A DNA stretch of 64,000 bases from Siphonodentalium dalli. Lineage: Eukaryota; Mollusca; Scaphopoda; Gadilida; Siphonodentaliidae. Of the stretch, positions 1-64,000 are shown piece after piece; position 1 is the first letter of the stretch, and every line of letters begins with the position of its first letter. The position numbers and the translations under genes are program-made. The notes beneath the pieces are model-generated. The model was given only the letters and a program-made list of their open reading frames with translations. It was not told the DNA's origin and ran no database searches. Location: assembly GCA_032622095.1 (NCBI GenBank), contig CP136066.1, forward strand, positions 208,073,655 through 208,137,654, read 5' to 3'.

Positions 1-308
1 TAATTTCTATTGAAATTGAAGCCTGAAATTTACTGACAGAAGCCAATCTACGGCAGCTGAACACTGAATGATTTACAAAGTAAGTTTGGAGTTTGAGATG
101 GTATCCGTGAAGATTTGAAAGGGTTGTCAGCCCTCTCCTACAACCCACTTTAGTTATGCTGCAATCCCACTGAAGAGCGTATGTAAGGTTTGTGAATTTG
201 TGAGTAGTTTTCTATCTAATGATTTACGAACAATCTCGAGACTCATTATCAATCATTTCCGACAAGGTTTCATTCACCACCAGGTCCTGTACGACGTTTG
301 GGTTCTAG

Positions 309-358
309 TTAATGGACAGTGGTCGAGGTTGACGGAGAGTACTATACAACTGTCTTTG
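309..358 (+). pseudogene. Truncated TSP1 exon fragment
   Basis: A TTCTAG acceptor is followed by a phase-1 reading that begins VNGQWSRLTEST. It closely matches the start of the intact TSP1 exon at 478 (VNGQWSHWTDS). The similarity stops after about 45 bases, where a palindromic insert begins, and no cysteine-bearing second half is present. It therefore looks like a partial tandem copy of the next exon, cut by a small transposon. The second tryptophan of the W-x-x-W ladder is lost (SRL in place of SHW), as expected for a dead copy. It is too short to exclude chance retention of a cryptic acceptor. Confidence 0.6.
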
Positions 359-415
359 TGGGTGGTAAATTTACTACGGTAAACTATAATTTTTACCATA
401 GTAAATTTACCTCCC
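359..415. repeat. Palindromic mini-insert
   Basis: The arms GGTAAATTTACTACGGTAAA (from 364) and its near-complement (391-411) pair over about 24 bases around a short AT loop. It sits exactly where similarity between the broken TSP1 copy and the intact exon ends, which suggests a small hairpin MITE insertion. No clear target duplication could be identified. Confidence 0.6.
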
Positions 416-477
416 AAAAAACCGTTAGAAAGTTGGAGGTTTTCAATATAAACGATGTTTTTGTTTTTTTGTTCCAG

Positions 478-642
478 TGAATGGACAGTGGTCGCATTGG
501 ACGGACAGTAACTGTATAGGACCATGTGGATCTGGGTCCCGGATCCGGATCAGGACCTGTTCTGAACCGCCGCCGCAGTACGGAGGAGCGCAATGTGCAG
601 GGTCCGCTATGCAAACGGAGGAATGTACGAAGGACTGTCCAG
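478..642 (+). CDS. TSP1 repeat exon (first intact)
   Basis: A complete thrombospondin type-1 domain lies on a single 165 bp exon. The acceptor is TTGTTCCAG and the donor is CCAG|GTTTGT. Both boundaries are phase 1, the usual arrangement for shuffled extracellular modules. The translation contains the tryptophan ladder (QWSHW), the CIGPCGSG turn, an RIRIRTC basic strand and a total of six cysteines, as in group-1 TSP1 domains. The family acts extracellularly in adhesion, matrix and guidance proteins; the partner here is unknown. Its phase lets it splice to the similar exons downstream. No start codon or signal peptide lies in the window, so the gene begins further left. Confidence 0.9.
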
Positions 643-971
643 GTTTGTCGTGTTTATATATATTAGTCTGAAGCGTACTGCCAATACAAACTCCAGGCAG
701 AATTATCTCCCATCGCTCCGCCGAGATGCCACTGCCATGCACAAGAATTTCACTCGGCCACTGAGATGCCACTGCCACTGGTAAGGATTTCTGACATGAA
801 CTTAGTTCTCATGTTTTAGGATTAAAAGTGTCTATGTCTGGCTCAGTTCATATAGTTCTTATATCAATACCGAAAGAATTACCATTATTGCAGACTTGTG
901 GTGGTCAAAATAAGATAATAGATTACTAAATGGCGTTACCATTTCTGACTATGATTTTCTTGTTCTGACAG

Positions 972-1142
972 TTGATGGTGGGAATTGGTCACCGTGGGTA
1001 GTCGGGAAATGCAGTGTGTCATGTGGTAAAGGGTCCACAATAATGACCAGATCATGTCAAAGCCCCACAGGAGGACATGAAAGTAAAACGTGCAGCGGTG
1101 CCGACGAGGGGACAATGATGTGTAAAGAAATCGATTGTGAAG
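972..1142 (+). CDS. TSP1 repeat exon (duplicate copy A)
   Basis: This is a 171 bp, phase 1-1 exon with acceptor TCTGACAG and donor GAAG|GTATGAG. The translation has NWSPW, CSVSCGKG, an R-S-C strand and six cysteines, so it is a full TSP1 module. It is nearly the same as the exon at 2105, and the similarity continues into the downstream intron, including the shared GACTCGCATATATAACATAA block. The two are a recent tandem exon duplication. All splice sites and cysteines are intact, so both are probably used. Confidence 0.88.
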
Positions 1143-2104
1143 GTATGAGAGACATTTAACTCCCTATATGGGAGACTCGCATATATAACATAATTGACCA
1201 ATGTCGAGCATCAGATATATTCAGGGCGCGAGCTGGTCCGAAAATATTTTGCCAAATGAAAATAATTGTTTGCCATATTCTAAATTCTTTAAATTTCGTT
1301 ATTCGAGAATTATTGATAATCAAATTGCGAACAGACAGTTATCAAATTTATTTTATTTTCCATTATCCCTATTCGAATACATTGGGTCCCTTTAATGTAA
1401 ACATTTGAGTGATGCTCGCTTTTTGTCACATTCCGGTCCGGTTCCAAGAATCAAAATACTGTTGGTGAATACCGGTACCTTTATATCGACTTCATTCGAC
1501 GTGGGAGGACAAAAAGATGTCGATGAATAACTTGATATTGACTTCACTCGCCGCGGGAGGATACAAATATGTCGTCGATTGCCTTTATATTGACGTTATT
1601 CGCAGGGGGAAGGCTTATTTGAGTCATAGATTATATCGGGACACTTTCAACATGAACCCGCAATGTGACATCCAAGGTCCCGATCGGGCGACAAATCCTC
1701 GTAGCTCACCATAAGAAAGAATGATAAACGTGAATTTTTCGAAACTGTCTAATCTGACAAGGGTCGAATAACATCACATAGTGTCGTTTGAACGGCAAGC
1801 AGGACTGTGGCCTCGGGCCGATGTCAATTGTCCGGATTGCTGTTCAGAAGACATCATCTGGGGAAAATAGCGCTCACGAAATATTCCACCCAGGGCTCGT
1901 CTCGCACCAACCATGACGGCAGCAGGCTGATAGATAGTTCGAAAACTATAGCCCGAGCAATAGTTCGCTGGGCGGCCAATTGTTAAAACTACACTCTAAC
2001 ACGTGATCGCACTTAGTCCAATCAAAATACAGTATGACCCTCTGTTAATTTAACGTATATAATAACATCAGCTAGCAATATTACCAAATTGTTCATTCTG
2101 ACAG
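1143..2104 (+). other. Intron with duplicated segment and short tandem repeats
   Basis: No coding exon was seen. The first part (to about 1740) is paralogous to the intron after the next exon. At about 1465-1620 there are three or four imperfect units of roughly 50 bases built on TCGATGAATACC...ATATTGACTTCATTCG, also present at about 4800-4970. From about 1740 to 2060 nothing recognisable was found. Confidence 0.6.
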
Positions 2105-2275
2105 TCGATGGGGGGAATTGGTCGCCGTGGGCAGTTGGCCCATGCAGTGTGTCATGTGGTAAAGGGGCTACAATAATAACCATGACATGTCAAAGCTCCA
2201 CAGGAGGATCTGAAGGAAAAACGTGCAACGGTGACGACGAGGGGATTATGGTGTGTACAGAAATCGACTGTAAAA
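2105..2275 (+). CDS. TSP1 repeat exon (duplicate copy B)
   Basis: This is a 171 bp, phase 1-1 exon with acceptor TCTGACAG and donor AAAA|GTATGAG. It encodes NWSPW, CSVSCGKG and six cysteines. It aligns without gaps to the exon at 972. The differences are mostly conservative (for example VVGK against AVGP before the first cysteine), and the reading frame and cysteines are kept. This is what functional retention after a recent duplication would look like. The following intron is the paralogue of the intron after 1142 but is split by a 2.1 kb mobile insertion. Confidence 0.88.
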
Positions 2276-2529
2276 GTATGAGAGACACATTGCTCCCTAT
2301 GGGAGACTCGCATATATAACATAATTGACCAATATGGCTTCACCGTCGAGCATCAGATATATTCAAGGCCCGCGCTGGCACGAAATGTACTTTTACAAAA
2401 TATTTTGCCAAATGAAAATAATGTTTTGCCATATTCTAAATTCTGTAATTCTGGTTCTTCTCGAGTTTTTTATATTGAAAATGAGAACAATTATAAGTAG
2501 ATCTATTTTACTTGTATTTGTTGATGATA

Positions 2530-3176
2530 GGTGACACTCCACAGTTTCGAATGATCAGTAGGGGTGATTTTATAGATATAAAGTGCTAGTGGTTTCTGGC
2601 ACCATTCATGTGGTATGTATATTGAGACAAGGTGGGATATGAATTTGTGTAATTTTAGAAGGTGTTCTAGACTGATGAAAAAATTAAGTGCAAGTGACCT
2701 TGACCCCACCCATAGACAGCAGTAGCGTTTTCTGCGAAACAGTGGCTCTAGATACTGGGTCAATTTTTTAGCACCCAAAATTTGTCATCTGCATTAAAAA
2801 TTGATTTTCTGGAAAATTTAACGGCGAAAGTTTGATATTTTTTCACATTGATTTTGGAAGCCAGAGGCCTTTAAACCAACATAGGTGACCATGCTTGAAA
2901 AAATCTGGTATTCGTGCCTCTTGGGTATGAAAATGCAATATTTTGGTCATTTTTTGAATAAAAATCACATTTTCGATCAAAAGATCAAGGGCCATAACTC
3001 TTGATAGCCCATATATTATGGAAATAATGTATCAAATTCTGAATGCCTATTCTGTACTAATTTCAGGCATATATATATTGTCTATATGGTTTGGGATCAT
3101 AATCCAGATAAATTTCAATGAATCTATGGGCCCCCTATTTCTGGGCCCATACCTGTTGAAACTGTGGAGTGTCACC
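2530..3176. repeat. 647 bp TIR element, copy 1
   Basis: The perfect terminal inverted repeats are GGTGACACTCCACAGTTT and its complement. It is followed directly by TTAA. It lacks transposase coding capacity and is nearly identical to the copy at 4018-4664. Confidence 0.8.
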
Positions 3177-4017
3177 TTAAAGACCAGCAAACAGCACCAT
3201 TATCATCTGTCAACTTGACAAATATTTACATTGAAAATCATTTTTAGCAAATCTGCTCAGTTAGAAGGAACATTTTATGTTAAATACACCATTCTTCTAT
3301 GGATATTCCAATACAGGTGGCCTTTAGACATATAAATTGGTGGGGATATGGAGTCTTGGAGCAGTGGGGGGGGGGGGGGGTGGTGGTGGTTCATGTGTAT
3401 TGTTATTGATGATTTTTTAGATGATGGGTACTTCTTCATGACATCATGCTCCTTGAATCTTAGCTGAAAAGGCTGACATTGACATTACACAGTATACTAA
3501 AAGATTAGATATTCAGTATTTCTTATTCACAAGTGTGAAATATAATAATTCAGGTTTCCCTGGACATATTTCACTTGACAACATATTGTTCATGTGATGT
3601 CATAACCTTGTATAGCTTTCCCTTAATGCTAAATAAGACTTGGAATTGTTTAACCCATGGTTTTGGGAGAGTATTAAAGATAGTAGTTGCATGAAATATT
3701 ATGTTTTATTTTGATATCTGAGGAAGATATGCATCTCATAATATATTTTATACAACATTTTAGCATTTCAGACCTTTTTCAAGCTATAAATGATGGTTGA
3801 ATATATACATTTTGTCACTACGTCAAGCATAACGTCATTGGGTTCTGAAAGACCCAAAAGAGGTGAAATCATGGGGGTGCCTGTAAATCCCCACCCAATC
3901 TTGCTGCCTGTGATTGCAATAACGCATGGGGTGTAATATATCATTTTAAGCGGTATAATGCAGAGAATATGGAGGTGTGGTCCATATTAAAGATTAGTGA
4001 AATTGCATTCCCCTTAA

Positions 4018-4664
4018 GGTGACACTCCACAGTTTCGAATGATCAGTAGGGGTGATTTTATAGATATAAAGTGCTAGTGGTTTCTGGCACCATTCATGTG
4101 GTATGTATATTGAGACAAGGTGGGATATGAATTTGTGTAATTTTAGAAGGTGTTCTAGACTGATGAAAAAATTAAGTGCAAGTGACCTTGACCCCACCCA
4201 TAGACAGCAGTAGCGTTTTCTGCGAAACAGTGGCTCTAGATACTGGGTCAATTTTTTAGCACCCAAAATTTGTCATCTGCATTAAAAATTGATTTTCTGG
4301 AAAATTTAACGGCGAAAGTTTGATATTTATTCACATTGATGTTGGAAGCCAGAGGCCTTTAAACCAACATAGGTGACCATGCTTGAAAAAATCTGGTATT
4401 CGTGCCTCTTGGGTATGAAAATGCAATATTTTGGTCATTTTTTGAATAAAAATCACATTTTCGATCAAAAGATCAAGGGCCATAACTCTTGATAGCCCAT
4501 ATATTATGGAAATTATGTATCAAATTCTGAATGCATATTCTGTACTAATTTCAGGCATATATATATTGTCTATATGGTTTGGGATCATAATCCAGATAAA
4601 TTTCAATGAATCTATGGGCCCCCTATTTCTGGGCCCATACCTGTTGAAACTGTGGAGTGTCACC
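4018..4664. repeat. 647 bp TIR element, copy 2
   Basis: It has the same length and termini as copy 1 and is preceded directly by TTAA. The two changes near residue 320 of the element (TTTATTC for TTTTTTC, GATGTTGG for GATTTTGG) and two near 490-510 are the only differences I noticed against copy 1. Confidence 0.8.
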
Positions 4665-5189
4665 ATAGTTGTTTTACAAACAGTCATCAAATTTATTCTA
4701 TTTTCCATGAACCCTATTCGAATGCATTGGGTCCCTTTAATGTTAACATCTGAGTAATGCTCGCTTTTTGCCACATTCCGGTCCGATTCAAAGGATTAGA
4801 ATAATGTCGATGAATACCTTGATATTGACATCATTCACCTCGGAAGGATAAAATCCTGTCGATGAATACCTTTATATTGACTTCATTCGCCGCGGGAGGA
4901 TCAAAACATGTCGATGAATACCGGTACCTTTATATTGAATTCATTCGCCGCGGGAAGGGTAATCTGAGTCATAGATTCTATCGGGACGCTTTGATCATGA
5001 ACCCGCAATGTGACATCCAAGGTCCCGAGCGGGCGACAAATCCTCGTAGCTCACCGTAAGCAATAATGATGAATATACATTGGTCACAGAGACAACATTG
5101 CACGCTCTATACATCTTTTCAAGATTTACGTTTGAAACGTGATAAAATTTTTATCTCTTTCTAATTTTTCTTCTTCTAACCTTTCTAAG

Positions 5190-5360
5190 TGGACGGTGCT
5201 TGGATAGAGTGGACTGACATGGGAAGCTGCTCTGTCACATGTGGAGCCGGATCTAAACAACAAGCACGGTCGTGTACAAGTCCACCGCCTAGCAACGGGG
5301 GAGATACTTGCAGTGGAAATTTAACGCAGACAGTCGGCTGCATCGAGACAGCATGCCCAG
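5190..5360 (+). CDS. TSP1 repeat exon
   Basis: This is a 171 bp, phase 1-1 exon with acceptor TTTCTAAG and donor CCAG|GTTTGT. The module reads AWIEW, CSVTCGAG, a QARSC strand, then SNGGDTC and a final C-x4-AC, giving six cysteines. It is more like the exon at 478 than the 972/2105 pair, especially the PPPxxGG loop. The phase-1 exit joins cleanly to the exon at 15025 (ACP-V-W), so the transcript can skip the broken module at 6174. Confidence 0.9.
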
Positions 5361-6173
5361 GTTTGTGTGCAATCTGCTTTCCGTTTCTAATATTGCACAT
5401 GGTTTCTCAGCAATGTCGTCTTGCTTTTGTTGCTTCTAATTAGGAGATAAACGGACTCTGTTGAGTTCATATATTCGGGGATTCGAGCATGAACACAGTT
5501 TGTGAACAGCCGGCTACAGCCTACAGGGTGCGCTTATTCACATTGTAATTCAATCGAACAAAAACAAAATAAAAGAAACTGCACGAAAAGCAGTTTTTAT
5601 CCACATTACATGCTTTGAAGTGAGATATCCATTGTACCGTGATCAAATCTCTGGGTATGTTCCATGGGGTTACAAGTAACAGCGCAAGAACTGCACCAGA
5701 ACAGCTTCGTGTTAACGGTACTGGTGTCGGTTGTAAACAAACTTCCGGTTGACTCGATTGGGCGACTCCTATGACGTATTTTTACGCGCGTTGTCAATGA
5801 CACCATACAACATTCATCAATCAGCGGCCGATGTGAATATAAAAATCAACCGTCCATTTCAAACTCAATATATATCGATAAAAAACACCACCTTTTGTGC
5901 AAAATTTCTGTTATCGACAGATCTAATGTAAATATGTGTGTTAGTTGTCGACGTTGCAATCAGCCACTTATCCTGTTGACGAACGTACCTCATCCATAAA
6001 CGATGTTTTCAATCATTAGGACCCCGAGCGATCATTATCCAGGTTCCATCTTATTCTATAAATTCTTTCCTAATTTTCTTTTGGATTTTCAAAGTTTGGC
6101 ATTAAGTTATGTTATCATATTATGTATCTGCTAAGTCATTACTGTGGTTAACCGTGTCGCATCGTTCCAGCAG
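5361..6173 (+). other. Intron, no recognised content
   Basis: No coding exon, repeat family or inverted repeat was recognised in these 0.8 kb. The 3' end approaches the acceptor GTTCCAGCAG used by the broken TSP1 exon that follows. Confidence 0.4.
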
Positions 6174-6246
6174 TTAATGGATATTGGTCATCGTGGACCA
6201 CTGGATCGTGCAGCGCGGCATGTGGGATTGGAACCAAAATTCGGAC
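6174..6246 (+). pseudogene. TSP1 exon interrupted by a LINE
   Basis: After the acceptor CCAGCAG the phase-1 reading is VNGYWSSW...CSAACGIGTKIRT, an unmistakable first half of a TSP1 domain. It stops at CGGACTC and runs straight into a T-tract and reverse-transcriptase coding sequence. Only two of six cysteines remain. Unless exon skipping occurs, this module is inactivated. A possible remnant of its second half appears near 8547. Confidence 0.75.
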
Positions 6247-8545
6247 TCTTTTTTTTATGAAAATTTCCATGATCTTGTTGAAGAAGATTACAACTTGCTC
6301 TGTACTCTGATCCCCAACCAATTGAGCACATCTGCAGTAAGGAAGATTGGGCTACAAGAAGTTATTAAAGCTATCAAGAACTTATCATCCGGGAAAGTTC
6401 CAGATCACCTCGTTCTCACAGCGGAACATTTATAATTTGGAGGTAATGCAACATGCAGTTTTCTCTGCGACATTCTCAACAACATCCTGATGTCTGGTTC
6501 TATGCCGAAACTTATGAAAGATGGAATTCTTACTCCTATTCAAAATAAAGACAAAGATGCCAAAATTCCTGGGAACTACATAAGTATCACGGTGACATCA
6601 GTGATCAGTAAGGTACTCGAGTCAATCATCTTCGACATAACTGATCCTATCCTCTCATCAACCCAAAATCAATTACAATCAGGTTTTACTGCTGGCGTAT
6701 CCCCAGCTCACACAGCCCTCATAGTCTCAGAGGTCATCAATGAAGCCAAAGACATGAACAAACCTGTTGATTTGGCCACTCTGGATGCTGCTAAAGCTTT
6801 CGACAAAGTAGATCACAACCACCTAATGAGAAAACTATACTTTGATGGAGTCGAAGATGGCCACTGGACTCTCATTAAACACATGCAGATTGATTCCTGT
6901 AACAGAGTCAAATGGGACAACCTTCTGGGTGAATCCTTCCAATCAAAACAAGGAATTCGACAAGGTGGAATGTTATCGCCGTCCCTGTATAACAGATACA
7001 ACAACGACATCCCTGTAACACTCCAGAAGTATAAAATTGGTGCAAAAATCGGATCAGTATTCTTAGGTGTGCCCACAGTAGCTGATGACATTTATATCCT
7101 CTCTCACAATCCCGAAGAACTACAAACAGCATTGAATATAATCCAGAATATGACTTCAGCAGACAGAGTCACTGTTAATCCAACCAAAAGCAATATTGTT
7201 ATCTTCAACTCGACCAAGTCTCATCTTCCAAGCTCTCAAACTGAATGGACCATTGGAAATGACAAAATAAAAGCCACATCTTCTACTATCCATCTTGGAC
7301 TTGAGAGATCCAATATTCCTACCTCAATGATTGTTGGAGGCGAGCTCTCTACTCAATCATTGGAGCTGGGCTACATGGCAGTAATGGTATCAGTCCAGTC
7401 ATCTCACTACAGTTATACCGCCTCTTTGGGAGACCGATTATCTATGGCCTTGAGGTAATGAATATGAATTGTTCTGAAGTAAGACGTATGACTAGCTATG
7501 AAGTGAACCTCTTGAATCAGATACAAAACCTCCCACAAGATGTTCTACAAGCTACATACTGCTTGGACAGCTACCGATCACAGCTAAAATTGAAAATAAT
7601 GCTCTCACTTTATTTCACCGGGCTATCTCAAGAATTGGTTCTCCAGAATACCATCAGTCTGGCAAGGAGGCAGATAATCACGAAAGACCTGGATAGCAAC
7701 AGCTGGTTCTCTCAAATCAGAAAACTCTTAAATAAGTACTCACTTCCTACCTACAGCCTTTGATTTATTAGAATGTCCACCAAGCAAGAACCAATGGAAA
7801 AAACAGTTACTGGAGGCAGTTGATAGCTATCATCAATCACCCTGGACACAAGAAATACAAAAATTGACATAATTGAAGTACCTCAACATCCAAGACAACC
7901 CAACAATGAATCCTCACCAACTATGGTCTTCAGTTCCGAAATCAACATTTGAAGTTGCTAGAGCTACAGTCAAAGCTAAATTACTGACAGGGAGTTACAC
8001 CCTTCAAGCCAACAGGCATAGATTCAACCAGTTCAATGTGGCTCCTACCTGTCTCCTATGCAATAAATCACCTGAAACAAGGCAGAATTTTCTCCTGGAA
8101 TGAGATGAATTATCCACTGCCAGACAGAAACATCTAGATGAATTGAAGGAAGTGCTAGAAGATAACTTCAATAGACTGCAGGCAGAACAAATCATGACTG
8201 ATAACAATTTATTGACCCAATGTCTGTTGGATTGCTCTCACCCACTGATCAGCTCCATTACACAGGAAATTAGCAAAGTTACTGAACCGATTGAGAGTAG
8301 CAGTAGGGCTATGATCTATGAATTACACCACATTAGGAAAAGCAAAATCCAGATGCAACAATAGACAATTGCCTTTGCCATCACAGTTTCAATCTGATCT
8401 AATCATTGCCAAAGACTTGTTAAATTCTTATATAATAGTAGTATCTTCATACTAACTCTCCACTAACTCATCAGACTTGTGATTTATTGTGCTTATATAA
8501 TGTGATTATTCAAGGATACAATCAGAGGATAAACTCAACCATTTA
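6247..8545 (+). pseudogene. Degenerate non-LTR retrotransposon (LINE) insertion
   Basis: The sequence encodes a reverse transcriptase of the LINE type in several broken frames. Frame pieces lie at 6250-6432, 6436-7458, 7458-7763 and 7873-8364. The RT motif A reads LDAAKAFDKVDH, motif B reads SKQGIRQGGMLSP, and the catalytic box is VADDI in place of the usual F/YADD. A C-terminal zinc-binding segment reads PTCLLCNKSPETRQNFLLE, resembling the RT-associated zinc knuckle. There are in-frame stops and at least one frameshift near 7330. The 5' endonuclease is absent, typical of truncated insertion. The clade (CR1, I or related) cannot be settled by eye. Confidence 0.82.
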
Positions 8546-8546
8546 C

Positions 8547-8771
8547 AGACATTACCTGTCAACAGGGTGCTCCGATATAACGGAGGAATATTCTGACAAC
8601 AACAACAAAAACAGACGCCCAGATCCCTCCTCCCACTTGGTCCCCGCACTGACCACTGAAGTCACACCAGCGGTCCCTCGGCATCCCGACATACAGACTG
8701 CCGCTTCCGGCCGTAGTCGCGTGCAGGAGACGGATATTCCACCACCAGCTCCTGCGCGGTTTGAAATATAA
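8547..8771 (+). other. GC-richer open segment, possible exon or TSP1 remnant
   Basis: After TTTACAG a 74-codon frame runs to TAA at 8769. It ends in a Pro/Arg-rich tail (PPPAPARFEI) and is GC-richer than its surroundings. In another frame the start reads ITCQQGAP followed after one base by YNGG, like the Cys-x-x-x-Pro-x-YGG loop of a TSP1 domain. It could be a terminal exon, the displaced second half of the exon at 6174, or neither. Confidence 0.3.
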
Positions 8772-10480
8772 AAATGTCATGTATGTGCCCATCACTGGAA
8801 CTCATATGCGTCATATTCACTGGACGGCCATATTTACACCACATGTACCCGTCCTACTGTCAGCATGTACCCGATTTCGACTCAAGTCGCTATCGGCAGT
8901 GTATGGGTAATTCGACTGTAGTCGCGATCGGCAGTGAAAGAGATATACATAGATAAACTGGCAAATAGCATAAGGCAGCCTTTAGGCAGGGACAAATTTA
9001 ATTGGTATAATTTCAAATATGTATAAGAAGTCGAAATTCGTAGAAGCTTGATAGTAACGGGAATTCCCTTAATCACTACGTCATTGTCACGTTTTAAATC
9101 ATGTGACCGCACTGACCGCTGGTCATGTGACTTCAATCATGTGACTTCGTCTGCAACATAAGATCTTCGGCTTCTTCGGAATTGTTTTTTGTTCGTTATA
9201 AAAACAAAATTCACGTGACTTCAATCATGTGGCTTCGTCTGCAACATAAGATAAGATAATGTTCGTTATAAAAACAAAATTAGCGATCAAACACAAGATT
9301 ATTTGGGCAAATTGGACATGTTAATTATATAATATAGATATATTGAAAGAAAATACTAACAAATTTTCAGAATAATATTCCTTTAATGCATGGAGGGGGT
9401 GTCAAGACAATTCTACTTGCCTGTTGTGTCCGCTATGTAACTTCATAGTTACATTGCATGTAATTATCTCACCGAATAGAGTTGTCAATGCACTTGTCCC
9501 TGGATGACCAGAAACGCACCATTACACTCTGGTTCAAGTAGATCGTCAATGTATGTGCACATCCGGTTTCAAATCGGGGGTTTAAAGAGCCCCTGTCCGA
9601 CGTGACACCATAAAACCGTAATTTGAACGTGGTCTATCCCTGGGGCCAATAATATAGATTCCTAATTTTGTAATTTCATGATCTTTTAAAGTGAGACTTG
9701 TGCTCTATATAGTACTCAACTAAATGTATTATTTAAATTTACTTCCATTGATTATTGGAATTTAACACTAGTCTACAACACACATCGACGCGAAATGACT
9801 GATATGATATATTCTCGGCGAGCCATCTTTAATTTAGATTCATTTCAGCGATAAACTGCTTGCTTTTGGGGCGATTGGATTACTCTACACTCCATCTTCT
9901 TTGTTATTTTATAATACCTAAGGGGGGGACTGTTTAAGCTAGTATATATATGTAAATAAAACAGATTAGGATCTGTCTGACTATTCGCGATTTTTCTCCA
10001 AAACTCCTGTGTCCTGTAGTACATAAGATAGTATATGTATAGTTTGATATGTTCCTGAATCTAGGAGAAACTTCCATTCCCCAGTGATTGTAACGGCTAA
10101 GGATAAGTATATATAAGTAAGTACACTACGTGGGAGATATAAATGATATATTATAAGAACAAACAAGCATAATTAACAAGATCTCATTCTTAATTGGTTA
10201 TGACTGGTAGTAACCATTGTATAGTCGATGGATAGGTAAATCGGTATATATCATCCTATAGTAAACAATAGTATGATACACGTCATAGACAATGGTATCA
10301 TGATATCTCAGACCTCATTTGGCCGCATGATACCCCAACTCTTGGAATAACTACTCGTTTCTAAGAGATTCATATTCACTCCCGCTTAGGCCATTAAGAC
10401 GACATATTCTGTTCATCTACCTATTGTACTTAAAGTATAAAACCTCTGGACTCTTCATTGTTGCCGTACACGACCATCTT
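8772..10480. other. Intronic region with dispersed repeats
   Basis: No coding exon was seen. At 9125-9290 a block containing CAATCATGTGACTTCGTCTG is tandemly duplicated with variation. At about 9560-9860 lies a repeat related to 29960-30235; both carry the shared GAGCCATCTTTAA and ATTGGAATT landmarks. Confidence 0.5.
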
Positions 10481-10489
10481 CACACTTAC

Positions 10490-10663
10490 CACTGGCCTGG
10501 ACCGATTTCAACCAAATTTATTGTGGTGACACTGGGTACCCTGGCGGTTGTTAAAACTGTGATAGCTTTTTAAAACTTTGATTTAAAAAAAATCATTTGT
10601 GATGGGGTCGCAGGCCCCTCCGACGATGAATAAAGGCTCCCCGACGGGGTCTGTTTCAGCTAG
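10490..10663 (+). mobile_element. Helitron-like 3' end, family B
   Basis: The segment ends with a short GC hairpin (GGCTCCCCGACGGGGTC region) seven bases before CTAG, followed by T. This is the arrangement of a Helitron 3' terminus. The upstream body (ATTTCAACCAAATTTATTGTGG) is shared with 26395-26701. The 5' TC end was not identified. Confidence 0.5.
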
Positions 10664-10734
10664 TAGATATATATTGGGATGGGGTTCAGAAACAGAGATA
10701 TTAAGTTACCTTCGATAAATACATGGTATACACA

Positions 10735-11255
10735 GAGACAGGGGCTATTCTCACCAAATTATTCAATAATTGGAAATTTCACGCGGGGGGGGGGGGGGGG
10801 GGGGGGTGTCGACAAGGTGTTGGGGTGTGTCACCCTCATCTTATTTCAAAGTTGGTGGTTTTCTCACTTATGATCTAATTATGGAGTTAATTGGCAATCA
10901 GCTAAGATGTTTCCAACCATATAGGGTGTGTGCAATTGGACATCTTGAGTAACCATTAGAGAATTCCAAACCGATGGGGATCAAATAGAATTTCACAGAC
11001 ATATTGACTGGTTCAAGCCGAGGGGTCGAATGTTCACTTGGGAATTCTTAGTTGGTGAGCCCCTCCCCCGGAGACCATACATCTACGTTCCCGATTCCAT
11101 GAAAGAATAACAGCACTGAATTTGAAATTTCAGACTGGAGAATAGGTTGGAATTATTCCAATAATTTAATTTTACAGCCAATATTAATCGTAAATTATAT
11201 TTTATACCACCATTATGATGTTGTCATACATTCAGTCTAATTTTAGACGGATATA
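10735..11255. repeat. Dispersed repeat with poly-G tract
   Basis: About 520 bp are similar to 31065-31560. Shared landmarks are GACAGGGGC...TCTCACCAAA at the start and ATGATGTTGTC...CATTCAGTCTAATTTT at the end. This copy has expanded a run of about 24 G near 10784, where the other copy has only GGG. Confidence 0.65.
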
Positions 11256-11724
11256 ACCTTATGTCGGGTGAAAATAAATTTAACTAGAGATTAGAAATCG
11301 GCTGTTTTAAGGGAGGGGCACAGTTGGATAATCGAAGTTGGACATACCCAACAATTAACACCCACCCCCTTGGAACAGGATAATAAATAATATGCGTTCT
11401 CGCCCAATGTGACAGAAAGTAACATCAAACCAAATACTTCGTCCGAAGAATATGTCGTCTTATATGTATCAGTCACATGACAAACGAGACTGAGACTAGA
11501 CTCAGTTTGATAACAAATACAGATACCATAGAAGTGGTTGGGGCATGTCATACGTTGATTGATCGCGTCAAAAAGTTAAACATTTTCCTATCCCGACGAC
11601 TGGATAACGGATATATATATTTTCGGTAACAGAAACAATTCAGACCACGATTTTAACGCCTTTGACGAGTGATTTCAGTTTATTATTTGTTTTACGTATA
11701 TGGAATTCGATACTTAAAGTGGAA

Positions 11725-11815
11725 ATATATGGCTTGATTGCCATTCATCGGAAAGCTCTCACTGAGAGCGTTCCGGTGAATGGCAACAAGTCATATTTCC
11801 GACTAAATCCTGAAA
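11725..11815. repeat. Palindrome inside a dispersed repeat
   Basis: GCCATTCATCGGAA, a short spacer and TTCCGGTGAATGGC form a hairpin with inner GCTCTC/GAGAGC pairing. The sequence after it, CTAAATCCTGAAAAATTNCCC to AGGAGTCGATTATTTAG, recurs at 32295-32370, so the palindrome belongs to a dispersed family. Confidence 0.6.
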
Positions 11816-11874
11816 AATTACCCATAATTGGGTTTTAAGGAGTCGATTATTTAGAGGATTACTGTAGTTTTGTG

Positions 11875-12275
11875 TTAACCCTTTACCCAACAAACCGGCC
11901 AAAACCGGCCAAATAAAGCTTCAACAGCCTAAAATATCTTCGGTCTGTCTCAATAGAACCATACAAATATGGATATTATTGGAACCGGCTCCTTGACCAC
12001 ATTGTGATAGTTACAGTTATGCCCTGTGCCAATGCATTCTCTTATATATGCGAGTCGACCATAGGTCGCCTCGCATATATAAGAGAATGCATTGGCCTAA
12101 AAAAAAATCTTTTTTTAACACTTTTTACCATTTTTTCTTACACTCTTTAACAATTTTATAAATTTTAATGTGTTAAGCCAATGCATTCTCTTATATATGC
12201 GAGGCGACCTATGGTCGACTCGCATATATAAGAGAATGCATTGGCACAGGGCCCTTCTGTTGGGTAAAGGGTTAA
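11875..12275. mobile_element. TTAA-flanked MITE with two internal palindromes
   Basis: TTAA direct repeats flank inverted termini CCCTTTACCCAACA and TGTTGGGTAAAGGG, matching the piggyBac-like pattern of TTAA plus CCC. Inside, two 67-bp palindromes (12029-12095 and 12178-12244) built from CCAATGCATTCTCTTATATA flank an 80 bp T-rich spacer. The whole 12021-12252 core is itself an inverted repeat. No coding capacity is present. It must rely on a transposase elsewhere. Confidence 0.8.
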
Positions 12276-12384
12276 ATCAGACAGGGCATCATCTTTAACC
12301 CCTTCCCTCAGGAAATGTGAAGATATTAACTTCAACAAGTCGTTTGTTGAACTTATTATTTGAAAATTTCCCTCCAATAAATAA

Positions 12385-12545
12385 AGTCAAAAAAGTTATA
12401 TTGGACTCGAATCGAGTCCAATATGACTTTTTTAACGGGATTCCGCGACGTTACGAAGAAACTCTATTGCCAAAATGAATCGTGAAATTGTGATGCGCAC
12501 GCAATTGGACTTTCGGGAGTCCAATATGACTTTTTCCCGGATTAT
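12385..12545. repeat. GGACTC palindrome repeat
   Basis: AAAAGTTATATTGGACTCGA and its complement form a near-perfect palindrome at 12391-12433. The GGAGTCCAATATGACTTTTTCCCGG block after it recurs at about 14110-14190, so this is a dispersed inverted-repeat family. Confidence 0.6.
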
Positions 12546-12590
12546 CATGTGACGGCTTCTGTCCAATCAGATAAAGTGTTAGTTAAGGGA

Positions 12591-12775
12591 TGGATAATAA
12601 TAATAAGTTATTATACAATGTTGTGTACAGTATGTGTTTTTTCTTGTATGAGTCCATGTTGTGGTGAAAAGTCATATTAGACGAGACACTCAGTGTCTTT
12701 TCACCACAACCTGAGCGAATACAAGAAAAACACATACTGTACACAACATTGTATAATGACATTTTTATTATCCAT
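12591..12775. repeat. Fold-back element, about 80 bp arms
   Basis: The left arm (12591-12676, containing TACAATGTTGTGTACAGTAT) pairs with the right arm (about 12698-12775) around a short centre. The arms are about 90% complementary by eye. No frame of note lies in it. Confidence 0.7.
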
Positions 12776-12931
12776 CTGTATGTTTATCCAAATTTTGTGA
12801 ATAAAACTTGGTATTTGTCGGCACATGATTCTCTATAAAAGCCTGTATATTTGATCATCAGAAAGCATGATTTGGAACAGTAAACACGGAAGTGAAAAAA
12901 AAACATACTCAACGTCTGCTAAATCCAACAG

Positions 12932-14030
12932 CAGGGACGAGGCTAGAGGGTCTCCGTTGGGGGTGTCCACCTTGGAAAATTCCAACTGCACCCCCCCCCC
13001 TGAATCAGACCAAATATACAAGTTTTGCATAATTCCATTTGCACCCCCATTGCACCCCAGTGATCAGATCTAATAGCCTATATATTCATAAACCATGTTT
13101 CTATATAGCCGATATGAGAACATTCAGATATTTGTACATGAAAATTGCAGAAATCCTTACATCTAATGTTCTAACTCCAGACCAATGCACGAGGCTACGG
13201 ACAAGAGACCAGGACACACCGGGCCGACCGTGGTTGTTTGTCCCGGTGCGAGAAAATTATGAAAAACAAACAAGAAAATCTCAAAATCCTAGCATCTAGA
13301 CTGGCCCCAAACTTTCCTAGTGTTGGAAATTTCAAACCTCATACTCACCCTTAGGTTGGAAAAGTTCTCCAACTGATGACCATTTCAGTACACAATTTTA
13401 ACCAAATGTAGTAAAATATTGTTTTCTTAAACTAATTAGCAGTTTTTTATTGGCCATGGGGGAGGGGGGACCATGACACATCGAGCGACCATGGTTCGGC
13501 CCGGTGTGCGAAATTTTTTTAATCTGAACAAGAAAATCGCAAAATCCTAGCATCTAGACTAGCCTCAAGCCTTCCTAGAAATTTCAAACCTGACACCCTC
13601 ACTTAGGTTGGAAAATGTCCAACTGATGACAATGACAATGTTGACCAAATGTTGGGCAATATTATTTTCTTAAATTATCTAGCAGTTTTTGACTGGCCAT
13701 GGGGGAGGGACCAGGACACAAGCTTTCCAAGTGTTGGAATTTTCCAACCTGACACCCCCCCTAAGGTTGGAAAATTTCCAGCTGATGGCCATTTCAGTCC
13801 AAAATTTGACCAAAAGTAGGAACATATGCAAATATTGGTCAAAAACAATAAATTTACCTCAATAAATTGCTTGAAAATCAAACTACAAGTACATTTTCAA
13901 CCTATTATTGGTTGAAATTTCCAAATAATGTTGAGTCAGGTATGCAATTTCCAACTGTTAAACTTTTTTATCCAAAGTTGGTGGGTGAGACACCCCCCCC
14001 CCCCCAAACCCCCATGTCGCCACGTCCCTG
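12932..14030. mobile_element. hAT-like non-autonomous element with poly-C tracts
   Basis: The ends are CAGGGACGAGGC and GCCACGTCCCTG, the CAGGG...CCCTG form common in hAT elements. The flanking octamers tccaacag and ttcaaccg agree at six of eight positions, fitting an old 8 bp target duplication. The interior has short C-runs and repeated 'TTGGAAATTTCCAAC' blocks, but no transposase. Related copies are at 23400-24126, 42770-42960 and 63390 onward. Confidence 0.6.
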
Positions 14031-14204
14031 TTCAACCGAGTATTGGGCGCGCATCACAATATCACCGATTAATTTGGCAATATAGAGTTAATTCGTGACG
14101 TCACGGAGTCCTGATAAAAAAGTCAGATTGGACTCGATTGAGTCCAATATGACTTTCGGGAGTCCAATATGAATTTTCCCGGAGTATCATGGTCCAAATT
14201 CACG

Positions 14205-14517
14205 TGCGACCGTGTCCTTTACCTTGACCTTGACATCGCTCATATACGCTCATATATATAGGCATATTTCTGGACCTCGACTGATCCGACTAAATTTTGT
14301 TATGTATGCCTACTTACATCCCGGGAACAATATGGGCGGGTCATATTTCACGTGCGACCGTGTCCTTGACCTTGACCTCGCTCATATACGCTCAAAATAG
14401 GCATGTTTCTGGACCGATCGAACAACAGTTTGTCCAGACGCTGTATATTCTGCCCAGATGGAGGCGATCACAAAGTAATCCCTAAATAGCCCGGACAAAG
14501 TCGGGCACATCAGCTAG
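14205..14517 (+). mobile_element. Helitron-like element, family A
   Basis: The 3' end has the hairpin CCCGGAC-AAAGTCGGG eight bases before CTAG, followed by T. The body contains two copies of a CACGTGCGACCGTGTCCTT block and the landmark CATGTTTCTGGACCGATCGA. The same body and end recur at 62518-62716 and, on the minus strand, at 22171-22445. The 5' terminus is not resolved. Confidence 0.6.
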
Positions 14518-14693
14518 TATATTATATATATACTAATTCCATATACTAATTTAACTTATTGTATAGTCACTAGTCAGTGATTGACTTGATTTTAAGTCCC
14601 GTATTAACATATTTGTTTACACGATCATGTGTGTATACCACCCGTTGTCCAATCCACTATCAATTTGATTAAGTCTTGTGCACAGTAATTCGT

Positions 14694-14728
14694 AATTTAA
14701 TTTATGGCTCCAGCCATAAATTAAATTT
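14694..14728. repeat. Short AT palindrome
   Basis: AATTTAATTTATGGC and its complement, separated by two bases, form a perfect 32-base hairpin in intronic sequence. Confidence 0.6.
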
Positions 14729-15024
14729 ATATCAAATTATTAGCTTTGATTTTAAGATAACCTATTAACCTGAACGTTTACATAATAGATCTTCGACTCA
14801 AATTACTTATTGTTCTATATATTATCGATATAAGATCGTTGTTATTACCGGGAATTTATTTAAAATGGCGCCCAGTACCCCTTTAAAGTGGAGACGAAGA
14901 ATCAGGCCACTGGGTCTTTTTTGAGTTCTGGAGATTAGTTGTCTCTATAAACTCATGATTTGAAGCGTTTATTTATGAACTCAACTGTTGTTGTAAGCAT
15001 TATATGTTATATATGTATTTCCAG

Positions 15025-15110
15025 TTTGGAACATACGAGTGAAGACACAATTTACAGAAAGAATCCCTTCAAATGTCAGAATCCTGGAGTTAGACTTGAA
15101 TGGAACTGCG
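15025..15110 (+). CDS. Exon leading into the ILEI domain
   Basis: The acceptor TTTCCAG and donor GCG|GTTAGT bound an 86 bp exon entering at phase 1 and leaving at phase 0. Phase 1 is the exit phase of the TSP1 exons, and this fixes the frame as VWNIRVKTQF...NVRILELDLNGTA. The following exon at 15627 starts at phase 0 and continues the same domain. Residues NVRILELDLNG are plausible as the first strands of an ILEI fold. Another frame is open too, but it does not lead to an ILEI-like continuation. Confidence 0.65.
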
Positions 15111-15626
15111 GTTAGTACATATATCACTGGGGTTAAAAGATTCCTGCAGTTTTGGATCTATCCGACTCTAACAGGGGGGGGGGGGGTGTCTGCTGATATT
15201 TTCCAAACAAAAGGCAGTAGTGGGTGGGTACGACGAGTAAAACACATTTTTTCTTATATGAAATTTACTCAAAATATTTAATTTAAAAAATAAAATAAAA
15301 AAAACAAATGTTTGTTAATTTGAGCAAGGAAAAGGCTCAAAAAACTTCCAAAATGGTTGCTGCTATGTATTATACCAGAAAAAATCGAAAGAAAATAAAT
15401 ATTAATTGGTAGAAGCATTTACGGACATGTGTCTTCGATTTATATTTATTATGTTATACACAGAAAGCTATAGAACATGTGTTAAAGAGATACACTACCA
15501 CGACAGTAGCCGCGTACGTGGTACTATATTGTATGAAATTGAACACTTTTGTTTTATGAGTATATAGCAATCAACCCAAATTACCATTAGACGACGCCGT
15601 GATTAGCTTTCCTTTTTGTTTGTCAG

Positions 15627-15704
15627 ATACCCATGCCCCCACCAGGAACACCCTGTGCCGGTATCAGAAGAGGACTGAGCATAGTTTCAGTGGACAGAAA
15701 TACA
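15627..15704 (+). CDS. ILEI-domain exon (N-terminal part)
   Basis: A 26-codon, phase 0-0 exon with acceptor TTTGTCAG and donor ACA|GTGAGT. It reads PPGTPCAGIRRGLSIVSVDRNT. In FAM3 and POMGNT1 ILEI domains a cysteine is followed by a Gly-Ile-Asn strand and a Val-Asn-x-x-Thr-Gly turn, and CAGIRRGLSIVSVDRNT fits that pattern. Joined to the exon at 25360 it gives VDRNT-AQVDQMTCEDTH, which aligns without gaps to this region of the family. The family's role is in secreted or lumenal proteins. Confidence 0.78.
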
Positions 15705-16541
15705 GTGAGTTCTAGCTTAAATTCGGCATCTCCAGTTGGAACCAAAGGTTTAAGGAGGAGGTCAAGTGACCAATTTTGAATGGGCATTTCCATGCAAATC
15801 TCCACAACAACAGTTACAGAGTTACTAATATTTCTGGGCGTGACTGTGCAGTATTGAAAACAATTCCTATTTATCTGGCAAGTCGGCTTGGAATTTATTC
15901 AATTAGAAAGTTGGTGTATTTTTTTTTTTATTTATATTGATTTTTTTAAACTAGGCCAAGTGTTGTAGTTCAAGTGAAAAATTCTCAAAAATTAATTTAA
16001 AGCAAAAATTGGCAATTTACCAAGCGCAGCCGCCAGTTAAATGCTATGTCTGGTTGGTGATATGGCTGCCCAAACAACTACTTCATAAATAACTTTTGCT
16101 GCAGATATTTTCATGGAAATCCCCATTCAAAATTGGTCACTTGACCTCCCCCTTAATAGTTTGGCACTCATGTTGGTAGCGCGCACGAGCTAGCTACACT
16201 CATTACTTGGAACAGACTATATCACTATTGGATACAAACTATATTACATCTAGTATTTGGAGTGAAGAGAGTATAGTTAGCACCAGGTTTGAAAAGTAAT
16301 CATGCATAGTTTAGTTTCAGTGGAGTTAGATTTTGTTACGCCCTCGGGTGCATATTGCCTCACTATTCTGGCGAGATGATAGGAGCTATGGGGGATATCT
16401 CACAGAACACATATCGGGTTTCACGTGCACGATGCAAGTTGTTTTTAGGAAATTGTAGTAGAATCAAGAGTAATGTCCTATTCCCACAATAGAACACAAC
16501 AGGTGACATCCAATGTTTTTTTTGGATATTTTCCAAGATTA
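15705..16541 (+). other. Intron segment with an internal inverted pair
   Basis: No exon was seen. At 15745-15810 and 16095-16155 lie complementary blocks (the first contains GGAGGTCAAGTGACCAATTT, the second its near-complement), forming a loose fold-back of about 410 bp that begins just after the exon. Confidence 0.55.
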
Positions 16542-17018
16542 TTAAAGGTACTCAACCCGATAAAACTCCTCTCAATTACTATTTCAATGGCTTCGGGGGT
16601 CAAAAATATTTGATTCGAGTCGAGGAAGTCACCCATCAAAGCTCAGATTTGTTAGATATCGATTTTAGAAATCTATTATTTTTCATTATCGGGAATACTA
16701 TCTGGCCCAGAACTCAGTCAAAATTGCGTTAAAATTACCACTTGATTTTAGAGTTATTCATCCTTGTCTGTTTGAATAGATTTGGAGTACACATCCAGAG
16801 CAGATTACGGCAGTTATTGGTACTCATCTCGAGAACATAACAAATTTGAAAAATCAATATCTAATAACTCTGAGCTTTGTTTGATGGGTTCCTCGACTCG
16901 AATCAAATATTTTTTACCCCCAAAGCCAAAGAAATAGTAATATAGGACCCTCTGATCGGATTGTTGTTGTTGGAATCTGTTGAGATGGGGACCCTCTTTA
17001 CGGGTTGAGTACCTTTAA
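16542..17018. mobile_element. TTAA-flanked inverted-repeat element, family C
   Basis: TTAA at 16542 and 17015 flanks the termini AGGTACTCAACCCG and CGGGTTGAGTACCT. About 150 bp subterminal arms (CGAGTCGAGGAA against TTCCTCGACTCG) also pair. A second copy lies at 33057-33451 and a truncated one at 35319-35720. There is no transposase. The TTAA target with AGG termini fits Kolobok- or piggyBac-like families; I cannot decide which. Confidence 0.75.
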
Positions 17019-18480
17019 TAAACCGAAACACCATTTGCAGAAGCTGTAATTACGGTAATTATACAACAACTGTTTTACACAAAATATTACGACAAATCAA
17101 AATAACGGAACGACCGAAAACAGGTAACGGAAACAACTTCGATAAGAAAGTATTAATCAACGATGTCTGACGTTACATATCTTCTACTAGATACATATTA
17201 CTCCACCACCTTCAATTTACTGAAGCTTATGCGGAGGTCCAGGTAGCTACCACGGTCGAGTAACTTTATATCCCTGTGGTGACTCCAGTAGCATTCTTTA
17301 ACAAGTGTGCCACGTGACGCACATACTGATCGAGGCGTGTACACTGGTCAGCCATTAATGTCCGTGTCCGATCGGACAGCGTACTGCACCCACAACAACA
17401 TACATGGACACATGTTGTAATGGGGGGAAATCAGCATTTGCTTTCGGATCTTTATTCAATGATCTCGAATAAGACTTTTCAGCCTGACAAACTGATTTGT
17501 GTCAGAATACCCTGACCAGGGTTTGGTCCCCGGTGGCTAGCACGAGAGACCAGTGCCCTACCTCTCGGCTACCGACTGTTTGTGAACTGTATTTTTATGA
17601 ATGGTTTTCTGTTGATATATTGGTTACTTGTGTTATTTTTGACGAATCAAATTATCCACACACAAAAATAGGAGCTTTGAGGTACCTATATTAATAACAT
17701 ACTCGCTATATTGCGTACCGGTTATACTTTTTGCAGGATGTATTCGCGGATGTATCTTCGCAGTTGTCTCATTGATGCAGTATGTAACTTTTATGACCGC
17801 GTTAATCGCTTTCGATATTTAGGTGTAAACAATGGCTGGGCCACTCTTGGAGATTTTATTGCGGGAACGCAATGCATAATATAACAGCTAACATTGCTGA
17901 TGAAGTATGTCTCAGCTGGAAAGTAGACTAAATGTTGTACTGCAAAATATCGGTTTTCTGTTTTTTTAGAGGCTTTCTTGTGTGATGAATGAAAAACCTT
18001 CAGTGATAAGTCGTAGTAATAATTTGAAGGATTAGTTATTTTAACGGAATTCTGAGGTGGTGCATATATAATTATATGCCTATATAATATGATCTTCAGG
18101 GCCTTACCATTTCCGACTATGGTTTTCTTGTTTGTATTGTGTCATATATTGAACGATTATCTGGATTCCTATACTATTATCATTAGGGAGATTTCGCAAT
18201 TCAGGGATAGATTTACGACTTGTAGTTACAGTTAGCTATTCGTAGTCGTAAAATTCATGTATAGGGCAAATAAAAGAGAAGTTTCGCAAGTGACGCTGAT
18301 AGGTTAACGGATATGTTTAGCTGGGTCCTACTAAGCCGACCGCACCCGTCCGTACCGACCGCACCTCCCCCATACCAGGAGTCCGACCGATGGGGCATGC
18401 ACTACCGTGCAGAATAGACCTGTATGTTCCAATCCCCAATATAACATACCATCGTGCATGTGACATAACACAGCGATGGG
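17019..18480 (+). other. Intron, little recognised content
   Basis: No exon or clear repeat was found. At about 18100-18140 CTTACCATTTC(C)GACTATGGTTTTCTTG resembles the end of the intron before the TSP1 exon at 972. No TSP1 coding sequence follows it, so it may be a relic of a lost module. Confidence 0.35.
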
Positions 18481-18489
18481 CCTACATAG

Positions 18490-18649
18490 ATAGAACGACA
18501 CAAGTGTGTGAACTGGTTAACGTTATTGCGCGAGTTTGTTGTGACGCGATGGTAAAACGAGAACCGGAGGTGGAGGTTCGAGTTTTACTTCGCGGCACGA
18601 CAAACGAGTGCAATAACGTTAACATGTTCACACAACTCTGTTGTTCTAT
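18490..18649. repeat. 160 bp palindrome with open frames
   Basis: Two arms of about 76 bases pair (left ATAGAACGACACAAGTGTGT, right ending in GTTGTTCTAT). The 97-codon plus-strand frame across 18390-18683 exists because of this palindrome and has no recognisable domain. Confidence 0.75.
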
Positions 18650-19058
18650 GTTTATTGTACACCCCGAAGGTTGCAGCTTGTAACACACTAACATTTAGGT
18701 CGATATTGTTGTATTTAATTGAACAAACGTGCTTAATCAATAATAATGTAGACTATACCCCATAATTTAGCGAAGACGTTGTCTGTTAAAGTTGACGTCG
18801 CCAGTGACGTTGTTGACGTTATAGGTTTGTATTGTTCAAGAACAATACACATTTTTTATTGAACGTTTCAATTCTTCCGTATTTTGCTGTATTTCGCACA
18901 CATAAGCCATTGGGAGTGCAATAAACAGAATATATATCCCAAATATATATTATATTGACCAATGCGAATGGAGATCTACTGGCAGGAGATGAGGGCATAT
19001 TATGTTCACCTTGATTGAAACCGACCCACATTGAAAGTCACAGCGTGTATATTATAAG

Positions 19059-19145
19059 TTACGGGATGTCTAGTTGTCGGATATGGTGTCATGTATCTCG
19101 CTGAGCCTCACATGACACCATATCCGACCACTAAGCGTCCCGTAA
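19059..19145. repeat. Palindrome
   Basis: TTACGGGATGTCTAGTTGTC and TGTCATGT pair with a mirror arm ending TCCCGTAA. The stem is about 36 bases with a few mismatches around an 11-base loop. Confidence 0.65.
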
Positions 19146-19919
19146 CGTAGTTATTATTTAGTGGACAACTTCCAGCATATCCCTTTAATTAATCATCGCT
19201 CTCATTTCGGCCAATTTGGCCGGTTACTTCATGTGACTTTTTCATCTGACGTGTGTGTCGGATAATTGATCTGGAGGATTTATGTAAATGTTAGCCCAAA
19301 CTACATTTCCAAGTAACGATGGTTTTGTTGTTTATTTTGAGGAATAATACCGCGTCAGATGAATTCAGCCCAAATATGTTAACAGTTGTCGTGTCAAACA
19401 TTCGGCAGTAGGTTAGCGTTATTTAGTATTTGTGGATGTCCTTTAACATGGGGAAAATAGACTACTGCGCTTGAACGAGCATGTGAATTTGTCGTTTTTA
19501 ATGTACAGCAACTTGATAATCAATAACAGAGGCATTCTCTGTCAAATAAGGTCGCTCTATTTACGGTATTAATTGCGGAACTTTCTAAAGTAAACTACGC
19601 GTAAACGGATACATACGGTAAATTATAGAATGTGCCGGAATCGGCCTAATCACCCCAGGGCCAACTCGCCCAGTCGACGTGTGTCAATTCGGTACCTACT
19701 ATAACATGTACCCGAGTCCGATATGGAATAAAAGATGTATACGGGTGTTATATAGCGTTTGGTCCGTTGTTTCTCAATGAATATTATTGAAATTTGGTGT
19801 ATATGTCCGGGCTGGGACATGGAATACAACAACGTTTGAATTGTTTTTAAATTTACAAATTTGTTGATTTTATTCAATTTTTTTTCGTTCTGAAAACACA
19901 CTATAAAGTGTATATAATA

Positions 19920-20232
19920 TAATAACGAATAATAACGAACACGAGACATACATAATTTATAAACTGTTAACAAAAGATATCAAATTCAATACATGACAAA
20001 GATGACTCAGTGGAGTTTATAAAGTGAACATAAAAACATTGAGGTAAGAATCTTTTTAAGGAATGCAACTTTATTTAATGATAATAAACACATAAATTAA
20101 AATAACAAACATGAGACATACATGATTTATAAACTGTTAACAAAAGATATCAAACTCAATACATGACAAAGATGACTCAGTGAAGTTTATAAAGTGAACA
20201 TAAAAATATTAAGGTAAAAATCTTTTTAAGCA
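19920..20232. repeat. Two-copy tandem duplication, about 180 bp period
   Basis: The block AACTGTTAACAAAAGATATC...GATGACTCAGTG...AATCTTTTTAAG occurs at about 19925-20060 and again at 20102-20232. There are few differences and an AT-rich linker. Confidence 0.75.
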
Positions 20233-20249
20233 TTACTAAACCGTGCAGC

Positions 20250-21660
20250 ACAGTCCACTTCACTCATCCGATCATCACTAAACTTCATATTTATCTTGAT
20301 ATTGATCTATCAGATGAGAGCTATCAAATATTTTTTTTAATTTTATAGGAAAAAATGGTCGCCAGCGGCCATATTGCATTTACGTTATATGTTATCGCGT
20401 CATGTCGATATCTAGTATTACTTAGAAATTTCACCTTTCCAGATTCATAATTGCTCCATTGACTGTAACAGATGAAATTATTCCCCTCTTCGGATAGAGT
20501 GTCACTGAAACTTTATTTTGTCAGACTGTCTGTATAATCACTGATTATATATGGCAATAATCTGTAATAAGATGTAGCACTATTTTATTTTATATTTACA
20601 TGCAGTGCTGTTTTTATACATCAATTCTAATCCCCCTAGATCATCATGTGATCGATCATACATCGCGCGAGGACCTGGTTGAATTAAGGGGGGTTTTATG
20701 GATCACTTCTGTCCTCAAGCTAGATTATACTTATGACATTTAATGGCATGTTCCTAACGTGGAGGGTTAGATATGCTTGAGAAACCACCACTCTTTAATT
20801 CACACCAAGTTCTCAGCTGTCATGTTCGGATATTAGAACCCATAGCCATGATATATGGTTTATTTTGTGTATACTAGTAATATAGTTATTTTCAGTACCT
20901 TTATATACCAGTACTGTGTATAACAATGCATATAAATTAATCCATGTATACATGTATATTGATTCAACGGATTCAGTGGTTTTGTCCATCAGTCTATCAA
21001 ATTTGCGGGGAAAACATGGCCACAAGCAGTACACCCTGCTAAATTTCGAATTTGAATCAATTGGCGCACCCTGCAGCCAGCTTTTATTGGAGAACTTTTT
21101 CTTATGTGGATATTTTGGGTCACCGCTAGATGTGAGCCATATTTTGTTCTCAAACTGTCCTTGTGAAGACATCACTGCCAGCGGTGATCTTCAATTTTAC
21201 TATTTTTATGGCTAAATAATTTGGTTGATCCTACAGACGACACCCCTTGTCCGATCGTCATCAGATTCCACAATTATCTTCTGGATAACCAGGGTGAGAG
21301 TAATCTAATTTTCCCGAATTTCGTTAAAAAACATTACCACAGGCAGCAATTTGGTATCTTACTCTTTGATCCTCTTTTGCATGACTGAATTGTTTAGCAA
21401 CTGTACAGACATATCCCTCATCTGGTTTTTATATACATGTATATCTCTTCATGCGGATAGCCAGTATTACGTAGGTACTTCAACTTTCTGCATTCCTGTC
21501 ATCATTTGAAATATAAAAATTTACCTGATACATGCACCCTTCGAAATTTGTTTCGTCGTATCTATTTTAATGACCCGTATGGTAATATTGATACAGATAT
21601 ATTTGTCAAACATTTCTTTGTACAATATACAGGTATTTAGTTTGTAACTAAATCTAGAAA
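20250..21660 (+). other. Intron, no gene recognised
   Basis: A pair of splice-like signals at 21237-21293 encloses 19 codons, but including them would break the alignment of the flanking ILEI exons. Open frames on both strands around 20813-21215 show no domain. Nothing else was recognised. Confidence 0.4.
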
Positions 21661-21669
21661 TATATAATA

Positions 21670-22165
21670 GTAGCTCGTGGACCCCACTTCGTCCGGGATG
21701 TTCCCCTCTGATTTTCGGAGAATTGCGCGATTTAACCTTGAATTGACTATTTTAAAGGTGAAGGTCATGTCGGGGTCACGATTTGACCCGTCCAAAACAC
21801 TCCCCGGACAAAAGTCACGACAAAAGTACCCGTCGAAATCCGCCCGGCTTTATACCCGATTTGACCTTGAATTGACAATTTTGAATGTCAAGATCAGGTC
21901 AGGGTCATGATTTGACCCACCCGAAACACTCCTGGGACAAAAGTAACAGTAGGTATCAAATTTCGTTGAAATACTTCCGTTTTACCAGATATGACCTTGA
22001 ATTGATTTTTTGAATGTCAAAGTCAGGTCGGGATCAAGATTTGACCCGTCCAAAATACTCCCTGGAAATAATTTCCCCTAGGTATCAAATTTCGTCAAAT
22101 CTGTCCGGCAGTTTTCCCGGCCATAGCTAACAGACAAACAGACAGACAAATGTCCAAAATATATA
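21670..22165. repeat. Imperfect tandem repeat, about 130 bp units
   Basis: Three or four units carry the landmarks TTTGACCTTGAATTGA, then GTCAGGGTCATGATTTGACC and CGAAACACTCCTGG-like blocks. The array ends in a run of GACAGACAAA just before the Helitron-like terminus at 22171. Confidence 0.6.
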
Positions 22166-22170
22166 TTAAA

Positions 22171-22445
22171 CTAGCTGATGTACTCGACTTCGTTCGGGCT
22201 AGTTAGGGATTTTTTTGTGATCGCCTCCATCTGGACAGTACCCAGTATATACAGCGTCTGGCCAAACTATTGTTCAATTGGTCCAGAAACATGCCTATAT
22301 CAGCACGTTCGAGAACATGGTCCCACGTGAAATTGGACCCGTCCATATTGCTCCCGGGATCGAAGTAGTCCTACACACAAATTTTTAGTCGGATCGGTAA
22401 ACGTCCAGAAACATGCCTATGAGCGAGGTCAAGTTGACACGTTAA
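22171..22445 (-). mobile_element. Helitron-like element, family A (inverted copy)
   Basis: Read on the minus strand the 3' end is a hairpin around CCCGAACGAAGTCGAG followed by CATCAGCTAG. The body shares GTTTCTGGACC and CCCGGGA blocks with 14205-14517. It abuts the tandem array on its left, so the two may belong to one larger element. Confidence 0.55.
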
Positions 22446-23399
22446 ATACCAAATTCGAGCAGTGTTAGAGTCTATAACACATACACACATGCATTCACGC
22501 ATACACACATACATACATACAGACAGGTGTTTCAAAATGTATAATGGACAGCTACAACAATTCTATGGTAGATAGTTCACGGCCGACCTGATGCATGCAT
22601 CTTAGTTTTCTTGTTTATTTTAATGTGGTAAGTTAAATGTGTAGGCCTATCCCATGAGGCGTTATTTCGCTAAAATCCGATTTGGATTCTGGATTCAGAT
22701 TACAGATTTGTCCCCGTACGACTTGGTTCGGCAAAAGAACAGACCACAAATTTCCAGAATCAGTAAACGAACAGACCGTAATCCTAATTTCGTGGGAATC
22801 CGATAGGGATTCGGATTCCGATTACGGACTCAAATGTTCGTAATGTAAACAAACCGAGATTTCGCCACCTCAGAGTTTAAAAACACAATAAAACATAAGA
22901 ATCCGTCTCTTGTGTACAAATTATTGCAGAATATAAACGATCTATATCAAAGAATTTTAAATGCGGAGACAAATTTGTTTTATTGAATGTAAACTGGGAG
23001 AATATTACTGAAATTAGCCAAATAATAACGCTATTGATAGTAACGCTGGGGGAGCACTTCGGTTGATGGCAAATCATTGTTGATTGTCACTTTCATATGT
23101 CTATTTCATAATTCCATCCTTAAAATACCGCCCGAACGCATGTCGATTTCGAATTCGGCGGATACGTCACCATTGACCGAATTCATATGAACCTGTATGG
23201 ATATGTCTTCTGCTGTGTTCGTTATTATAATGTTTCTTCTTATTCAAGAAATAGTAGGATTATATGGTATCGATGGATTATCAGATACACGTATGTACTA
23301 TCATCTAGTCTTAAAGTTATAGCAATTTTAACATGTTTTGTTTCGTTAAATGCAGTCGTTTTGCGCAATAGTCTCTGTATAGACAACAGACACATGTTC

Positions 23400-24126
23400 T
23401 AGGGACGTGGCTAGAAGTTTCCTCAAATTTCCGGCCAACTGCACCCCCCCCCCCCCCCCCCCCCCCCCATTGAACCAAACATCAATCTCACAGGTTCGCA
23501 GAATTCAATTTGCTCTCCTTGGAAATATCCAATCTGACAAACACTAAGATTGGAAAATTACCAACTTTTACTGGTTGAAAAAAATCAAACAATGAGAACA
23601 ATGCCAACCTATATATGGTGTCAAATTAATGTCCAACTAATGTTGTGTCATGCATGAAATTTCCGACTGCTGGAATGTACCAAAGTTTAGTTTAGATATA
23701 TTTATTTCAAATATATGTCAAATTTAGATAACACATGATATATAACACATACATTTGTTTATACATACAAAGGAATTGGGGGACAAGTACTGACTCACTT
23801 AAGGGTACCCCCTCTCCCATATGTTATTACACTGAAAAAATAAATAATTAGTAATGGCAAAGCAACATGACTACCAAAACAAGTTGTACATATATACAGA
23901 TCACTGGACACCCCCTCTCTCGAGTTAGTCATAAGTTTGTATATGTATTTATTTAAAATCGGGTTTGTTTGTTGCGTTTGTTGGCTTGTACGTATCATTA
24001 TTTGAAACAGTTAGTCAAAATAATCCTGATTTTCCTCACGTATGAATGACTGCACAGCTTAGCAAATTGTACCAAAGTTCGGGGTGGGGGTCGAGACACC
24101 CAATCAACCCCTGTCGTCACGTCCCT
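23400..24126. mobile_element. hAT-like poly-C element
   Basis: AGGGACGTGGC at the left and CGTCACGTCCCTG at the right are inverted. The interior has a 26-base C-run near 23444 and the CCAAAGTT...GGGGTCGAGACACCC block seen in the 12932-14030 copy. No transposase is present. Confidence 0.55.
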
Positions 24127-24511
24127 GTTCAACTGACAAGTTCCGTGTGTTCTTCACAACATCTTCGGAATTTGATTCAGGAGGCCTAGAGCTGTCATGT
24201 TTAGATATGCTTGCCATCATCAATAAACACACTTTAACTTGAAAAAAAAGATGCGATTAAGTCGGATTGGCAGCAAATTATGTGCCGTGTATACACACAT
24301 AGAAGAACAGCATGACTTTCACAACAAACATGCACTTTATAAATATAAGATACAAATGATACTTGTGTCAAATACATGAGCCATGTTTGACGCTGGGGGA
24401 GAGTTTCGGAGACCACGTGGATTTCAAAATCTGACCTAGAATCCGAAATTAGCTCCGCCCCCCGTAATCGGCTTTGGATTCTCAATCCGGATTTTAGCGA
24501 AATTACGGCTA

Positions 24512-25193
24512 TGGCCATTAACTTATGTAACGTCACAGTGACGCGCCATGGGCGTTGAATATCAACTCATTGAGACAATGGCAAATCACCATAAGTAGGA
24601 CAACATATTGAGTTTGATAGATAATTTATCAGTCTTTAGAAGTCCTCAAATATATCGCATGCAGGTGTTGGTACATGGTATTATGTCTTTAAATTCGCAG
24701 AAAATGATTTCCGACAGATATCCATTTTCTTGGCGCCAAAATACACCAAAAATATCCCCGAGGCGACAATTTTTTTTATTTCTAAAAAAACATGATGGTG
24801 GATAAGCACCTAATATTTATTTATGGGGTCACTGACCTAATATGGGTCATTATTTATCGACGCTGATATGCTAATTGCAAGAGCTGATATAATAAGGATT
24901 CATGAATATGGGGTCGATAGAAGCCATCTTGTTTTTCTTGGAACTCTTTTTCGGTGTATTTTGGCGCCAAGAAAAGGGAAATATGTCGCAAATCAATTTC
25001 TGCGAATTTAAAGACATAGTAGGCCTACCATGTACCAAAACTGGCATGTGATATATAAGGGGAATTCTAATGACTCATAAATTAACTATCAAACTTAATT
25101 TGTTGTCCTACTTCCGGTGATAAGCCATTGACTCAATGCGTTGACGTTCAATGACCATGGCGCGTCACTGTGATGTTACATCCGTTAATGGCC
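24512..25193. mobile_element. Fold-back element with about 260 bp arms
   Basis: The left arm (24512-24765: GGCCATTAAC, GTCACAGTGACGCGCCATGG, TTGGCGCCAAAATACACC) is complementary to the right arm (24945-25193) in the same order. The 180 bp centre is AT-rich without a usable frame. It lies in the intron 170 bp before the ILEI exon at 25360. Confidence 0.8.
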
Positions 25194-25359
25194 CTAGTAT
25201 AGATGACGCATTTAATTTACTAGAATCTAATGAACTTCGTACAAGTAATTCAAATTCTCACCTGGAAAGCATGATAAAATCGTTACAGGACTCTGAGCCA
25301 TGTTTTTCTCGTGTGTATATGTGATATTGATACAGCCATTGTCTTTGAATATTTTTCAG

Positions 25360-25473
25360 GCACAAGTAGACCAAATGACTTGTGAGGACACGCATGTATC
25401 GGCTGCTGATGATAGACTCATCACGTTCTTGGATGATGTGCCCGTCGGAAATATGGTTCTTTGCATCTCCCTT
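25360..25473 (+). CDS. ILEI-domain exon (central part)
   Basis: A 38-codon, phase 0-0 exon with acceptor TATTTTTCAG and donor CTT|GTGAGT. It reads CEDTHVSAADDRLITFLDDV followed by PVGNMVLCISL. This matches the ILEI block where a Phe-Asp-Thr-Tyr is followed by an acidic helix, Phe-Leu, Pro-x-Gly and a hydrophobic strand (Ile-Val-Leu). The Phe of FDT is Glu here. The short Tyr-Asp-Asp loop expected after the last strand is absent, so a microexon between 25474 and 27893 may have been missed. Confidence 0.85.
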
Positions 25474-25914
25474 GTGAGTTTTCGTAAAGCCGGTTTGACG
25501 CATGTCCGTTTGTGGATTGTTTAAGCATAGATAATATCGTTGAGTCTTTCACGCATGTCCGGAAAACACATCCGGCACTTTCAGTTATTGGCTCGGACTT
25601 AAAATGGTTTCTCAAGAAAGTAACGGATAGTCAGTCTGTTTCTTTTGGTTATATATCTTCTGTTATGAAGTGTAGTATTTGAACAAACTGCTGTAAGAAT
25701 TTCAGATCGTCGGGAATACGGAACTATGGGAGGCCAAATTCACATTAATTAATTGCGCTTAAACACCCCTGGTGAATAAATAGGTTTATCCATAACTTAA
25801 CATTGCACTCCTCTTCTTTCATTTGTTTGGATGGGTAGGGAGCTACTATATAGGTCTATATAGTGCTGAAGGGGTCACTCTCACCAAAAAAGTGCTGAAG
25901 GGTACACAGGGTTT

Positions 25915-25985
25915 GAAATGTGCTGAAGGGTACAAGGGTTTGTGATCGGTTAGTGCCGATCACAAACCCTGTATACCCTTCAACA
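25915..25985. repeat. Palindrome
   Basis: GGGTACAAGGGTTTGTGATC-GG and CC-GATCACAAACCCTGTATACCC pair around a six-base loop. The preceding CTGAAGGGTACA phrases form partial extra copies of the arm. Confidence 0.65.
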
Positions 25986-26127
25986 CATTTTCTGGCGCCC
26001 AATAGCAGTTTGTTTTCAGTTCATTTTAATGTTCATTGGAACATAAACAATTATTCTTTTCTAGTAGCGTATCCGGAAATCGGACATATGTGTAACCGGC
26101 TTAATTATATACGCTCTCTCTAATTGG

Positions 26128-26904
26128 TTAACCCGTTGGTGGGTAGAAGACGATATTTATGTCGCTTATGGATGACGGGTGGAACGACATTTATGTTCAC
26201 GGTGGTTCTAACGTAATATCATGCTATGTGACATATGTGTAAATAACTTCCAAAAATAGTCTCCTAAATTGGAACTTCTTATAGATATTATGCGGATAGA
26301 TATTATTTTTATTATTTAGATTAAGTTGTCCTTTTAATAAAGTTGTTTTTATGATTTATTATTATTATGACTTGTGCATCTAAGAGTAGGATCCTCTATC
26401 TGTCCGTCTGTCTGTCCAGATTTTTCTCCCAGACTACTGGTCGGATTTCAACCAAATTTGGTGTGGTGACCCGAGTTACCCTGGCGAAAGTTATAACGGC
26501 GTTAGATTTTAAAAATTTGGATTTAAAAATTTGTTATTAAATAAATAATAATAAAACAACAAATAAGCTCACTATGGGTCTATTTCAGCATCAGATGTAC
26601 GTTCTTTATATATTTGTTTTCACTGTGGCCCGTGCCATCTGACTGAATAATAACTCTCCGACTCTGAATAAAGGCTCCCGAAGGAAGCCTGTTTCAGCTA
26701 GTATGGTATATGTATATGCTGTCATTATCATCAACTACTCTTGTGAATATTTCTTCTGTATCTCAATGTTCTCAGGAAACGAGAGAAATAAACAATTGAC
26801 CTTCTTACAATAGGCAATGTTATAATATTGCTAAGTTTATTTGCAAATTTTATTCACCCATGGATATGACGTCATAAATTACGGTCCGCCCACTAAAGGG
26901 TTAA
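26128..26904. mobile_element. TTAA-flanked piggyBac-like MITE
   Basis: TTAA at 26128 and 26901 flanks CCCGTTGGTGGGTAGA and, inverted, CCCTTTAGTGGGCGGA. The element is 777 bp without a transposase frame. A Helitron-like family B segment (26395-26701) lies inside, so the two are nested. Confidence 0.65.
26395..26701 (+). mobile_element. Helitron-like 3' end, family B (nested)
   Basis: AGGCTCCCGAAGGAAGCCT forms a hairpin, followed by GTTTCAGCTAG and T. The start holds a CTGTCCGTCTGTCTGTCC tract and the CAACCAAATTTGGTGTGGTG block shared with 10490-10663 and, in part, with 56380-56450. Confidence 0.6.
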
Positions 26905-27176
26905 AGACACAAGACGAAAACAGGAAAAGATTGTCCGGGAGAGGAAAGAACCTTTTTTTCAAACCCGTTTTCAGCTGGGAGACTCGATTTTGTTCCAAAT
27001 TACAGCGTTATAATGACTGAAGTAACACGCTACAGTGTTTATATATGTTCAAATAAATATATTTGAAATGGCAGCATTACTAGTTTTGCCGAATATTGTC
27101 TTCTGGCGTCAATATTTAGACCTTATAGTGCTGCTCAGATGGTTTATTTTTCGCTCTGTCTCATGTCTTTATATCT

Positions 27177-27782
27177 TTAACCCTTTCACGACGGGAGCTG
27201 CGCTCGTGCTACATTAATGACCCTGTGCCAATTAATGCATTCTCTTATATATGCGAGTCGACAATTTTTTTTATCATTTGTTCTTACATTGTTTAACATT
27301 TTTTTCATTTTTTATCATTTTTTGTCATTTTTTCTTACCTTCTTTAAAAAAATTATCATTTTTTTTTACATTAATTCTATAACAATTTTTATCATTTTTT
27401 CTTATATTCTTTAACAAATTTATTATTTTTTCTTACATTCTTTAACAATTTGATCATTTTTATTTATCATTTTTTCTTACATTATTTATCAACTTTTATC
27501 ATATTTCTTACATTCTTAACAGTTTTTATCATTTTTTAAATCATTTTTTCTTATATTAATTCTATAACAATTTTTTTCATTTTTCTTGTATTATTTAACA
27601 ATTTTATCCTTTTTATTATATATTCTTTCATTCTTTAACAATTTTATCATTTAATTTATAATTTTTTCTTACATTCTTTATCAATTTTTATCTTTTCTTA
27701 CATTCTTTAACAATTTTTATCATTTTTCATCATTATTTCTCACATTCAATAAAAAAATATTTAATTTTTTTCATTGGGTTAA
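27177..27782. repeat. T-rich tandem repeat with MITE end
   Basis: It begins TTAACCCTTTC...CCCTGTGCC and half of the GCATTCTCTTATATATGCGA palindrome, as in the 11875 element. It continues as about 500 bp of degenerate TTATCATTTTTTCTTACATT CTTTAACAA-type units. It ends near GGGTTAA at 27776-27782. It looks like the same MITE with an expanded central spacer and a lost right palindrome. Confidence 0.55.
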
Positions 27783-27893
27783 TATCTCCGCTCTCTTTCT
27801 CTTCTCTTATCGCTCATCTCAGTGTGTCCACATCACGTATCATGCTCGGTTCCTTTGTAAATTGAATATTCGTAAATTTTCTTTTAATTTCAG

Positions 27894-28014
27894 GATGAAG
27901 TTTCAAAATATTTAGGTGCACCATTCAAGAATTACATGAAAACCAACTACCAAACAGTGAAGCTGGAAGGAATTGCTCACCGTGATAACTGGATTCTTAT
28001 TGGAATCAAAGGAG
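27894..28014 (+). CDS. ILEI-domain exon (C-terminal part)
   Basis: The acceptor AATTTCAG and donor GGAG|GTTTGT bound 121 bp, phase 0 to phase 1. The peptide DEVSKYLG...LEGIAHRDNWILIGIKGG carries the hallmark of the ILEI family: a helix with Asp-Glu, a Leu-Gly step, then R-D-N-W followed by a hydrophobic strand and the K-G-G turn (FAM3C has FRDNW and GGKG; POMGNT1 has WRDTW and RKGG). The domain should continue with another phase-1 exon, which I could not find before 52 kb. Confidence 0.88.
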
Positions 28015-28534
28015 GTTTGTTCATTCCGTTTAACTTTATATGTCGTTCTTTAAGCACACTTCTCTTTAAAAATCACTTCGCCAGTTCTTGCGAGGTGCAT
28101 AATCCTTGGCATATTGGCTGCATCTGAATTTAACTCTTGAGTTCACATATCATCTCACACAGCGGAAATTTATTTCTGGGAGAGTAATTCAACATGACCC
28201 ACTCAACTCCGAAAGCTTGGGTGGATAGAATTAGCGAGCACTATTGTGTAACCAATATGGTGAGAACTTTTTACAAAATTTGATGACAGTTTGTGACGTC
28301 ACGGAAGTACATGACCTACTTTCTCTGCAGTACCCCCAGTCGACTCCCGCCGACGAATATTGTTGCGTCATGGTCTATTTGTATACCGGTTGGGGCCCTA
28401 ATTATCATTCTCTTTGTCAGTCATTAGTACAAAAAAAATGTATCAAACTTTTAAAACTTAATTTTTTTTTAAACTTCAAAAATTTCAAAAAAAGCTAAAA
28501 TTAAAATGTTTCAAAAATAAAATTTTCTTTTTAA

Positions 28535-28885
28535 AACTCCTCTTCTCTTTTGCTCTTTTTCCCTTGCTCACTTGCTCTTTTTCTCCTCTTCTCTTGCTCT
28601 TTTGCTCTTTTTCCCTTGCTCACTTGCTCTTTTTCTCCTCCTCTCTTGCTCTTTTTCCCTTGCTCACTTGCTCTTTTTCCTCTTATCTCCCCTATTGCTC
28701 CTTTCTCCTTGCTCAGTTGCTCTTTTCCCTCCCCTATTGCTCAGTTGCTCTTTTCCCCTCTCCCCTGTTGCTCACTTGCTCTTTTTCTCTCCCCTCTTGC
28801 TCAATTTCTCTTTTTCCCTCTCCTCATATGCCATTTTTCTCTCCCGTTTTGCTCAGTTGCTCTTTTCCCCTCTCCTCATTTGCTC
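28535..28885 (+). repeat. CT-rich minisatellite
   Basis: Imperfect units of CTTGCTCTTTTTCCCTTGCTCA type are repeated about a dozen times. All three plus-strand frames are open across it and would give Leu/Phe/Ser-rich peptides. I treat these as artefacts. Confidence 0.8.
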
Positions 28886-28928
28886 AGTCTACAATCTACA
28901 AAGACATAATAATAGTAAACATGGAGTT

Positions 28929-29096
28929 ATGTCAGGAACACCGTCGAAGAGCGATATATTCGGTCGATACGAAGATACTGCGTATGATCTAGAAACGGAT
29001 ATAGATTCGGACGAAGATGACATTTCTTTTTATTCCACACCCATTGACGTGAGTCACATGTATTCAACGGAATCCCAGCCATTGAATACATATTAG
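28929..29096 (+). other. Small acidic open frame
   Basis: A 55-codon frame starting at ATG 28929 reads MSGTPSKSDIFGRYEDTAYD followed by LETDIDSDEDD, then enters the 450 bp repeat and stops. The acidic DSDEDD run is like N-termini of some DNA-transposon proteins, but no catalytic part follows. Function unknown; it may be a remnant of the element's original coding region. Confidence 0.3.
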
Positions 29097-29476
29097 TGTA
29101 TACCTCTAGTGGAATACAAGCCGGAACTATTCTTGTTGACGTTGTCGCCAAGAAATATGACGTACATTACGTCGATCATCCGCTTCCGGTGATCCCCCCA
29201 TAATTACTGGTTATTTGTCAGACTTAAATCACAATAAAGTTAGCTATAGTAGCAATGAAGGTGATATTCATGGAATGAACTTATCTGACTGAACGGTGAA
29301 GAATAAATACAGAACACAACTTGCATCATAATCTCGAATCTTTTATCGAACTCGTTGCGGACGGCGCAAAGTTATATTTCGCTCGAGCTACGCTCTCGCG
29401 AAATATATCCTTGCGCCATCCGCAACTCATTCGATAAAAGAGTCTCGATTAAGATGCGCGTTGTGTTCTGTCTATT
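29028..29476. repeat. 450 bp dispersed repeat, copy 1
   Basis: Almost the same as 46723-47168: both contain CACATGTATTCAACGGAATC, ATTCTTGTTGACGTTGTCGC and a CGCTCGAGCTACGCTCTCGC hairpin near the end. Differences are single bases. It has no coding sequence of its own. Confidence 0.85.
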
Positions 29477-29959
29477 TATTATTCGGGAGTTTTTTTTATT
29501 TTGGAAAAATTTTGAAATTGTTTGAAAATTTGATATTTGTTTTTTAATTTTTGACAAATTTGAAATTTGTGATTTTTTAGAAATTTTTGAAAATTTTCAA
29601 GTTTTTGAAGTTTTAATTTTTTTTTGTAAATTTTTGAACAATTTGAAATTTTTGCTTTTTTTTGAAATTTTTGAAGTTTTGAAAAAAAAAAAAAAATATT
29701 TAAAAAAAAAATAAAGTTTTGAAAGTTTGATATTTTTATTTTTTTTTGTACTAATGACTGGCGAAGAGAATGCAAATTAGGGCAACACTATTCGTGGGCG
29801 GGAGTCAACTGGGGGTACTGCAGAGAAAGTAGGTCATGTACTTCCGTGACGTCACAAACTGTCTAGACGGGGGTCAACTGGGCCCCCTTATCATCACAAA
29901 TTATATAAAAAAGGCGTAAACGATTCTAACTTGTTGCCGGTGTATTGTGGCGATTCTCG

Positions 29960-30235
29960 TTAGTTCGGGGTGAGCCCTGAGTCCTGTACTATAGATTCCT
30001 AACAGCCGTGATTTGAGTTGCAGAGAACGTTACTCGTTGATTTTATTAATCTTGTAAAACTAGACTTGTGTTACATAGTACTCGGGCAATTGTATTCTTG
30101 TAATTGACTTGCATTGTTTATTGGAATTGAACAATAGTCGATTACCCTTTGTTCACACCATACATCGTTGTGAACAGACTTATGTCCTCTTCTCGGAGAG
30201 CCATCTTTAACTGGGAATCATTTCAGCATATATAT
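29960..30235. repeat. Dispersed repeat related to 9560-9860
   Basis: Shared order of landmarks: ATAGATTCCTAA, AGACTTGTG, ATAGTACTC, ATTGGAATT, CTCGGNGAGCCATCTTTAA and CATTTCAGC. Identity is moderate, so these are old copies. Confidence 0.55.
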
Positions 30236-30277
30236 AGTACGGGAATTGTCTATCTTAGCAAAAAAACAAGAGCACGC

Positions 30278-30738
30278 TTGAGGTTACAGTGAAGTAATTG
30301 AGGGAGGGCGCCCTCCAACGGATTTTGGACCAAGATGGAAGAGAGTACTAAATACACACTGCTCCCTGATTGGTTAATTGGATATCTTATATTTATAGAT
30401 AAAAATGAAGGAAATCATTCCTGCTTGAATTAAAAAAAATCAGAAAAAACATTGGCTTATGACCAATGTTGTGCTTTCATGTTTGAAATTTTCAGTGTGA
30501 GGTGTAAAATATCAATGTTTTTTTACTGCGATCCTGACGCTACTTTCAAAAACACGAAATTTAAATGTAAAAGTCATGCTCAACGATATCAATTTTTTTT
30601 CCCAAAAGTTTGCACAGATGACAGTCTTTCATATAATATATGCCTTCCACAGTTATTGTATATATTGACAGCAGTAGGCTGTTAAAGGTTAGTATGGAGG
30701 CCTATGGGAAATCATTACTTCACTGTAACCTTGACGGG
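30278..30738. mobile_element. TIR element with TTGA target duplication
   Basis: TTGA flanks GGTTACAGTGAAGTAAT and its complement. Length is about 450 bp and no transposase frame is seen. The 4 bp T-T-R-A target and GG terminus resemble the TTAA elements at 33452 and 4018. Confidence 0.65.
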
Positions 30739-31064
30739 CTGATAAATTACCAACTTAGGGAGTTCCATAGTACAGAAATAACACAGCATCGGGTAGAACA
30801 TGCATGGTGTTATTACTAGTATACGAGGCTGAATTAGTGGTTGTCACCTCAGTGAAACGCGTGCGAATGTCGATATGTATATATAGGATTATCGCTGGGT
30901 ACATGTATTGCACGCTCATCCATTAACCCCTTGTCGGCGTGCTAAGTTTCACGGAGACCAATAAATGTTCTATCATGTTGGGGTGCTGGGTTCAAATTAT
31001 GCACGGGAGTATATCGATATATTTTGGGATGTTGACTTTGATAAATACAGGGTTTCCACAGACA

Positions 31065-31560
31065 TGTTGTGACAGGGGCAGTTCTCACCAAAATACTCAA
31101 CAATTGGGAACTTCATGCAGGGTCGTGTCGATATGGGATTGAGTGCATCACCCTATTCTTCATTCCAAAGTTCTAAAGTTCATGATGATCCCACATATAA
31201 TTGAATTATGGAGTTAAATGACAATCAGTTGAGAAGTTTCAATCGGTTGGAGATGTTGGGTTGGATATTTCTAACAGTTGGAAATCTTGAGTAACCATTG
31301 CAGAATTTCAACATATAGTTTCCCGGACTCGAAAATATTATCTGGTTCAAGGGCTGGAGATGCACTCGGGCAGCGGAGACCCTATACATGAACGTTACCA
31401 CAATTCCATGCCAGAAAAATGGCACTGAGTTTGAAATTTAAGACTGGAGAATAAGTTGTAATCATTCCAATAGTTTAATTTTCCAACTAATATAACTGCA
31501 AATTATACTTTTTACCACAAGTATGATGTTGTCCTACATTCAGTCTAATTTTAAAATTGT
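31065..31560. repeat. Dispersed repeat related to 10735-11255
   Basis: Begins GACAGGGGCAGTTCTCACCA and ends with ATGATGTTGTCCTACATTCA, in the same order as the earlier copy but with only a short G-run. Confidence 0.65.
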
Positions 31561-32434
31561 AAAATCTAAGTTGGAGTGGGGTGTCACGTCATGTGTACAT
31601 TGGAGCCCCTATATTCCTCTCTAATACACAATCGAGGTGGGATAAAACATCTCAAAATGGTAACAAGTATTCCACGCACTACCGATGGATTGAATTTTCA
31701 CCGTGTGTGAGTGAACAAATAATCCAATTATCGGAAACTAGTCACATAGATGTACCTTTATACATCAACTAAACCACTCGCCAACTGATTCAAATAGGCA
31801 TTGCTTTATCCATTCCCATGCATATAGCATCAAAGTAATTTCCCTTTACCCGTTAACAAGTGTTGGCGTCTTCACTCACATCAAACGGGGATCTATTCTA
31901 CTGGATTTTGTCTGCTCTTGTAATTTACGGGAAATAGCATACTCTATTAAATTGCCGGTATCCATAGTATTCGACGCGTTCTCCGCAACTCAAACCACGG
32001 GTATTAGGAATATATAGTGCATGGCCTATTATTCCACTATATACATGCAAGGTGTCCGTGGATCTGACCACGAAAAAAAAAATCGCTCTGAATCCTGGGG
32101 CATATTCCGGATCATGTTGTTCAGCGAGAACACATTTTACACGTCCGATGCCTGTAACACTTAGAGAACACCTATAATACCAGATGTTCTGGAGGAATAC
32201 ATAGAACATGTGTGTTCTGGAATTTACAGGTACAACTGACACATAACCAGATTTCAATTTTTTTTTTTTCTTTCCGATGAGTGGCAACAAGCCATTTTTC
32301 TGACTAAATCCTGAAAAATTTCCCACAATGCTGCTGTGCTTAAGGAGTCGATTATTTAGGGCATTACTGTAGATAACACAAGGAGTGACCGTCCTGATAT
32401 CTTTTCCAGCAATGACGTCATTGAATATTTATAT

Positions 32435-32570
32435 ATACCGTTTCGAATTGCTATCTGTTTTGACTTACAATCTGGTTTCATTTACTTGCTATCTGTTTTG
32501 ACTTATATATACAAGCTGGTTTCATTGAATTGCTATCTGTTTTGACTTATATATACAAGCTGGTTTCGTG
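32435..32570. repeat. Tandem repeat, about 43 bp unit
   Basis: Three units of TTGCTATCTGTTTTGACTTA followed by TATACAAGCTGGTTTCATT. The first unit is slightly shorter. Confidence 0.8.
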
Positions 32571-33056
32571 TTGGTAATTTCACTCTGCATGTGTATTTAT
32601 AGTCGGAGCTCTGTACGAGGTGCTTGAGAAGGCGGTTAAACTGACGGCGACGGCGCCTCCTGTTGAGATTAAAGCCAGAGTGACACCGGGCTCGGACCAG
32701 ATAGATGTCACCAGAACAATCTAAAGATGTATAAAGGTGGACCAATAGCACACACACTGTGGTAAAATATCCACCCAAAATCCATTAAAACAGATGGGCC
32801 AACACCTGTAAAATCACAACACGAAGACCATTAAAACAGATGGACCAACAGAGATATGGCTTTATTCGCCCATTGTTGAAATTAAACATGATGTATGGTT
32901 TAATTAATTTGTTTTGTTTGGTTTCTTTTGCCAACTGGTGAATATTTTGACAAAACTCTGGGTGAGACACCCTAACCCCATGTCGCTACATCCCTGATAC
33001 AATGACCCCAAAATCGCCTATTTACCAATATATTTAAGAAATAACTCTTGTTTCGA

Positions 33057-33451
33057 TTAAAGGTACTCAATCCGATAAAACTCCTCTCAATTACTATTTC
33101 AATGACTTCGTAGGTCAAAAATATTTGATTCGAATCGAGGAAGCCACCCATCAAAGCTCAGATTTATTAGATACCGATTTTAGAAATCTATTATTTTTCA
33201 TTATCGGGAATACTTTCTGTCCCAGAAGTTTGCCGAAAAAGCCGACCTACATACTCTCGATACTAAATTCCATTGAACAAAATGTTGCTATACAACACAT
33301 GTTGGGCAATTATATACGATAGTTCACAGTCGTTAGCATTATTTTTGGATAATTAATCGATTCTGATAACTAAAGTGACCTTTAATAAAATTTTGTTGTT
33401 GGTGGAATCTGTTGAGATGGGGACCGTTCTGATCGGATTGAGTACCTTTAA
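33057..33451. mobile_element. TTAA element family C, copy 2
   Basis: TTAA, then AGGTACTCAATCCG, an interior close to 16542-17018 and CGGATTGAGTACCT before TTAA. It shares its right TTAA with the next element. The central region differs from the first copy, so it carries an indel or another insertion. Confidence 0.75.
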
Positions 33452-33888
33452 GGTTATGCAGTTATAACGGAAAAGTTTGAAGATATAGAGGATCTCACAT
33501 GAGTTTCTATTTTATACGGAATTTATCAACCGAGTTCACTAAATTCGATTTGAGCCGAGGTTTACCGAGGCTCAAATAGAATTTAGTGGACGAGGTTGAT
33601 AAATTACGTATAAGATAGGACGAGTGTGAGATACTTTTTATCACATGATCAAATAAACGCGAAGCAATGCGAAATATCCATCGAAAACAACGATAAAAAC
33701 CGCAGCGATCGCAAGTCATTTGAAGAACGATGTGACGTCATCGCACGCGCTGTTATTAAACGTGTCTCTTATCGATAATTATGAAACTGCTTTTATGGGC
33801 AAATTATGTGATAAAAATTATATAATGCGCGTAGCGCAGTTATAGAAAATTTATCTTCAAACTTTTCGGTTATAACTCATAACCTTAA
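33448..33888. mobile_element. TTAA element, GGTTATG termini
   Basis: TTAA, then GGTTATGCAGTTATAACGG and its near-complement ending CATAACC before TTAA (33885). The 433 bp interior contains an additional palindrome around AATTCGATTTGAGCC (about 33535-33600). No transposase is present. Confidence 0.75.
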
Positions 33889-34525
33889 TCGAAACAAGCG
33901 TTATTTCTTATAATTTAATCCGTCATGTCAGAGGAGAACCACAAAAAAAGTATAGAAGTTGGAAGTATAACGAGCGTATAACATTGAAACTATTTCCAAC
34001 GAAAAAGACACGCCAAGTTGAAAGAGACACCTCAAAACTTGTGCTCATCGAGTGATGAAATCGCGTCGCCAATTTAGCGATTTTGATTGGCTATTCGCAA
34101 CTGATCACGCATCGAGTGGCATCGGGCAGCTGCCACTTGCACATGGGATTGATATATTCGACCGTGGTGGAACAAATGTGTTGGTTTTAATTTAATTCCT
34201 TTGCAATTTTCAATCTTGTTGATTTGTCTGGTTACTTGTGCACTGAATATTAGCACATTTTTAGGCACGCGGTATAGGCGTGGTCACTCGGCGCTGCTGT
34301 CATTTCTGTAGCGGGAAAGTAATCAAGAAATTTAGGTTATCGAGAAATAATCTCAATGGCAAAGTGTGTGGCAGCCAATTGTTTTACAGTATTCCGTGCA
34401 TTGACAGCTTATGATTGAATTATTCCTTCGTGTAACACACACCTAAGTCGATATTCTGAAAGCGAAATTCAAATCGAGAGAACTTGACACATTTTACATA
34501 TTGAACTACTATAGAGCTTGAGCTG

Positions 34526-34632
34526 CATGTCGACCCCTCCCCTATGTCGACCCCTCCCCTATGTCGACCCCTCCCCTATGTCGACCCCTCCCCTATGTCG
34601 ACCCCTCCCCTATGTCGACCCCTCCCCTATGC
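34526..34632. repeat. 18 bp tandem repeat
   Basis: Six units of ATGTCGACCCCTCCCCT(A) follow one another without visible divergence, which suggests recent expansion. Confidence 0.85.
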
Positions 34633-35297
34633 GGAATTTTCTTGTTATGAAATCTTTGTAGAACTATATCAGTCCTCCAATATGCTGGTTGTTTGCAATT
34701 TGTCTATTTGGGCTTTCTAGAGTTATCGGTCATCGAATCCAAGATGGCTGCCAAAATTGAATATCTGACCTGGTAAATTGTATTTCGTAATTACACAGGA
34801 GGTTTATGAGGTATTAAGCCATGCGATATGTCATTCCATTGATAATTGAGTACTCCTTATTTATATGTATGAATAAATTTCATATATTCAAAATGGCCGC
34901 CATAAGTGGAAAATATGACGCCTTTTCAATAATATCTTCTAGAGCAGTTTCTGTTGTTATGGGAACTGGTTATGAATTGTGACTTTAATTAGTATCGTTT
35001 TATTAACTGATCATTGGGGCAATGAAATAAGTAATTCTTGGGGTCCTAGCCCCTTGAGATTCCTCAACATATTTGATTGTACAGAACGTGGTATAAAATA
35101 TCACAAAAAATCACAACTGGGTTTCTAGTCATATTTCAAAAAGGAATGAGCAGAACTGTGGAATGTAAGTGAGGCATACCATAACCCATCAATATTCCAA
35201 CTCATAGGAACAAAAATTGTTACTTTTGCTCAAAATGGCCACCAAAATATGAAAATCCATATAGAGGGGGGGTCTACATGCATTTCACGGTCCACAG

Positions 35298-36361
35298 CTG
35301 ATAAGAATTACGAATAGCTTAAAGGTATTCAATCCGATTTGATGGTCGCCATATCATCAGATTCCAACAACAAATTTTTTTGAAATGCCGCTTCAGTTAT
35401 CAGAATCGATTAATTGCCCAAAAATAATAACCACAGTCAACTATAAAATAAAATTGCAAAAAACGTGTTATTTATCAACATTTTGTTCAACGATATATGG
35501 CCGGATTGTCAAATATATATGTTACCAAAAGCCACTTGATTTTAGAGTTATCCATCTTCATCCGCAATTTGGGCCGAGACCGTCGCCTTGACAATGTTTT
35601 TTTCCAGACCACAAAAAAGTTCATATCTAAATAACAAATTTCAAAAATCAATATCTGGCCACTCTGATTGGTGGGTTCCTCGACTCAAATCAAATATTTT
35701 ATACCCCCTAAGCCTTTCGTACGGTCCAAAATATCTTTTTGCAGAATTGACCATTACGAGTCCGTTTGTGAGAAAATAGTGCCGTCCAAATTACTATCAC
35801 TCGATAAGGTTGTATTTGACGTGGTTATTTTGTACTTAATCGTGTTGTTATCGGGTCATATATTGGGCGAAAAAGACTCGATGAATGCATGCACAGATCG
35901 CGTGCCCATGTGTCGGGTCAAAGTGGGTGAAAAAGACTCGATGAATGCATGCACAGATCGCGTGCCCATGTGTCGGGTCATAGTGGATGAAAAAGAGTCG
36001 ATGAATGCATGCAAAGATCGCGTGCCCATGTGTCGGGTCATAGTGGATGAAAAAGACTCGATGAATGCATGCAAAGATCGCGTGCCCATGTGTCGGGTCA
36101 TAGTGGGTGAAAAAGACTCGATGAATGCATGCAAAGATCGCGTGCCCATGTGTCGGGTCATAGTGGGTGAAAAAGACTCGATGAATGCATGCAAAGATCG
36201 CGTGCCCATGTGTCGGGTCATAGTGGGTGAAAAAGACTCGATGAATGCATGCAAAGATCGCGTGGTTTCTTGGAACCGTAATCGTAACTATATATATACG
36301 GATATGGCAAAACGACAACTGATAGAAATAACACAAATTCTAGTGACGTAATTCTTATCAG
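35298..36361. mobile_element. TIR element carrying a 60 bp minisatellite
   Basis: Perfect 15 bp termini CTGATAAGAATTACG and its complement flank 1,064 bp. Inside are a truncated family C element (35319-35720), the block GAATTGAC...ACGAGTCCGTTTGTGA also seen at 41895-41960, and seven 60 bp units. Shorter relatives lie at about 41840-42305 and 42345-42678. Confidence 0.7.
35868..36265 (+). repeat. 60 bp minisatellite (about 7 units)
   Basis: Exact 60-base periodicity with unit landmarks GAAAAAGACTCGATGAATGC and GATCGCGTGCCCATGTGTCG. Because 60 is a multiple of three, one plus frame and two minus frames stay open (20-residue repeats such as VGEKDSMNACKDRVPMCRVI). The unit-to-unit changes include CAGATC/CAAAGATC. 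I regard the frames as non-genic until shown otherwise. Confidence 0.85.
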
Positions 36362-36364
36362 TAG

Positions 36365-37900
36365 TAGTTAATTATAACGGTTTACCTGGCAACACACGTG
36401 CAGTTTCTGTCGACGATATATGCGGACATCGTGCAATTTCTGGTAATGAAAAGGAAAAATCGATAAATTCGCCCTTTTTTGTGGGTGGTGTTTAGTCTTA
36501 TAGGTGGACACACATTTATGTACTAAAAAAAAAAAAAAATTGGTATTACAACTACGATTTGGCCTCAATTTTCATTGTATATATAGAATTGTGGCAACCA
36601 ATTGCGAAAGGTCACTTGCTTGAACTAATTCGCGCACCTGCTATCAGCACGTGATGGTAGAAGTTATCTTTTTGAGAATATTGGAGATAGATACACTCAG
36701 GGTTCGCAAATATACAAGTGTACAATTATACATATACAACAAGCAATATACCTGACACTATATTATTCGTAGATATACATGGCATATGGCTTGACATAAT
36801 ACAATTTTACTTGCCTGCCGTGATAACACGCACATGTGGATTTACACGTCTGAAGACGAAGATGAAACGTGCGTGTGAGATAACAAGACAATCTATTGTA
36901 GTAGCCAAGTGCTCTGCCCAATCAACCACAGTCAATCAAAGGCAACCAACCGCGGGCATCGGGATTCTATTCTGGTTGATGAGCTGGCAGATAGATTGAC
37001 TGAAGTCGTTCAATTGTAAAGTAGACTGCGCTATTTAGACAAGAGAAATTATATTATGCATGTATAGATGCTAAATTAAAATTACTAAAATGTTATCCGA
37101 TCTAGGCGCTGCAACAATTTGCGAACCAGCTGGGCACGAGTAAGCACATGTCTGAATTAGAACATAGATGACATACTGGGGGGTCCAACAATGTAAATTA
37201 GTGTATATAGCACCATAACCACAAATTTATCATCGTCGTCATCTTGGTGTAAACAGTATTTATTCCATATTATTCGTATATTACAAAAAAACAAGACAAA
37301 GATCAACAGTGATGATATGAAGGGGATTCGACAACAAGCTTTAAGCTTTTGGGAGTCGTTTCCGATTGGCTAATGACAAGGTCCATCCTGTGAGAGTGAT
37401 TTTTTAACATTTCAGATTGTTTCAAGTGGATAGGGGCTTCATGTTTTAAATTGTTGACGTTTCATCGCGTGTATTATAATCTACTCACAGGATGGGCCGG
37501 TTCGATAGGTGTTTCAAGATAAGGTAGTTTCATATGGAATGATTTGGGTTATGTGGGAGTATGTTGGAAGGGTATGGCGGTTGTCAGATGACTATAAAAT
37601 AGTATTATATGGAATTATTTTGTTTATGTGAGAATAGTTTAAGGGGTTAAGATGGATGTCGGGTATGATAAGAAAAGTGTTAGGTGGTATGATGAAATAT
37701 CTTGTTGGCAGTACAGGGGATTTTGAGGAGTGTGCACTGGTTGGGAATCTGACCTTGCTTCTGATCCAACGTCACATCATTAGGGGACGCACTTGTATTG
37801 TCTATTCTTCTAAGCTGTATAACATACCGTGATAATAAGTTGCTGTGGTTTTGCAACAGTGTCCAATGTGTAATCCATTAACGTACCATATAGTTGACTA
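36365..37900. other. Spacer up to the minus-strand LINE 3' region
   Basis: No gene was recognised. From about 37250 to 37945 the sequence is probably the 3' untranslated part of the LINE, but its end could not be set: no poly-A tract or clear target duplication was found. Confidence 0.4.
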
Positions 37901-37945
37901 ACATTAATGCGTTTAATATCAATAAGTGTGTGGCTCAGCGGAGAA

Positions 37946-39937
37946 TTATTTGGTGCCGTCATTAAAACGTTTGGTACGAATGATAATTGTTAAGTTGTCT
38001 TCCAGTGAGATTTTAGTGGATCCACACAAGAGTGTCTCGGATGTGACGATACCCAGATTAGAAATTGATGATAAGAGTGAGCGTCGTTGGGAGCGGTATC
38101 TAACACATTCAAGTAAATAGTGTTCTGTGTCCTCAATTTCACCACAGACACACCTGGGATGATCTGAGACAAAGTTGGAATAAGTATGGTAATTTAGGTG
38201 GCTACAATGTAATCTTAGTCGGGCGTGCAGTGTTTGGGCTTCGCGGGTGTACGCATAGTAAAACCATCTGTGGGTCTTCTTCATTTTCAAGTCGAGAGAC
38301 CTCTTAAATGCTGAGAGGGAATCCATTTTAATAATATTTTTGTCGAGATTGTTCCATAGGGACGTCGTTGATGGAAGAAATGATCTTCTGTGATATTCAT
38401 AGTCAAAACCAGGGATTATGAAGTGATTGCTTTGTCTAGTTTCGCGCTTAGATATTTGCCCATGAGTCGGGGTTACTAGTGTTCTAAGATAAATCGGAGA
38501 CTGACCATATATATACCATTTTATAAAAAAAACTTTAAATTCTTGTTTTTCACGACGTGATTTCAAAGTTTCCCAACCAGTTTCTAACAACAGTGTAGAA
38601 TTACCGACAGATCTGGTGGCACCCGTCACAATACGAGCTGCTTCGTATTGTACGTTTTCGATTTTATCAGAGTCTTGTTGGGAGCATCCGTCCCATACAA
38701 TACAGGAGTATTCGAGGATTGATCGAACTAGCGTGAAGTAGCATTTTTCGAGTGCTGTTCGGTCAAGATATAATCGGTATTTCCTCAGTAGAGAGATGCG
38801 TTTCCACGCGGTCTTAGTCATTTCTTCAATATGAGGCCCCCAGCTTCCGTCGTTACTCAATATAATGCCAAGATGTTTGTGTACTTTTGCTTCTTTTATG
38901 GGCTGTTGGTTCATGTACAGGGTTGGGTGGTTTAGTGGGATACGTTTTCTGGAGCATGTTAGTGATTCTGTCTTGAGTTCATTGAATTTAACATGCCATT
39001 TAGAAGACCAAGCTTGGAGTTTGTCAATATCCTGTTGCAGCACTATCGCTCCAGTGTGAGGGTCATTGGTAGTAAATGCGATGGATGTGTCGTCGGCAAA
39101 GAGGCGAACGTTACATGTAATATTTGCTACAATGTCGAGAAAGAGAATAGGGCCCAATACATATCCCTGGGGCACTCCTGCGGTGGTCTCCCCCCATTTG
39201 GATTGACCATGTCGTAGGACAACACGCTGCTGCCGGTTAGACAGATATGATCTGAACCATTGTAATAGGTTATCACGAATTCCTATACCATGAAGTTTAA
39301 ATAGTAGACCGCCGTGCCATACTTTGTCAAATGCTTTACTAATGTCGAAAAATAGTAATCGAATGTCTTGCCCATCGTTAAGTGAACTACTGATATTATT
39401 ATATATTTCACACAACTGATAAGAGGTTGAGTCAGCGGGCATGAAACCAGATTGGTGTTCTGTTAAAATATGGTTTGACTGGAGATAAGTCATGAAATGC
39501 TTGGCGATGCATTTTTCAAATAATTTGCTTATACAACTCAGAAGTGAAATCGGACGATAATTTTCTGGATTTCTACGATCGCCTTTCTTGTGTATTGGTA
39601 CCACGTTCGCTCGTTTCCATTCCGGAGGAAAGTATGATTCGCGAAGAAAACGGTTGAACATCTGCGAAAGAGACTTGCTTAAGCTTGTACAGTTTTTCAG
39701 TAATCGCGGGCTAATACAATCAGGACCAAATGCTTTGTCAGGCTGTATTGCCTTAAGTGCGTTGAAGACTTCTAGTTCGGTTATTTCTATACAATTCAAT
39801 GTAGAAAGATCTGGGTCATCATTTAATATATCTGGGGGGTTATATGACCTATCAATGGATGCGATACTGCAGAAATAATTATTGAGGACCTCTGATTTGT
39901 CCGCGTCGGCCGATAAAATGTTGCCTTGCCTTGCCAA
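37946..39937 (-). CDS. LINE reverse transcriptase open frame
   Basis: A 663-codon minus-strand frame encodes the RT part of a Jockey/CR1-type non-LTR retrotransposon. Visible in order: an N-terminal linker (AIQPDKAFGPDCISPRLLK), RT block PEWKRANVVPIHKKGDRRNP, ENYRPISLLS, motif A LFFDISKAFDKVWH, motif B TAGVPQGYVLGPILF, catalytic FADDTS, then a thumb and a C-terminal CVCGEIEDTEHYLLEC knuckle. The usual YINDI after motif B is partly deleted (LDIVANI). Catalytic Asp-Asp is intact. The upstream endonuclease frame is offset by a small duplication, so the element as it stands is unlikely to be active. Confidence 0.88.
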   Translation of the reverse strand: MARQGNILSADADKSEVLNNYFCSIASIDRSYNPPDILNDDPDLSTLNCIEITELEVFNALKAIQPDKAFGPDCISPRLLKNCTSLSKSLSQMFNRFLRESYFPPEWKRANVVPIHKKGDRRNPENYRPISLLSCISKLFEKCIAKHFMTYLQSNHILTEHQSGFMPADSTSYQLCEIYNNISSSLNDGQDIRLLFFDISKAFDKVWHGGLLFKLHGIGIRDNLLQWFRSYLSNRQQRVVLRHGQSKWGETTAGVPQGYVLGPILFLDIVANITCNVRLFADDTSIAFTTNDPHTGAIVLQQDIDKLQAWSSKWHVKFNELKTESLTCSRKRIPLNHPTLYMNQQPIKEAKVHKHLGIILSNDGSWGPHIEEMTKTAWKRISLLRKYRLYLDRTALEKCYFTLVRSILEYSCIVWDGCSQQDSDKIENVQYEAARIVTGATRSVGNSTLLLETGWETLKSRREKQEFKVFFIKWYIYGQSPIYLRTLVTPTHGQISKRETRQSNHFIIPGFDYEYHRRSFLPSTTSLWNNLDKNIIKMDSLSAFKRSLDLKMKKTHRWFYYAYTREAQTLHARLRLHCSHLNYHTYSNFVSDHPRCVCGEIEDTEHYLLECVRYRSQRRSLLSSISNLGIVTSETLLCGSTKISLEDNLTIIIRTKRFNDGTK

Positions 39938-40735
39938 TTTAAAGGTGGCACATTGTCATATCTATTGGTGGAGAGACGATTAAAAGTTTTCCACCACTTC
40001 CTGTCCGTTGTCATGGGATCATGCAGGATTTCTTGTACCCTAGTGAGATATATGCGTTTAGCCGCTCTCACTTCGTTAATTACATCGTTGCGAATTTTAC
40101 GATATTTGCACCAGACTGCGGGAGTATTTCTTATTTTTGCATTTTTGTGTATTCTTTTTCGTTGCCTAATTAAATACTTAATCCGGGGGTTTATCCATTC
40201 AGGCTCTTCTCTCCTATATTGGATTGTTTTGTGTGGAATGTGTTTTTGCATACGGTCATTCAGTTTTTCTGTTAAGATACTACATATATTTTCGACTGGT
40301 ATATATTTAAACAACTGTGGCCACTCGGGAGATTCTATATGATGGTTGATGGCAGGATAATCGGCTTGTTCGTACATGTAAATTGTGCGCGTGGCAGGTT
40401 TATTCGGTTTTATTGGGTTATAGATGTGAATGTTTACGTACACTGGGACATGGTATCGGACTAAGTTGCAAAAGAAGGGTTCTAGTGTTCCACTTTCCTT
40501 TTTCACGCAGTTCTCGTTTATTAGTACGACGTCTATTAATGTCTCGGAATATTCAGTGAAATTTGTCGAGTCATTGATAACTTGGTCAAGAGTAAACTGA
40601 GTGCATATTGATGATACTTTAGTACTCGTTATGGCAAACTGATTTTCATTTAAGTCTCCACATATGACTATTCTTTTAGATGGATACGCATTGATCACGT
40701 CGCCAATATTACCTTCTATTTCACACCAGCATTGT
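39823..40735 (-). pseudogene. LINE endonuclease fragment, frameshifted to RT
   Basis: The frame contains IVICGDLNEN, the late strand of APE-type endonucleases (GDFN/GDLN), then a long basic linker WINPRIKYLIRQRKRIHKNA and the usual RKWWKTFNRL segment before the RT. The first two thirds of the endonuclease are missing, so the copy is 5' truncated near 40735, next to a CAT-repeat tract. The join to the RT frame is broken at a repeated GGCAA pentamer (near 39930). Confidence 0.82.
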
Positions 40736-40774
40736 CGTCATCTTCAATATCATCATCATCGTCATCATCAATAG

Positions 40775-40860
40775 GAGACTCGCATATATAAGAGAATGCA
40801 CTGGCACATGGTCTTTAATGCTACACCAGCGCAGCTTCCGCCATGAAAGTGTTAATGAGA
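40775..40860. repeat. Half of the TTATATATGCGA MITE end
   Basis: ACTCGCATATATAAGAGAATGC continues into GGCACATGGTCTTTAATGCT and CCATGAAAGTGTTAATGAG. This is the complement of 27177-27260 (CCCTTTCACGACGGGAGCTG and so on). It directly abuts the truncated 5' end of the LINE. Confidence 0.6.
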
Positions 40861-41479
40861 CTATTTTCATCAAATTGGACGATCTAGATCACCTGTATTA
40901 TATAAGAATACTGTTTCAATATCTAGAACTGTCCATGGCCATTTATGTTAGGAAGAATAAAATAATATAATAAAATTTGCCCTCCCGCCCCATTTTTCTG
41001 AAAAAGTTGGATGTAAATCTAGAAATTTATTTATAATGGCCTATTAGAAAGACCAAAATTCGGTGATTGAGCATACAATGGCGATTTTGTTTTAAATCAA
41101 GGTATTTTGCATTATAAAATAGCCAATTGATCGTGACAGAACCGGATCCGGTGTTATTTCACATTTTGTTACACCTTTCACACAACGAACCAAGCTGCAA
41201 AATAGAGTTCAGTCCCCTCGCTACGCTATGTCTGAACGCTGCCGGCATGTGTATTTTCTTAATTAAATTTAACATTTTTAATTGAAATGTTTTGTCAGTT
41301 ATAATTCATTCTGGCTTGATCCAGACAATTTTCAAATGAATATGGTCCGTTCAGTTTCTCAGAATAATGTAGAATGAATTGTAACCTACAAAAGTCTCAA
41401 ATAAATAAATGTGACGTTTCTTCACATTTCTTCACATTGCATCGGTTGTTGTCGCGTCGTTGCTACTATACTCTGATGT

Positions 41480-41830
41480 TTCTCCTGATATAGTCCCCGA
41501 GCATGCGTATTCTTCTATACTGTTCCAGTCCCTGATCGTTCTTACGAAGAATGAATGTTTATATTGTTCTGTGTTGGCTTATTGGTTCGAACGATACTTG
41601 AGTTGATACACTCTTGGTTCGAAATTATGTTGTCACTTTTATGGTCTGGAAACTTTTTTGCTCGAATTTTCCGTCCTTTCTTATCCTTTAGTAAATCATG
41701 TGTGTGTGTGGCTGGGATTTTTCCCTCAACCACCTTGCCGAAGAGTTCTATTCTCTTGATCTTTCTGCGTGTCTCTAGTGAGTCTAACCTTAGGCCATCT
41801 ATCATGCATGGAGCTTGATAATGAACTAAG
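41480..41830 (-). pseudogene. LINE C-terminal fragment
   Basis: Reads LRLDSLETRRKIKRIELFGK and KVVEGKIP, then after a frameshift SFFVRTIRDWNSIEE. The RR-x-K-x-R-x-x-LF-KVV and FF-x-RT-x-DWN pattern is the conserved tail of CR1/Jockey-like ORF2 proteins. The rest of the element is absent. Confidence 0.75.
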
Positions 41831-41839
41831 ACAGATACA

Positions 41840-42678
41840 AATTATGAATAGCTAATAAATATTGACGGTCCAAAAATATTTTTCCCAGAATTGACGACTG
41901 TGTATATATAATTATATATACGACTGTATGTATATAATTATATATACGAGTCCGTTTGTGAAACAATCGTTCTTGCGACTCGTAGTAATTATGTTGTTAT
42001 CAGGTCATATATAGCTTATACAGCGCTTTGTGTTCGGCAAGTTTCTCGCGTTCAGGATGATGAACGATTTGATTACCACTAATAGCTTAAAAATAAGGAC
42101 AGATGGCGATCACAATTTAAGGACATAATCTCATAATCATCTTCAACATTGAGGAGCTGAGAAACGATCGCGAATTTATTACTCTATGATACATTTGTGA
42201 ATTTTGTTGAAAATCCAAAACCGTAATTGTAACAACGTATAAGGAAAACGAATAGAAAGAACACACATTCTAGTGACGTAGTACCCTATTCGTAATAATT
42301 ATCTGTCGTTGTTCATTATGCGAAAGGTGTCTAATGAGTAGCTACTGATAAGAATTAAGTATGGTATATTACGTCACTAGAATTTGTGTTTTTGTATCAT
42401 TTGTCTCATAATTATACGTACATGTAGTTATAAGAGTACGCTTAAGAGAGCCAAATGCTGCCACGCAAGCTTAACAGGCAATCATTGAGCCTACCAGTGA
42501 CCATGACCTGATAACAACACAATTAAGTACAATATAATCACGGCAAACATACATATATCACATTACTGTGAGTGGCAAGATATTTGAACAGCACTATTTT
42601 GTCACCACGGGCTCGTAATCGTCAATTTTGTGAAAATGTTTTTGGACCGTCCGATTAAGCTATTCTAATTATTATCAG
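41840..42678. repeat. Two diverged CTGATAAG-family copies, opposite orientation
   Basis: The first (to about 42305) shares CGAGTCCGTTTGTGAAA and ATTCTAGTGACGTA with 35298-36361. The second (42345-42678) starts CTGATAAGAATTAAG, runs inverted, and ends TAATTATTATCAG. Neither has the 60 bp minisatellite. Confidence 0.6.
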
Positions 42679-42769
42679 TAATAGTTCATTATGTGACTAC
42701 TATAAGCTATTATAATTATTATCAATAGTAGTTCATTATGCGAAAGGTATCATTTATCATTGAATTGAT

Positions 42770-42965
42770 TGTCCACCTAGAAATTTCCAATTGCAACCCC
42801 CCCCCCCCCCCCCATTTAACTGGACCAAACTTCCAGGTTCACATAATTCATTTCGCACCCCTCCTTGGGTGGGTCGGAACATTCCAACTGGTGCCTTAAA
42901 TTTTCCAACTGTTGCAACTTGGACGTTTCAAACCTGACACCCCCAAAGTCATTTCAGACTATCAT
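42770..42965. repeat. Poly-C hAT-like fragment
   Basis: TCCACCTAGAAATTTCCAA, an 18-base C-run and GGTTCACATAATTCATTTCGC repeat the plan of the 12932-14030 element. Terminal repeats are not preserved. Confidence 0.5.
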
Positions 42966-42969
42966 TTTG

Positions 42970-44880
42970 ACAAAAATTAGAAAAATAGGCTACTGTTGGT
43001 CTAAAAACAACCAATTCCCATGTTGAACATTTTAGTGCAAACAATATTTATTTGAACAAAAGAACATCACATCGACAATTATACATATAGAAAATAACAA
43101 ATGGTTCAAATGAGGATTGGATAACAAGCCATGAGCCCATGGCTTTTATAAAAATCCTTTCCTCTAGAGATGTTACCCCGAGTGTCAATACAGAAAGCTA
43201 CAGGGTACAGAGGACGGGAATTTGAATATTGTTCTGTGTTTTCAATGTGTGATAAATGGTGTATACAATAATGCCTCAGTCATTATCGAAATTTTACATC
43301 ATGGTTTTAAATCATGGTGTAATGTCTAATATAGAAACGGAATTAGACGCCAACATTTTAACCAAAGTTGGGGGGGGGTGTGGCCATAGTGCCCATCTAA
43401 CTAAAGTGCAATACACCATTGTTTACCTGTTGTTGCTGAAGAGCGGTATGTTGCTTTTTATCGACTGCATTTTAATTATATGAGCATGAAACACTAAAAC
43501 AAGATAAATCACCCGCTCTTTAGCCACGGCCTAACCCCACGTGACATCATTATGCTTATATATGTGAACGTCGTATAACTCACCAGAATATCTACATGTA
43601 TATAGGGATCATTTGATCCACCCTCTACGTTTGTGAACGCTATTTTTTTCTAGTGAATTCCAATTGACCCAGACGAACTGGAATGGACATCGCCAGGGGC
43701 CTGTACTATAAAATACAATTTTTGTAACAGCAGGCTTATTTGAGCCGCACAGAAGGTGTCGAGTACTATAGACCATTGTAATCTAACAGCGAACGCGATT
43801 TCTTGTAAATCACAAAAAGACGGCAAATCGAGTGGTCTGTATAAAAACAAATTCGTCTTCAGTTGGTACTTTAGTCATATAAAGAGAAATAACTCTCGCC
43901 ATTTATTTAAAACTGGGTTTATATTTTTAAAATTAGTATTATTCCCCTCATATTGGTGCCGTGATTCAATCGATGAGTGAATTTACTTTGGAAAAAGTTG
44001 AAATGAATTATAATCAAAATATATGTACATAGGACTTAGTATACGTACGATTTTGCATTCACCCGATGCATTGCAAATGTCATGATATAATCTTAATGGA
44101 ACGAGAAAGAACTGGATGCCAATGCGATTTGCATTGCCAATCGTGTCATTGTCAGATAACAGGACAAGAGGAATAACTCGCGATGGTATTTAAGGCTGAC
44201 GTTATCTTTTTTTTAATAGAGTTATTTCCCCTGAGAACACTGTAGTGATTATCCCTTAATTTTTAGATTTCAATTTGAAATAATTGATAGAAATAGACAA
44301 CATTGCATGAGACTGACAATTAGAAAACGTAGAGCTGATTTAAAATATATAAGCTTACACATAGACGTACGCGAGATATCGTCCCATTATTTCTCACCCG
44401 TATATAAAATGGGGCAGCTAGATCAACTGACGTATTTGATTTTCTGCGCCTCATATATCAGGGATTCACTGCTCTCACATGTGTAAAAAATAATCATACC
44501 AACTGATACAAGAAAATATGTTTTGATCCACATAAATTCATAAAAACATGACTTTCTTCCATTCTATTTGACAGTCTAAGAGAACGAAGAAGCAGGTGTT
44601 ATACCAATATTGTCTGGAGATGATCTATCTCTATACCCAGAAACTTTATATAGGACACAAAGACACATACATAAATCAAGGACACCAGCACCCTCAATGA
44701 AGGCAAATTGCATTTAAGAGATTTACCGTGTATTGTGATCGAAACATCGCCCTGATATTCCCCTATATACAAACGTCACACCCCACCTTGAATCGTATCT
44801 GTATTCACAAAACAGCCAATTGTAGTCTCGAGTTTCTGGATTTATAAAAAATGTTGTAATTGTGGCCCGGAAGAGGTAGA
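42970..44880. other. Intergenic stretch, no gene recognised
   Basis: Only short, unsupported frames are present on both strands. A G-run lies at 43371-43380 (TTGGGGGGGGGTGTGG). Nothing else was recognised. Confidence 0.4.
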
Positions 44881-44904
44881 CAATCACCAAGCAGCGGACT
44901 AACA

Positions 44905-46294
44905 AATATACTCCCTCCCTCCTCCTCTCTCTCTCTCATTCTCTCTCCTCTCTCTCTCTCTCTCCGCTCTCCTCTCTCGCTCTCTCACTCTCTCTCCCCT
45001 CTCTCTCACTCCCTATCTCTTCCTCACTCTCTCTCGCCCCCCCTCTCTCTCTCTCGCTCCCCTCTCTCTTACTCTCTCTCTCTCTCGCTCCCTCTCTCTC
45101 TCCCTCCTTCTCGCTCACTCTCCCTTTCTCTCTCCCTCTCTATCTCTCCCTATCTCTCACGCCCTCTCTCCCTCTCTTCTCCCCTCTCTCACTCTCTCCT
45201 CCTCTCTCTCTCTCCATCTCTTCTCCCCTCCTCTCTTCCTCTCTCTCTCTATTCCTCTCTCTCTCTATTCCTCTCTCTCATCTCCTCTTCTCTCTCTCTA
45301 TCCTCCCTCTCTCGTCCCATCTCTCTCCCCTCCTCTCTCCCTCTCTCTCTCCCTCTCTCTATCTCACTCGCTCTCTCTCTTCCTCTCTCATCCCCTCTCT
45401 CTCGCTCCATCTCTCTCCCCTCCTCTTCCTCTCTCTCTCAATCCCTCTCTCTCTCCCCCTCCTCTCGTCCCTCTCCCACTCCCTCTCTCTCTCACTCTCT
45501 CTCTCTCCCCTCCCCCTCTCTCACTCGCTCTCTCACTCCCTCTCTCTCTCGCTCTCTCTCCTCCCTCTCTCTCACTCTCTGTCACTCTCTCTCCTCCTCT
45601 CTCTCACTCCCTCTCACTCTCTCTCTTCCCTCTCTCTCACTCTCTCACTCTCTCTCCTCCCTCTCTCTCACTCTCTCTCCTCACTCTCTCTCATTCTCTC
45701 TCTCCTCCCTCTCTCTCACTCTTTCTCACTCTCTCTCTCCTCCCTCTCTCTCACTCTCTCTCACTCTCTCTCTCTCTCCTCCCTCTCTCTCACTCTCTCT
45801 CACTCTTTCTCTCTCCTCCCTCTCTCTCACTCCTCTCGCTCTCTCTCTCCTCCCTCTCACTCGCTCTCTCTCGCTCACTCGCTCTCTCACTCTCTCTCTC
45901 GCTCCCTCTCTCTCTCACTTGCTCTCTCGCGCGCTCCTCTCTCTCTCTCGCGCGCTCCCTCTCTCTCCCGCTCGCTCACTCGCTCGCTCCCTCCATCTTT
46001 CTATCTCTCTCACTCGCTCTCTCTCTCGCTCGCTTCCCCTCTCTCTCTCCATCCTCTCTCTTTCCCTCTCTCCCCCTCTCTCTCTCTCTCGCTCCCCTCC
46101 TCTCCATATCTCTCTCCCTCTCTCTCTCGCTCCCTCTCTCTCCCCCTCCTCTCTCCTCTCCCTCACCCTCTCTCTCTCTGTCGCTCCCCCTCTCTCCCCA
46201 TCCTCTCTCCCTCTCTCTTTCTCCCTCTCTCTCTCCTCTCTCTCCCTCACTCTCTCTCTCCCTCTCTGTCTATCCCTCGCTCCCCTCTCTCTCG

Positions 46295-46351
<57 letters not shown>

Positions 46352-46353
46352 TA
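44905..46353. repeat. 1.45 kb polypyrimidine tract
   Basis: Almost every base on the plus strand is C or T (CTCTCT with CCCT and CACT variants, a few G and A). It ends in a pure CT run of about 55 bases. The tract gives a 523-codon plus frame of Ser/Leu and minus frames of Arg/Glu that have no biological support. Confidence 0.95.
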
Positions 46354-46513
46354 CCTCACACAATTACATTAAAGGCCCACTTAATTTTCGAACCCCAGAT
46401 CACATTTTATAAAATATACTCCATATTATAGACCATTTGAAAGAGGAAGCTCCAAAACATTGTATAATCAACTTATCCGGTGTAATAAACTGTGAACATG
46501 TTGTTGTAGCGAC

Positions 46514-46699
46514 GTGTTTTTGCATATACAGTCAAAATCTAAAGACGTTAGAAAACTCTCATTTTTACAGCTTGTATGTCAAGACTGGAATGCCACCCCA
46601 GACGACATAGTAGATGTTAAAACCGTTCTCCATTTCAAGGAGAAGCTGGACTTACATTTCCTAGATATATGGGTTGAGCCCGACCTTCGGGAGCAATGA
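46514..46699 (+). pseudogene. LINE ORF2 C-terminal remnant
   Basis: LVCQDWNATPDDIVDVKTVL followed by HFKEKLDLHF matches the closing WN-x-LP-x-x-IV...SFK-x-LD-x-HW segment of many LINE reverse transcriptases. The frame ends in TGA at 46697. It is immediately followed by the 450 bp repeat, so the repeat could be part of that LINE's 3' untranslated region. Confidence 0.6.
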
Positions 46700-46722
46700 T
46701 GGCATGAGAGATCAAAAAAATT

Positions 46723-47168
46723 ATTCCACACCCATTGACGTAAGGCACATGTATTCAACGGAATCCCAGCCATTGAATACATATTAGTGTATACCTCTAG
46801 TGGAATACAAGCCGGAACTATTCTTGTTGACGTTGTCGCCAAGAAAGATGACGTACATTACGTCGATCATCCGCTTCCGGTGATCGTCCCATAATTACTG
46901 GTTATTTGTCAGACTTAAATCACAATAAAGGTAGCTATAGTAACAATGAAGGTGACATTCATGGATCGAACTTATCTGACTGAACGGTGTAGAATAAATA
47001 CAGAACACAACTTGCATCATAATCTCGAATCTTTCATCGACCTCGTTGCGGACGGCGCAAAGTTATATTTCGCTCGAGCTACGCTCTCGCGAAATATATC
47101 CTTGCGCCATCCGCAACTCCTTCGATAAAAGAGTCTCGATTAAGATGCGCGTTGTGTTCTGTCTATTT
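46723..47168. repeat. 450 bp dispersed repeat, copy 2
   Basis: See the copy at 29028. The end (TAAGATGCGCGTTGTGTTCT) is the same in both copies, and the flanking sequences differ. Confidence 0.85.
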
Positions 47169-47474
47169 AACTGACACTCAGCGCGATCCTGAAGTTATAT
47201 AAAGTGAACCATAATGGCAACTACTTTCCGTACTCAAACATTCCAAGTACATTGAAACCAAAAATTTCTCAGTTTGTTCATTGTCATTTTTATAATTTTT
47301 TCTTACATTCTTTAACAATTTTAATCATTTTTATAATTTTTTCTTATATTCTTTAGCAATTTTATCATTTTTTTATCATTATTGCTTACGGGTTAGATTA
47401 TTTCTTACGGCTTAACAATTTTTTTTATCATTTTTATCATTATTTCTTACATTTTTTAACAATATAACATTTTT

Positions 47475-47550
47475 AGGCCAATACATTCTCTTATATATGC
47501 GAGGCGACCTATGGTCGACTCGCATATATAAGAGAATGCATTGGCACAGG
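47475..47550. repeat. TTATATATGCGA palindrome with T-rich spacer
   Basis: CCAATACATTCTCTTATATA and its complement form one 67-base palindrome ending GGCACAGG. It is preceded by about 190 bp of TTATCATTTTT-type T-rich units. It is the right half of the 11875-12275 element. Confidence 0.7.
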
Positions 47551-47624
47551 TTTTAGGTTATATATATATATGTTCTCGGTTGAGTAGAACACGAGGTTGA
47601 TGTGTAGATATATAGGTCATAGGG

Positions 47625-48958
47625 TTAACTGTATATAAGCCCCGCCGGCGACAGTGGTAACTGTATATAAGTCCCGTCGGCGATAGTGTTAACTGTATAT
47701 AAGTCCCGTCGGTGATAGTATTAGTGAAAATAAGTCCCGTCGGTGATAGTGTTAACTGTATATAAGTCCCGCCGGCGACAGTGTTAACTGTATATAAGTC
47801 CCGTCGGCGATAGTGTTAATGTATATAAGTCGCGCCGGTGAAAGTGTTAACTGTATATAAGTCCCGCCGGTGATAGTGTTAATGTATATAAGTCCCGTCG
47901 GCGATAGTGTTAATGTATATAAGTCCTGTCGGCGATAGTGTTAATGTATATAAGTCCCGTCGGCGACAGTGGTAACTGTATATAAGTCCCGCCGGTGATA
48001 GTGTTAACTGTATATAAGTCCCGCCGGTGATAGTGTTAACTGTATATAAGTCCCACCGGTGATAGTGTTAACTGTATATAAGTCCCGTCGGTGATAGTGT
48101 TAACTGTATATAAGTCCCGCTGGTGATAGTGTTAACTGTATATAAGTCCCGTCGGCGATAGTGTTAACTGTATATAAGTCCCGCCGGTGATAGTGTTAAC
48201 TGTATATAAGTCCCGTCGGCGATAGTGTTAATTGTATATAAGTCCCGTCGGCGATAGTGTTAATGTATATAAGTCCCGTCGGCGACAGTGTTAACTGTAT
48301 ATAAGTCCCGTCGGCGATAGTGTTAATGTATATAAGTCCCGTCGGAGATAGTGTTAATGTATATAAGTCCCGTCGGCGATAGTGTTAACTGTATATAAGT
48401 CCTGTCGGCGATAGTGTTAATGTATATAAGTCCCGTCGGCGACAGTGGTAACTGTATATAAGTCCCGCCGGTGATAGTGTTAACTGTATATAAGTCCCGC
48501 CGGTGATAGTGTTAACTGTATATAAGTCCCGCCGGTGATAGTGTTAACTGTATATAAGTCCCGTCGGTGATAGTGTTAACTGTATATACGTCCCGACGGC
48601 GATAGTGTTAATGTATATAAGTCCCGTCGGAGATAGTGTTAATGTATATAAGTCCCGTCGGCGATAGTGTTAACTGTATATAAGTCCTGTCGGCGATAGT
48701 GTTAATGTATATAAGTCCCGTCGGCGACAGTGGTAACTGTATATAAGTCCCGCCGGTGATAGTGTTAACTGTATATAAGTCCCGCCGGTGATAGTGTTAA
48801 CTGTATATAAGTCCCGCCGGTGATAGTGTTAACTGTATATAAGTCCCGTCGGTGATAGTGTTAACTGTATATACGTCCCGACGGCGATAGTGTTAATGTA
48901 TATAAGTCCCGCCGGCGATAGTGTTAACTGTATATAAGTCCCGCCGGTGAATGGTTAA
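47625..48958. repeat. 32 bp satellite array with higher-order period
   Basis: About 42 units of TGTATATAAGTCCCGTCGGC + GATAGTGTTAAC (31 or 32 bases). Variants at GTCGG/GCCGG, GCGA/GTGA and AC/A mark the units. A distinctive unit with TATACGTCCCGACGG occurs at 48581 and 48866, exactly 285 bases apart, and its neighbours repeat in the same order. That is a nine-unit higher-order repeat. Every unit holds a TATATAAG motif. Confidence 0.92.
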
Positions 48959-49244
48959 GCCTAATTGAACTGCAAATGGTCAATTTGACATTAGAACCTC
49001 ACCCGACGAACCATTGGTGGGATTAAAGTCTAAACACGGTAGTTGTAGGTATGGATATAAGTATATTGAATGTTAGATGTTAAATAAATAAACTAATTCA
49101 TTAATTGTGAGACTAGAAAATGAGGATTTAATTTGGCCCAAGTTTTTTTTTAATTTGGACAAAAGAAAATCAAAATTGGGCCAAAAAATTACCAAAAGAA
49201 TTTTCGGCCCAGTGTGAACACTGCTAAGAAGACAATAGATCGTG

Positions 49245-49735
49245 TCATGAATCTCTACTATTAGCTACGTAGAGATCATATTCCTCCAGTACAAAACCTT
49301 GGACATTCTTGAAGTTTTGACAGGGAACCTTATAAAGTCGAAAAAAATAACACATGGAATATTTTTCTTAATTATTATCTGTGTTCCTTAATAACGTACT
49401 TCGCTGTAGGTGGTTCCAACTCGAAATTTCACGATTTAAGTGACTTTGTGAGCGATTTTGCTTTGCGTCGCTTACAATTATGGAATTTCTCATGTGTAAT
49501 TAATTCAATATTTTTTTGCGATATCGGCTCACAAAAGTCATAGAACAACATGCAAGTTTAAGTTGGGACGTTCACCTACAGTGAAATACATTATTAAGAA
49601 ACAGATAATAACTAAGAAATATATTCCCTGTGTTATTTTTTCGACTTTATACGGTTCCCTGTCAAAAATTCCAAGGTTTTGTACTGGTGGAATATGATAT
49701 CTACGGGCGTTAGCCATGCAAAGTAGAGATTCATG
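49245..49735. mobile_element. Fold-back element with about 180 bp arms
   Basis: TCATGAATCTCTACT... and AGTACAAAACCTTGGA at the left pair with TCCAAGGTTTTGTACT and AGTAGAGATTCATG at the right, with most of the sequence between also paired. The roughly 140 bp centre is unpaired. No coding capacity is seen. Confidence 0.75.
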
Positions 49736-50272
49736 GCAGGGGGGCACCACATCCCTGTCGCAATGTCCGCGGTGTGTTCTAATGTTCCCGAGAGGATTAA
49801 TACAAATTAAATTTTCACTTGAGGTGCCGTTGTCCTCATGTGAACCCGAGTCGATTGTTGGGCCATTTCATGAACTTTAGCGATCGCGAATCATTATCCA
49901 AATTAAATGAATTTTCCTATACGGAAGCCGAATATAAGCCTTTTACAATACAAAGCAAATAAAAGCATGTTTTGTGACTGCTCTGCATGATAAATGTGGT
50001 CGGGCGTTCACAAATATAAAAGTCCCCCAATCGATGATCAACGCATTGTATATTGTCGTGATCCACGTAGATTTCACAGATAAGTACTCAATTATTGTAA
50101 ATTTGTGGTAGAATGACAAAGAATTACATTTCGCGGTCATTGACGCCTGGTTTAAAGACATATACGATAGAATAGATCGCTTGAGTCGTTTTAAATTAAT
50201 TACGGGCATAATATATAACACAAACCAAGTCGTCAACATTATCCTTCCGTATAATCACCCCTGGTCAAGTGC

Positions 50273-50390
50273 ATGGTCCTGCTAATTTGCTATGATTTTT
50301 GTGGGTCCTGCTAATTTGCTATGATTTTTGTGGGTCCTGCTAATTTGCTATGATTTGTGTGGGTTCTGCTGAATTCATATGATGCTGGTT
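50273..50390. repeat. 30 bp tandem repeat
   Basis: Three and a half units of GGTCCTGCTAATTTGCTATG ATTTTTGTG; the last is diverged. Confidence 0.8.
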
Positions 50391-50994
50391 GGGCAAGCTG
50401 GTTCTGTTAAGAAAATGTACCGTTATTGTTTTGTAATTTGTAACATTCGTGGTGTTTGGCGAATCTGAACAAATCGAAAAAAACCATGCAGTGTCCCTAT
50501 GAAACCATGCAGTGTTTCTATGAAACTTTCATGAACCGACATAATTTAGACTATATCAGAAAGGGCTGCGTTGGTGCAGCAGTAAAGATCATATGCCAGT
50601 GCATTCTCTTATATATATATATATATATATAGTTGGGTTGAAATAAATGGTAACACCTTTAAGACCTATTGTATATTTTTTTCTCACGAGCTTTCGTCTA
50701 ACATAGACTTTATCAAGTGACATATATATATATATTTCTTTATTTCCTCCATTAATGAAGAGCTCACAGAGATATACATGTAACATATACACAGTTCAAA
50801 AGAAAAAGACAAGAAAAGCACAAATCATACAAGACGGAGCATAATAATACAGTCATATGAAATACAGAGTATTAAGACAACGTATCGCACTTGTTATGTA
50901 CAATATGTATATGATAACGAGATCGCACACCCAATCAAACGTACATCGTATTCGCAACACTCAGACAGGTATCTGCGGATCCGCTATACGCATA

Positions 50995-51200
50995 TACACC
51001 TCTCTCTCTCTCTCTATAGTAGGGCGGCTCCATGTCAAAAAAGGGGTGAATCGTGCATTTTATGGTAAAAGCAACAAACTTTGTATACAACATCCTGAGG
51101 TGATATATTGTGGATTTGGATATCATGCCAAGCTAGGGAGAACCCATGGTTGCCATGGTAACCACCGAAAAACATGGCCGCCAAATTTGCTTTTTGTGGA
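50995..51200. repeat. Dispersed repeat, inverted relative to 61670-61870
   Basis: TAGTAGGGCGG, ATGCACGATT/AATCGTGCAT, TTTTATGGTAAAAGC and CCATGGTTGCCATGG occur here and, complemented and in reverse order, at 61670-61870. Confidence 0.65.
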
Positions 51201-52004
51201 AGTGCGAATTCTTTGTTTTATTTCTTTAAACACATAATTAGATGACAAAATTTTACTTTAATTACATGTTTTAACCAAGTGTGCACGTTGGGCGTTATTA
51301 ACACATTGGCTTTAGCACTGGTTGTGGAAAAAAGGCTGACAAAATGGCCGCCAAAACAGACAAGATGGCCGCCAAGAGATATTTTTGTTTTGTTTTATTA
51401 AACTTTTTCATAGCGGAAATCTTGCAACAAGTTTTTTTTCTCAGACAATGTGACAATTTTTGAAGTATCACAGTTCGGATAAAAGGGTAAGTACATTTCG
51501 TAGCTTTCTAAACATATTTCAGGACCTATTCTAGCCACTGTATGTGATAATATATTCCTTCATGAGATCTCCAACTGATGTTCGACAATTAAACATATTT
51601 CTCAATACAATACGATATAACGGTTTTATGCAAAATGGAAATTCATAATATTAGCCAAAAGAGAGTTATGCCTCCTGAATCTAACCCAGAGTCTTAGTTT
51701 ATCTGATTCTTGTCACCATGACGTCGCTGACGTCATGATGTCATCAACTAACTGATGGTTTCTTGTCAATAACAAGGTTCCTAATAGAATCCATTGTTCT
51801 AACGCGTATACTACATAGTCCATGTCTTCACACACGTGTACATCAAATGGATGGGGTTGTTAGTGGCATGTTTCTACACTATTAAGGTAAATATATGGCA
51901 TTTCATTGACATTATTATGTTATGTATGGCGTTAGTTGGGGGTCTTCTCTGTGAGTGCATATAAGTAAGAACATTATGCTGCTCAAAGTTGTTTTGATGT
52001 GTTA

Positions 52005-52400
52005 ATACTGTTATGGTGGGGCAAGTTTTCCTGGCAAGCGCCTATGAAAGAAAACGCTGCCCAAACTTTATTTGTCATATATGGTGTTATGGGTGGTGAA
52101 ATTATTCCTGGCAAGCGCCTAGGAAATAGAATGCTGCCCAAATTGTATTTGACATATGGTGTTATGGGTGGTGAAATTCTTCCTGGCAACCGCATAGGAA
52201 AGAGAACGCTGCCCAAATTGTATTTGACATATGGTGTTATGGGTGGTGAAATTATTCCTGGCAAGCGCCTAGGAAAGAGAACGCTGCCCATATTTTATTG
52301 TTCATATGGTGTTATGTCTGGTTAAATTATTCCTGGCAAGCGCCTGGGAAAGAAAACGCTACCGAAATGGTATTCGACATATGGTGTTATGGGTGGGGAA
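52005..52400. repeat. 75 bp tandem repeat (about 5 units)
   Basis: Units contain GGTGAAATTATTCCTGGCAA, GCGCCTAGGAAAGAGAACGC and CATATGGTGTTATG. The 75-base period keeps frames open on both strands (25-residue repeats such as MGGEIIPGKRLGKRTLPKLY). No domain is recognised and I do not call a gene. Confidence 0.85.
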
Positions 52401-52971
52401 AGTGAATTCATTATTAACGGGAAACACATAGTAACAAGAATGCTGCCATAATGCATTGTATCCGTTTATGTTCAAGCGGATTTTATGATTTTTTTAAAGA
52501 CATATTATGTGCTTGTTCGGGTGCGAGAAACTGGTAAGTTAGTATTCAGGTGCTATGCCAACTGGAGCAATGTAGCATTTTACCAACATCACCAAAATAT
52601 CAAGCAAATCGACCGTACCATTCCATACAAAACGTTGTCTGAACTACGCTAAATTGTAAATATTTACTACTCGAATCGGGACGCTTTTATCTGCGATAAA
52701 CTAACGAAAACGAATTCGCCATCGACTGTCACTACATTTAATTTATATACAAGAATGACGGTTATCAGTTTAAATATACTATTTGTAAAAATAACTACTC
52801 TGAACAATATTATTCTCCATTTCTATTTGATTACCAGAACGGAGTGTTTTACATCACTTTAAGGGTTTTTTTTTCTGAAAAGCACATTTGCAGGAATAAT
52901 CTCCCCAAGAGCTTGGTTATATGCATTATAATGAAATGTCTTAATTACTTTCACAGGTGTGAATACGGCAA

Positions 52972-53073
52972 ATGATGGATGCGACTGGAGACGCAAAATG
53001 TTTCCCAAAATCCGTGGGTTGCCACAATTTACTTCTTAAAGATTCCCATTCGACTGATTTGCCAAATGAGAAG
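52972..53073 (+). CDS. Likely first coding exon of locus 2
   Basis: Acceptor TTTCACAG at 52956 is followed by an ATG at 52972. The frame MMDATGDAKCFPKSVGCHNL runs to AAG|GTATAT at 53073 and leaves at phase 0. The next exon at 53787 enters at phase 0, so the two join as LPNEK-VNLSLIPKLPET. The exon is short and has no domain. The call rests on the splice sites and the phase match. Confidence 0.5.
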
Positions 53074-53786
53074 GTATATAGTTTCCATCTGTCACAATAT
53101 ATAAAATATAGCTCCTTAATTATTGGTAAATGCAGTCGGAACACGAGACACGGTCTTTTTCTTCACAAGGTGATAATTTATGTTATTTCAACAGGTCACT
53201 CCAATGCATATGAAGTCTATATAGTATTATTTTATTCATATATTAATGTGCTCTGATCATCAGTGTGTGACTAAAGTTGAAAACTTATTGTCTATTGTAA
53301 GTTTTAATGCCACTTTAGCTCCAAAATAAATCTAATAACATTCACTTTCAAATTATTCCCAGTATCAAGATAATTGATAAATACTTGAACTAACTTTCTA
53401 CGAGCATTATATGCCACAGAATGACGCATTGAAGTCATAAAACATACAATTTGAGCACGATGGTTGGTTACCAAACACAAACATGCAGCAATTAGAGAAA
53501 AATGCGTTCCGCGTTAGTCAATTCCTGATGCGAAAAAATTATAAAATCTGGAAAATGGTTGTGAGTATGGAAACTATTTTATTTGTCCACCCATGAAACC
53601 GCCATACCAACATTTCGTATATTTGTCCACATATCGTACACCTCCTTCCTAATTACGTAGAGAGAATTCGGAAGCTCGAATGAGCCATGCCCGTTAAGAT
53701 TATATATCACTATAAATTATGCACATTTCATTTCAACATACATATCTATGACCTTATACATCAGCTATTTCATTCCATTCTCCTAG

Positions 53787-54579
53787 GTCAATTTGAGCCT
53801 GATACCAAAGTTACCAGAAACAGCAATAAGGCCATTAGACGAAACAGACTGGTCAAAGTGCCTGTTCTGCCAAGAAAATAAAGATGAGAAGTTGTGTGAA
53901 CCACTCAATTCAAAAAGGACATATGTTGGTGCTGCCTATCGAGCGAGATTGATAACGAGTTATCCAACTTTATTGATGCGGGATGTCTTCCACAGTCAAT
54001 AAAAATCTCTCGATTAGATGACGGGAATGGCATTCGGTCGACACTGCTCAGCAACTCAGCGGTATATCACACATCATGTCGCCTTGACTATTCGAAAAGT
54101 CGCCTTGATCGAGCATTAAAAAGAAAACATATTTTAATGGATGAGTTTCCGAACAAATAAACAAGGCATCAGCGTGAACAACATCCCAAGAAAGATAAAG
54201 TGGAAGAATGTTTCCTGTGCAATAAACCGGAAATGACAACAAATCAGCTCCATCAACCTCTGACAAAAATAGTTAGTGAAAGAGTGAGGGAGTGTGCAAC
54301 TAAATTGTTGGATGGACGAATATTAGCGAAAGTTGCTGTGACTGATATAGTTGCCAGTGGACTTAAATATCATGCTAAATGTCTAGTTAAATATTGCAAC
54401 GAGGCAGCAAGATCATCACCATTAGACAAAAGTGTTCCTCTTCACTCAAGACAGATGGTGCAGGCTCGAGCATTTGCAGAGCTTATAGAATACGTTGAGG
54501 AAGTCATTGCAGACCACCAGAAGCTTAACTCATTCCCTGTTTTCAAGATGTCAACTCTTGTTAAATTACACAAAGAAAG
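53787..54579 (+). pseudogene. Locus 2 exon 2: Cys-motif region, frameshifted
   Basis: Acceptor CTCCTAG and donor AAAG|GTAAGC. The first part has WSKCLFCQEN. After a frameshift near 53965 it continues as DAGCLPQSIKISRLDDGNGI and SAVYHTSCRLDY. After an in-frame TAA at 54159 it reads EECFLCNKPE ... LKYHAKCLVKYCNEA. CxxC plus HxxxC pairs occur twice, giving two possible zinc-binding modules. I recognise the LDDGxGI and KYHxKC signatures from uncharacterised multicopy proteins of invertebrates and fish. Two lesions make this part non-functional unless they are assembly errors. Confidence 0.7.
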
Positions 54580-55273
54580 GTAAGCTGTGTTCATAGAGTA
54601 TTAAACCAACTCTTAAAACGTTACCACCAAAATACTACATCACCAGATTCGGGGCTACCATAGACGCGTATAAACTATTAAGGTCCCAAACGTTAAAGAC
54701 AAATTTGAAGATTAGTTAAGAGTGTTGTATAGTTTTCTATCTTTGCCATAACATAAAAGGGTGACAAATACGAGTATCGTATCGCTTCAAATTTGGATCA
54801 ATTCGAAGTCAGGGCTTTATAATGGTGTCAGGAATCATACCATTTAGTGAGCAGTTGCTCGACATTCGAGAATTTGTGCATACATGTGTATATAAATCCA
54901 GTCCTTCCCACGAGAAAAACAAGCGAGAGCATTTATTTGCTCCTGTAATTCAGAAGACGGGTGTAATGTTGCACACATACTATAATTGTAAGTTGGGTTT
55001 GTCTCAAACAAAGTCATCGTGGAATAGACCTATGTCCAGTTACACTTAAATATGCCATAATTGAACTGAGATGTAACAGATCTAAATAAACCATTAAATA
55101 GTTCACTGTTGAACCAACAATTACAGTCTCCATTAGTATTTTGAGAAGAGGGCCGGGTGCGAATTTTAGTACCCGTAAATTGAAAATTACGAGTGTGTGT
55201 GGGTGCGAGAGCAATCACTCAGGTCTCCTGTGAAGGACTGGTATACTGATTTATGCTTTAATTCCCTATGCAG
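54580..55273 (+). other. Locus 2 intron
   Basis: An intron between the phase-2 donor at 54579 and the acceptor CCTATGCAG at 55273. Frames inside it show no domain and no repeat was recognised. Confidence 0.5.
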
Positions 55274-56107
55274 ATTGATTCAGCTCGGATCAGAGGAAAC
55301 TCCAAACGATTACGATGTTCACACAACACGAACGAAAGAACGCATTCTCAATCATATCCCAGAATTACATCCCCTTTCCGGATGGGCGAGAGATATTGCT
55401 AGCATTTCGTCAGGATGTTGGAGCTACGATGAAAAACATACGTGATCACGACCTTAACAGTGATGTTGTTATCCTCTCCAAGGCTTCGCAAATTTTACGT
55501 AGATATATTATGGGAAAACAAACATGCTTCTCAAATACATTTGATAAAGACTTCCAGACAGCGTGTATTCCCGAGTCTCTATCGTTATTCATGATTATAT
55601 ATGCTCCTCTCTGGCACCAACGTTCAAGATAAACCAGTGGTAAAGGAGACACAATCCATGGTAACTGTTTGTCAGATGGTGATGTTCAATACACTGTCCA
55701 AAATGCCAAAGTCTCATCCTGCTGTACGACACATTAGGAATCGTGAGCCTCCGCTGCCAGTGTATATTGGGGTTCTTTTGCACACTAAAGCGCGCAGCAA
55801 AGACTTGGTCGAAAGACTGTTCAACCTCGGTCTCTCAATCTCATATGATAGAGTGCTGGAAATTTCAACAGATGTTGGAACTAAGGTCTGCCAAGAGTAC
55901 CAACGACTGGACACTGTCTATCCAGTCAGGTTGAAAGCTGGTGTGTTCACCACCTCAGCAGTAGACAATATAAATCATCAGTCAAGTTTAACAACCTCGA
56001 AAGAGTCGTTTAATGGCACTGGAATATCCATCTTTCAACATCATGAATCTGGAAGCGACACCCTGACGAATAAGAACGATTATCTTCTGTATTGTCTCAC
56101 ATGTTGA
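55274..56107 (+). pseudogene. Locus 2 exon 3: central region, three frames
   Basis: Entering at phase 2 the reading is RLIQLGSEE...TKERILNHIPEL. It then shifts to FPDGREILLAFRQDVGATMK and SKASQILRRYIMG. Near 55600 it shifts again at a TATATA run to LSGTNVQDKPVVKETQSMVT ... LGLSISYDRVLEIS ... VFTTSAVDNINHQSS. The pieces are consecutive parts of one family, so single-base or two-base indels explain the breaks. TGA closes the frame at 56105. Similarity seems to resume in other frames to about 56205, implying a further lesion before the donor. Confidence 0.7.
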
Positions 56108-57117
56108 AAAAACTAGCCTTTATTCAGCGTTGAAGGGGTATGTGGACCTATACCCGTTATACCGTTGGATGACGCGGCCACAGTAAAAACACATATATAA
56201 AGTGCGTACATATCTGCTGCAACATATCCGCGAGCAAATAGGTTTACATTGGACTGATATTATTCTGAAATAGGCGCACAGTGAGATTATTTTTAATTTG
56301 TTTTGTTAATTTATTTAATAAATGATTTTAAATCAAAATTTTGAGAAAAAAAATAATATAACCTCCGCCATGGTACCATGAGTCGCCACACCAAATTTGG
56401 TTGAAATCGTACCAGCAATCCAAAATGCAGACAGACAGGCGGACAGATAGATAGATCACATTCTTATACATAATATAAGTAACAATTCTGAGCAAAAAGA
56501 CATAAGATGAAAAATATCTGTCCATCCATATATTTATTGACTATAGAAACGGGCTATGTCCGTCCGTTCGTTCGCCCATCACACGTATGAGTAACTCCAT
56601 GGTGTAATAACCTCCTCTTATATATTTCATCCCAGAGATTTGAAACTTCAGAATAGTGTTGCCCATATATTGAAGATATGCAACATGTATATAGATGATG
56701 GGAAAGTTATTAACCTATTTTTAAAATAATTTTCTGTATGAGGGTACCTTCATGGTGTAATCAACTCCCACATATTGGAGGATATGTGCAACATGTATAT
56801 AGATGACGGAATTTTTTTTACGGAGTTTTTAACCCCCTTTTCAACTAATTTCTTTAAAAAAGCGGCATCGACTTGCCGTTTTCGTCGGACACTGTGGTCG
56901 GCTGACCTTTTATTAGCATAATATCACAACAAGTAGACTGATATATAGCGGTACAAACCAGGTCAAACTCAAAAATCAATTCATTTCATTCTTGGCATTT
57001 ATAAGGATGTCAGTAGCTTGCCGACATTGCAATTTCATCCAATATCTTCCGGTCTGTAAATTCTAGTAGGCATGTTATTTGATATCTATATTGAGACTAT
57101 TAAACTATATTTTACAG
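56108..57117 (+). other. Locus 2 intron with repeat fragments
   Basis: 56330-56460 holds a Helitron family B-like fragment (CACCAAATTTGGTTGAAATC and an AGACAGAC tract). 56540-56830 repeats ATATGCAACATGTATATAGATG twice. The acceptor TTTTACAG is at 57117. No exon was seen. Confidence 0.5.
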
Positions 57118-59397
57118 ATGGTTGAAACACGTGTCACTGTCAGTGAATGGTGGGGTTGGAACTGATGAAGCCATATCATGGGCAGCCTACCATACACATT
57201 ATCCAGATATGGGCACTGACTGGGCGAACGACTTCATATCTCTTGCCTTTGTTTCAAGAAGATGCCGCAACAGTATCAATGATACGCCATTCGTTCGATG
57301 TCATCAAGAAGATAACAAACCTTACAAATCCAGAGCAACCACCCGTACTAGCAATGGATCAGCCATTGTTTGCTATAGCTACAGGTATCCAGTGGAAATG
57401 GCCAGAACTTTATGGTGAATCTCAATTCATTATCATGTTTTGTGGTTTGCATATCGAAGGGGCGGCTTTGAGAACTGTGGGCGATTTCCTCAAGGGCAGT
57501 GGTTGGAATGATCTACTAGTGCAGGCAGGTGTGGTGACATCTGGTGTTGCAGATTCTCTCCTGAAGGCATCACATATAACGAGAACCAGACGGGCGCATC
57601 AAGTGACTGCGTGTGCTCTGTATGCGGCTTTGGACGGTGCATACAATGAAGATGGCGGAGAGGGTGGGTCTGTTCAGAGCATGGATGAATGGTGTTCGCA
57701 ACAACAACAAAGTCAGCCAATGTTTAAGTTCTGGTTCACCGTTCTTCAGTTACAACTGACAATACTAATCCTTATCCGATCCATCAGAACTGGAAACTTC
57801 GATCTATATATTCAGTCTCTTGCCAGACGAACCGGATGGTTCTTTACTCTTGATCATTATAATTATGCAAGATGGATCCCAGTTCACATCAGGGATATGG
57901 TCACATTACAACGTCGGCATCCATCTGTCTACACTGCATTCGAGAAAGGAAAATATACTGTGGGAAAGACAACACACGCGTTCTCTAAGATAGCTATTGA
58001 CCAGGCCCACGAGCAAAATAATGCCATTGTTAAAGGCGATGGGGGCGCAGTTGGCTTGATGGATAGCCCGTCTGCATTGCAGCGATGGATGGTCAGCGGA
58101 CCAGAGATGGCAAGGCTCATTACTGAGTTTGAAACTGCAGTAGACAAGAATAGTACAAATGGCTCTATAGATATGCGTCACCATGAAGATAGGCCAGCAT
58201 TCCAGAAGTCATTCAGGCAAGATGTCGCATCCCTCAAGTCGACACTAATTGACAATGGTAATCCATTTTCAGAGAAAAATGGCGATCTTCTGGTCATCAC
58301 TACCCGTGACATCCTACCAAGTAATGTTGTCGACACAATTTATAGAATTGAGGAGTTGGGCCGAATACAGTATGAGGATTATGTCAAGGCACGGTTTGTG
58401 AAACTGAAGAAAATACCGCTTGACGAAACCATCAGCAAGAATTCATTGCCACTTTTAAATGCACAACAGAAGCTCAACAATAACAAACACAAACTAACTG
58501 TAAACGCTTTGAAGAGTGATATACACTTATTTTCAAGACTGTATGTCGCTTGTCAAGTTCGTGATGGGAACCTTTCTGACTTCGTTTCTCATGAGAATCA
58601 CCCATATCCACCATCTCTCTCTGAAGAAGGAAAGTTGAGATTCACTTCTAAATGCGACATTGTTAAGTGTCTAGAGGCGTCCATCCCACAAGAAGATGAG
58701 ACAACGGGTGACGCAAGAACAGTAGTTCCGGATGTCGTGGTGCTTGATGGCTCGGCCATCGTTAACATGTTGAAACCTGGATTTGCCAGGACATTCGGGG
58801 AGTATTCCCAAGATGTGTTTATACCATATGTTAACTCATATCTGGAAAAGGCTCAGCGTGTGGATATTGTCTGGGACGAATACCGGGATGGCAGTTTGAA
58901 AGAACAAACTAGAGATAAAAGAGGAAAGGGCAAACGCCGTCGAGTGGAACCTAACAGTACGATTCCGAAAAACTGGACAGAATTTTTGAGAGAATCGGAG
59001 AACAAGAAGGAGCTATTCGTTTATCTGGCACAGGAAGCTGTGAAGATAACAACTCACAAGCAAGTCATTAGCTCAATTGGTCCGGGAGTTATTTGCCGAC
59101 ATCAACAGGACAATGGAAAGCTGGACAATTGCCGTCATGAGGAAGCCGATAGTCGTATGATGGTCCATGTCGCAGATGCTGTCTCTAAGAATTTTAAATC
59201 AATTGTCATCAGAACTGTAGACAGTGATATTGTTGTGTTAGCTGTTCATATGTACGCCCGACTTGGTGGGAAGCCGTCAGAGCTATGGATAGCGTACGGA
59301 GTGGGCAAACAGTTCCGACACATCCCTGTTCACAGAATATCAGCATCTAGTGGCGTTGACAAGATCCTAGCACTCCCGATGTTCCATGCATTCACAG
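57118..59397 (+). CDS. Locus 2 exon 4: FEN1/PIN-like nuclease core
   Basis: The exon first reads WLKHVSLSVN...ISWAAYHTHYPDMG. After one frameshift near 57230 it stays open for about 720 codons to the phase-1 donor ACAG|GTTGGT. The frame from ATG 57147 is numbered below. An N-terminal part has MDQPLFAIA, MFCGLHIEGA and AIDQAHEQNNAIVKGDGGAV (function unknown). The C-terminal part has VVLDGSAIV (Asp534), HEEADSR (Glu665, Glu666, Asp668) and TVDSDIVVLAV (Asp692, Asp694). The next exon adds GCD. These acidic clusters match the order in FEN1/XPG nucleases: DG, EAEA, SxDxD, GxDY. Catalysis is inferred, not shown. Confidence 0.8.
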
Positions 59398-59832
59398 GTT
59401 GGTGTCACTATTCACGTCAAGTACGTGCCAGTGCTAATTCTCACTAGGGATTTGATTATTTTATGAGAAAATATTCGTTCAGAGGTTTTGTTCATACTTT
59501 TTGAACAATAACAATTCCACAGACATTTACGTTTTTACCTAAGTGAGTCAATTGGAACTATATGACACACGTGAATGCAGGATGTTTGGTGTTCAAAACT
59601 ATTACATATTTTTTAAAAACTATTCCACATAATAAACAATTTGTAAAAATGATCTATCTCTCTCACAAAACATACCCAATTATTTACAATAAATGGAACT
59701 GAGTGACATCAACATTTCTAACTAATCGGACTATAGTGATTTCGGAGAGGATGCAGCAATTGGTTATTTAAATGAATCTTCAAAAAGTATGTTTATAAGG
59801 TAGCCAACACAAGCCTTTCTACAACTTTTCAG
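59398..59832 (+). other. Locus 2 last intron
   Basis: A 435 bp intron with GT at 59398 and TTTTCAG at 59832, phase 1. It interrupts the nuclease motif between Thr-Gly and Cys-Asp. No repeat was recognised in it. Confidence 0.7.
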
Positions 59833-60371
59833 GATGTGATACGGTATCTGGATTTTCCGGGAGGGGTAAGAAGACAGCTTGGGACACATGGTCAAAGAAT
59901 CCGTATATCACGGAAACATTCAAGAATTTGGTTATTGATCCTACTCTGACAAATGTGGATAATTCAATGGACGTTATCGAGAAATTTGTCGTGCGGTTGT
60001 ACGAGAAGTCCAGTGAATCCACTACTGTAAACGAGGCGAGGCTCCACTTATTTGCTCAAAAAGGTCGGGATTTGGTGAATATACCTCCAACAAAAAATGC
60101 ATTGGAAAACCACGTAAAAAGAGCGGTGTATCAATCAGGCCACTGCTGGTACAATATTGATGCTGGGTATAGCGCCCCGGAGCCAGAATTTTGGGGATGG
60201 ACAAAGAGCCCTGAAGGAAGTTGGAGTGTGAGATGGACTGATCTTCCAGAAGCATCCAAAGCTTGTCGTGAACTATTGCGATGTGGTTGCAAAAAAGGGT
60301 GCAAAAACAATTGCAAATGCTCGAGGGCATCATTAAGCTGTACTGCTCTATGCAGTTGTAATTGCAAATAA
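59833..60371 (+). CDS. Locus 2 exon 5: nuclease end and CXC-like tail
   Basis: The phase-1 entry completes FHAFTG-CDTVSGFSGRGKKTAW, which parallels the G-C-D-Y-x-x-G-I-x-G-x-G-x-K-x-A helix-hairpin-helix of FEN1/XPG enzymes. A helical region follows (EKFVVRLYEKSS, HVKRAVYQSGHCWY). The C-terminus is CGCKKGCKNNCKCSRASLSC followed by TALCSCNCK, a cysteine array resembling the CXC (tesmin/CRC) DNA-binding motif. The 180-codon frame is intact and ends at TAA 60369. DNA binding and nuclease action are inferences from motifs. Confidence 0.82.
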
Positions 60372-60411
60372 GTGTTGCCAAAAGTGGCATGTATGCAAAC
60401 TTTTCCAACCC

Positions 60412-60738
60412 TTTAGGGTGCGTTCACACAGCTAGCAAAATTGACTGGCGATTTGTTAGGAATCCTTCATTGCACATTCCTGAATTGCATTCCTGAATTG
60501 CAAAATGAGTGTCTTCGATTGTTTTATCCCTTATTGGAGCGACGAAATACGAGTTATTGCACGATTGATTCTTATAATATATTAAAAGCTTATTTTCGAG
60601 CACAATTCAGTTGTATAACTATAGGGAATTACATATATATCACTGTACTTGTACATGTAGCTGTTCATATCATAGCATTTTATAGCTCTTAACGTCAAAC
60701 TGTCTGTAAATTTGCCAGGCGCGTGAACGTACCCTTAA
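60412..60738. mobile_element. TTAA-type MITE after locus 2
   Basis: GGGTGCGTTCACAC at the left and GTGAACGTACCC at the right are inverted, flanked by TTTA and TTAA. It begins 41 bases after the stop codon and would lie in any 3' untranslated region. No coding capacity is present. Confidence 0.7.
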
Positions 60739-61660
60739 TTGAATGCATAAGTACTGTATCAGTGATTATTTCTAAACTTTATTTTTTAAATGTGGCTAAC
60801 ACGTGTGCTGATTCTTTGTAAGTCATGAAATCTTTGCAATCAAGCATGGGTTTATTGATCATAGTATCATAGTATCACGGTTGCATACAGAAAATAATTG
60901 CGTTTGCTATTGCACATGTAAACAATTCATATCATACCTTGTCGCACATAATTCGCATCAACCCTCATAATAAAAACACCTGCTTACCTATATTTTGAAG
61001 AACTACAGTTAATATCATAAATAGTTTGTGGTACGTGTATGTTGCGCGTATGATACCACAATGATTAGAAGCTTGTGAATTGTGACCAAAGTGTTATTAT
61101 AGCTGCAAATATGTAATCGGGTAGCTCCATAGCAACGGTTGCCAAGCAGTTTTTTGCCAGACCAATGGTCGATGTTGTCCACACACATTCGCTAAAATGA
61201 TAATATGATATATATGTTGAGGCGGAGGATTGTCATGATCAACTTTCAGACAGTTTTATATCATATAAATTCCTCTCGTTTCATTATAACCATCACTTAT
61301 AGTAATCAAAACATACAACCCATATGTACATACAATTGTTTTTTCTGCATTATATTTATGCTATTCCACCATCTCCTAGTCTATAACTTGTTTGTAATCA
61401 TTAAAGTTGTTTTATATACCGGTGATTTATCAATGTTTATATTTTCTTGTCAAAGTACATTTTCATAAACAATAAATGTACACACACGCCTCAGTAAAAT
61501 GTTGATATACATAGCCAATAATAGGGATTTTCCGACAAATGGCGGCCATTTTATCCGCCATTTTGAATCTACCCACTATAACGGAAACATGGGTCAATGG
61601 ATATACAGCCTGATCCCTTTTCAACACAAATAGATGCATAAAACATTGTTTTTCGATCCG
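60739..61660. other. Intergenic stretch
   Basis: AT-rich sequence in which no gene, RNA or repeat family was recognised. Confidence 0.4.
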
Positions 61661-61669
61661 AAACTGAGT

Positions 61670-61870
61670 CATAACGATGCACACTTGTTGGACTTGCGAG
61701 AAAAACAAGATGTTTTTTTTAAACGGTTGCCATGGCAACCATGGGCATTTTCCAGCTTGGCATGATATCCAAAATGTCTTAATTTTATATGTAGTACATG
61801 CGTGCCAAGTTTGGTGCTTTTACCATAAAATGCACGATTTTGTCATATATCCGCCCCACTACTATCTCTG
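61670..61870. repeat. Dispersed repeat, inverted copy of 50995-51200
   Basis: Contains CGGTTGCCATGGCAACCATG (an internal palindrome) and CTTTTACCATAAAATGCACG. The unit ends at CCCCACTACTATCTCT. Confidence 0.65.
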
Positions 61871-61885
61871 TCAATTACAAGACGC

Positions 61886-62063
61886 CAATTATTCACATAT
61901 TATAGAGTAATTATTCACATATTATAGAGCAATTATTCACATATTATAGAGCAATTATTCACATATTATAGAGTAATTATTCACATATTATAGAGTGATT
62001 ATTCACATATTATAGAGTAATTATTCACATATTATAGAGTAACTATTCACATATAATATAGAG
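61886..62063. repeat. 22 bp tandem repeat
   Basis: Eight units of AATTATTCACATATTATAGA G(T/C) with little divergence, directly after the dispersed repeat. Confidence 0.88.
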
Positions 62064-62517
62064 CATATATTTGTTTTTGAATGTTTTAAAAACATAACGG
62101 CATTTCCTGAATTCATTCAGATTCGCCAAACATCGCGAAAATGACAACTGTAAATCAAATCACTGTGTAGGAACTGTTACATAGGAAATCGTTCTATCGT
62201 CGGTTTGTGATGGTTCTTGATTGATTTGTGACGGTTCCTGATGATCGAAATTATACATTTTCACGACTTTTTGATAGTTAAAACGCAATTTTGAGGCATC
62301 TAGATGATAATTCGATTAGTTATTTTCAATCCCATCACAATCTGTGGCACCAATGAGCGTGTTAATAACGAAACTTTCATTGTGCGAGTCATAACAACGA
62401 CAAAAACCGCGAATTTTGATAATTGTTTGGGTTCTCTCCTGATCGAGTCGGTTCTCTCCCCATTTAATCGTTCTATACGGGTAAAACTATGGTTAATATT
62501 TGCCTTCAAATTTGGTA

Positions 62518-62716
62518 TAATGTATGCCTAATTTGATCCCGGGAACAATATGGGTGGGTCCAATTTCACGTGCGATCGTGTCCTTGACCCTTGACCATAT
62601 TCGCTCATATATAGGCATGTTTCCGGGCCGATCGAACAATAGTTTGTCCAGGCGGAGACGATCACAAATAAATCCCCAAATAGCCCGGACGAAGAGGGGG
62701 CACATCGATCGGCTAG
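62518..62716 (+). mobile_element. Helitron-like element, family A
   Basis: Carries CCCGGGAACAATATGGG, CACGTGCGATCGTGTCCTTG and GGCCGATCGAACAATAGTTT as in 14205-14517. It ends AGCCCGGACGAAGAGGG...GGCTAG before T; the terminal hairpin is partly decayed. Confidence 0.55.
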
Positions 62717-62974
62717 TGTTGTCTATTTTCATAGACGTATTTTGTTCAACAAAAAGCCAAAAATAAGACGTTAAAAGTTCGTTGACGCCCATACAATTTT
62801 CTGATTACGCAGTTTATGAAGTTTATGTCGGGCATCCGCTTGCTGGATGCTGATTATCTAGGTTAAATTCTAGAATATGCATCTATTAAAGCATATACAA
62901 GCATGACAACCTTTCACTCAATCATATTTCAGATTGACTAGGGATCTCTGATTTTTTAATAGAAGATATAAAAA

Positions 62975-63275
62975 AGTAAAGAATCCTACAGTTACAAATA
63001 TTATTATATGGATGTTAAACCTTTGGTTACTAAATGCGCTGTAATGAGAATTGACTTTAATCCTATTGATTAATTTGAAGGAATGCTTAGCTATTAAGTT
63101 CAACAAGGAGTAACATATAAAAAGAGAAAAGAATCATGCAGTTACAAATATTATTATATGGATGTTAATCCTTTGGTGACTAAATGTGCTGTAATGAGCA
63201 GCGACTTGAATCCTATTGATTCATTTGTAGGAATGTTCAGCTATTAAATTCAACATGCAGTAACAGATTGTTTGA
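62975..63275. repeat. Two-copy tandem duplication, about 145 bp
   Basis: CAGTTACAAATATTATTATA TGGATGTTAA to TTCAACA(A/T)G(G/C)AGTAAC occurs twice in succession with scattered substitutions. Confidence 0.8.
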
Positions 63276-63388
63276 ATTATTAGCTAAACATTCATAAAAA
63301 TGAATCATTAGAAATCAGTATTATGGGTGTCTGAACCTGGATATTATAAGGCAAATTATTATTCCTCGCTGATAACGTGTCAAGTGAG

Positions 63389-63640
63389 CAGGGACGTGGG
63401 CTGGATGGTCTCCAATGTTGGGGCGTCCACCTTGGAATTTGCAACCGCACCATCCCCTTGAAACAGACCAAACTCATGCACAAGGCCTGTGCTTTGGTTT
63501 TTCCCAACTGCATGACACATTATAGCTCTAGATTGTATGCCATTCTGAAGTGAATTGATCAGTAATATCCTTTGATTGGACACCATGCAAACCGGGGGAG
63601 AAACTCAGGATACATGGGCCCTGTGAGAAAATGTGGATAT

Positions 63641-63706
<66 letters not shown>

Positions 63707-64000
63707 GAGAGAGAGAGAGAGACCATTTATTTTGCAAAATAGCATAAATTATTTAATACAAAGCATATTAATTAAATGCAATTAGATTCTTTGTCCATTA
63801 AACCAGTTTCTTGCCAATTTGGGAGGGGGTAAATGTGATATAGAAAACTAGATCACACCTGCTCCCTACTTCCTGTCCACCCATCATGAGTTTTGGATAA
63901 ACTCTAAAGAAGAGGTGTCCATTCGTATATGTCAAATATGGTTGATTACATGTTTAAAGTGTTGGAAAGTATGCAAATGTTGGTCTAAAAACGACAAACT
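63389..64000. mobile_element. hAT-like poly-C element, running off the window
   Basis: Starts CAGGGACGTGGGCTGG, then GGGCGTCCACCTTGGAA and a C-poor version of the GCACC tract, as in the 12932 copy. The right end would lie beyond 64000. A GA run (63638-63721) has expanded inside it. Confidence 0.5.
63638..63721. repeat. (GA)n microsatellite
   Basis: About 40 GA dinucleotides with one GGG interruption near 63702. Confidence 0.95.

Follow-up and report, generated by a model that had tools for sequence, protein, structure and literature searches.

The Academ superfamily of transposons, together with AcademX, reportedly goes back to Kapitonov and Jurka (2010) and Kojima (2020). The nuclease of AcademX is an XPG nuclease. 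One published account (PMC10045372) states that AcademX makes target duplications of 3-4 bp and AcademH duplications of 9-10 bp, and relates this to nuclease and helicase. The DNA analysed here (the window) is a stretch of 64,000 nucleotides from the mollusc Siphonodentalium dalli. Its segment 51017-61861 is very probably an AcademX-type DNA transposon, which moves by cut and paste, in a decayed copy. It is like AcademX in its 3-bp target duplications, its terminal inverted repeats (TIRs) and in combining a nuclease with a DDE-type core. It may differ in its tandem palindrome array and in an intron that splits the nuclease active site, the comparison being one of descriptions.

Ends, subterminal repeats and target duplications

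The element lies between two copies of the trinucleotide CTA, read from the sequence at 51014-51016 and 61862-61864 (no strand assigned). The left TIR (51017-51081, + strand) starts with TAGTAGGGCGG, and a 33-nt part of it is 97% complementary to the right end, where the right TIR (61807-61861, - strand) starts with TAGTGGGGCGG. Further in, a second inverted-repeat block of 58 nt (51115-51172, + strand) pairs with 61716-61773 (- strand) at 81% complementarity. The open frame does not stand alone as a gene; it is the 3' half of this transposon. The search for terminal repeats and target duplications that the original prediction proposed for the flanks of each copy gave both, with 3-bp duplications in all four copies for which both ends were read (CTA in the window and CAG, TGG and ACA in three relatives, the TGG-flanked copy being located inside a minisatellite). 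Compared with the first of these three relatives, identity over 5.9 kb is 98.9-99.1%, and the other pair reaches 97.8% over 8.6 kb. In all three, similarity ends at identical bases and both termini read TAGTATAGCGGCTAAGACC. The two AcademX features concerned, a duplication of 3 or 4 bp and TIRs at the ends of homology, are thus both present.

Upstream of the gene there is a subterminal tandem array (52009-52401, + strand; 5.2 units of 75 bp), which contains five copies of an imperfect 21-bp palindrome, TTCCTGGCAAGCGCCTAGGAAA, at 52028, 52105, 52180, 52255 and 52330, with zero to two mismatches. The exact palindrome is also present in lineages that are only about 40% alike in protein. Of its 55 clusters, 46 have no downstream protein place among the matches listed, and one place lies on the wrong side.

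A 25-mer of the window TIR occurs at 294 places in the genome (0 for the backward control) and, among the first 100 of these places listed, within 10 kb of six of 11 window-type protein copies. Among the protein matches listed, 23 of 26 window-TIR pairs enclose no window-type protein. Some elements with the window TIR measure 6.9 kb, for example the one at C2:210025552-210032384. Ends and protein are linked through the relatives: six inward-facing TIR pairs each enclose a listed protein place and take up 12 of the 14 TIR places, the remaining two being on one strand.

The gene and its nuclease domain

Two open frames are present, one of 766 aa (57147-59447) and one of 190 aa (59799-60368). The gene does not begin at 57118/57147: the 766-aa frame (P0001) opens in a shifted frame, homology to an intact relative runs from 57240, and earlier parts of the gene are located in broken frames between 53832 and 56050. 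These are an N-terminal Cys/His-rich part (53832-54571, + strand), with a frame change between 53942 and 53996 and a stop near 54158, and a middle part (55179-56050, + strand), whose frame shifts between 55397 and 55502 and which has a stop near 55592. Of the proposed catalytic residues, the first Asp (D at 55964, in AVDNIN) is in the middle part. With its 5' half broken in this way, the window copy cannot in its present state encode the full protein.

The 3' exon (57240-59397, + strand) is open. It begins with the transposase core (D 57357, E 58011), and the N-terminal region that had been described as without known function is the end of this DDE-type core. Among aligned members reaching each position, the two candidate catalytic Asp are kept in 7/7 and 9/9 and the Glu in 8/9, one member (L015) being without it. 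The FEN1-like nuclease domain follows, with acidic residues on the + strand at D 58746, D 58875, E 59142, D 59148, D 59220 and D 59226; the acidic positions of the named motifs are D 58746, D 58863/58875, E 59139/59142, D 59148, D 59220/59226 and D 59838. The last of these, in the GCD motif, lies in the second frame and is separated from the others by a GT-AG intron of 435 bp (59398-59832, + strand), whose in-frame splice joins FTG to CDTVSGFSGRGKKTAW. The last exon (59833-60371, + strand) carries GCD (D at 59838), GxGKK and, from 60282, a nine-cysteine CXC-like tail, and ends with a TAA stop codon (60369-60371, + strand). Of 11 window-type copies examined for the splice sites (a set that contains the window and leaves out copy L010), 10 keep donor and acceptor, with introns of 435-445 bp. 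The predicted motif order (DG, HEEAD, VDSD, GCD, then CXC) therefore stands, with GCD joined through the intron, and the window copy has all predicted catalytic carboxylates in FEN1/XPG order, the last one after splicing.

In relatives whose coding sequence forms one uninterrupted frame (1,507-1,534 aa between stops), the protein has Cys/His-rich N-terminal segments, the D/D/E core, a nuclease domain in FEN1/XPG order and the nine-cysteine tail, in this order. In one of them (L021) the protein of 1,533 aa is encoded at 2048-6646 of the locus and its nuclease domain at 5408-6433. The nuclease domain occupies about the final quarter to third of the protein, and in each of nine relatives compared it is read in the same frame as the transposase core. 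The spacing of the tail cysteines (C-x-C-x3-C-x3-C-x-C-x6-C-x3-C-x-C) resembles the TSO1 cysteine pattern; the window tail (P0002) has no Pfam match to the Tesmin/TSO1 CXC domain. More generally, Pfam, PHROG and PDB searches with the window proteins gave no match above cut-off.

We examined conservation of the acidic positions across 26 nuclease domains (a set without the window, with 17 domains added; 19 sequences after redundancy filtering). D57, E147, E148 and D174 are kept in all 26 and D14, D150, D176 and D233 in 25, so that the acidic positions, as the original prediction had asked of them, are conserved across homologues. The invariant carboxylates of the FEN1 alignment (D27, D86, E158, E160, D179, D181 and D242) have counterparts in the same order; the eighth position, E147, is this family's own. 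In contrast to FEN1, XPG and EXO1, the domain is fused to a transposase and has a cysteine-rich tail, and none of 21 members scanned matched Pfam XPG_I (the 21 come from 27 nuclease domains, window included, after near-duplicates and one truncated member were left out).

Could the C-terminal domain be a metal nuclease with a different fold that has arrived at the FEN1 order of acidic residues by convergence? Single tests that are weak or off-target leave some room for this. The sole PDB match of the first profile was HflX (E 0.018), and the larger profile retrieved Exonuclease 1 first (E 0.34), followed by apolipoprotein A-I (0.46). The Pfam exonuclease domain was matched by two of the 21 members (best E 0.0033), while 12 unrelated families were matched by one member each. 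Profile comparisons with FEN1 gave P 0.28 at first and P 0.04 later, and a structure predicted from the single sequence, without an alignment, reached a pLDDT of 34.7. Nevertheless, the acidic positions occur in the same order and the alignment to FEN1 and EXO1 is in register at VFDG..K and GCDY..GIG (the EXO1 and 5'-3'-exonuclease matches being in register without significance). When the 17 domains had been added and 16 archaeal FEN1 proteins were used, the comparison became significant: hhalign gave a score of 31.8 (P 0.002), and none of 100 column shuffles reached it (best 21.7). The N-terminal half alone scored 17.2, below its shuffle maximum of 20.5. We consider a different fold improbable. 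Together with the conserved positions, the shuffle result bears out the FEN1/XPG-like active-site skeleton of the original prediction and supports a relationship of the C-terminal domain to FEN1 at the level of sequence, other sequence tests being marginal.

Relatives in the genome and classification

The 766-aa protein has at least 62 matches in the genome with a best E of 0 (59 scored of 3,690 first-look candidates), and the frame is for this reason far above chance. Among the matches listed there are at least 16 copies of 79-100% identity, on eight of nine contigs. A scan of viral contigs for relatives found none.

A divergent lineage represented by two near-identical copies (L047 and L048) matched Pfam DUF6589 above cut-off (E 2.4e-7) and is 27-28% identical to an intact relative over about 1,000 aa. 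The window-type protein pieces have no Pfam match to DUF6589, and one of the first eight members scanned matched it with an E of 0.021. Of six DUF6589 loci, two have a RecQ-like frame that points towards the DUF6589 frame, as expected of a helicase-bearing AcademH; unlike the present element, these two loci show no frame for a nuclease in the 1.5 kb read to each side. From the position listing, the 21-bp palindrome also occurs within 10 kb upstream of two DUF6589 places, at C2:20868017 and C2:112482873.

AcademX is the best filing because of the DUF6589 lineage, the RecQ-like neighbours and the published 3-4 bp duplications and nuclease of AcademX; the likeness is one of description (duplication length and nuclease), not of consensus sequence. 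A nuclease encoded with the transposase, as the published account gives for AcademX, is present here, judging from acidic-site conservation and the FEN1 profile. The features of AcademH, a helicase and 9-10 bp duplications in the same account (PMC10045372), were not found: the duplications here are 3 bp, and Pfam scans of seven window pieces and seven relatives revealed no helicase.

Since the likeness to AcademX is descriptive and the link to AcademH passes through one DUF6589-matching lineage and two RecQ-like neighbours, the element might belong to a superfamily of its own, as yet unnamed, that merely resembles AcademX in duplication length and nuclease. When the profile was compared directly with three DUF6589 proteins, the result (P 0.096) leaned the same way. 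We nonetheless find this quite improbable, given the above-cut-off DUF6589 match in a lineage related over such a length, the 3-bp duplications, the nuclease and the 21-bp repeat near two DUF6589 places. Less probable still is a host gene family, domesticated or a self-defence nuclease, that has expanded in the genome. The 3' exon is open in several copies, and pairing the window exon with four copies picked for their long open frames gave dN/dS of 0.40-0.51 each time, as such a family would have it. These ratios also count for the transposon reading, and the higher ones of other window-type pairs (0.46, 0.70 and 0.92) count against it. Against a host family, three young relatives gave 0.99-1.26 among themselves (from 7-8 synonymous differences); moreover, terminal repeats and target duplications stand at the ends of homology, the 5' half is broken and the copies are dispersed over eight of nine contigs. 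Between the two alternatives of the original prediction, a mobile element and a self-defence family, inverted repeats, target duplications and dispersed copies favour the former, and the latter is rejected because of the inverted repeats, the target duplications and the decay. With the AcademX filing, a kind of multicopy 'uncharacterised' gene is explained as the rear half of a transposon.

Possible roles of the second nuclease

Lineages that otherwise share 25-46% identity keep the FEN1-like active site, so the nuclease must do something that the element needs. In the mechanism we propose, the DDE-type core would bind the terminal repeats, and perhaps also the palindromic subterminal repeats, cut the transferred strand and join it to the target, which would be cut with a stagger of 3 bp. 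As a putative two-metal structure-specific nuclease, the FEN1-like domain would cut or trim the non-transferred 5' strand in excision, or flaps after insertion; its part could be likened to that of TnsA, the second nuclease in Tn7. The CXC tail may assist DNA binding.

The FEN1-like domain might alternatively stand outside the transposition reaction and serve the element otherwise, for example by processing hairpins of inverted repeats or intermediates of host repair. There seems to be a related transposase core that manages without a nuclease, since no nuclease frame was seen in the 1.5 kb read on each side of the two RecQ-neighboured DUF6589 loci and AcademH is, in the account cited above, published with a helicase. 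We hold such a service to be rather unlikely, in view of the frame shared with the transposase core in nine of nine relatives and the near-invariant acidic positions. A more far-reaching version of the mechanism, which is speculative and which we think unlikely as a whole, would make AcademX a two-nuclease transposon: the DDE core would cut the transferred strand, and cutting of the other strand would depend on the fused FEN1-like domain, which would thereby correspond in eukaryotes to TnsA. The 21-bp palindrome would then be a transposase site, possibly extruded as a hairpin, that both AcademX and AcademH have preserved without change from a time when their proteins could still be easily recognised as related.

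The element is of a known kind, and its conserved nuclease site and shared palindromic repeat make the role of a second cutter testable. This extends to the reason for a second nuclease in some DDE transposons and to whether the nuclease sets a 3-bp rather than a 9-10-bp duplication. The palindrome recurs in several lineages and near DUF6589 places; such conservation of a DNA site was unexpected and makes it a candidate transposase or promoter element.

Some nuclease places form pairs, one on each strand and 1-3 kb from the other. We considered whether such pairs mark elements that carry two genes for the nuclease. The two loci read have long inverted duplications, with 94% identity over 1,784 bp in one (L068) and inverted matches of 0.7-2.1 kb at 87-94% in the other (L067), and we therefore take these two to be fold-back-like derivatives.

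Ends, target duplications and coding capacity

The predicted gene lies in an element of 10,845 bp (51017-61861) flanked on both sides by CTA. Its outermost sequences are TAGTAGGGCGG, from 51017, and TAGTGGGGCGG, up to 61861, with inverted repeats at 51049-51081/61807-61839 (97%) and 51115-51172/61716-61773 (81%). Homology with another copy (L025) ends at the right end of the element; none was seen between L025 and the outer left end of the window element. Three relatives (C3:15.3 Mb, C3:20.7 Mb and C9:160.9 Mb of the source assembly), whose protein is about 47% identical to that of the window, are themselves very similar: the first is 98.9-99.1% identical to the others over 5.9 kb and the other pair 97.8% identical over 8.6 kb. 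Their agreement breaks off at identical bases on both sides, and each starts and ends with TAGTATAGCGGCTAAGACCAAAAAT. They are flanked by 3-bp duplications (CAG, TGG and ACA, TGG being less sure as that copy lies inside a minisatellite). A 3-bp target duplication is present in all four copies with both ends read. With these duplications and inverted repeats, the mobile element offered as one alternative in the original prediction is the correct one, and the structure and past mobility of the element are established.

A 22-bp × 7.8 array (61887-62058) begins 26 bp past the right end. Elsewhere the window includes a long CT-rich tract (44925-46348), a 32-bp × 42 minisatellite (47619-48947) and frames resembling, by eye, non-LTR retrotransposon reverse transcriptase (37946-40698 (-) and 6490-7458 (+)).

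The gene predicted at 57118-60371 includes two frames, one of 766 aa (57147-59447) and the other of 190 aa (59799-60368; TAA at 60369-60371), and its motifs (DG, HEEAD, VDSD, GCD and the cysteine array) are found as described. An intron (GT at 59398, AG at 59832) precedes the GCD motif, and the splice unites FTG with CD in frame. Donor and acceptor are present in 10 of the 11 window-type copies tested, the window included (intron of 435-445 bp); in the eleventh, L016, the donor was seen and the acceptor was not found. In one copy (L024, C3:140.4 Mb) the GCD motif has apparently lost its Asp, the acceptor exon reading GGATGTATT instead of the GGATGTGAT of the others.

Relatives of other lineages (L021, L022, L029, L030 and L031) carry the same protein as a single unbroken frame of 1,507-1,534 aa, stop to stop. 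The window pieces that align with the intact relative (53832-53942, 53996-54571, 55179-55397, 55502-56050, 57240-59399 and 59817-60362) are spread over changing frames, and the second and fourth each contain a stop. Positions 534-640 of the relative, about 1.2 kb of the window, are unmatched in this alignment. Some of the gaps may be introns. Because of the stops and frame changes, the window copy in its present state is unable to encode the whole protein; its 3' exon is open.

Putative transposase core and FEN1-like nuclease

The N-terminal region (AIDQAHEQNNAIVKGDGGAV) to which the original prediction could assign no function is the end of a conserved, putative transposase core. This core is more conserved than the nuclease (mean column identity 61% versus 51%, 8 members). 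Conserved candidate active sites are present: the D in VDN in 7/7 members reaching that site, the D in an MDQP-type motif in 9/9 and the E in HEQ in 8/9 (Ala in L015), these three residues being chosen by a parallel drawn by eye with DUF6589 proteins. A Pfam scan of the window pieces named no family above the cut-off. DUF6589 was matched by one of the first eight members (E 0.021). The match is over the cut-off (E 2.4e-7) in L047 and L048, two near-identical members of a single lineage that shares 27-28% identity with the intact relative. The assembly includes at least 90 DUF6589 matches (102 scored of 196). Frames of at least 130 aa were listed in six such loci, and at two an opposite-strand frame facing the DUF6589 frame matches RecQ zinc-binding (E 5.7e-7, and 1.5e-4, below the cut-off), with the helicase motif QEVGRAGRDG legible in both. 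The loci L041 and L042, whose DUF6589 frames are faced by a RecQ-like one on the opposite strand, are probably AcademH elements of the same genome.

AcademX, whose 'X' stands for XPG, is an already known kind, and the window element is best placed there. Target duplications in the Academ superfamily are given as 9-10 bp for AcademH and 3-4 bp for AcademX, their length being seemingly tied to the encoded helicase or nuclease, respectively (PMC10045372). Amplification of Academ elements in bivalves has also been described (PMC10294476).

The acidic skeleton is conserved: eight acidic positions are kept in 25, 26, 26, 26, 25, 26, 25 and 25 of 26 nuclease domains (all from the source assembly, window copy excluded; 19 after redundancy filtering). 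Seven match, in order, the seven invariant carboxylates of a five-member FEN1 alignment. Against 16 archaeal FEN1 sequences the 26-domain profile scores 31.8 (P 0.002; maximum 21.7 with 100 column-shuffled FEN1 profiles, 16.8 with the reversed profile), the significant stretch placing GCD..GxGKK on GTD..GIGPK. The N-terminal half alone, in which LDG aligns with VDG and VVWDxYxxxSLK with VVFDGKPxxxK, gives a non-significant result against FEN1, and other, smaller comparisons gave P 0.28 and 0.04. In PDB, the sole match of an eight-member profile was HflX (E 0.018); with a 21-member profile (177,635 sequences) Exonuclease 1 ranks first, non-significantly (E 0.34, two stretches in register), followed by apolipoprotein A-I (E 0.46). 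The Pfam 5'-3' exonuclease domain is matched by 2 of 21 members (best E 0.0033), and 12 other families by one member each. A relation to FEN1 is therefore supported by one significant test, and the weaker tests lean likewise, though not every one.

The DDE-type core would cut and join the transferred strand with a 3-bp stagger, the FEN1-like domain would cut the second strand or flaps, and the cysteine-rich parts would bind DNA. The weakest step is the putative division between two nucleases, which is based on the fusion, the kept acidic positions and analogy with TnsA of Tn7. A literature search, with subscription papers and preprints mostly outside its scope, found no paper joining Academ and XPG, none naming DUF6589 and none combining an XPG nuclease, a transposase and terminal inverted repeats.

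Copies, derivatives and selection

The assembly searched (2.23 Gb, nine contigs; window at C6:208073655-208137654) confirms a multicopy gene, with at least 62 matches to the 766-aa protein (59 candidates scored of 3,690) and at least 152 to the nuclease part (150 of 2,199), all such counts being lower bounds. Among the nuclease matches listed, 16 places on eight of the nine contigs (window's own counted) are 79-100% identical to the window nuclease and the remainder 34-51%. A divergent nuclease query gave at least 121 matches (117 scored of 2,684).

The 25-bp terminus of the relatives was located at 14 places (none in the backward control): six inward pairs, each around a listed protein match, and two places sharing one strand. 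Ends and protein move together. The 25-bp TIR core of the window occurs at 294 places (142+152; control 0), the first 100 of which include 26 inward pairs under 25 kb, nine of them 6.9-7.1 kb long (for example, C2:210025552-210032384). Of 11 window-type protein copies in range of these 100 places, six have a TIR core within 10 kb and three lie inside a pair. The family thus has many derivatives: for 23 of the 26 pairs, none of the window-type proteins listed falls inside. At L067 and L068 the nuclease end of an AcademX element is duplicated in inverted orientation, as in fold-back derivatives (L068: 94% over 1,784 bp), and the matches listed include eleven further opposite-strand nuclease pairs (- then +) with starts 1.2-2.6 kb apart.

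For the window 3' exon dN/dS is 0.40-0.51 against four copies picked for long open frames, a choice that favours low values; three pairs among these four gave 0.46, 0.70 and 0.92, and two further copy pairs 0.42 and 0.54. The three young relatives gave 0.99-1.26 (dS 0.007-0.008, 7-8 synonymous differences). These numbers, although small, fit a transposon under selection while its lineage is active and under little once inserted.

A palindrome shared between lineages

The upstream part of the element includes a 75 bp × 5.2 tandem array (52009-52401) in which TTCCTGGCAAGCGCCTAGGAAA recurs five times, each copy having 0-2 mismatches. A similar core (1-4 mismatches) is repeated 5-8 times at the left end of the three relatives. 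One palindrome unit forms a hairpin of -6.1 kcal/mol (2 of 200 shuffles equally good). This imperfect 21-bp palindrome, TCCTGGCAAGCGCCTAGGAAA, recurs without mismatch, frequently as tandem units, on the upstream side of AcademX copies from several lineages.

The assembly has 236 exact copies of the 21-mer (105+131; control 0), of which the first 100 fall into 55 clusters. Nine of these are followed on the same strand, at a distance of up to 10 kb, by an Academ-type or DUF6589 place among the matches listed (500 random placements gave a mean of 0.04 and a maximum of 2), compared with one on the upstream side and none on the opposite strand. Four of the nine places are window-type copies, two belong to the L030/L031 lineage (40% identical to the window nuclease), one to the L066 lineage (30% identical to the L047 query) and two are DUF6589 places. 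The simplest idea for an exact 21-mer across such distant lineages is a putative site for the transposase or a host factor; another is recombination between families.

A further palindrome (AATAAGTTCAACAAACGACC/GGTCGTTTGTTGAACTTATT) follows directly after the array in two of the three relatives (L021, about 230-301), and a 48-nt stretch there folds with -22.1 kcal/mol.
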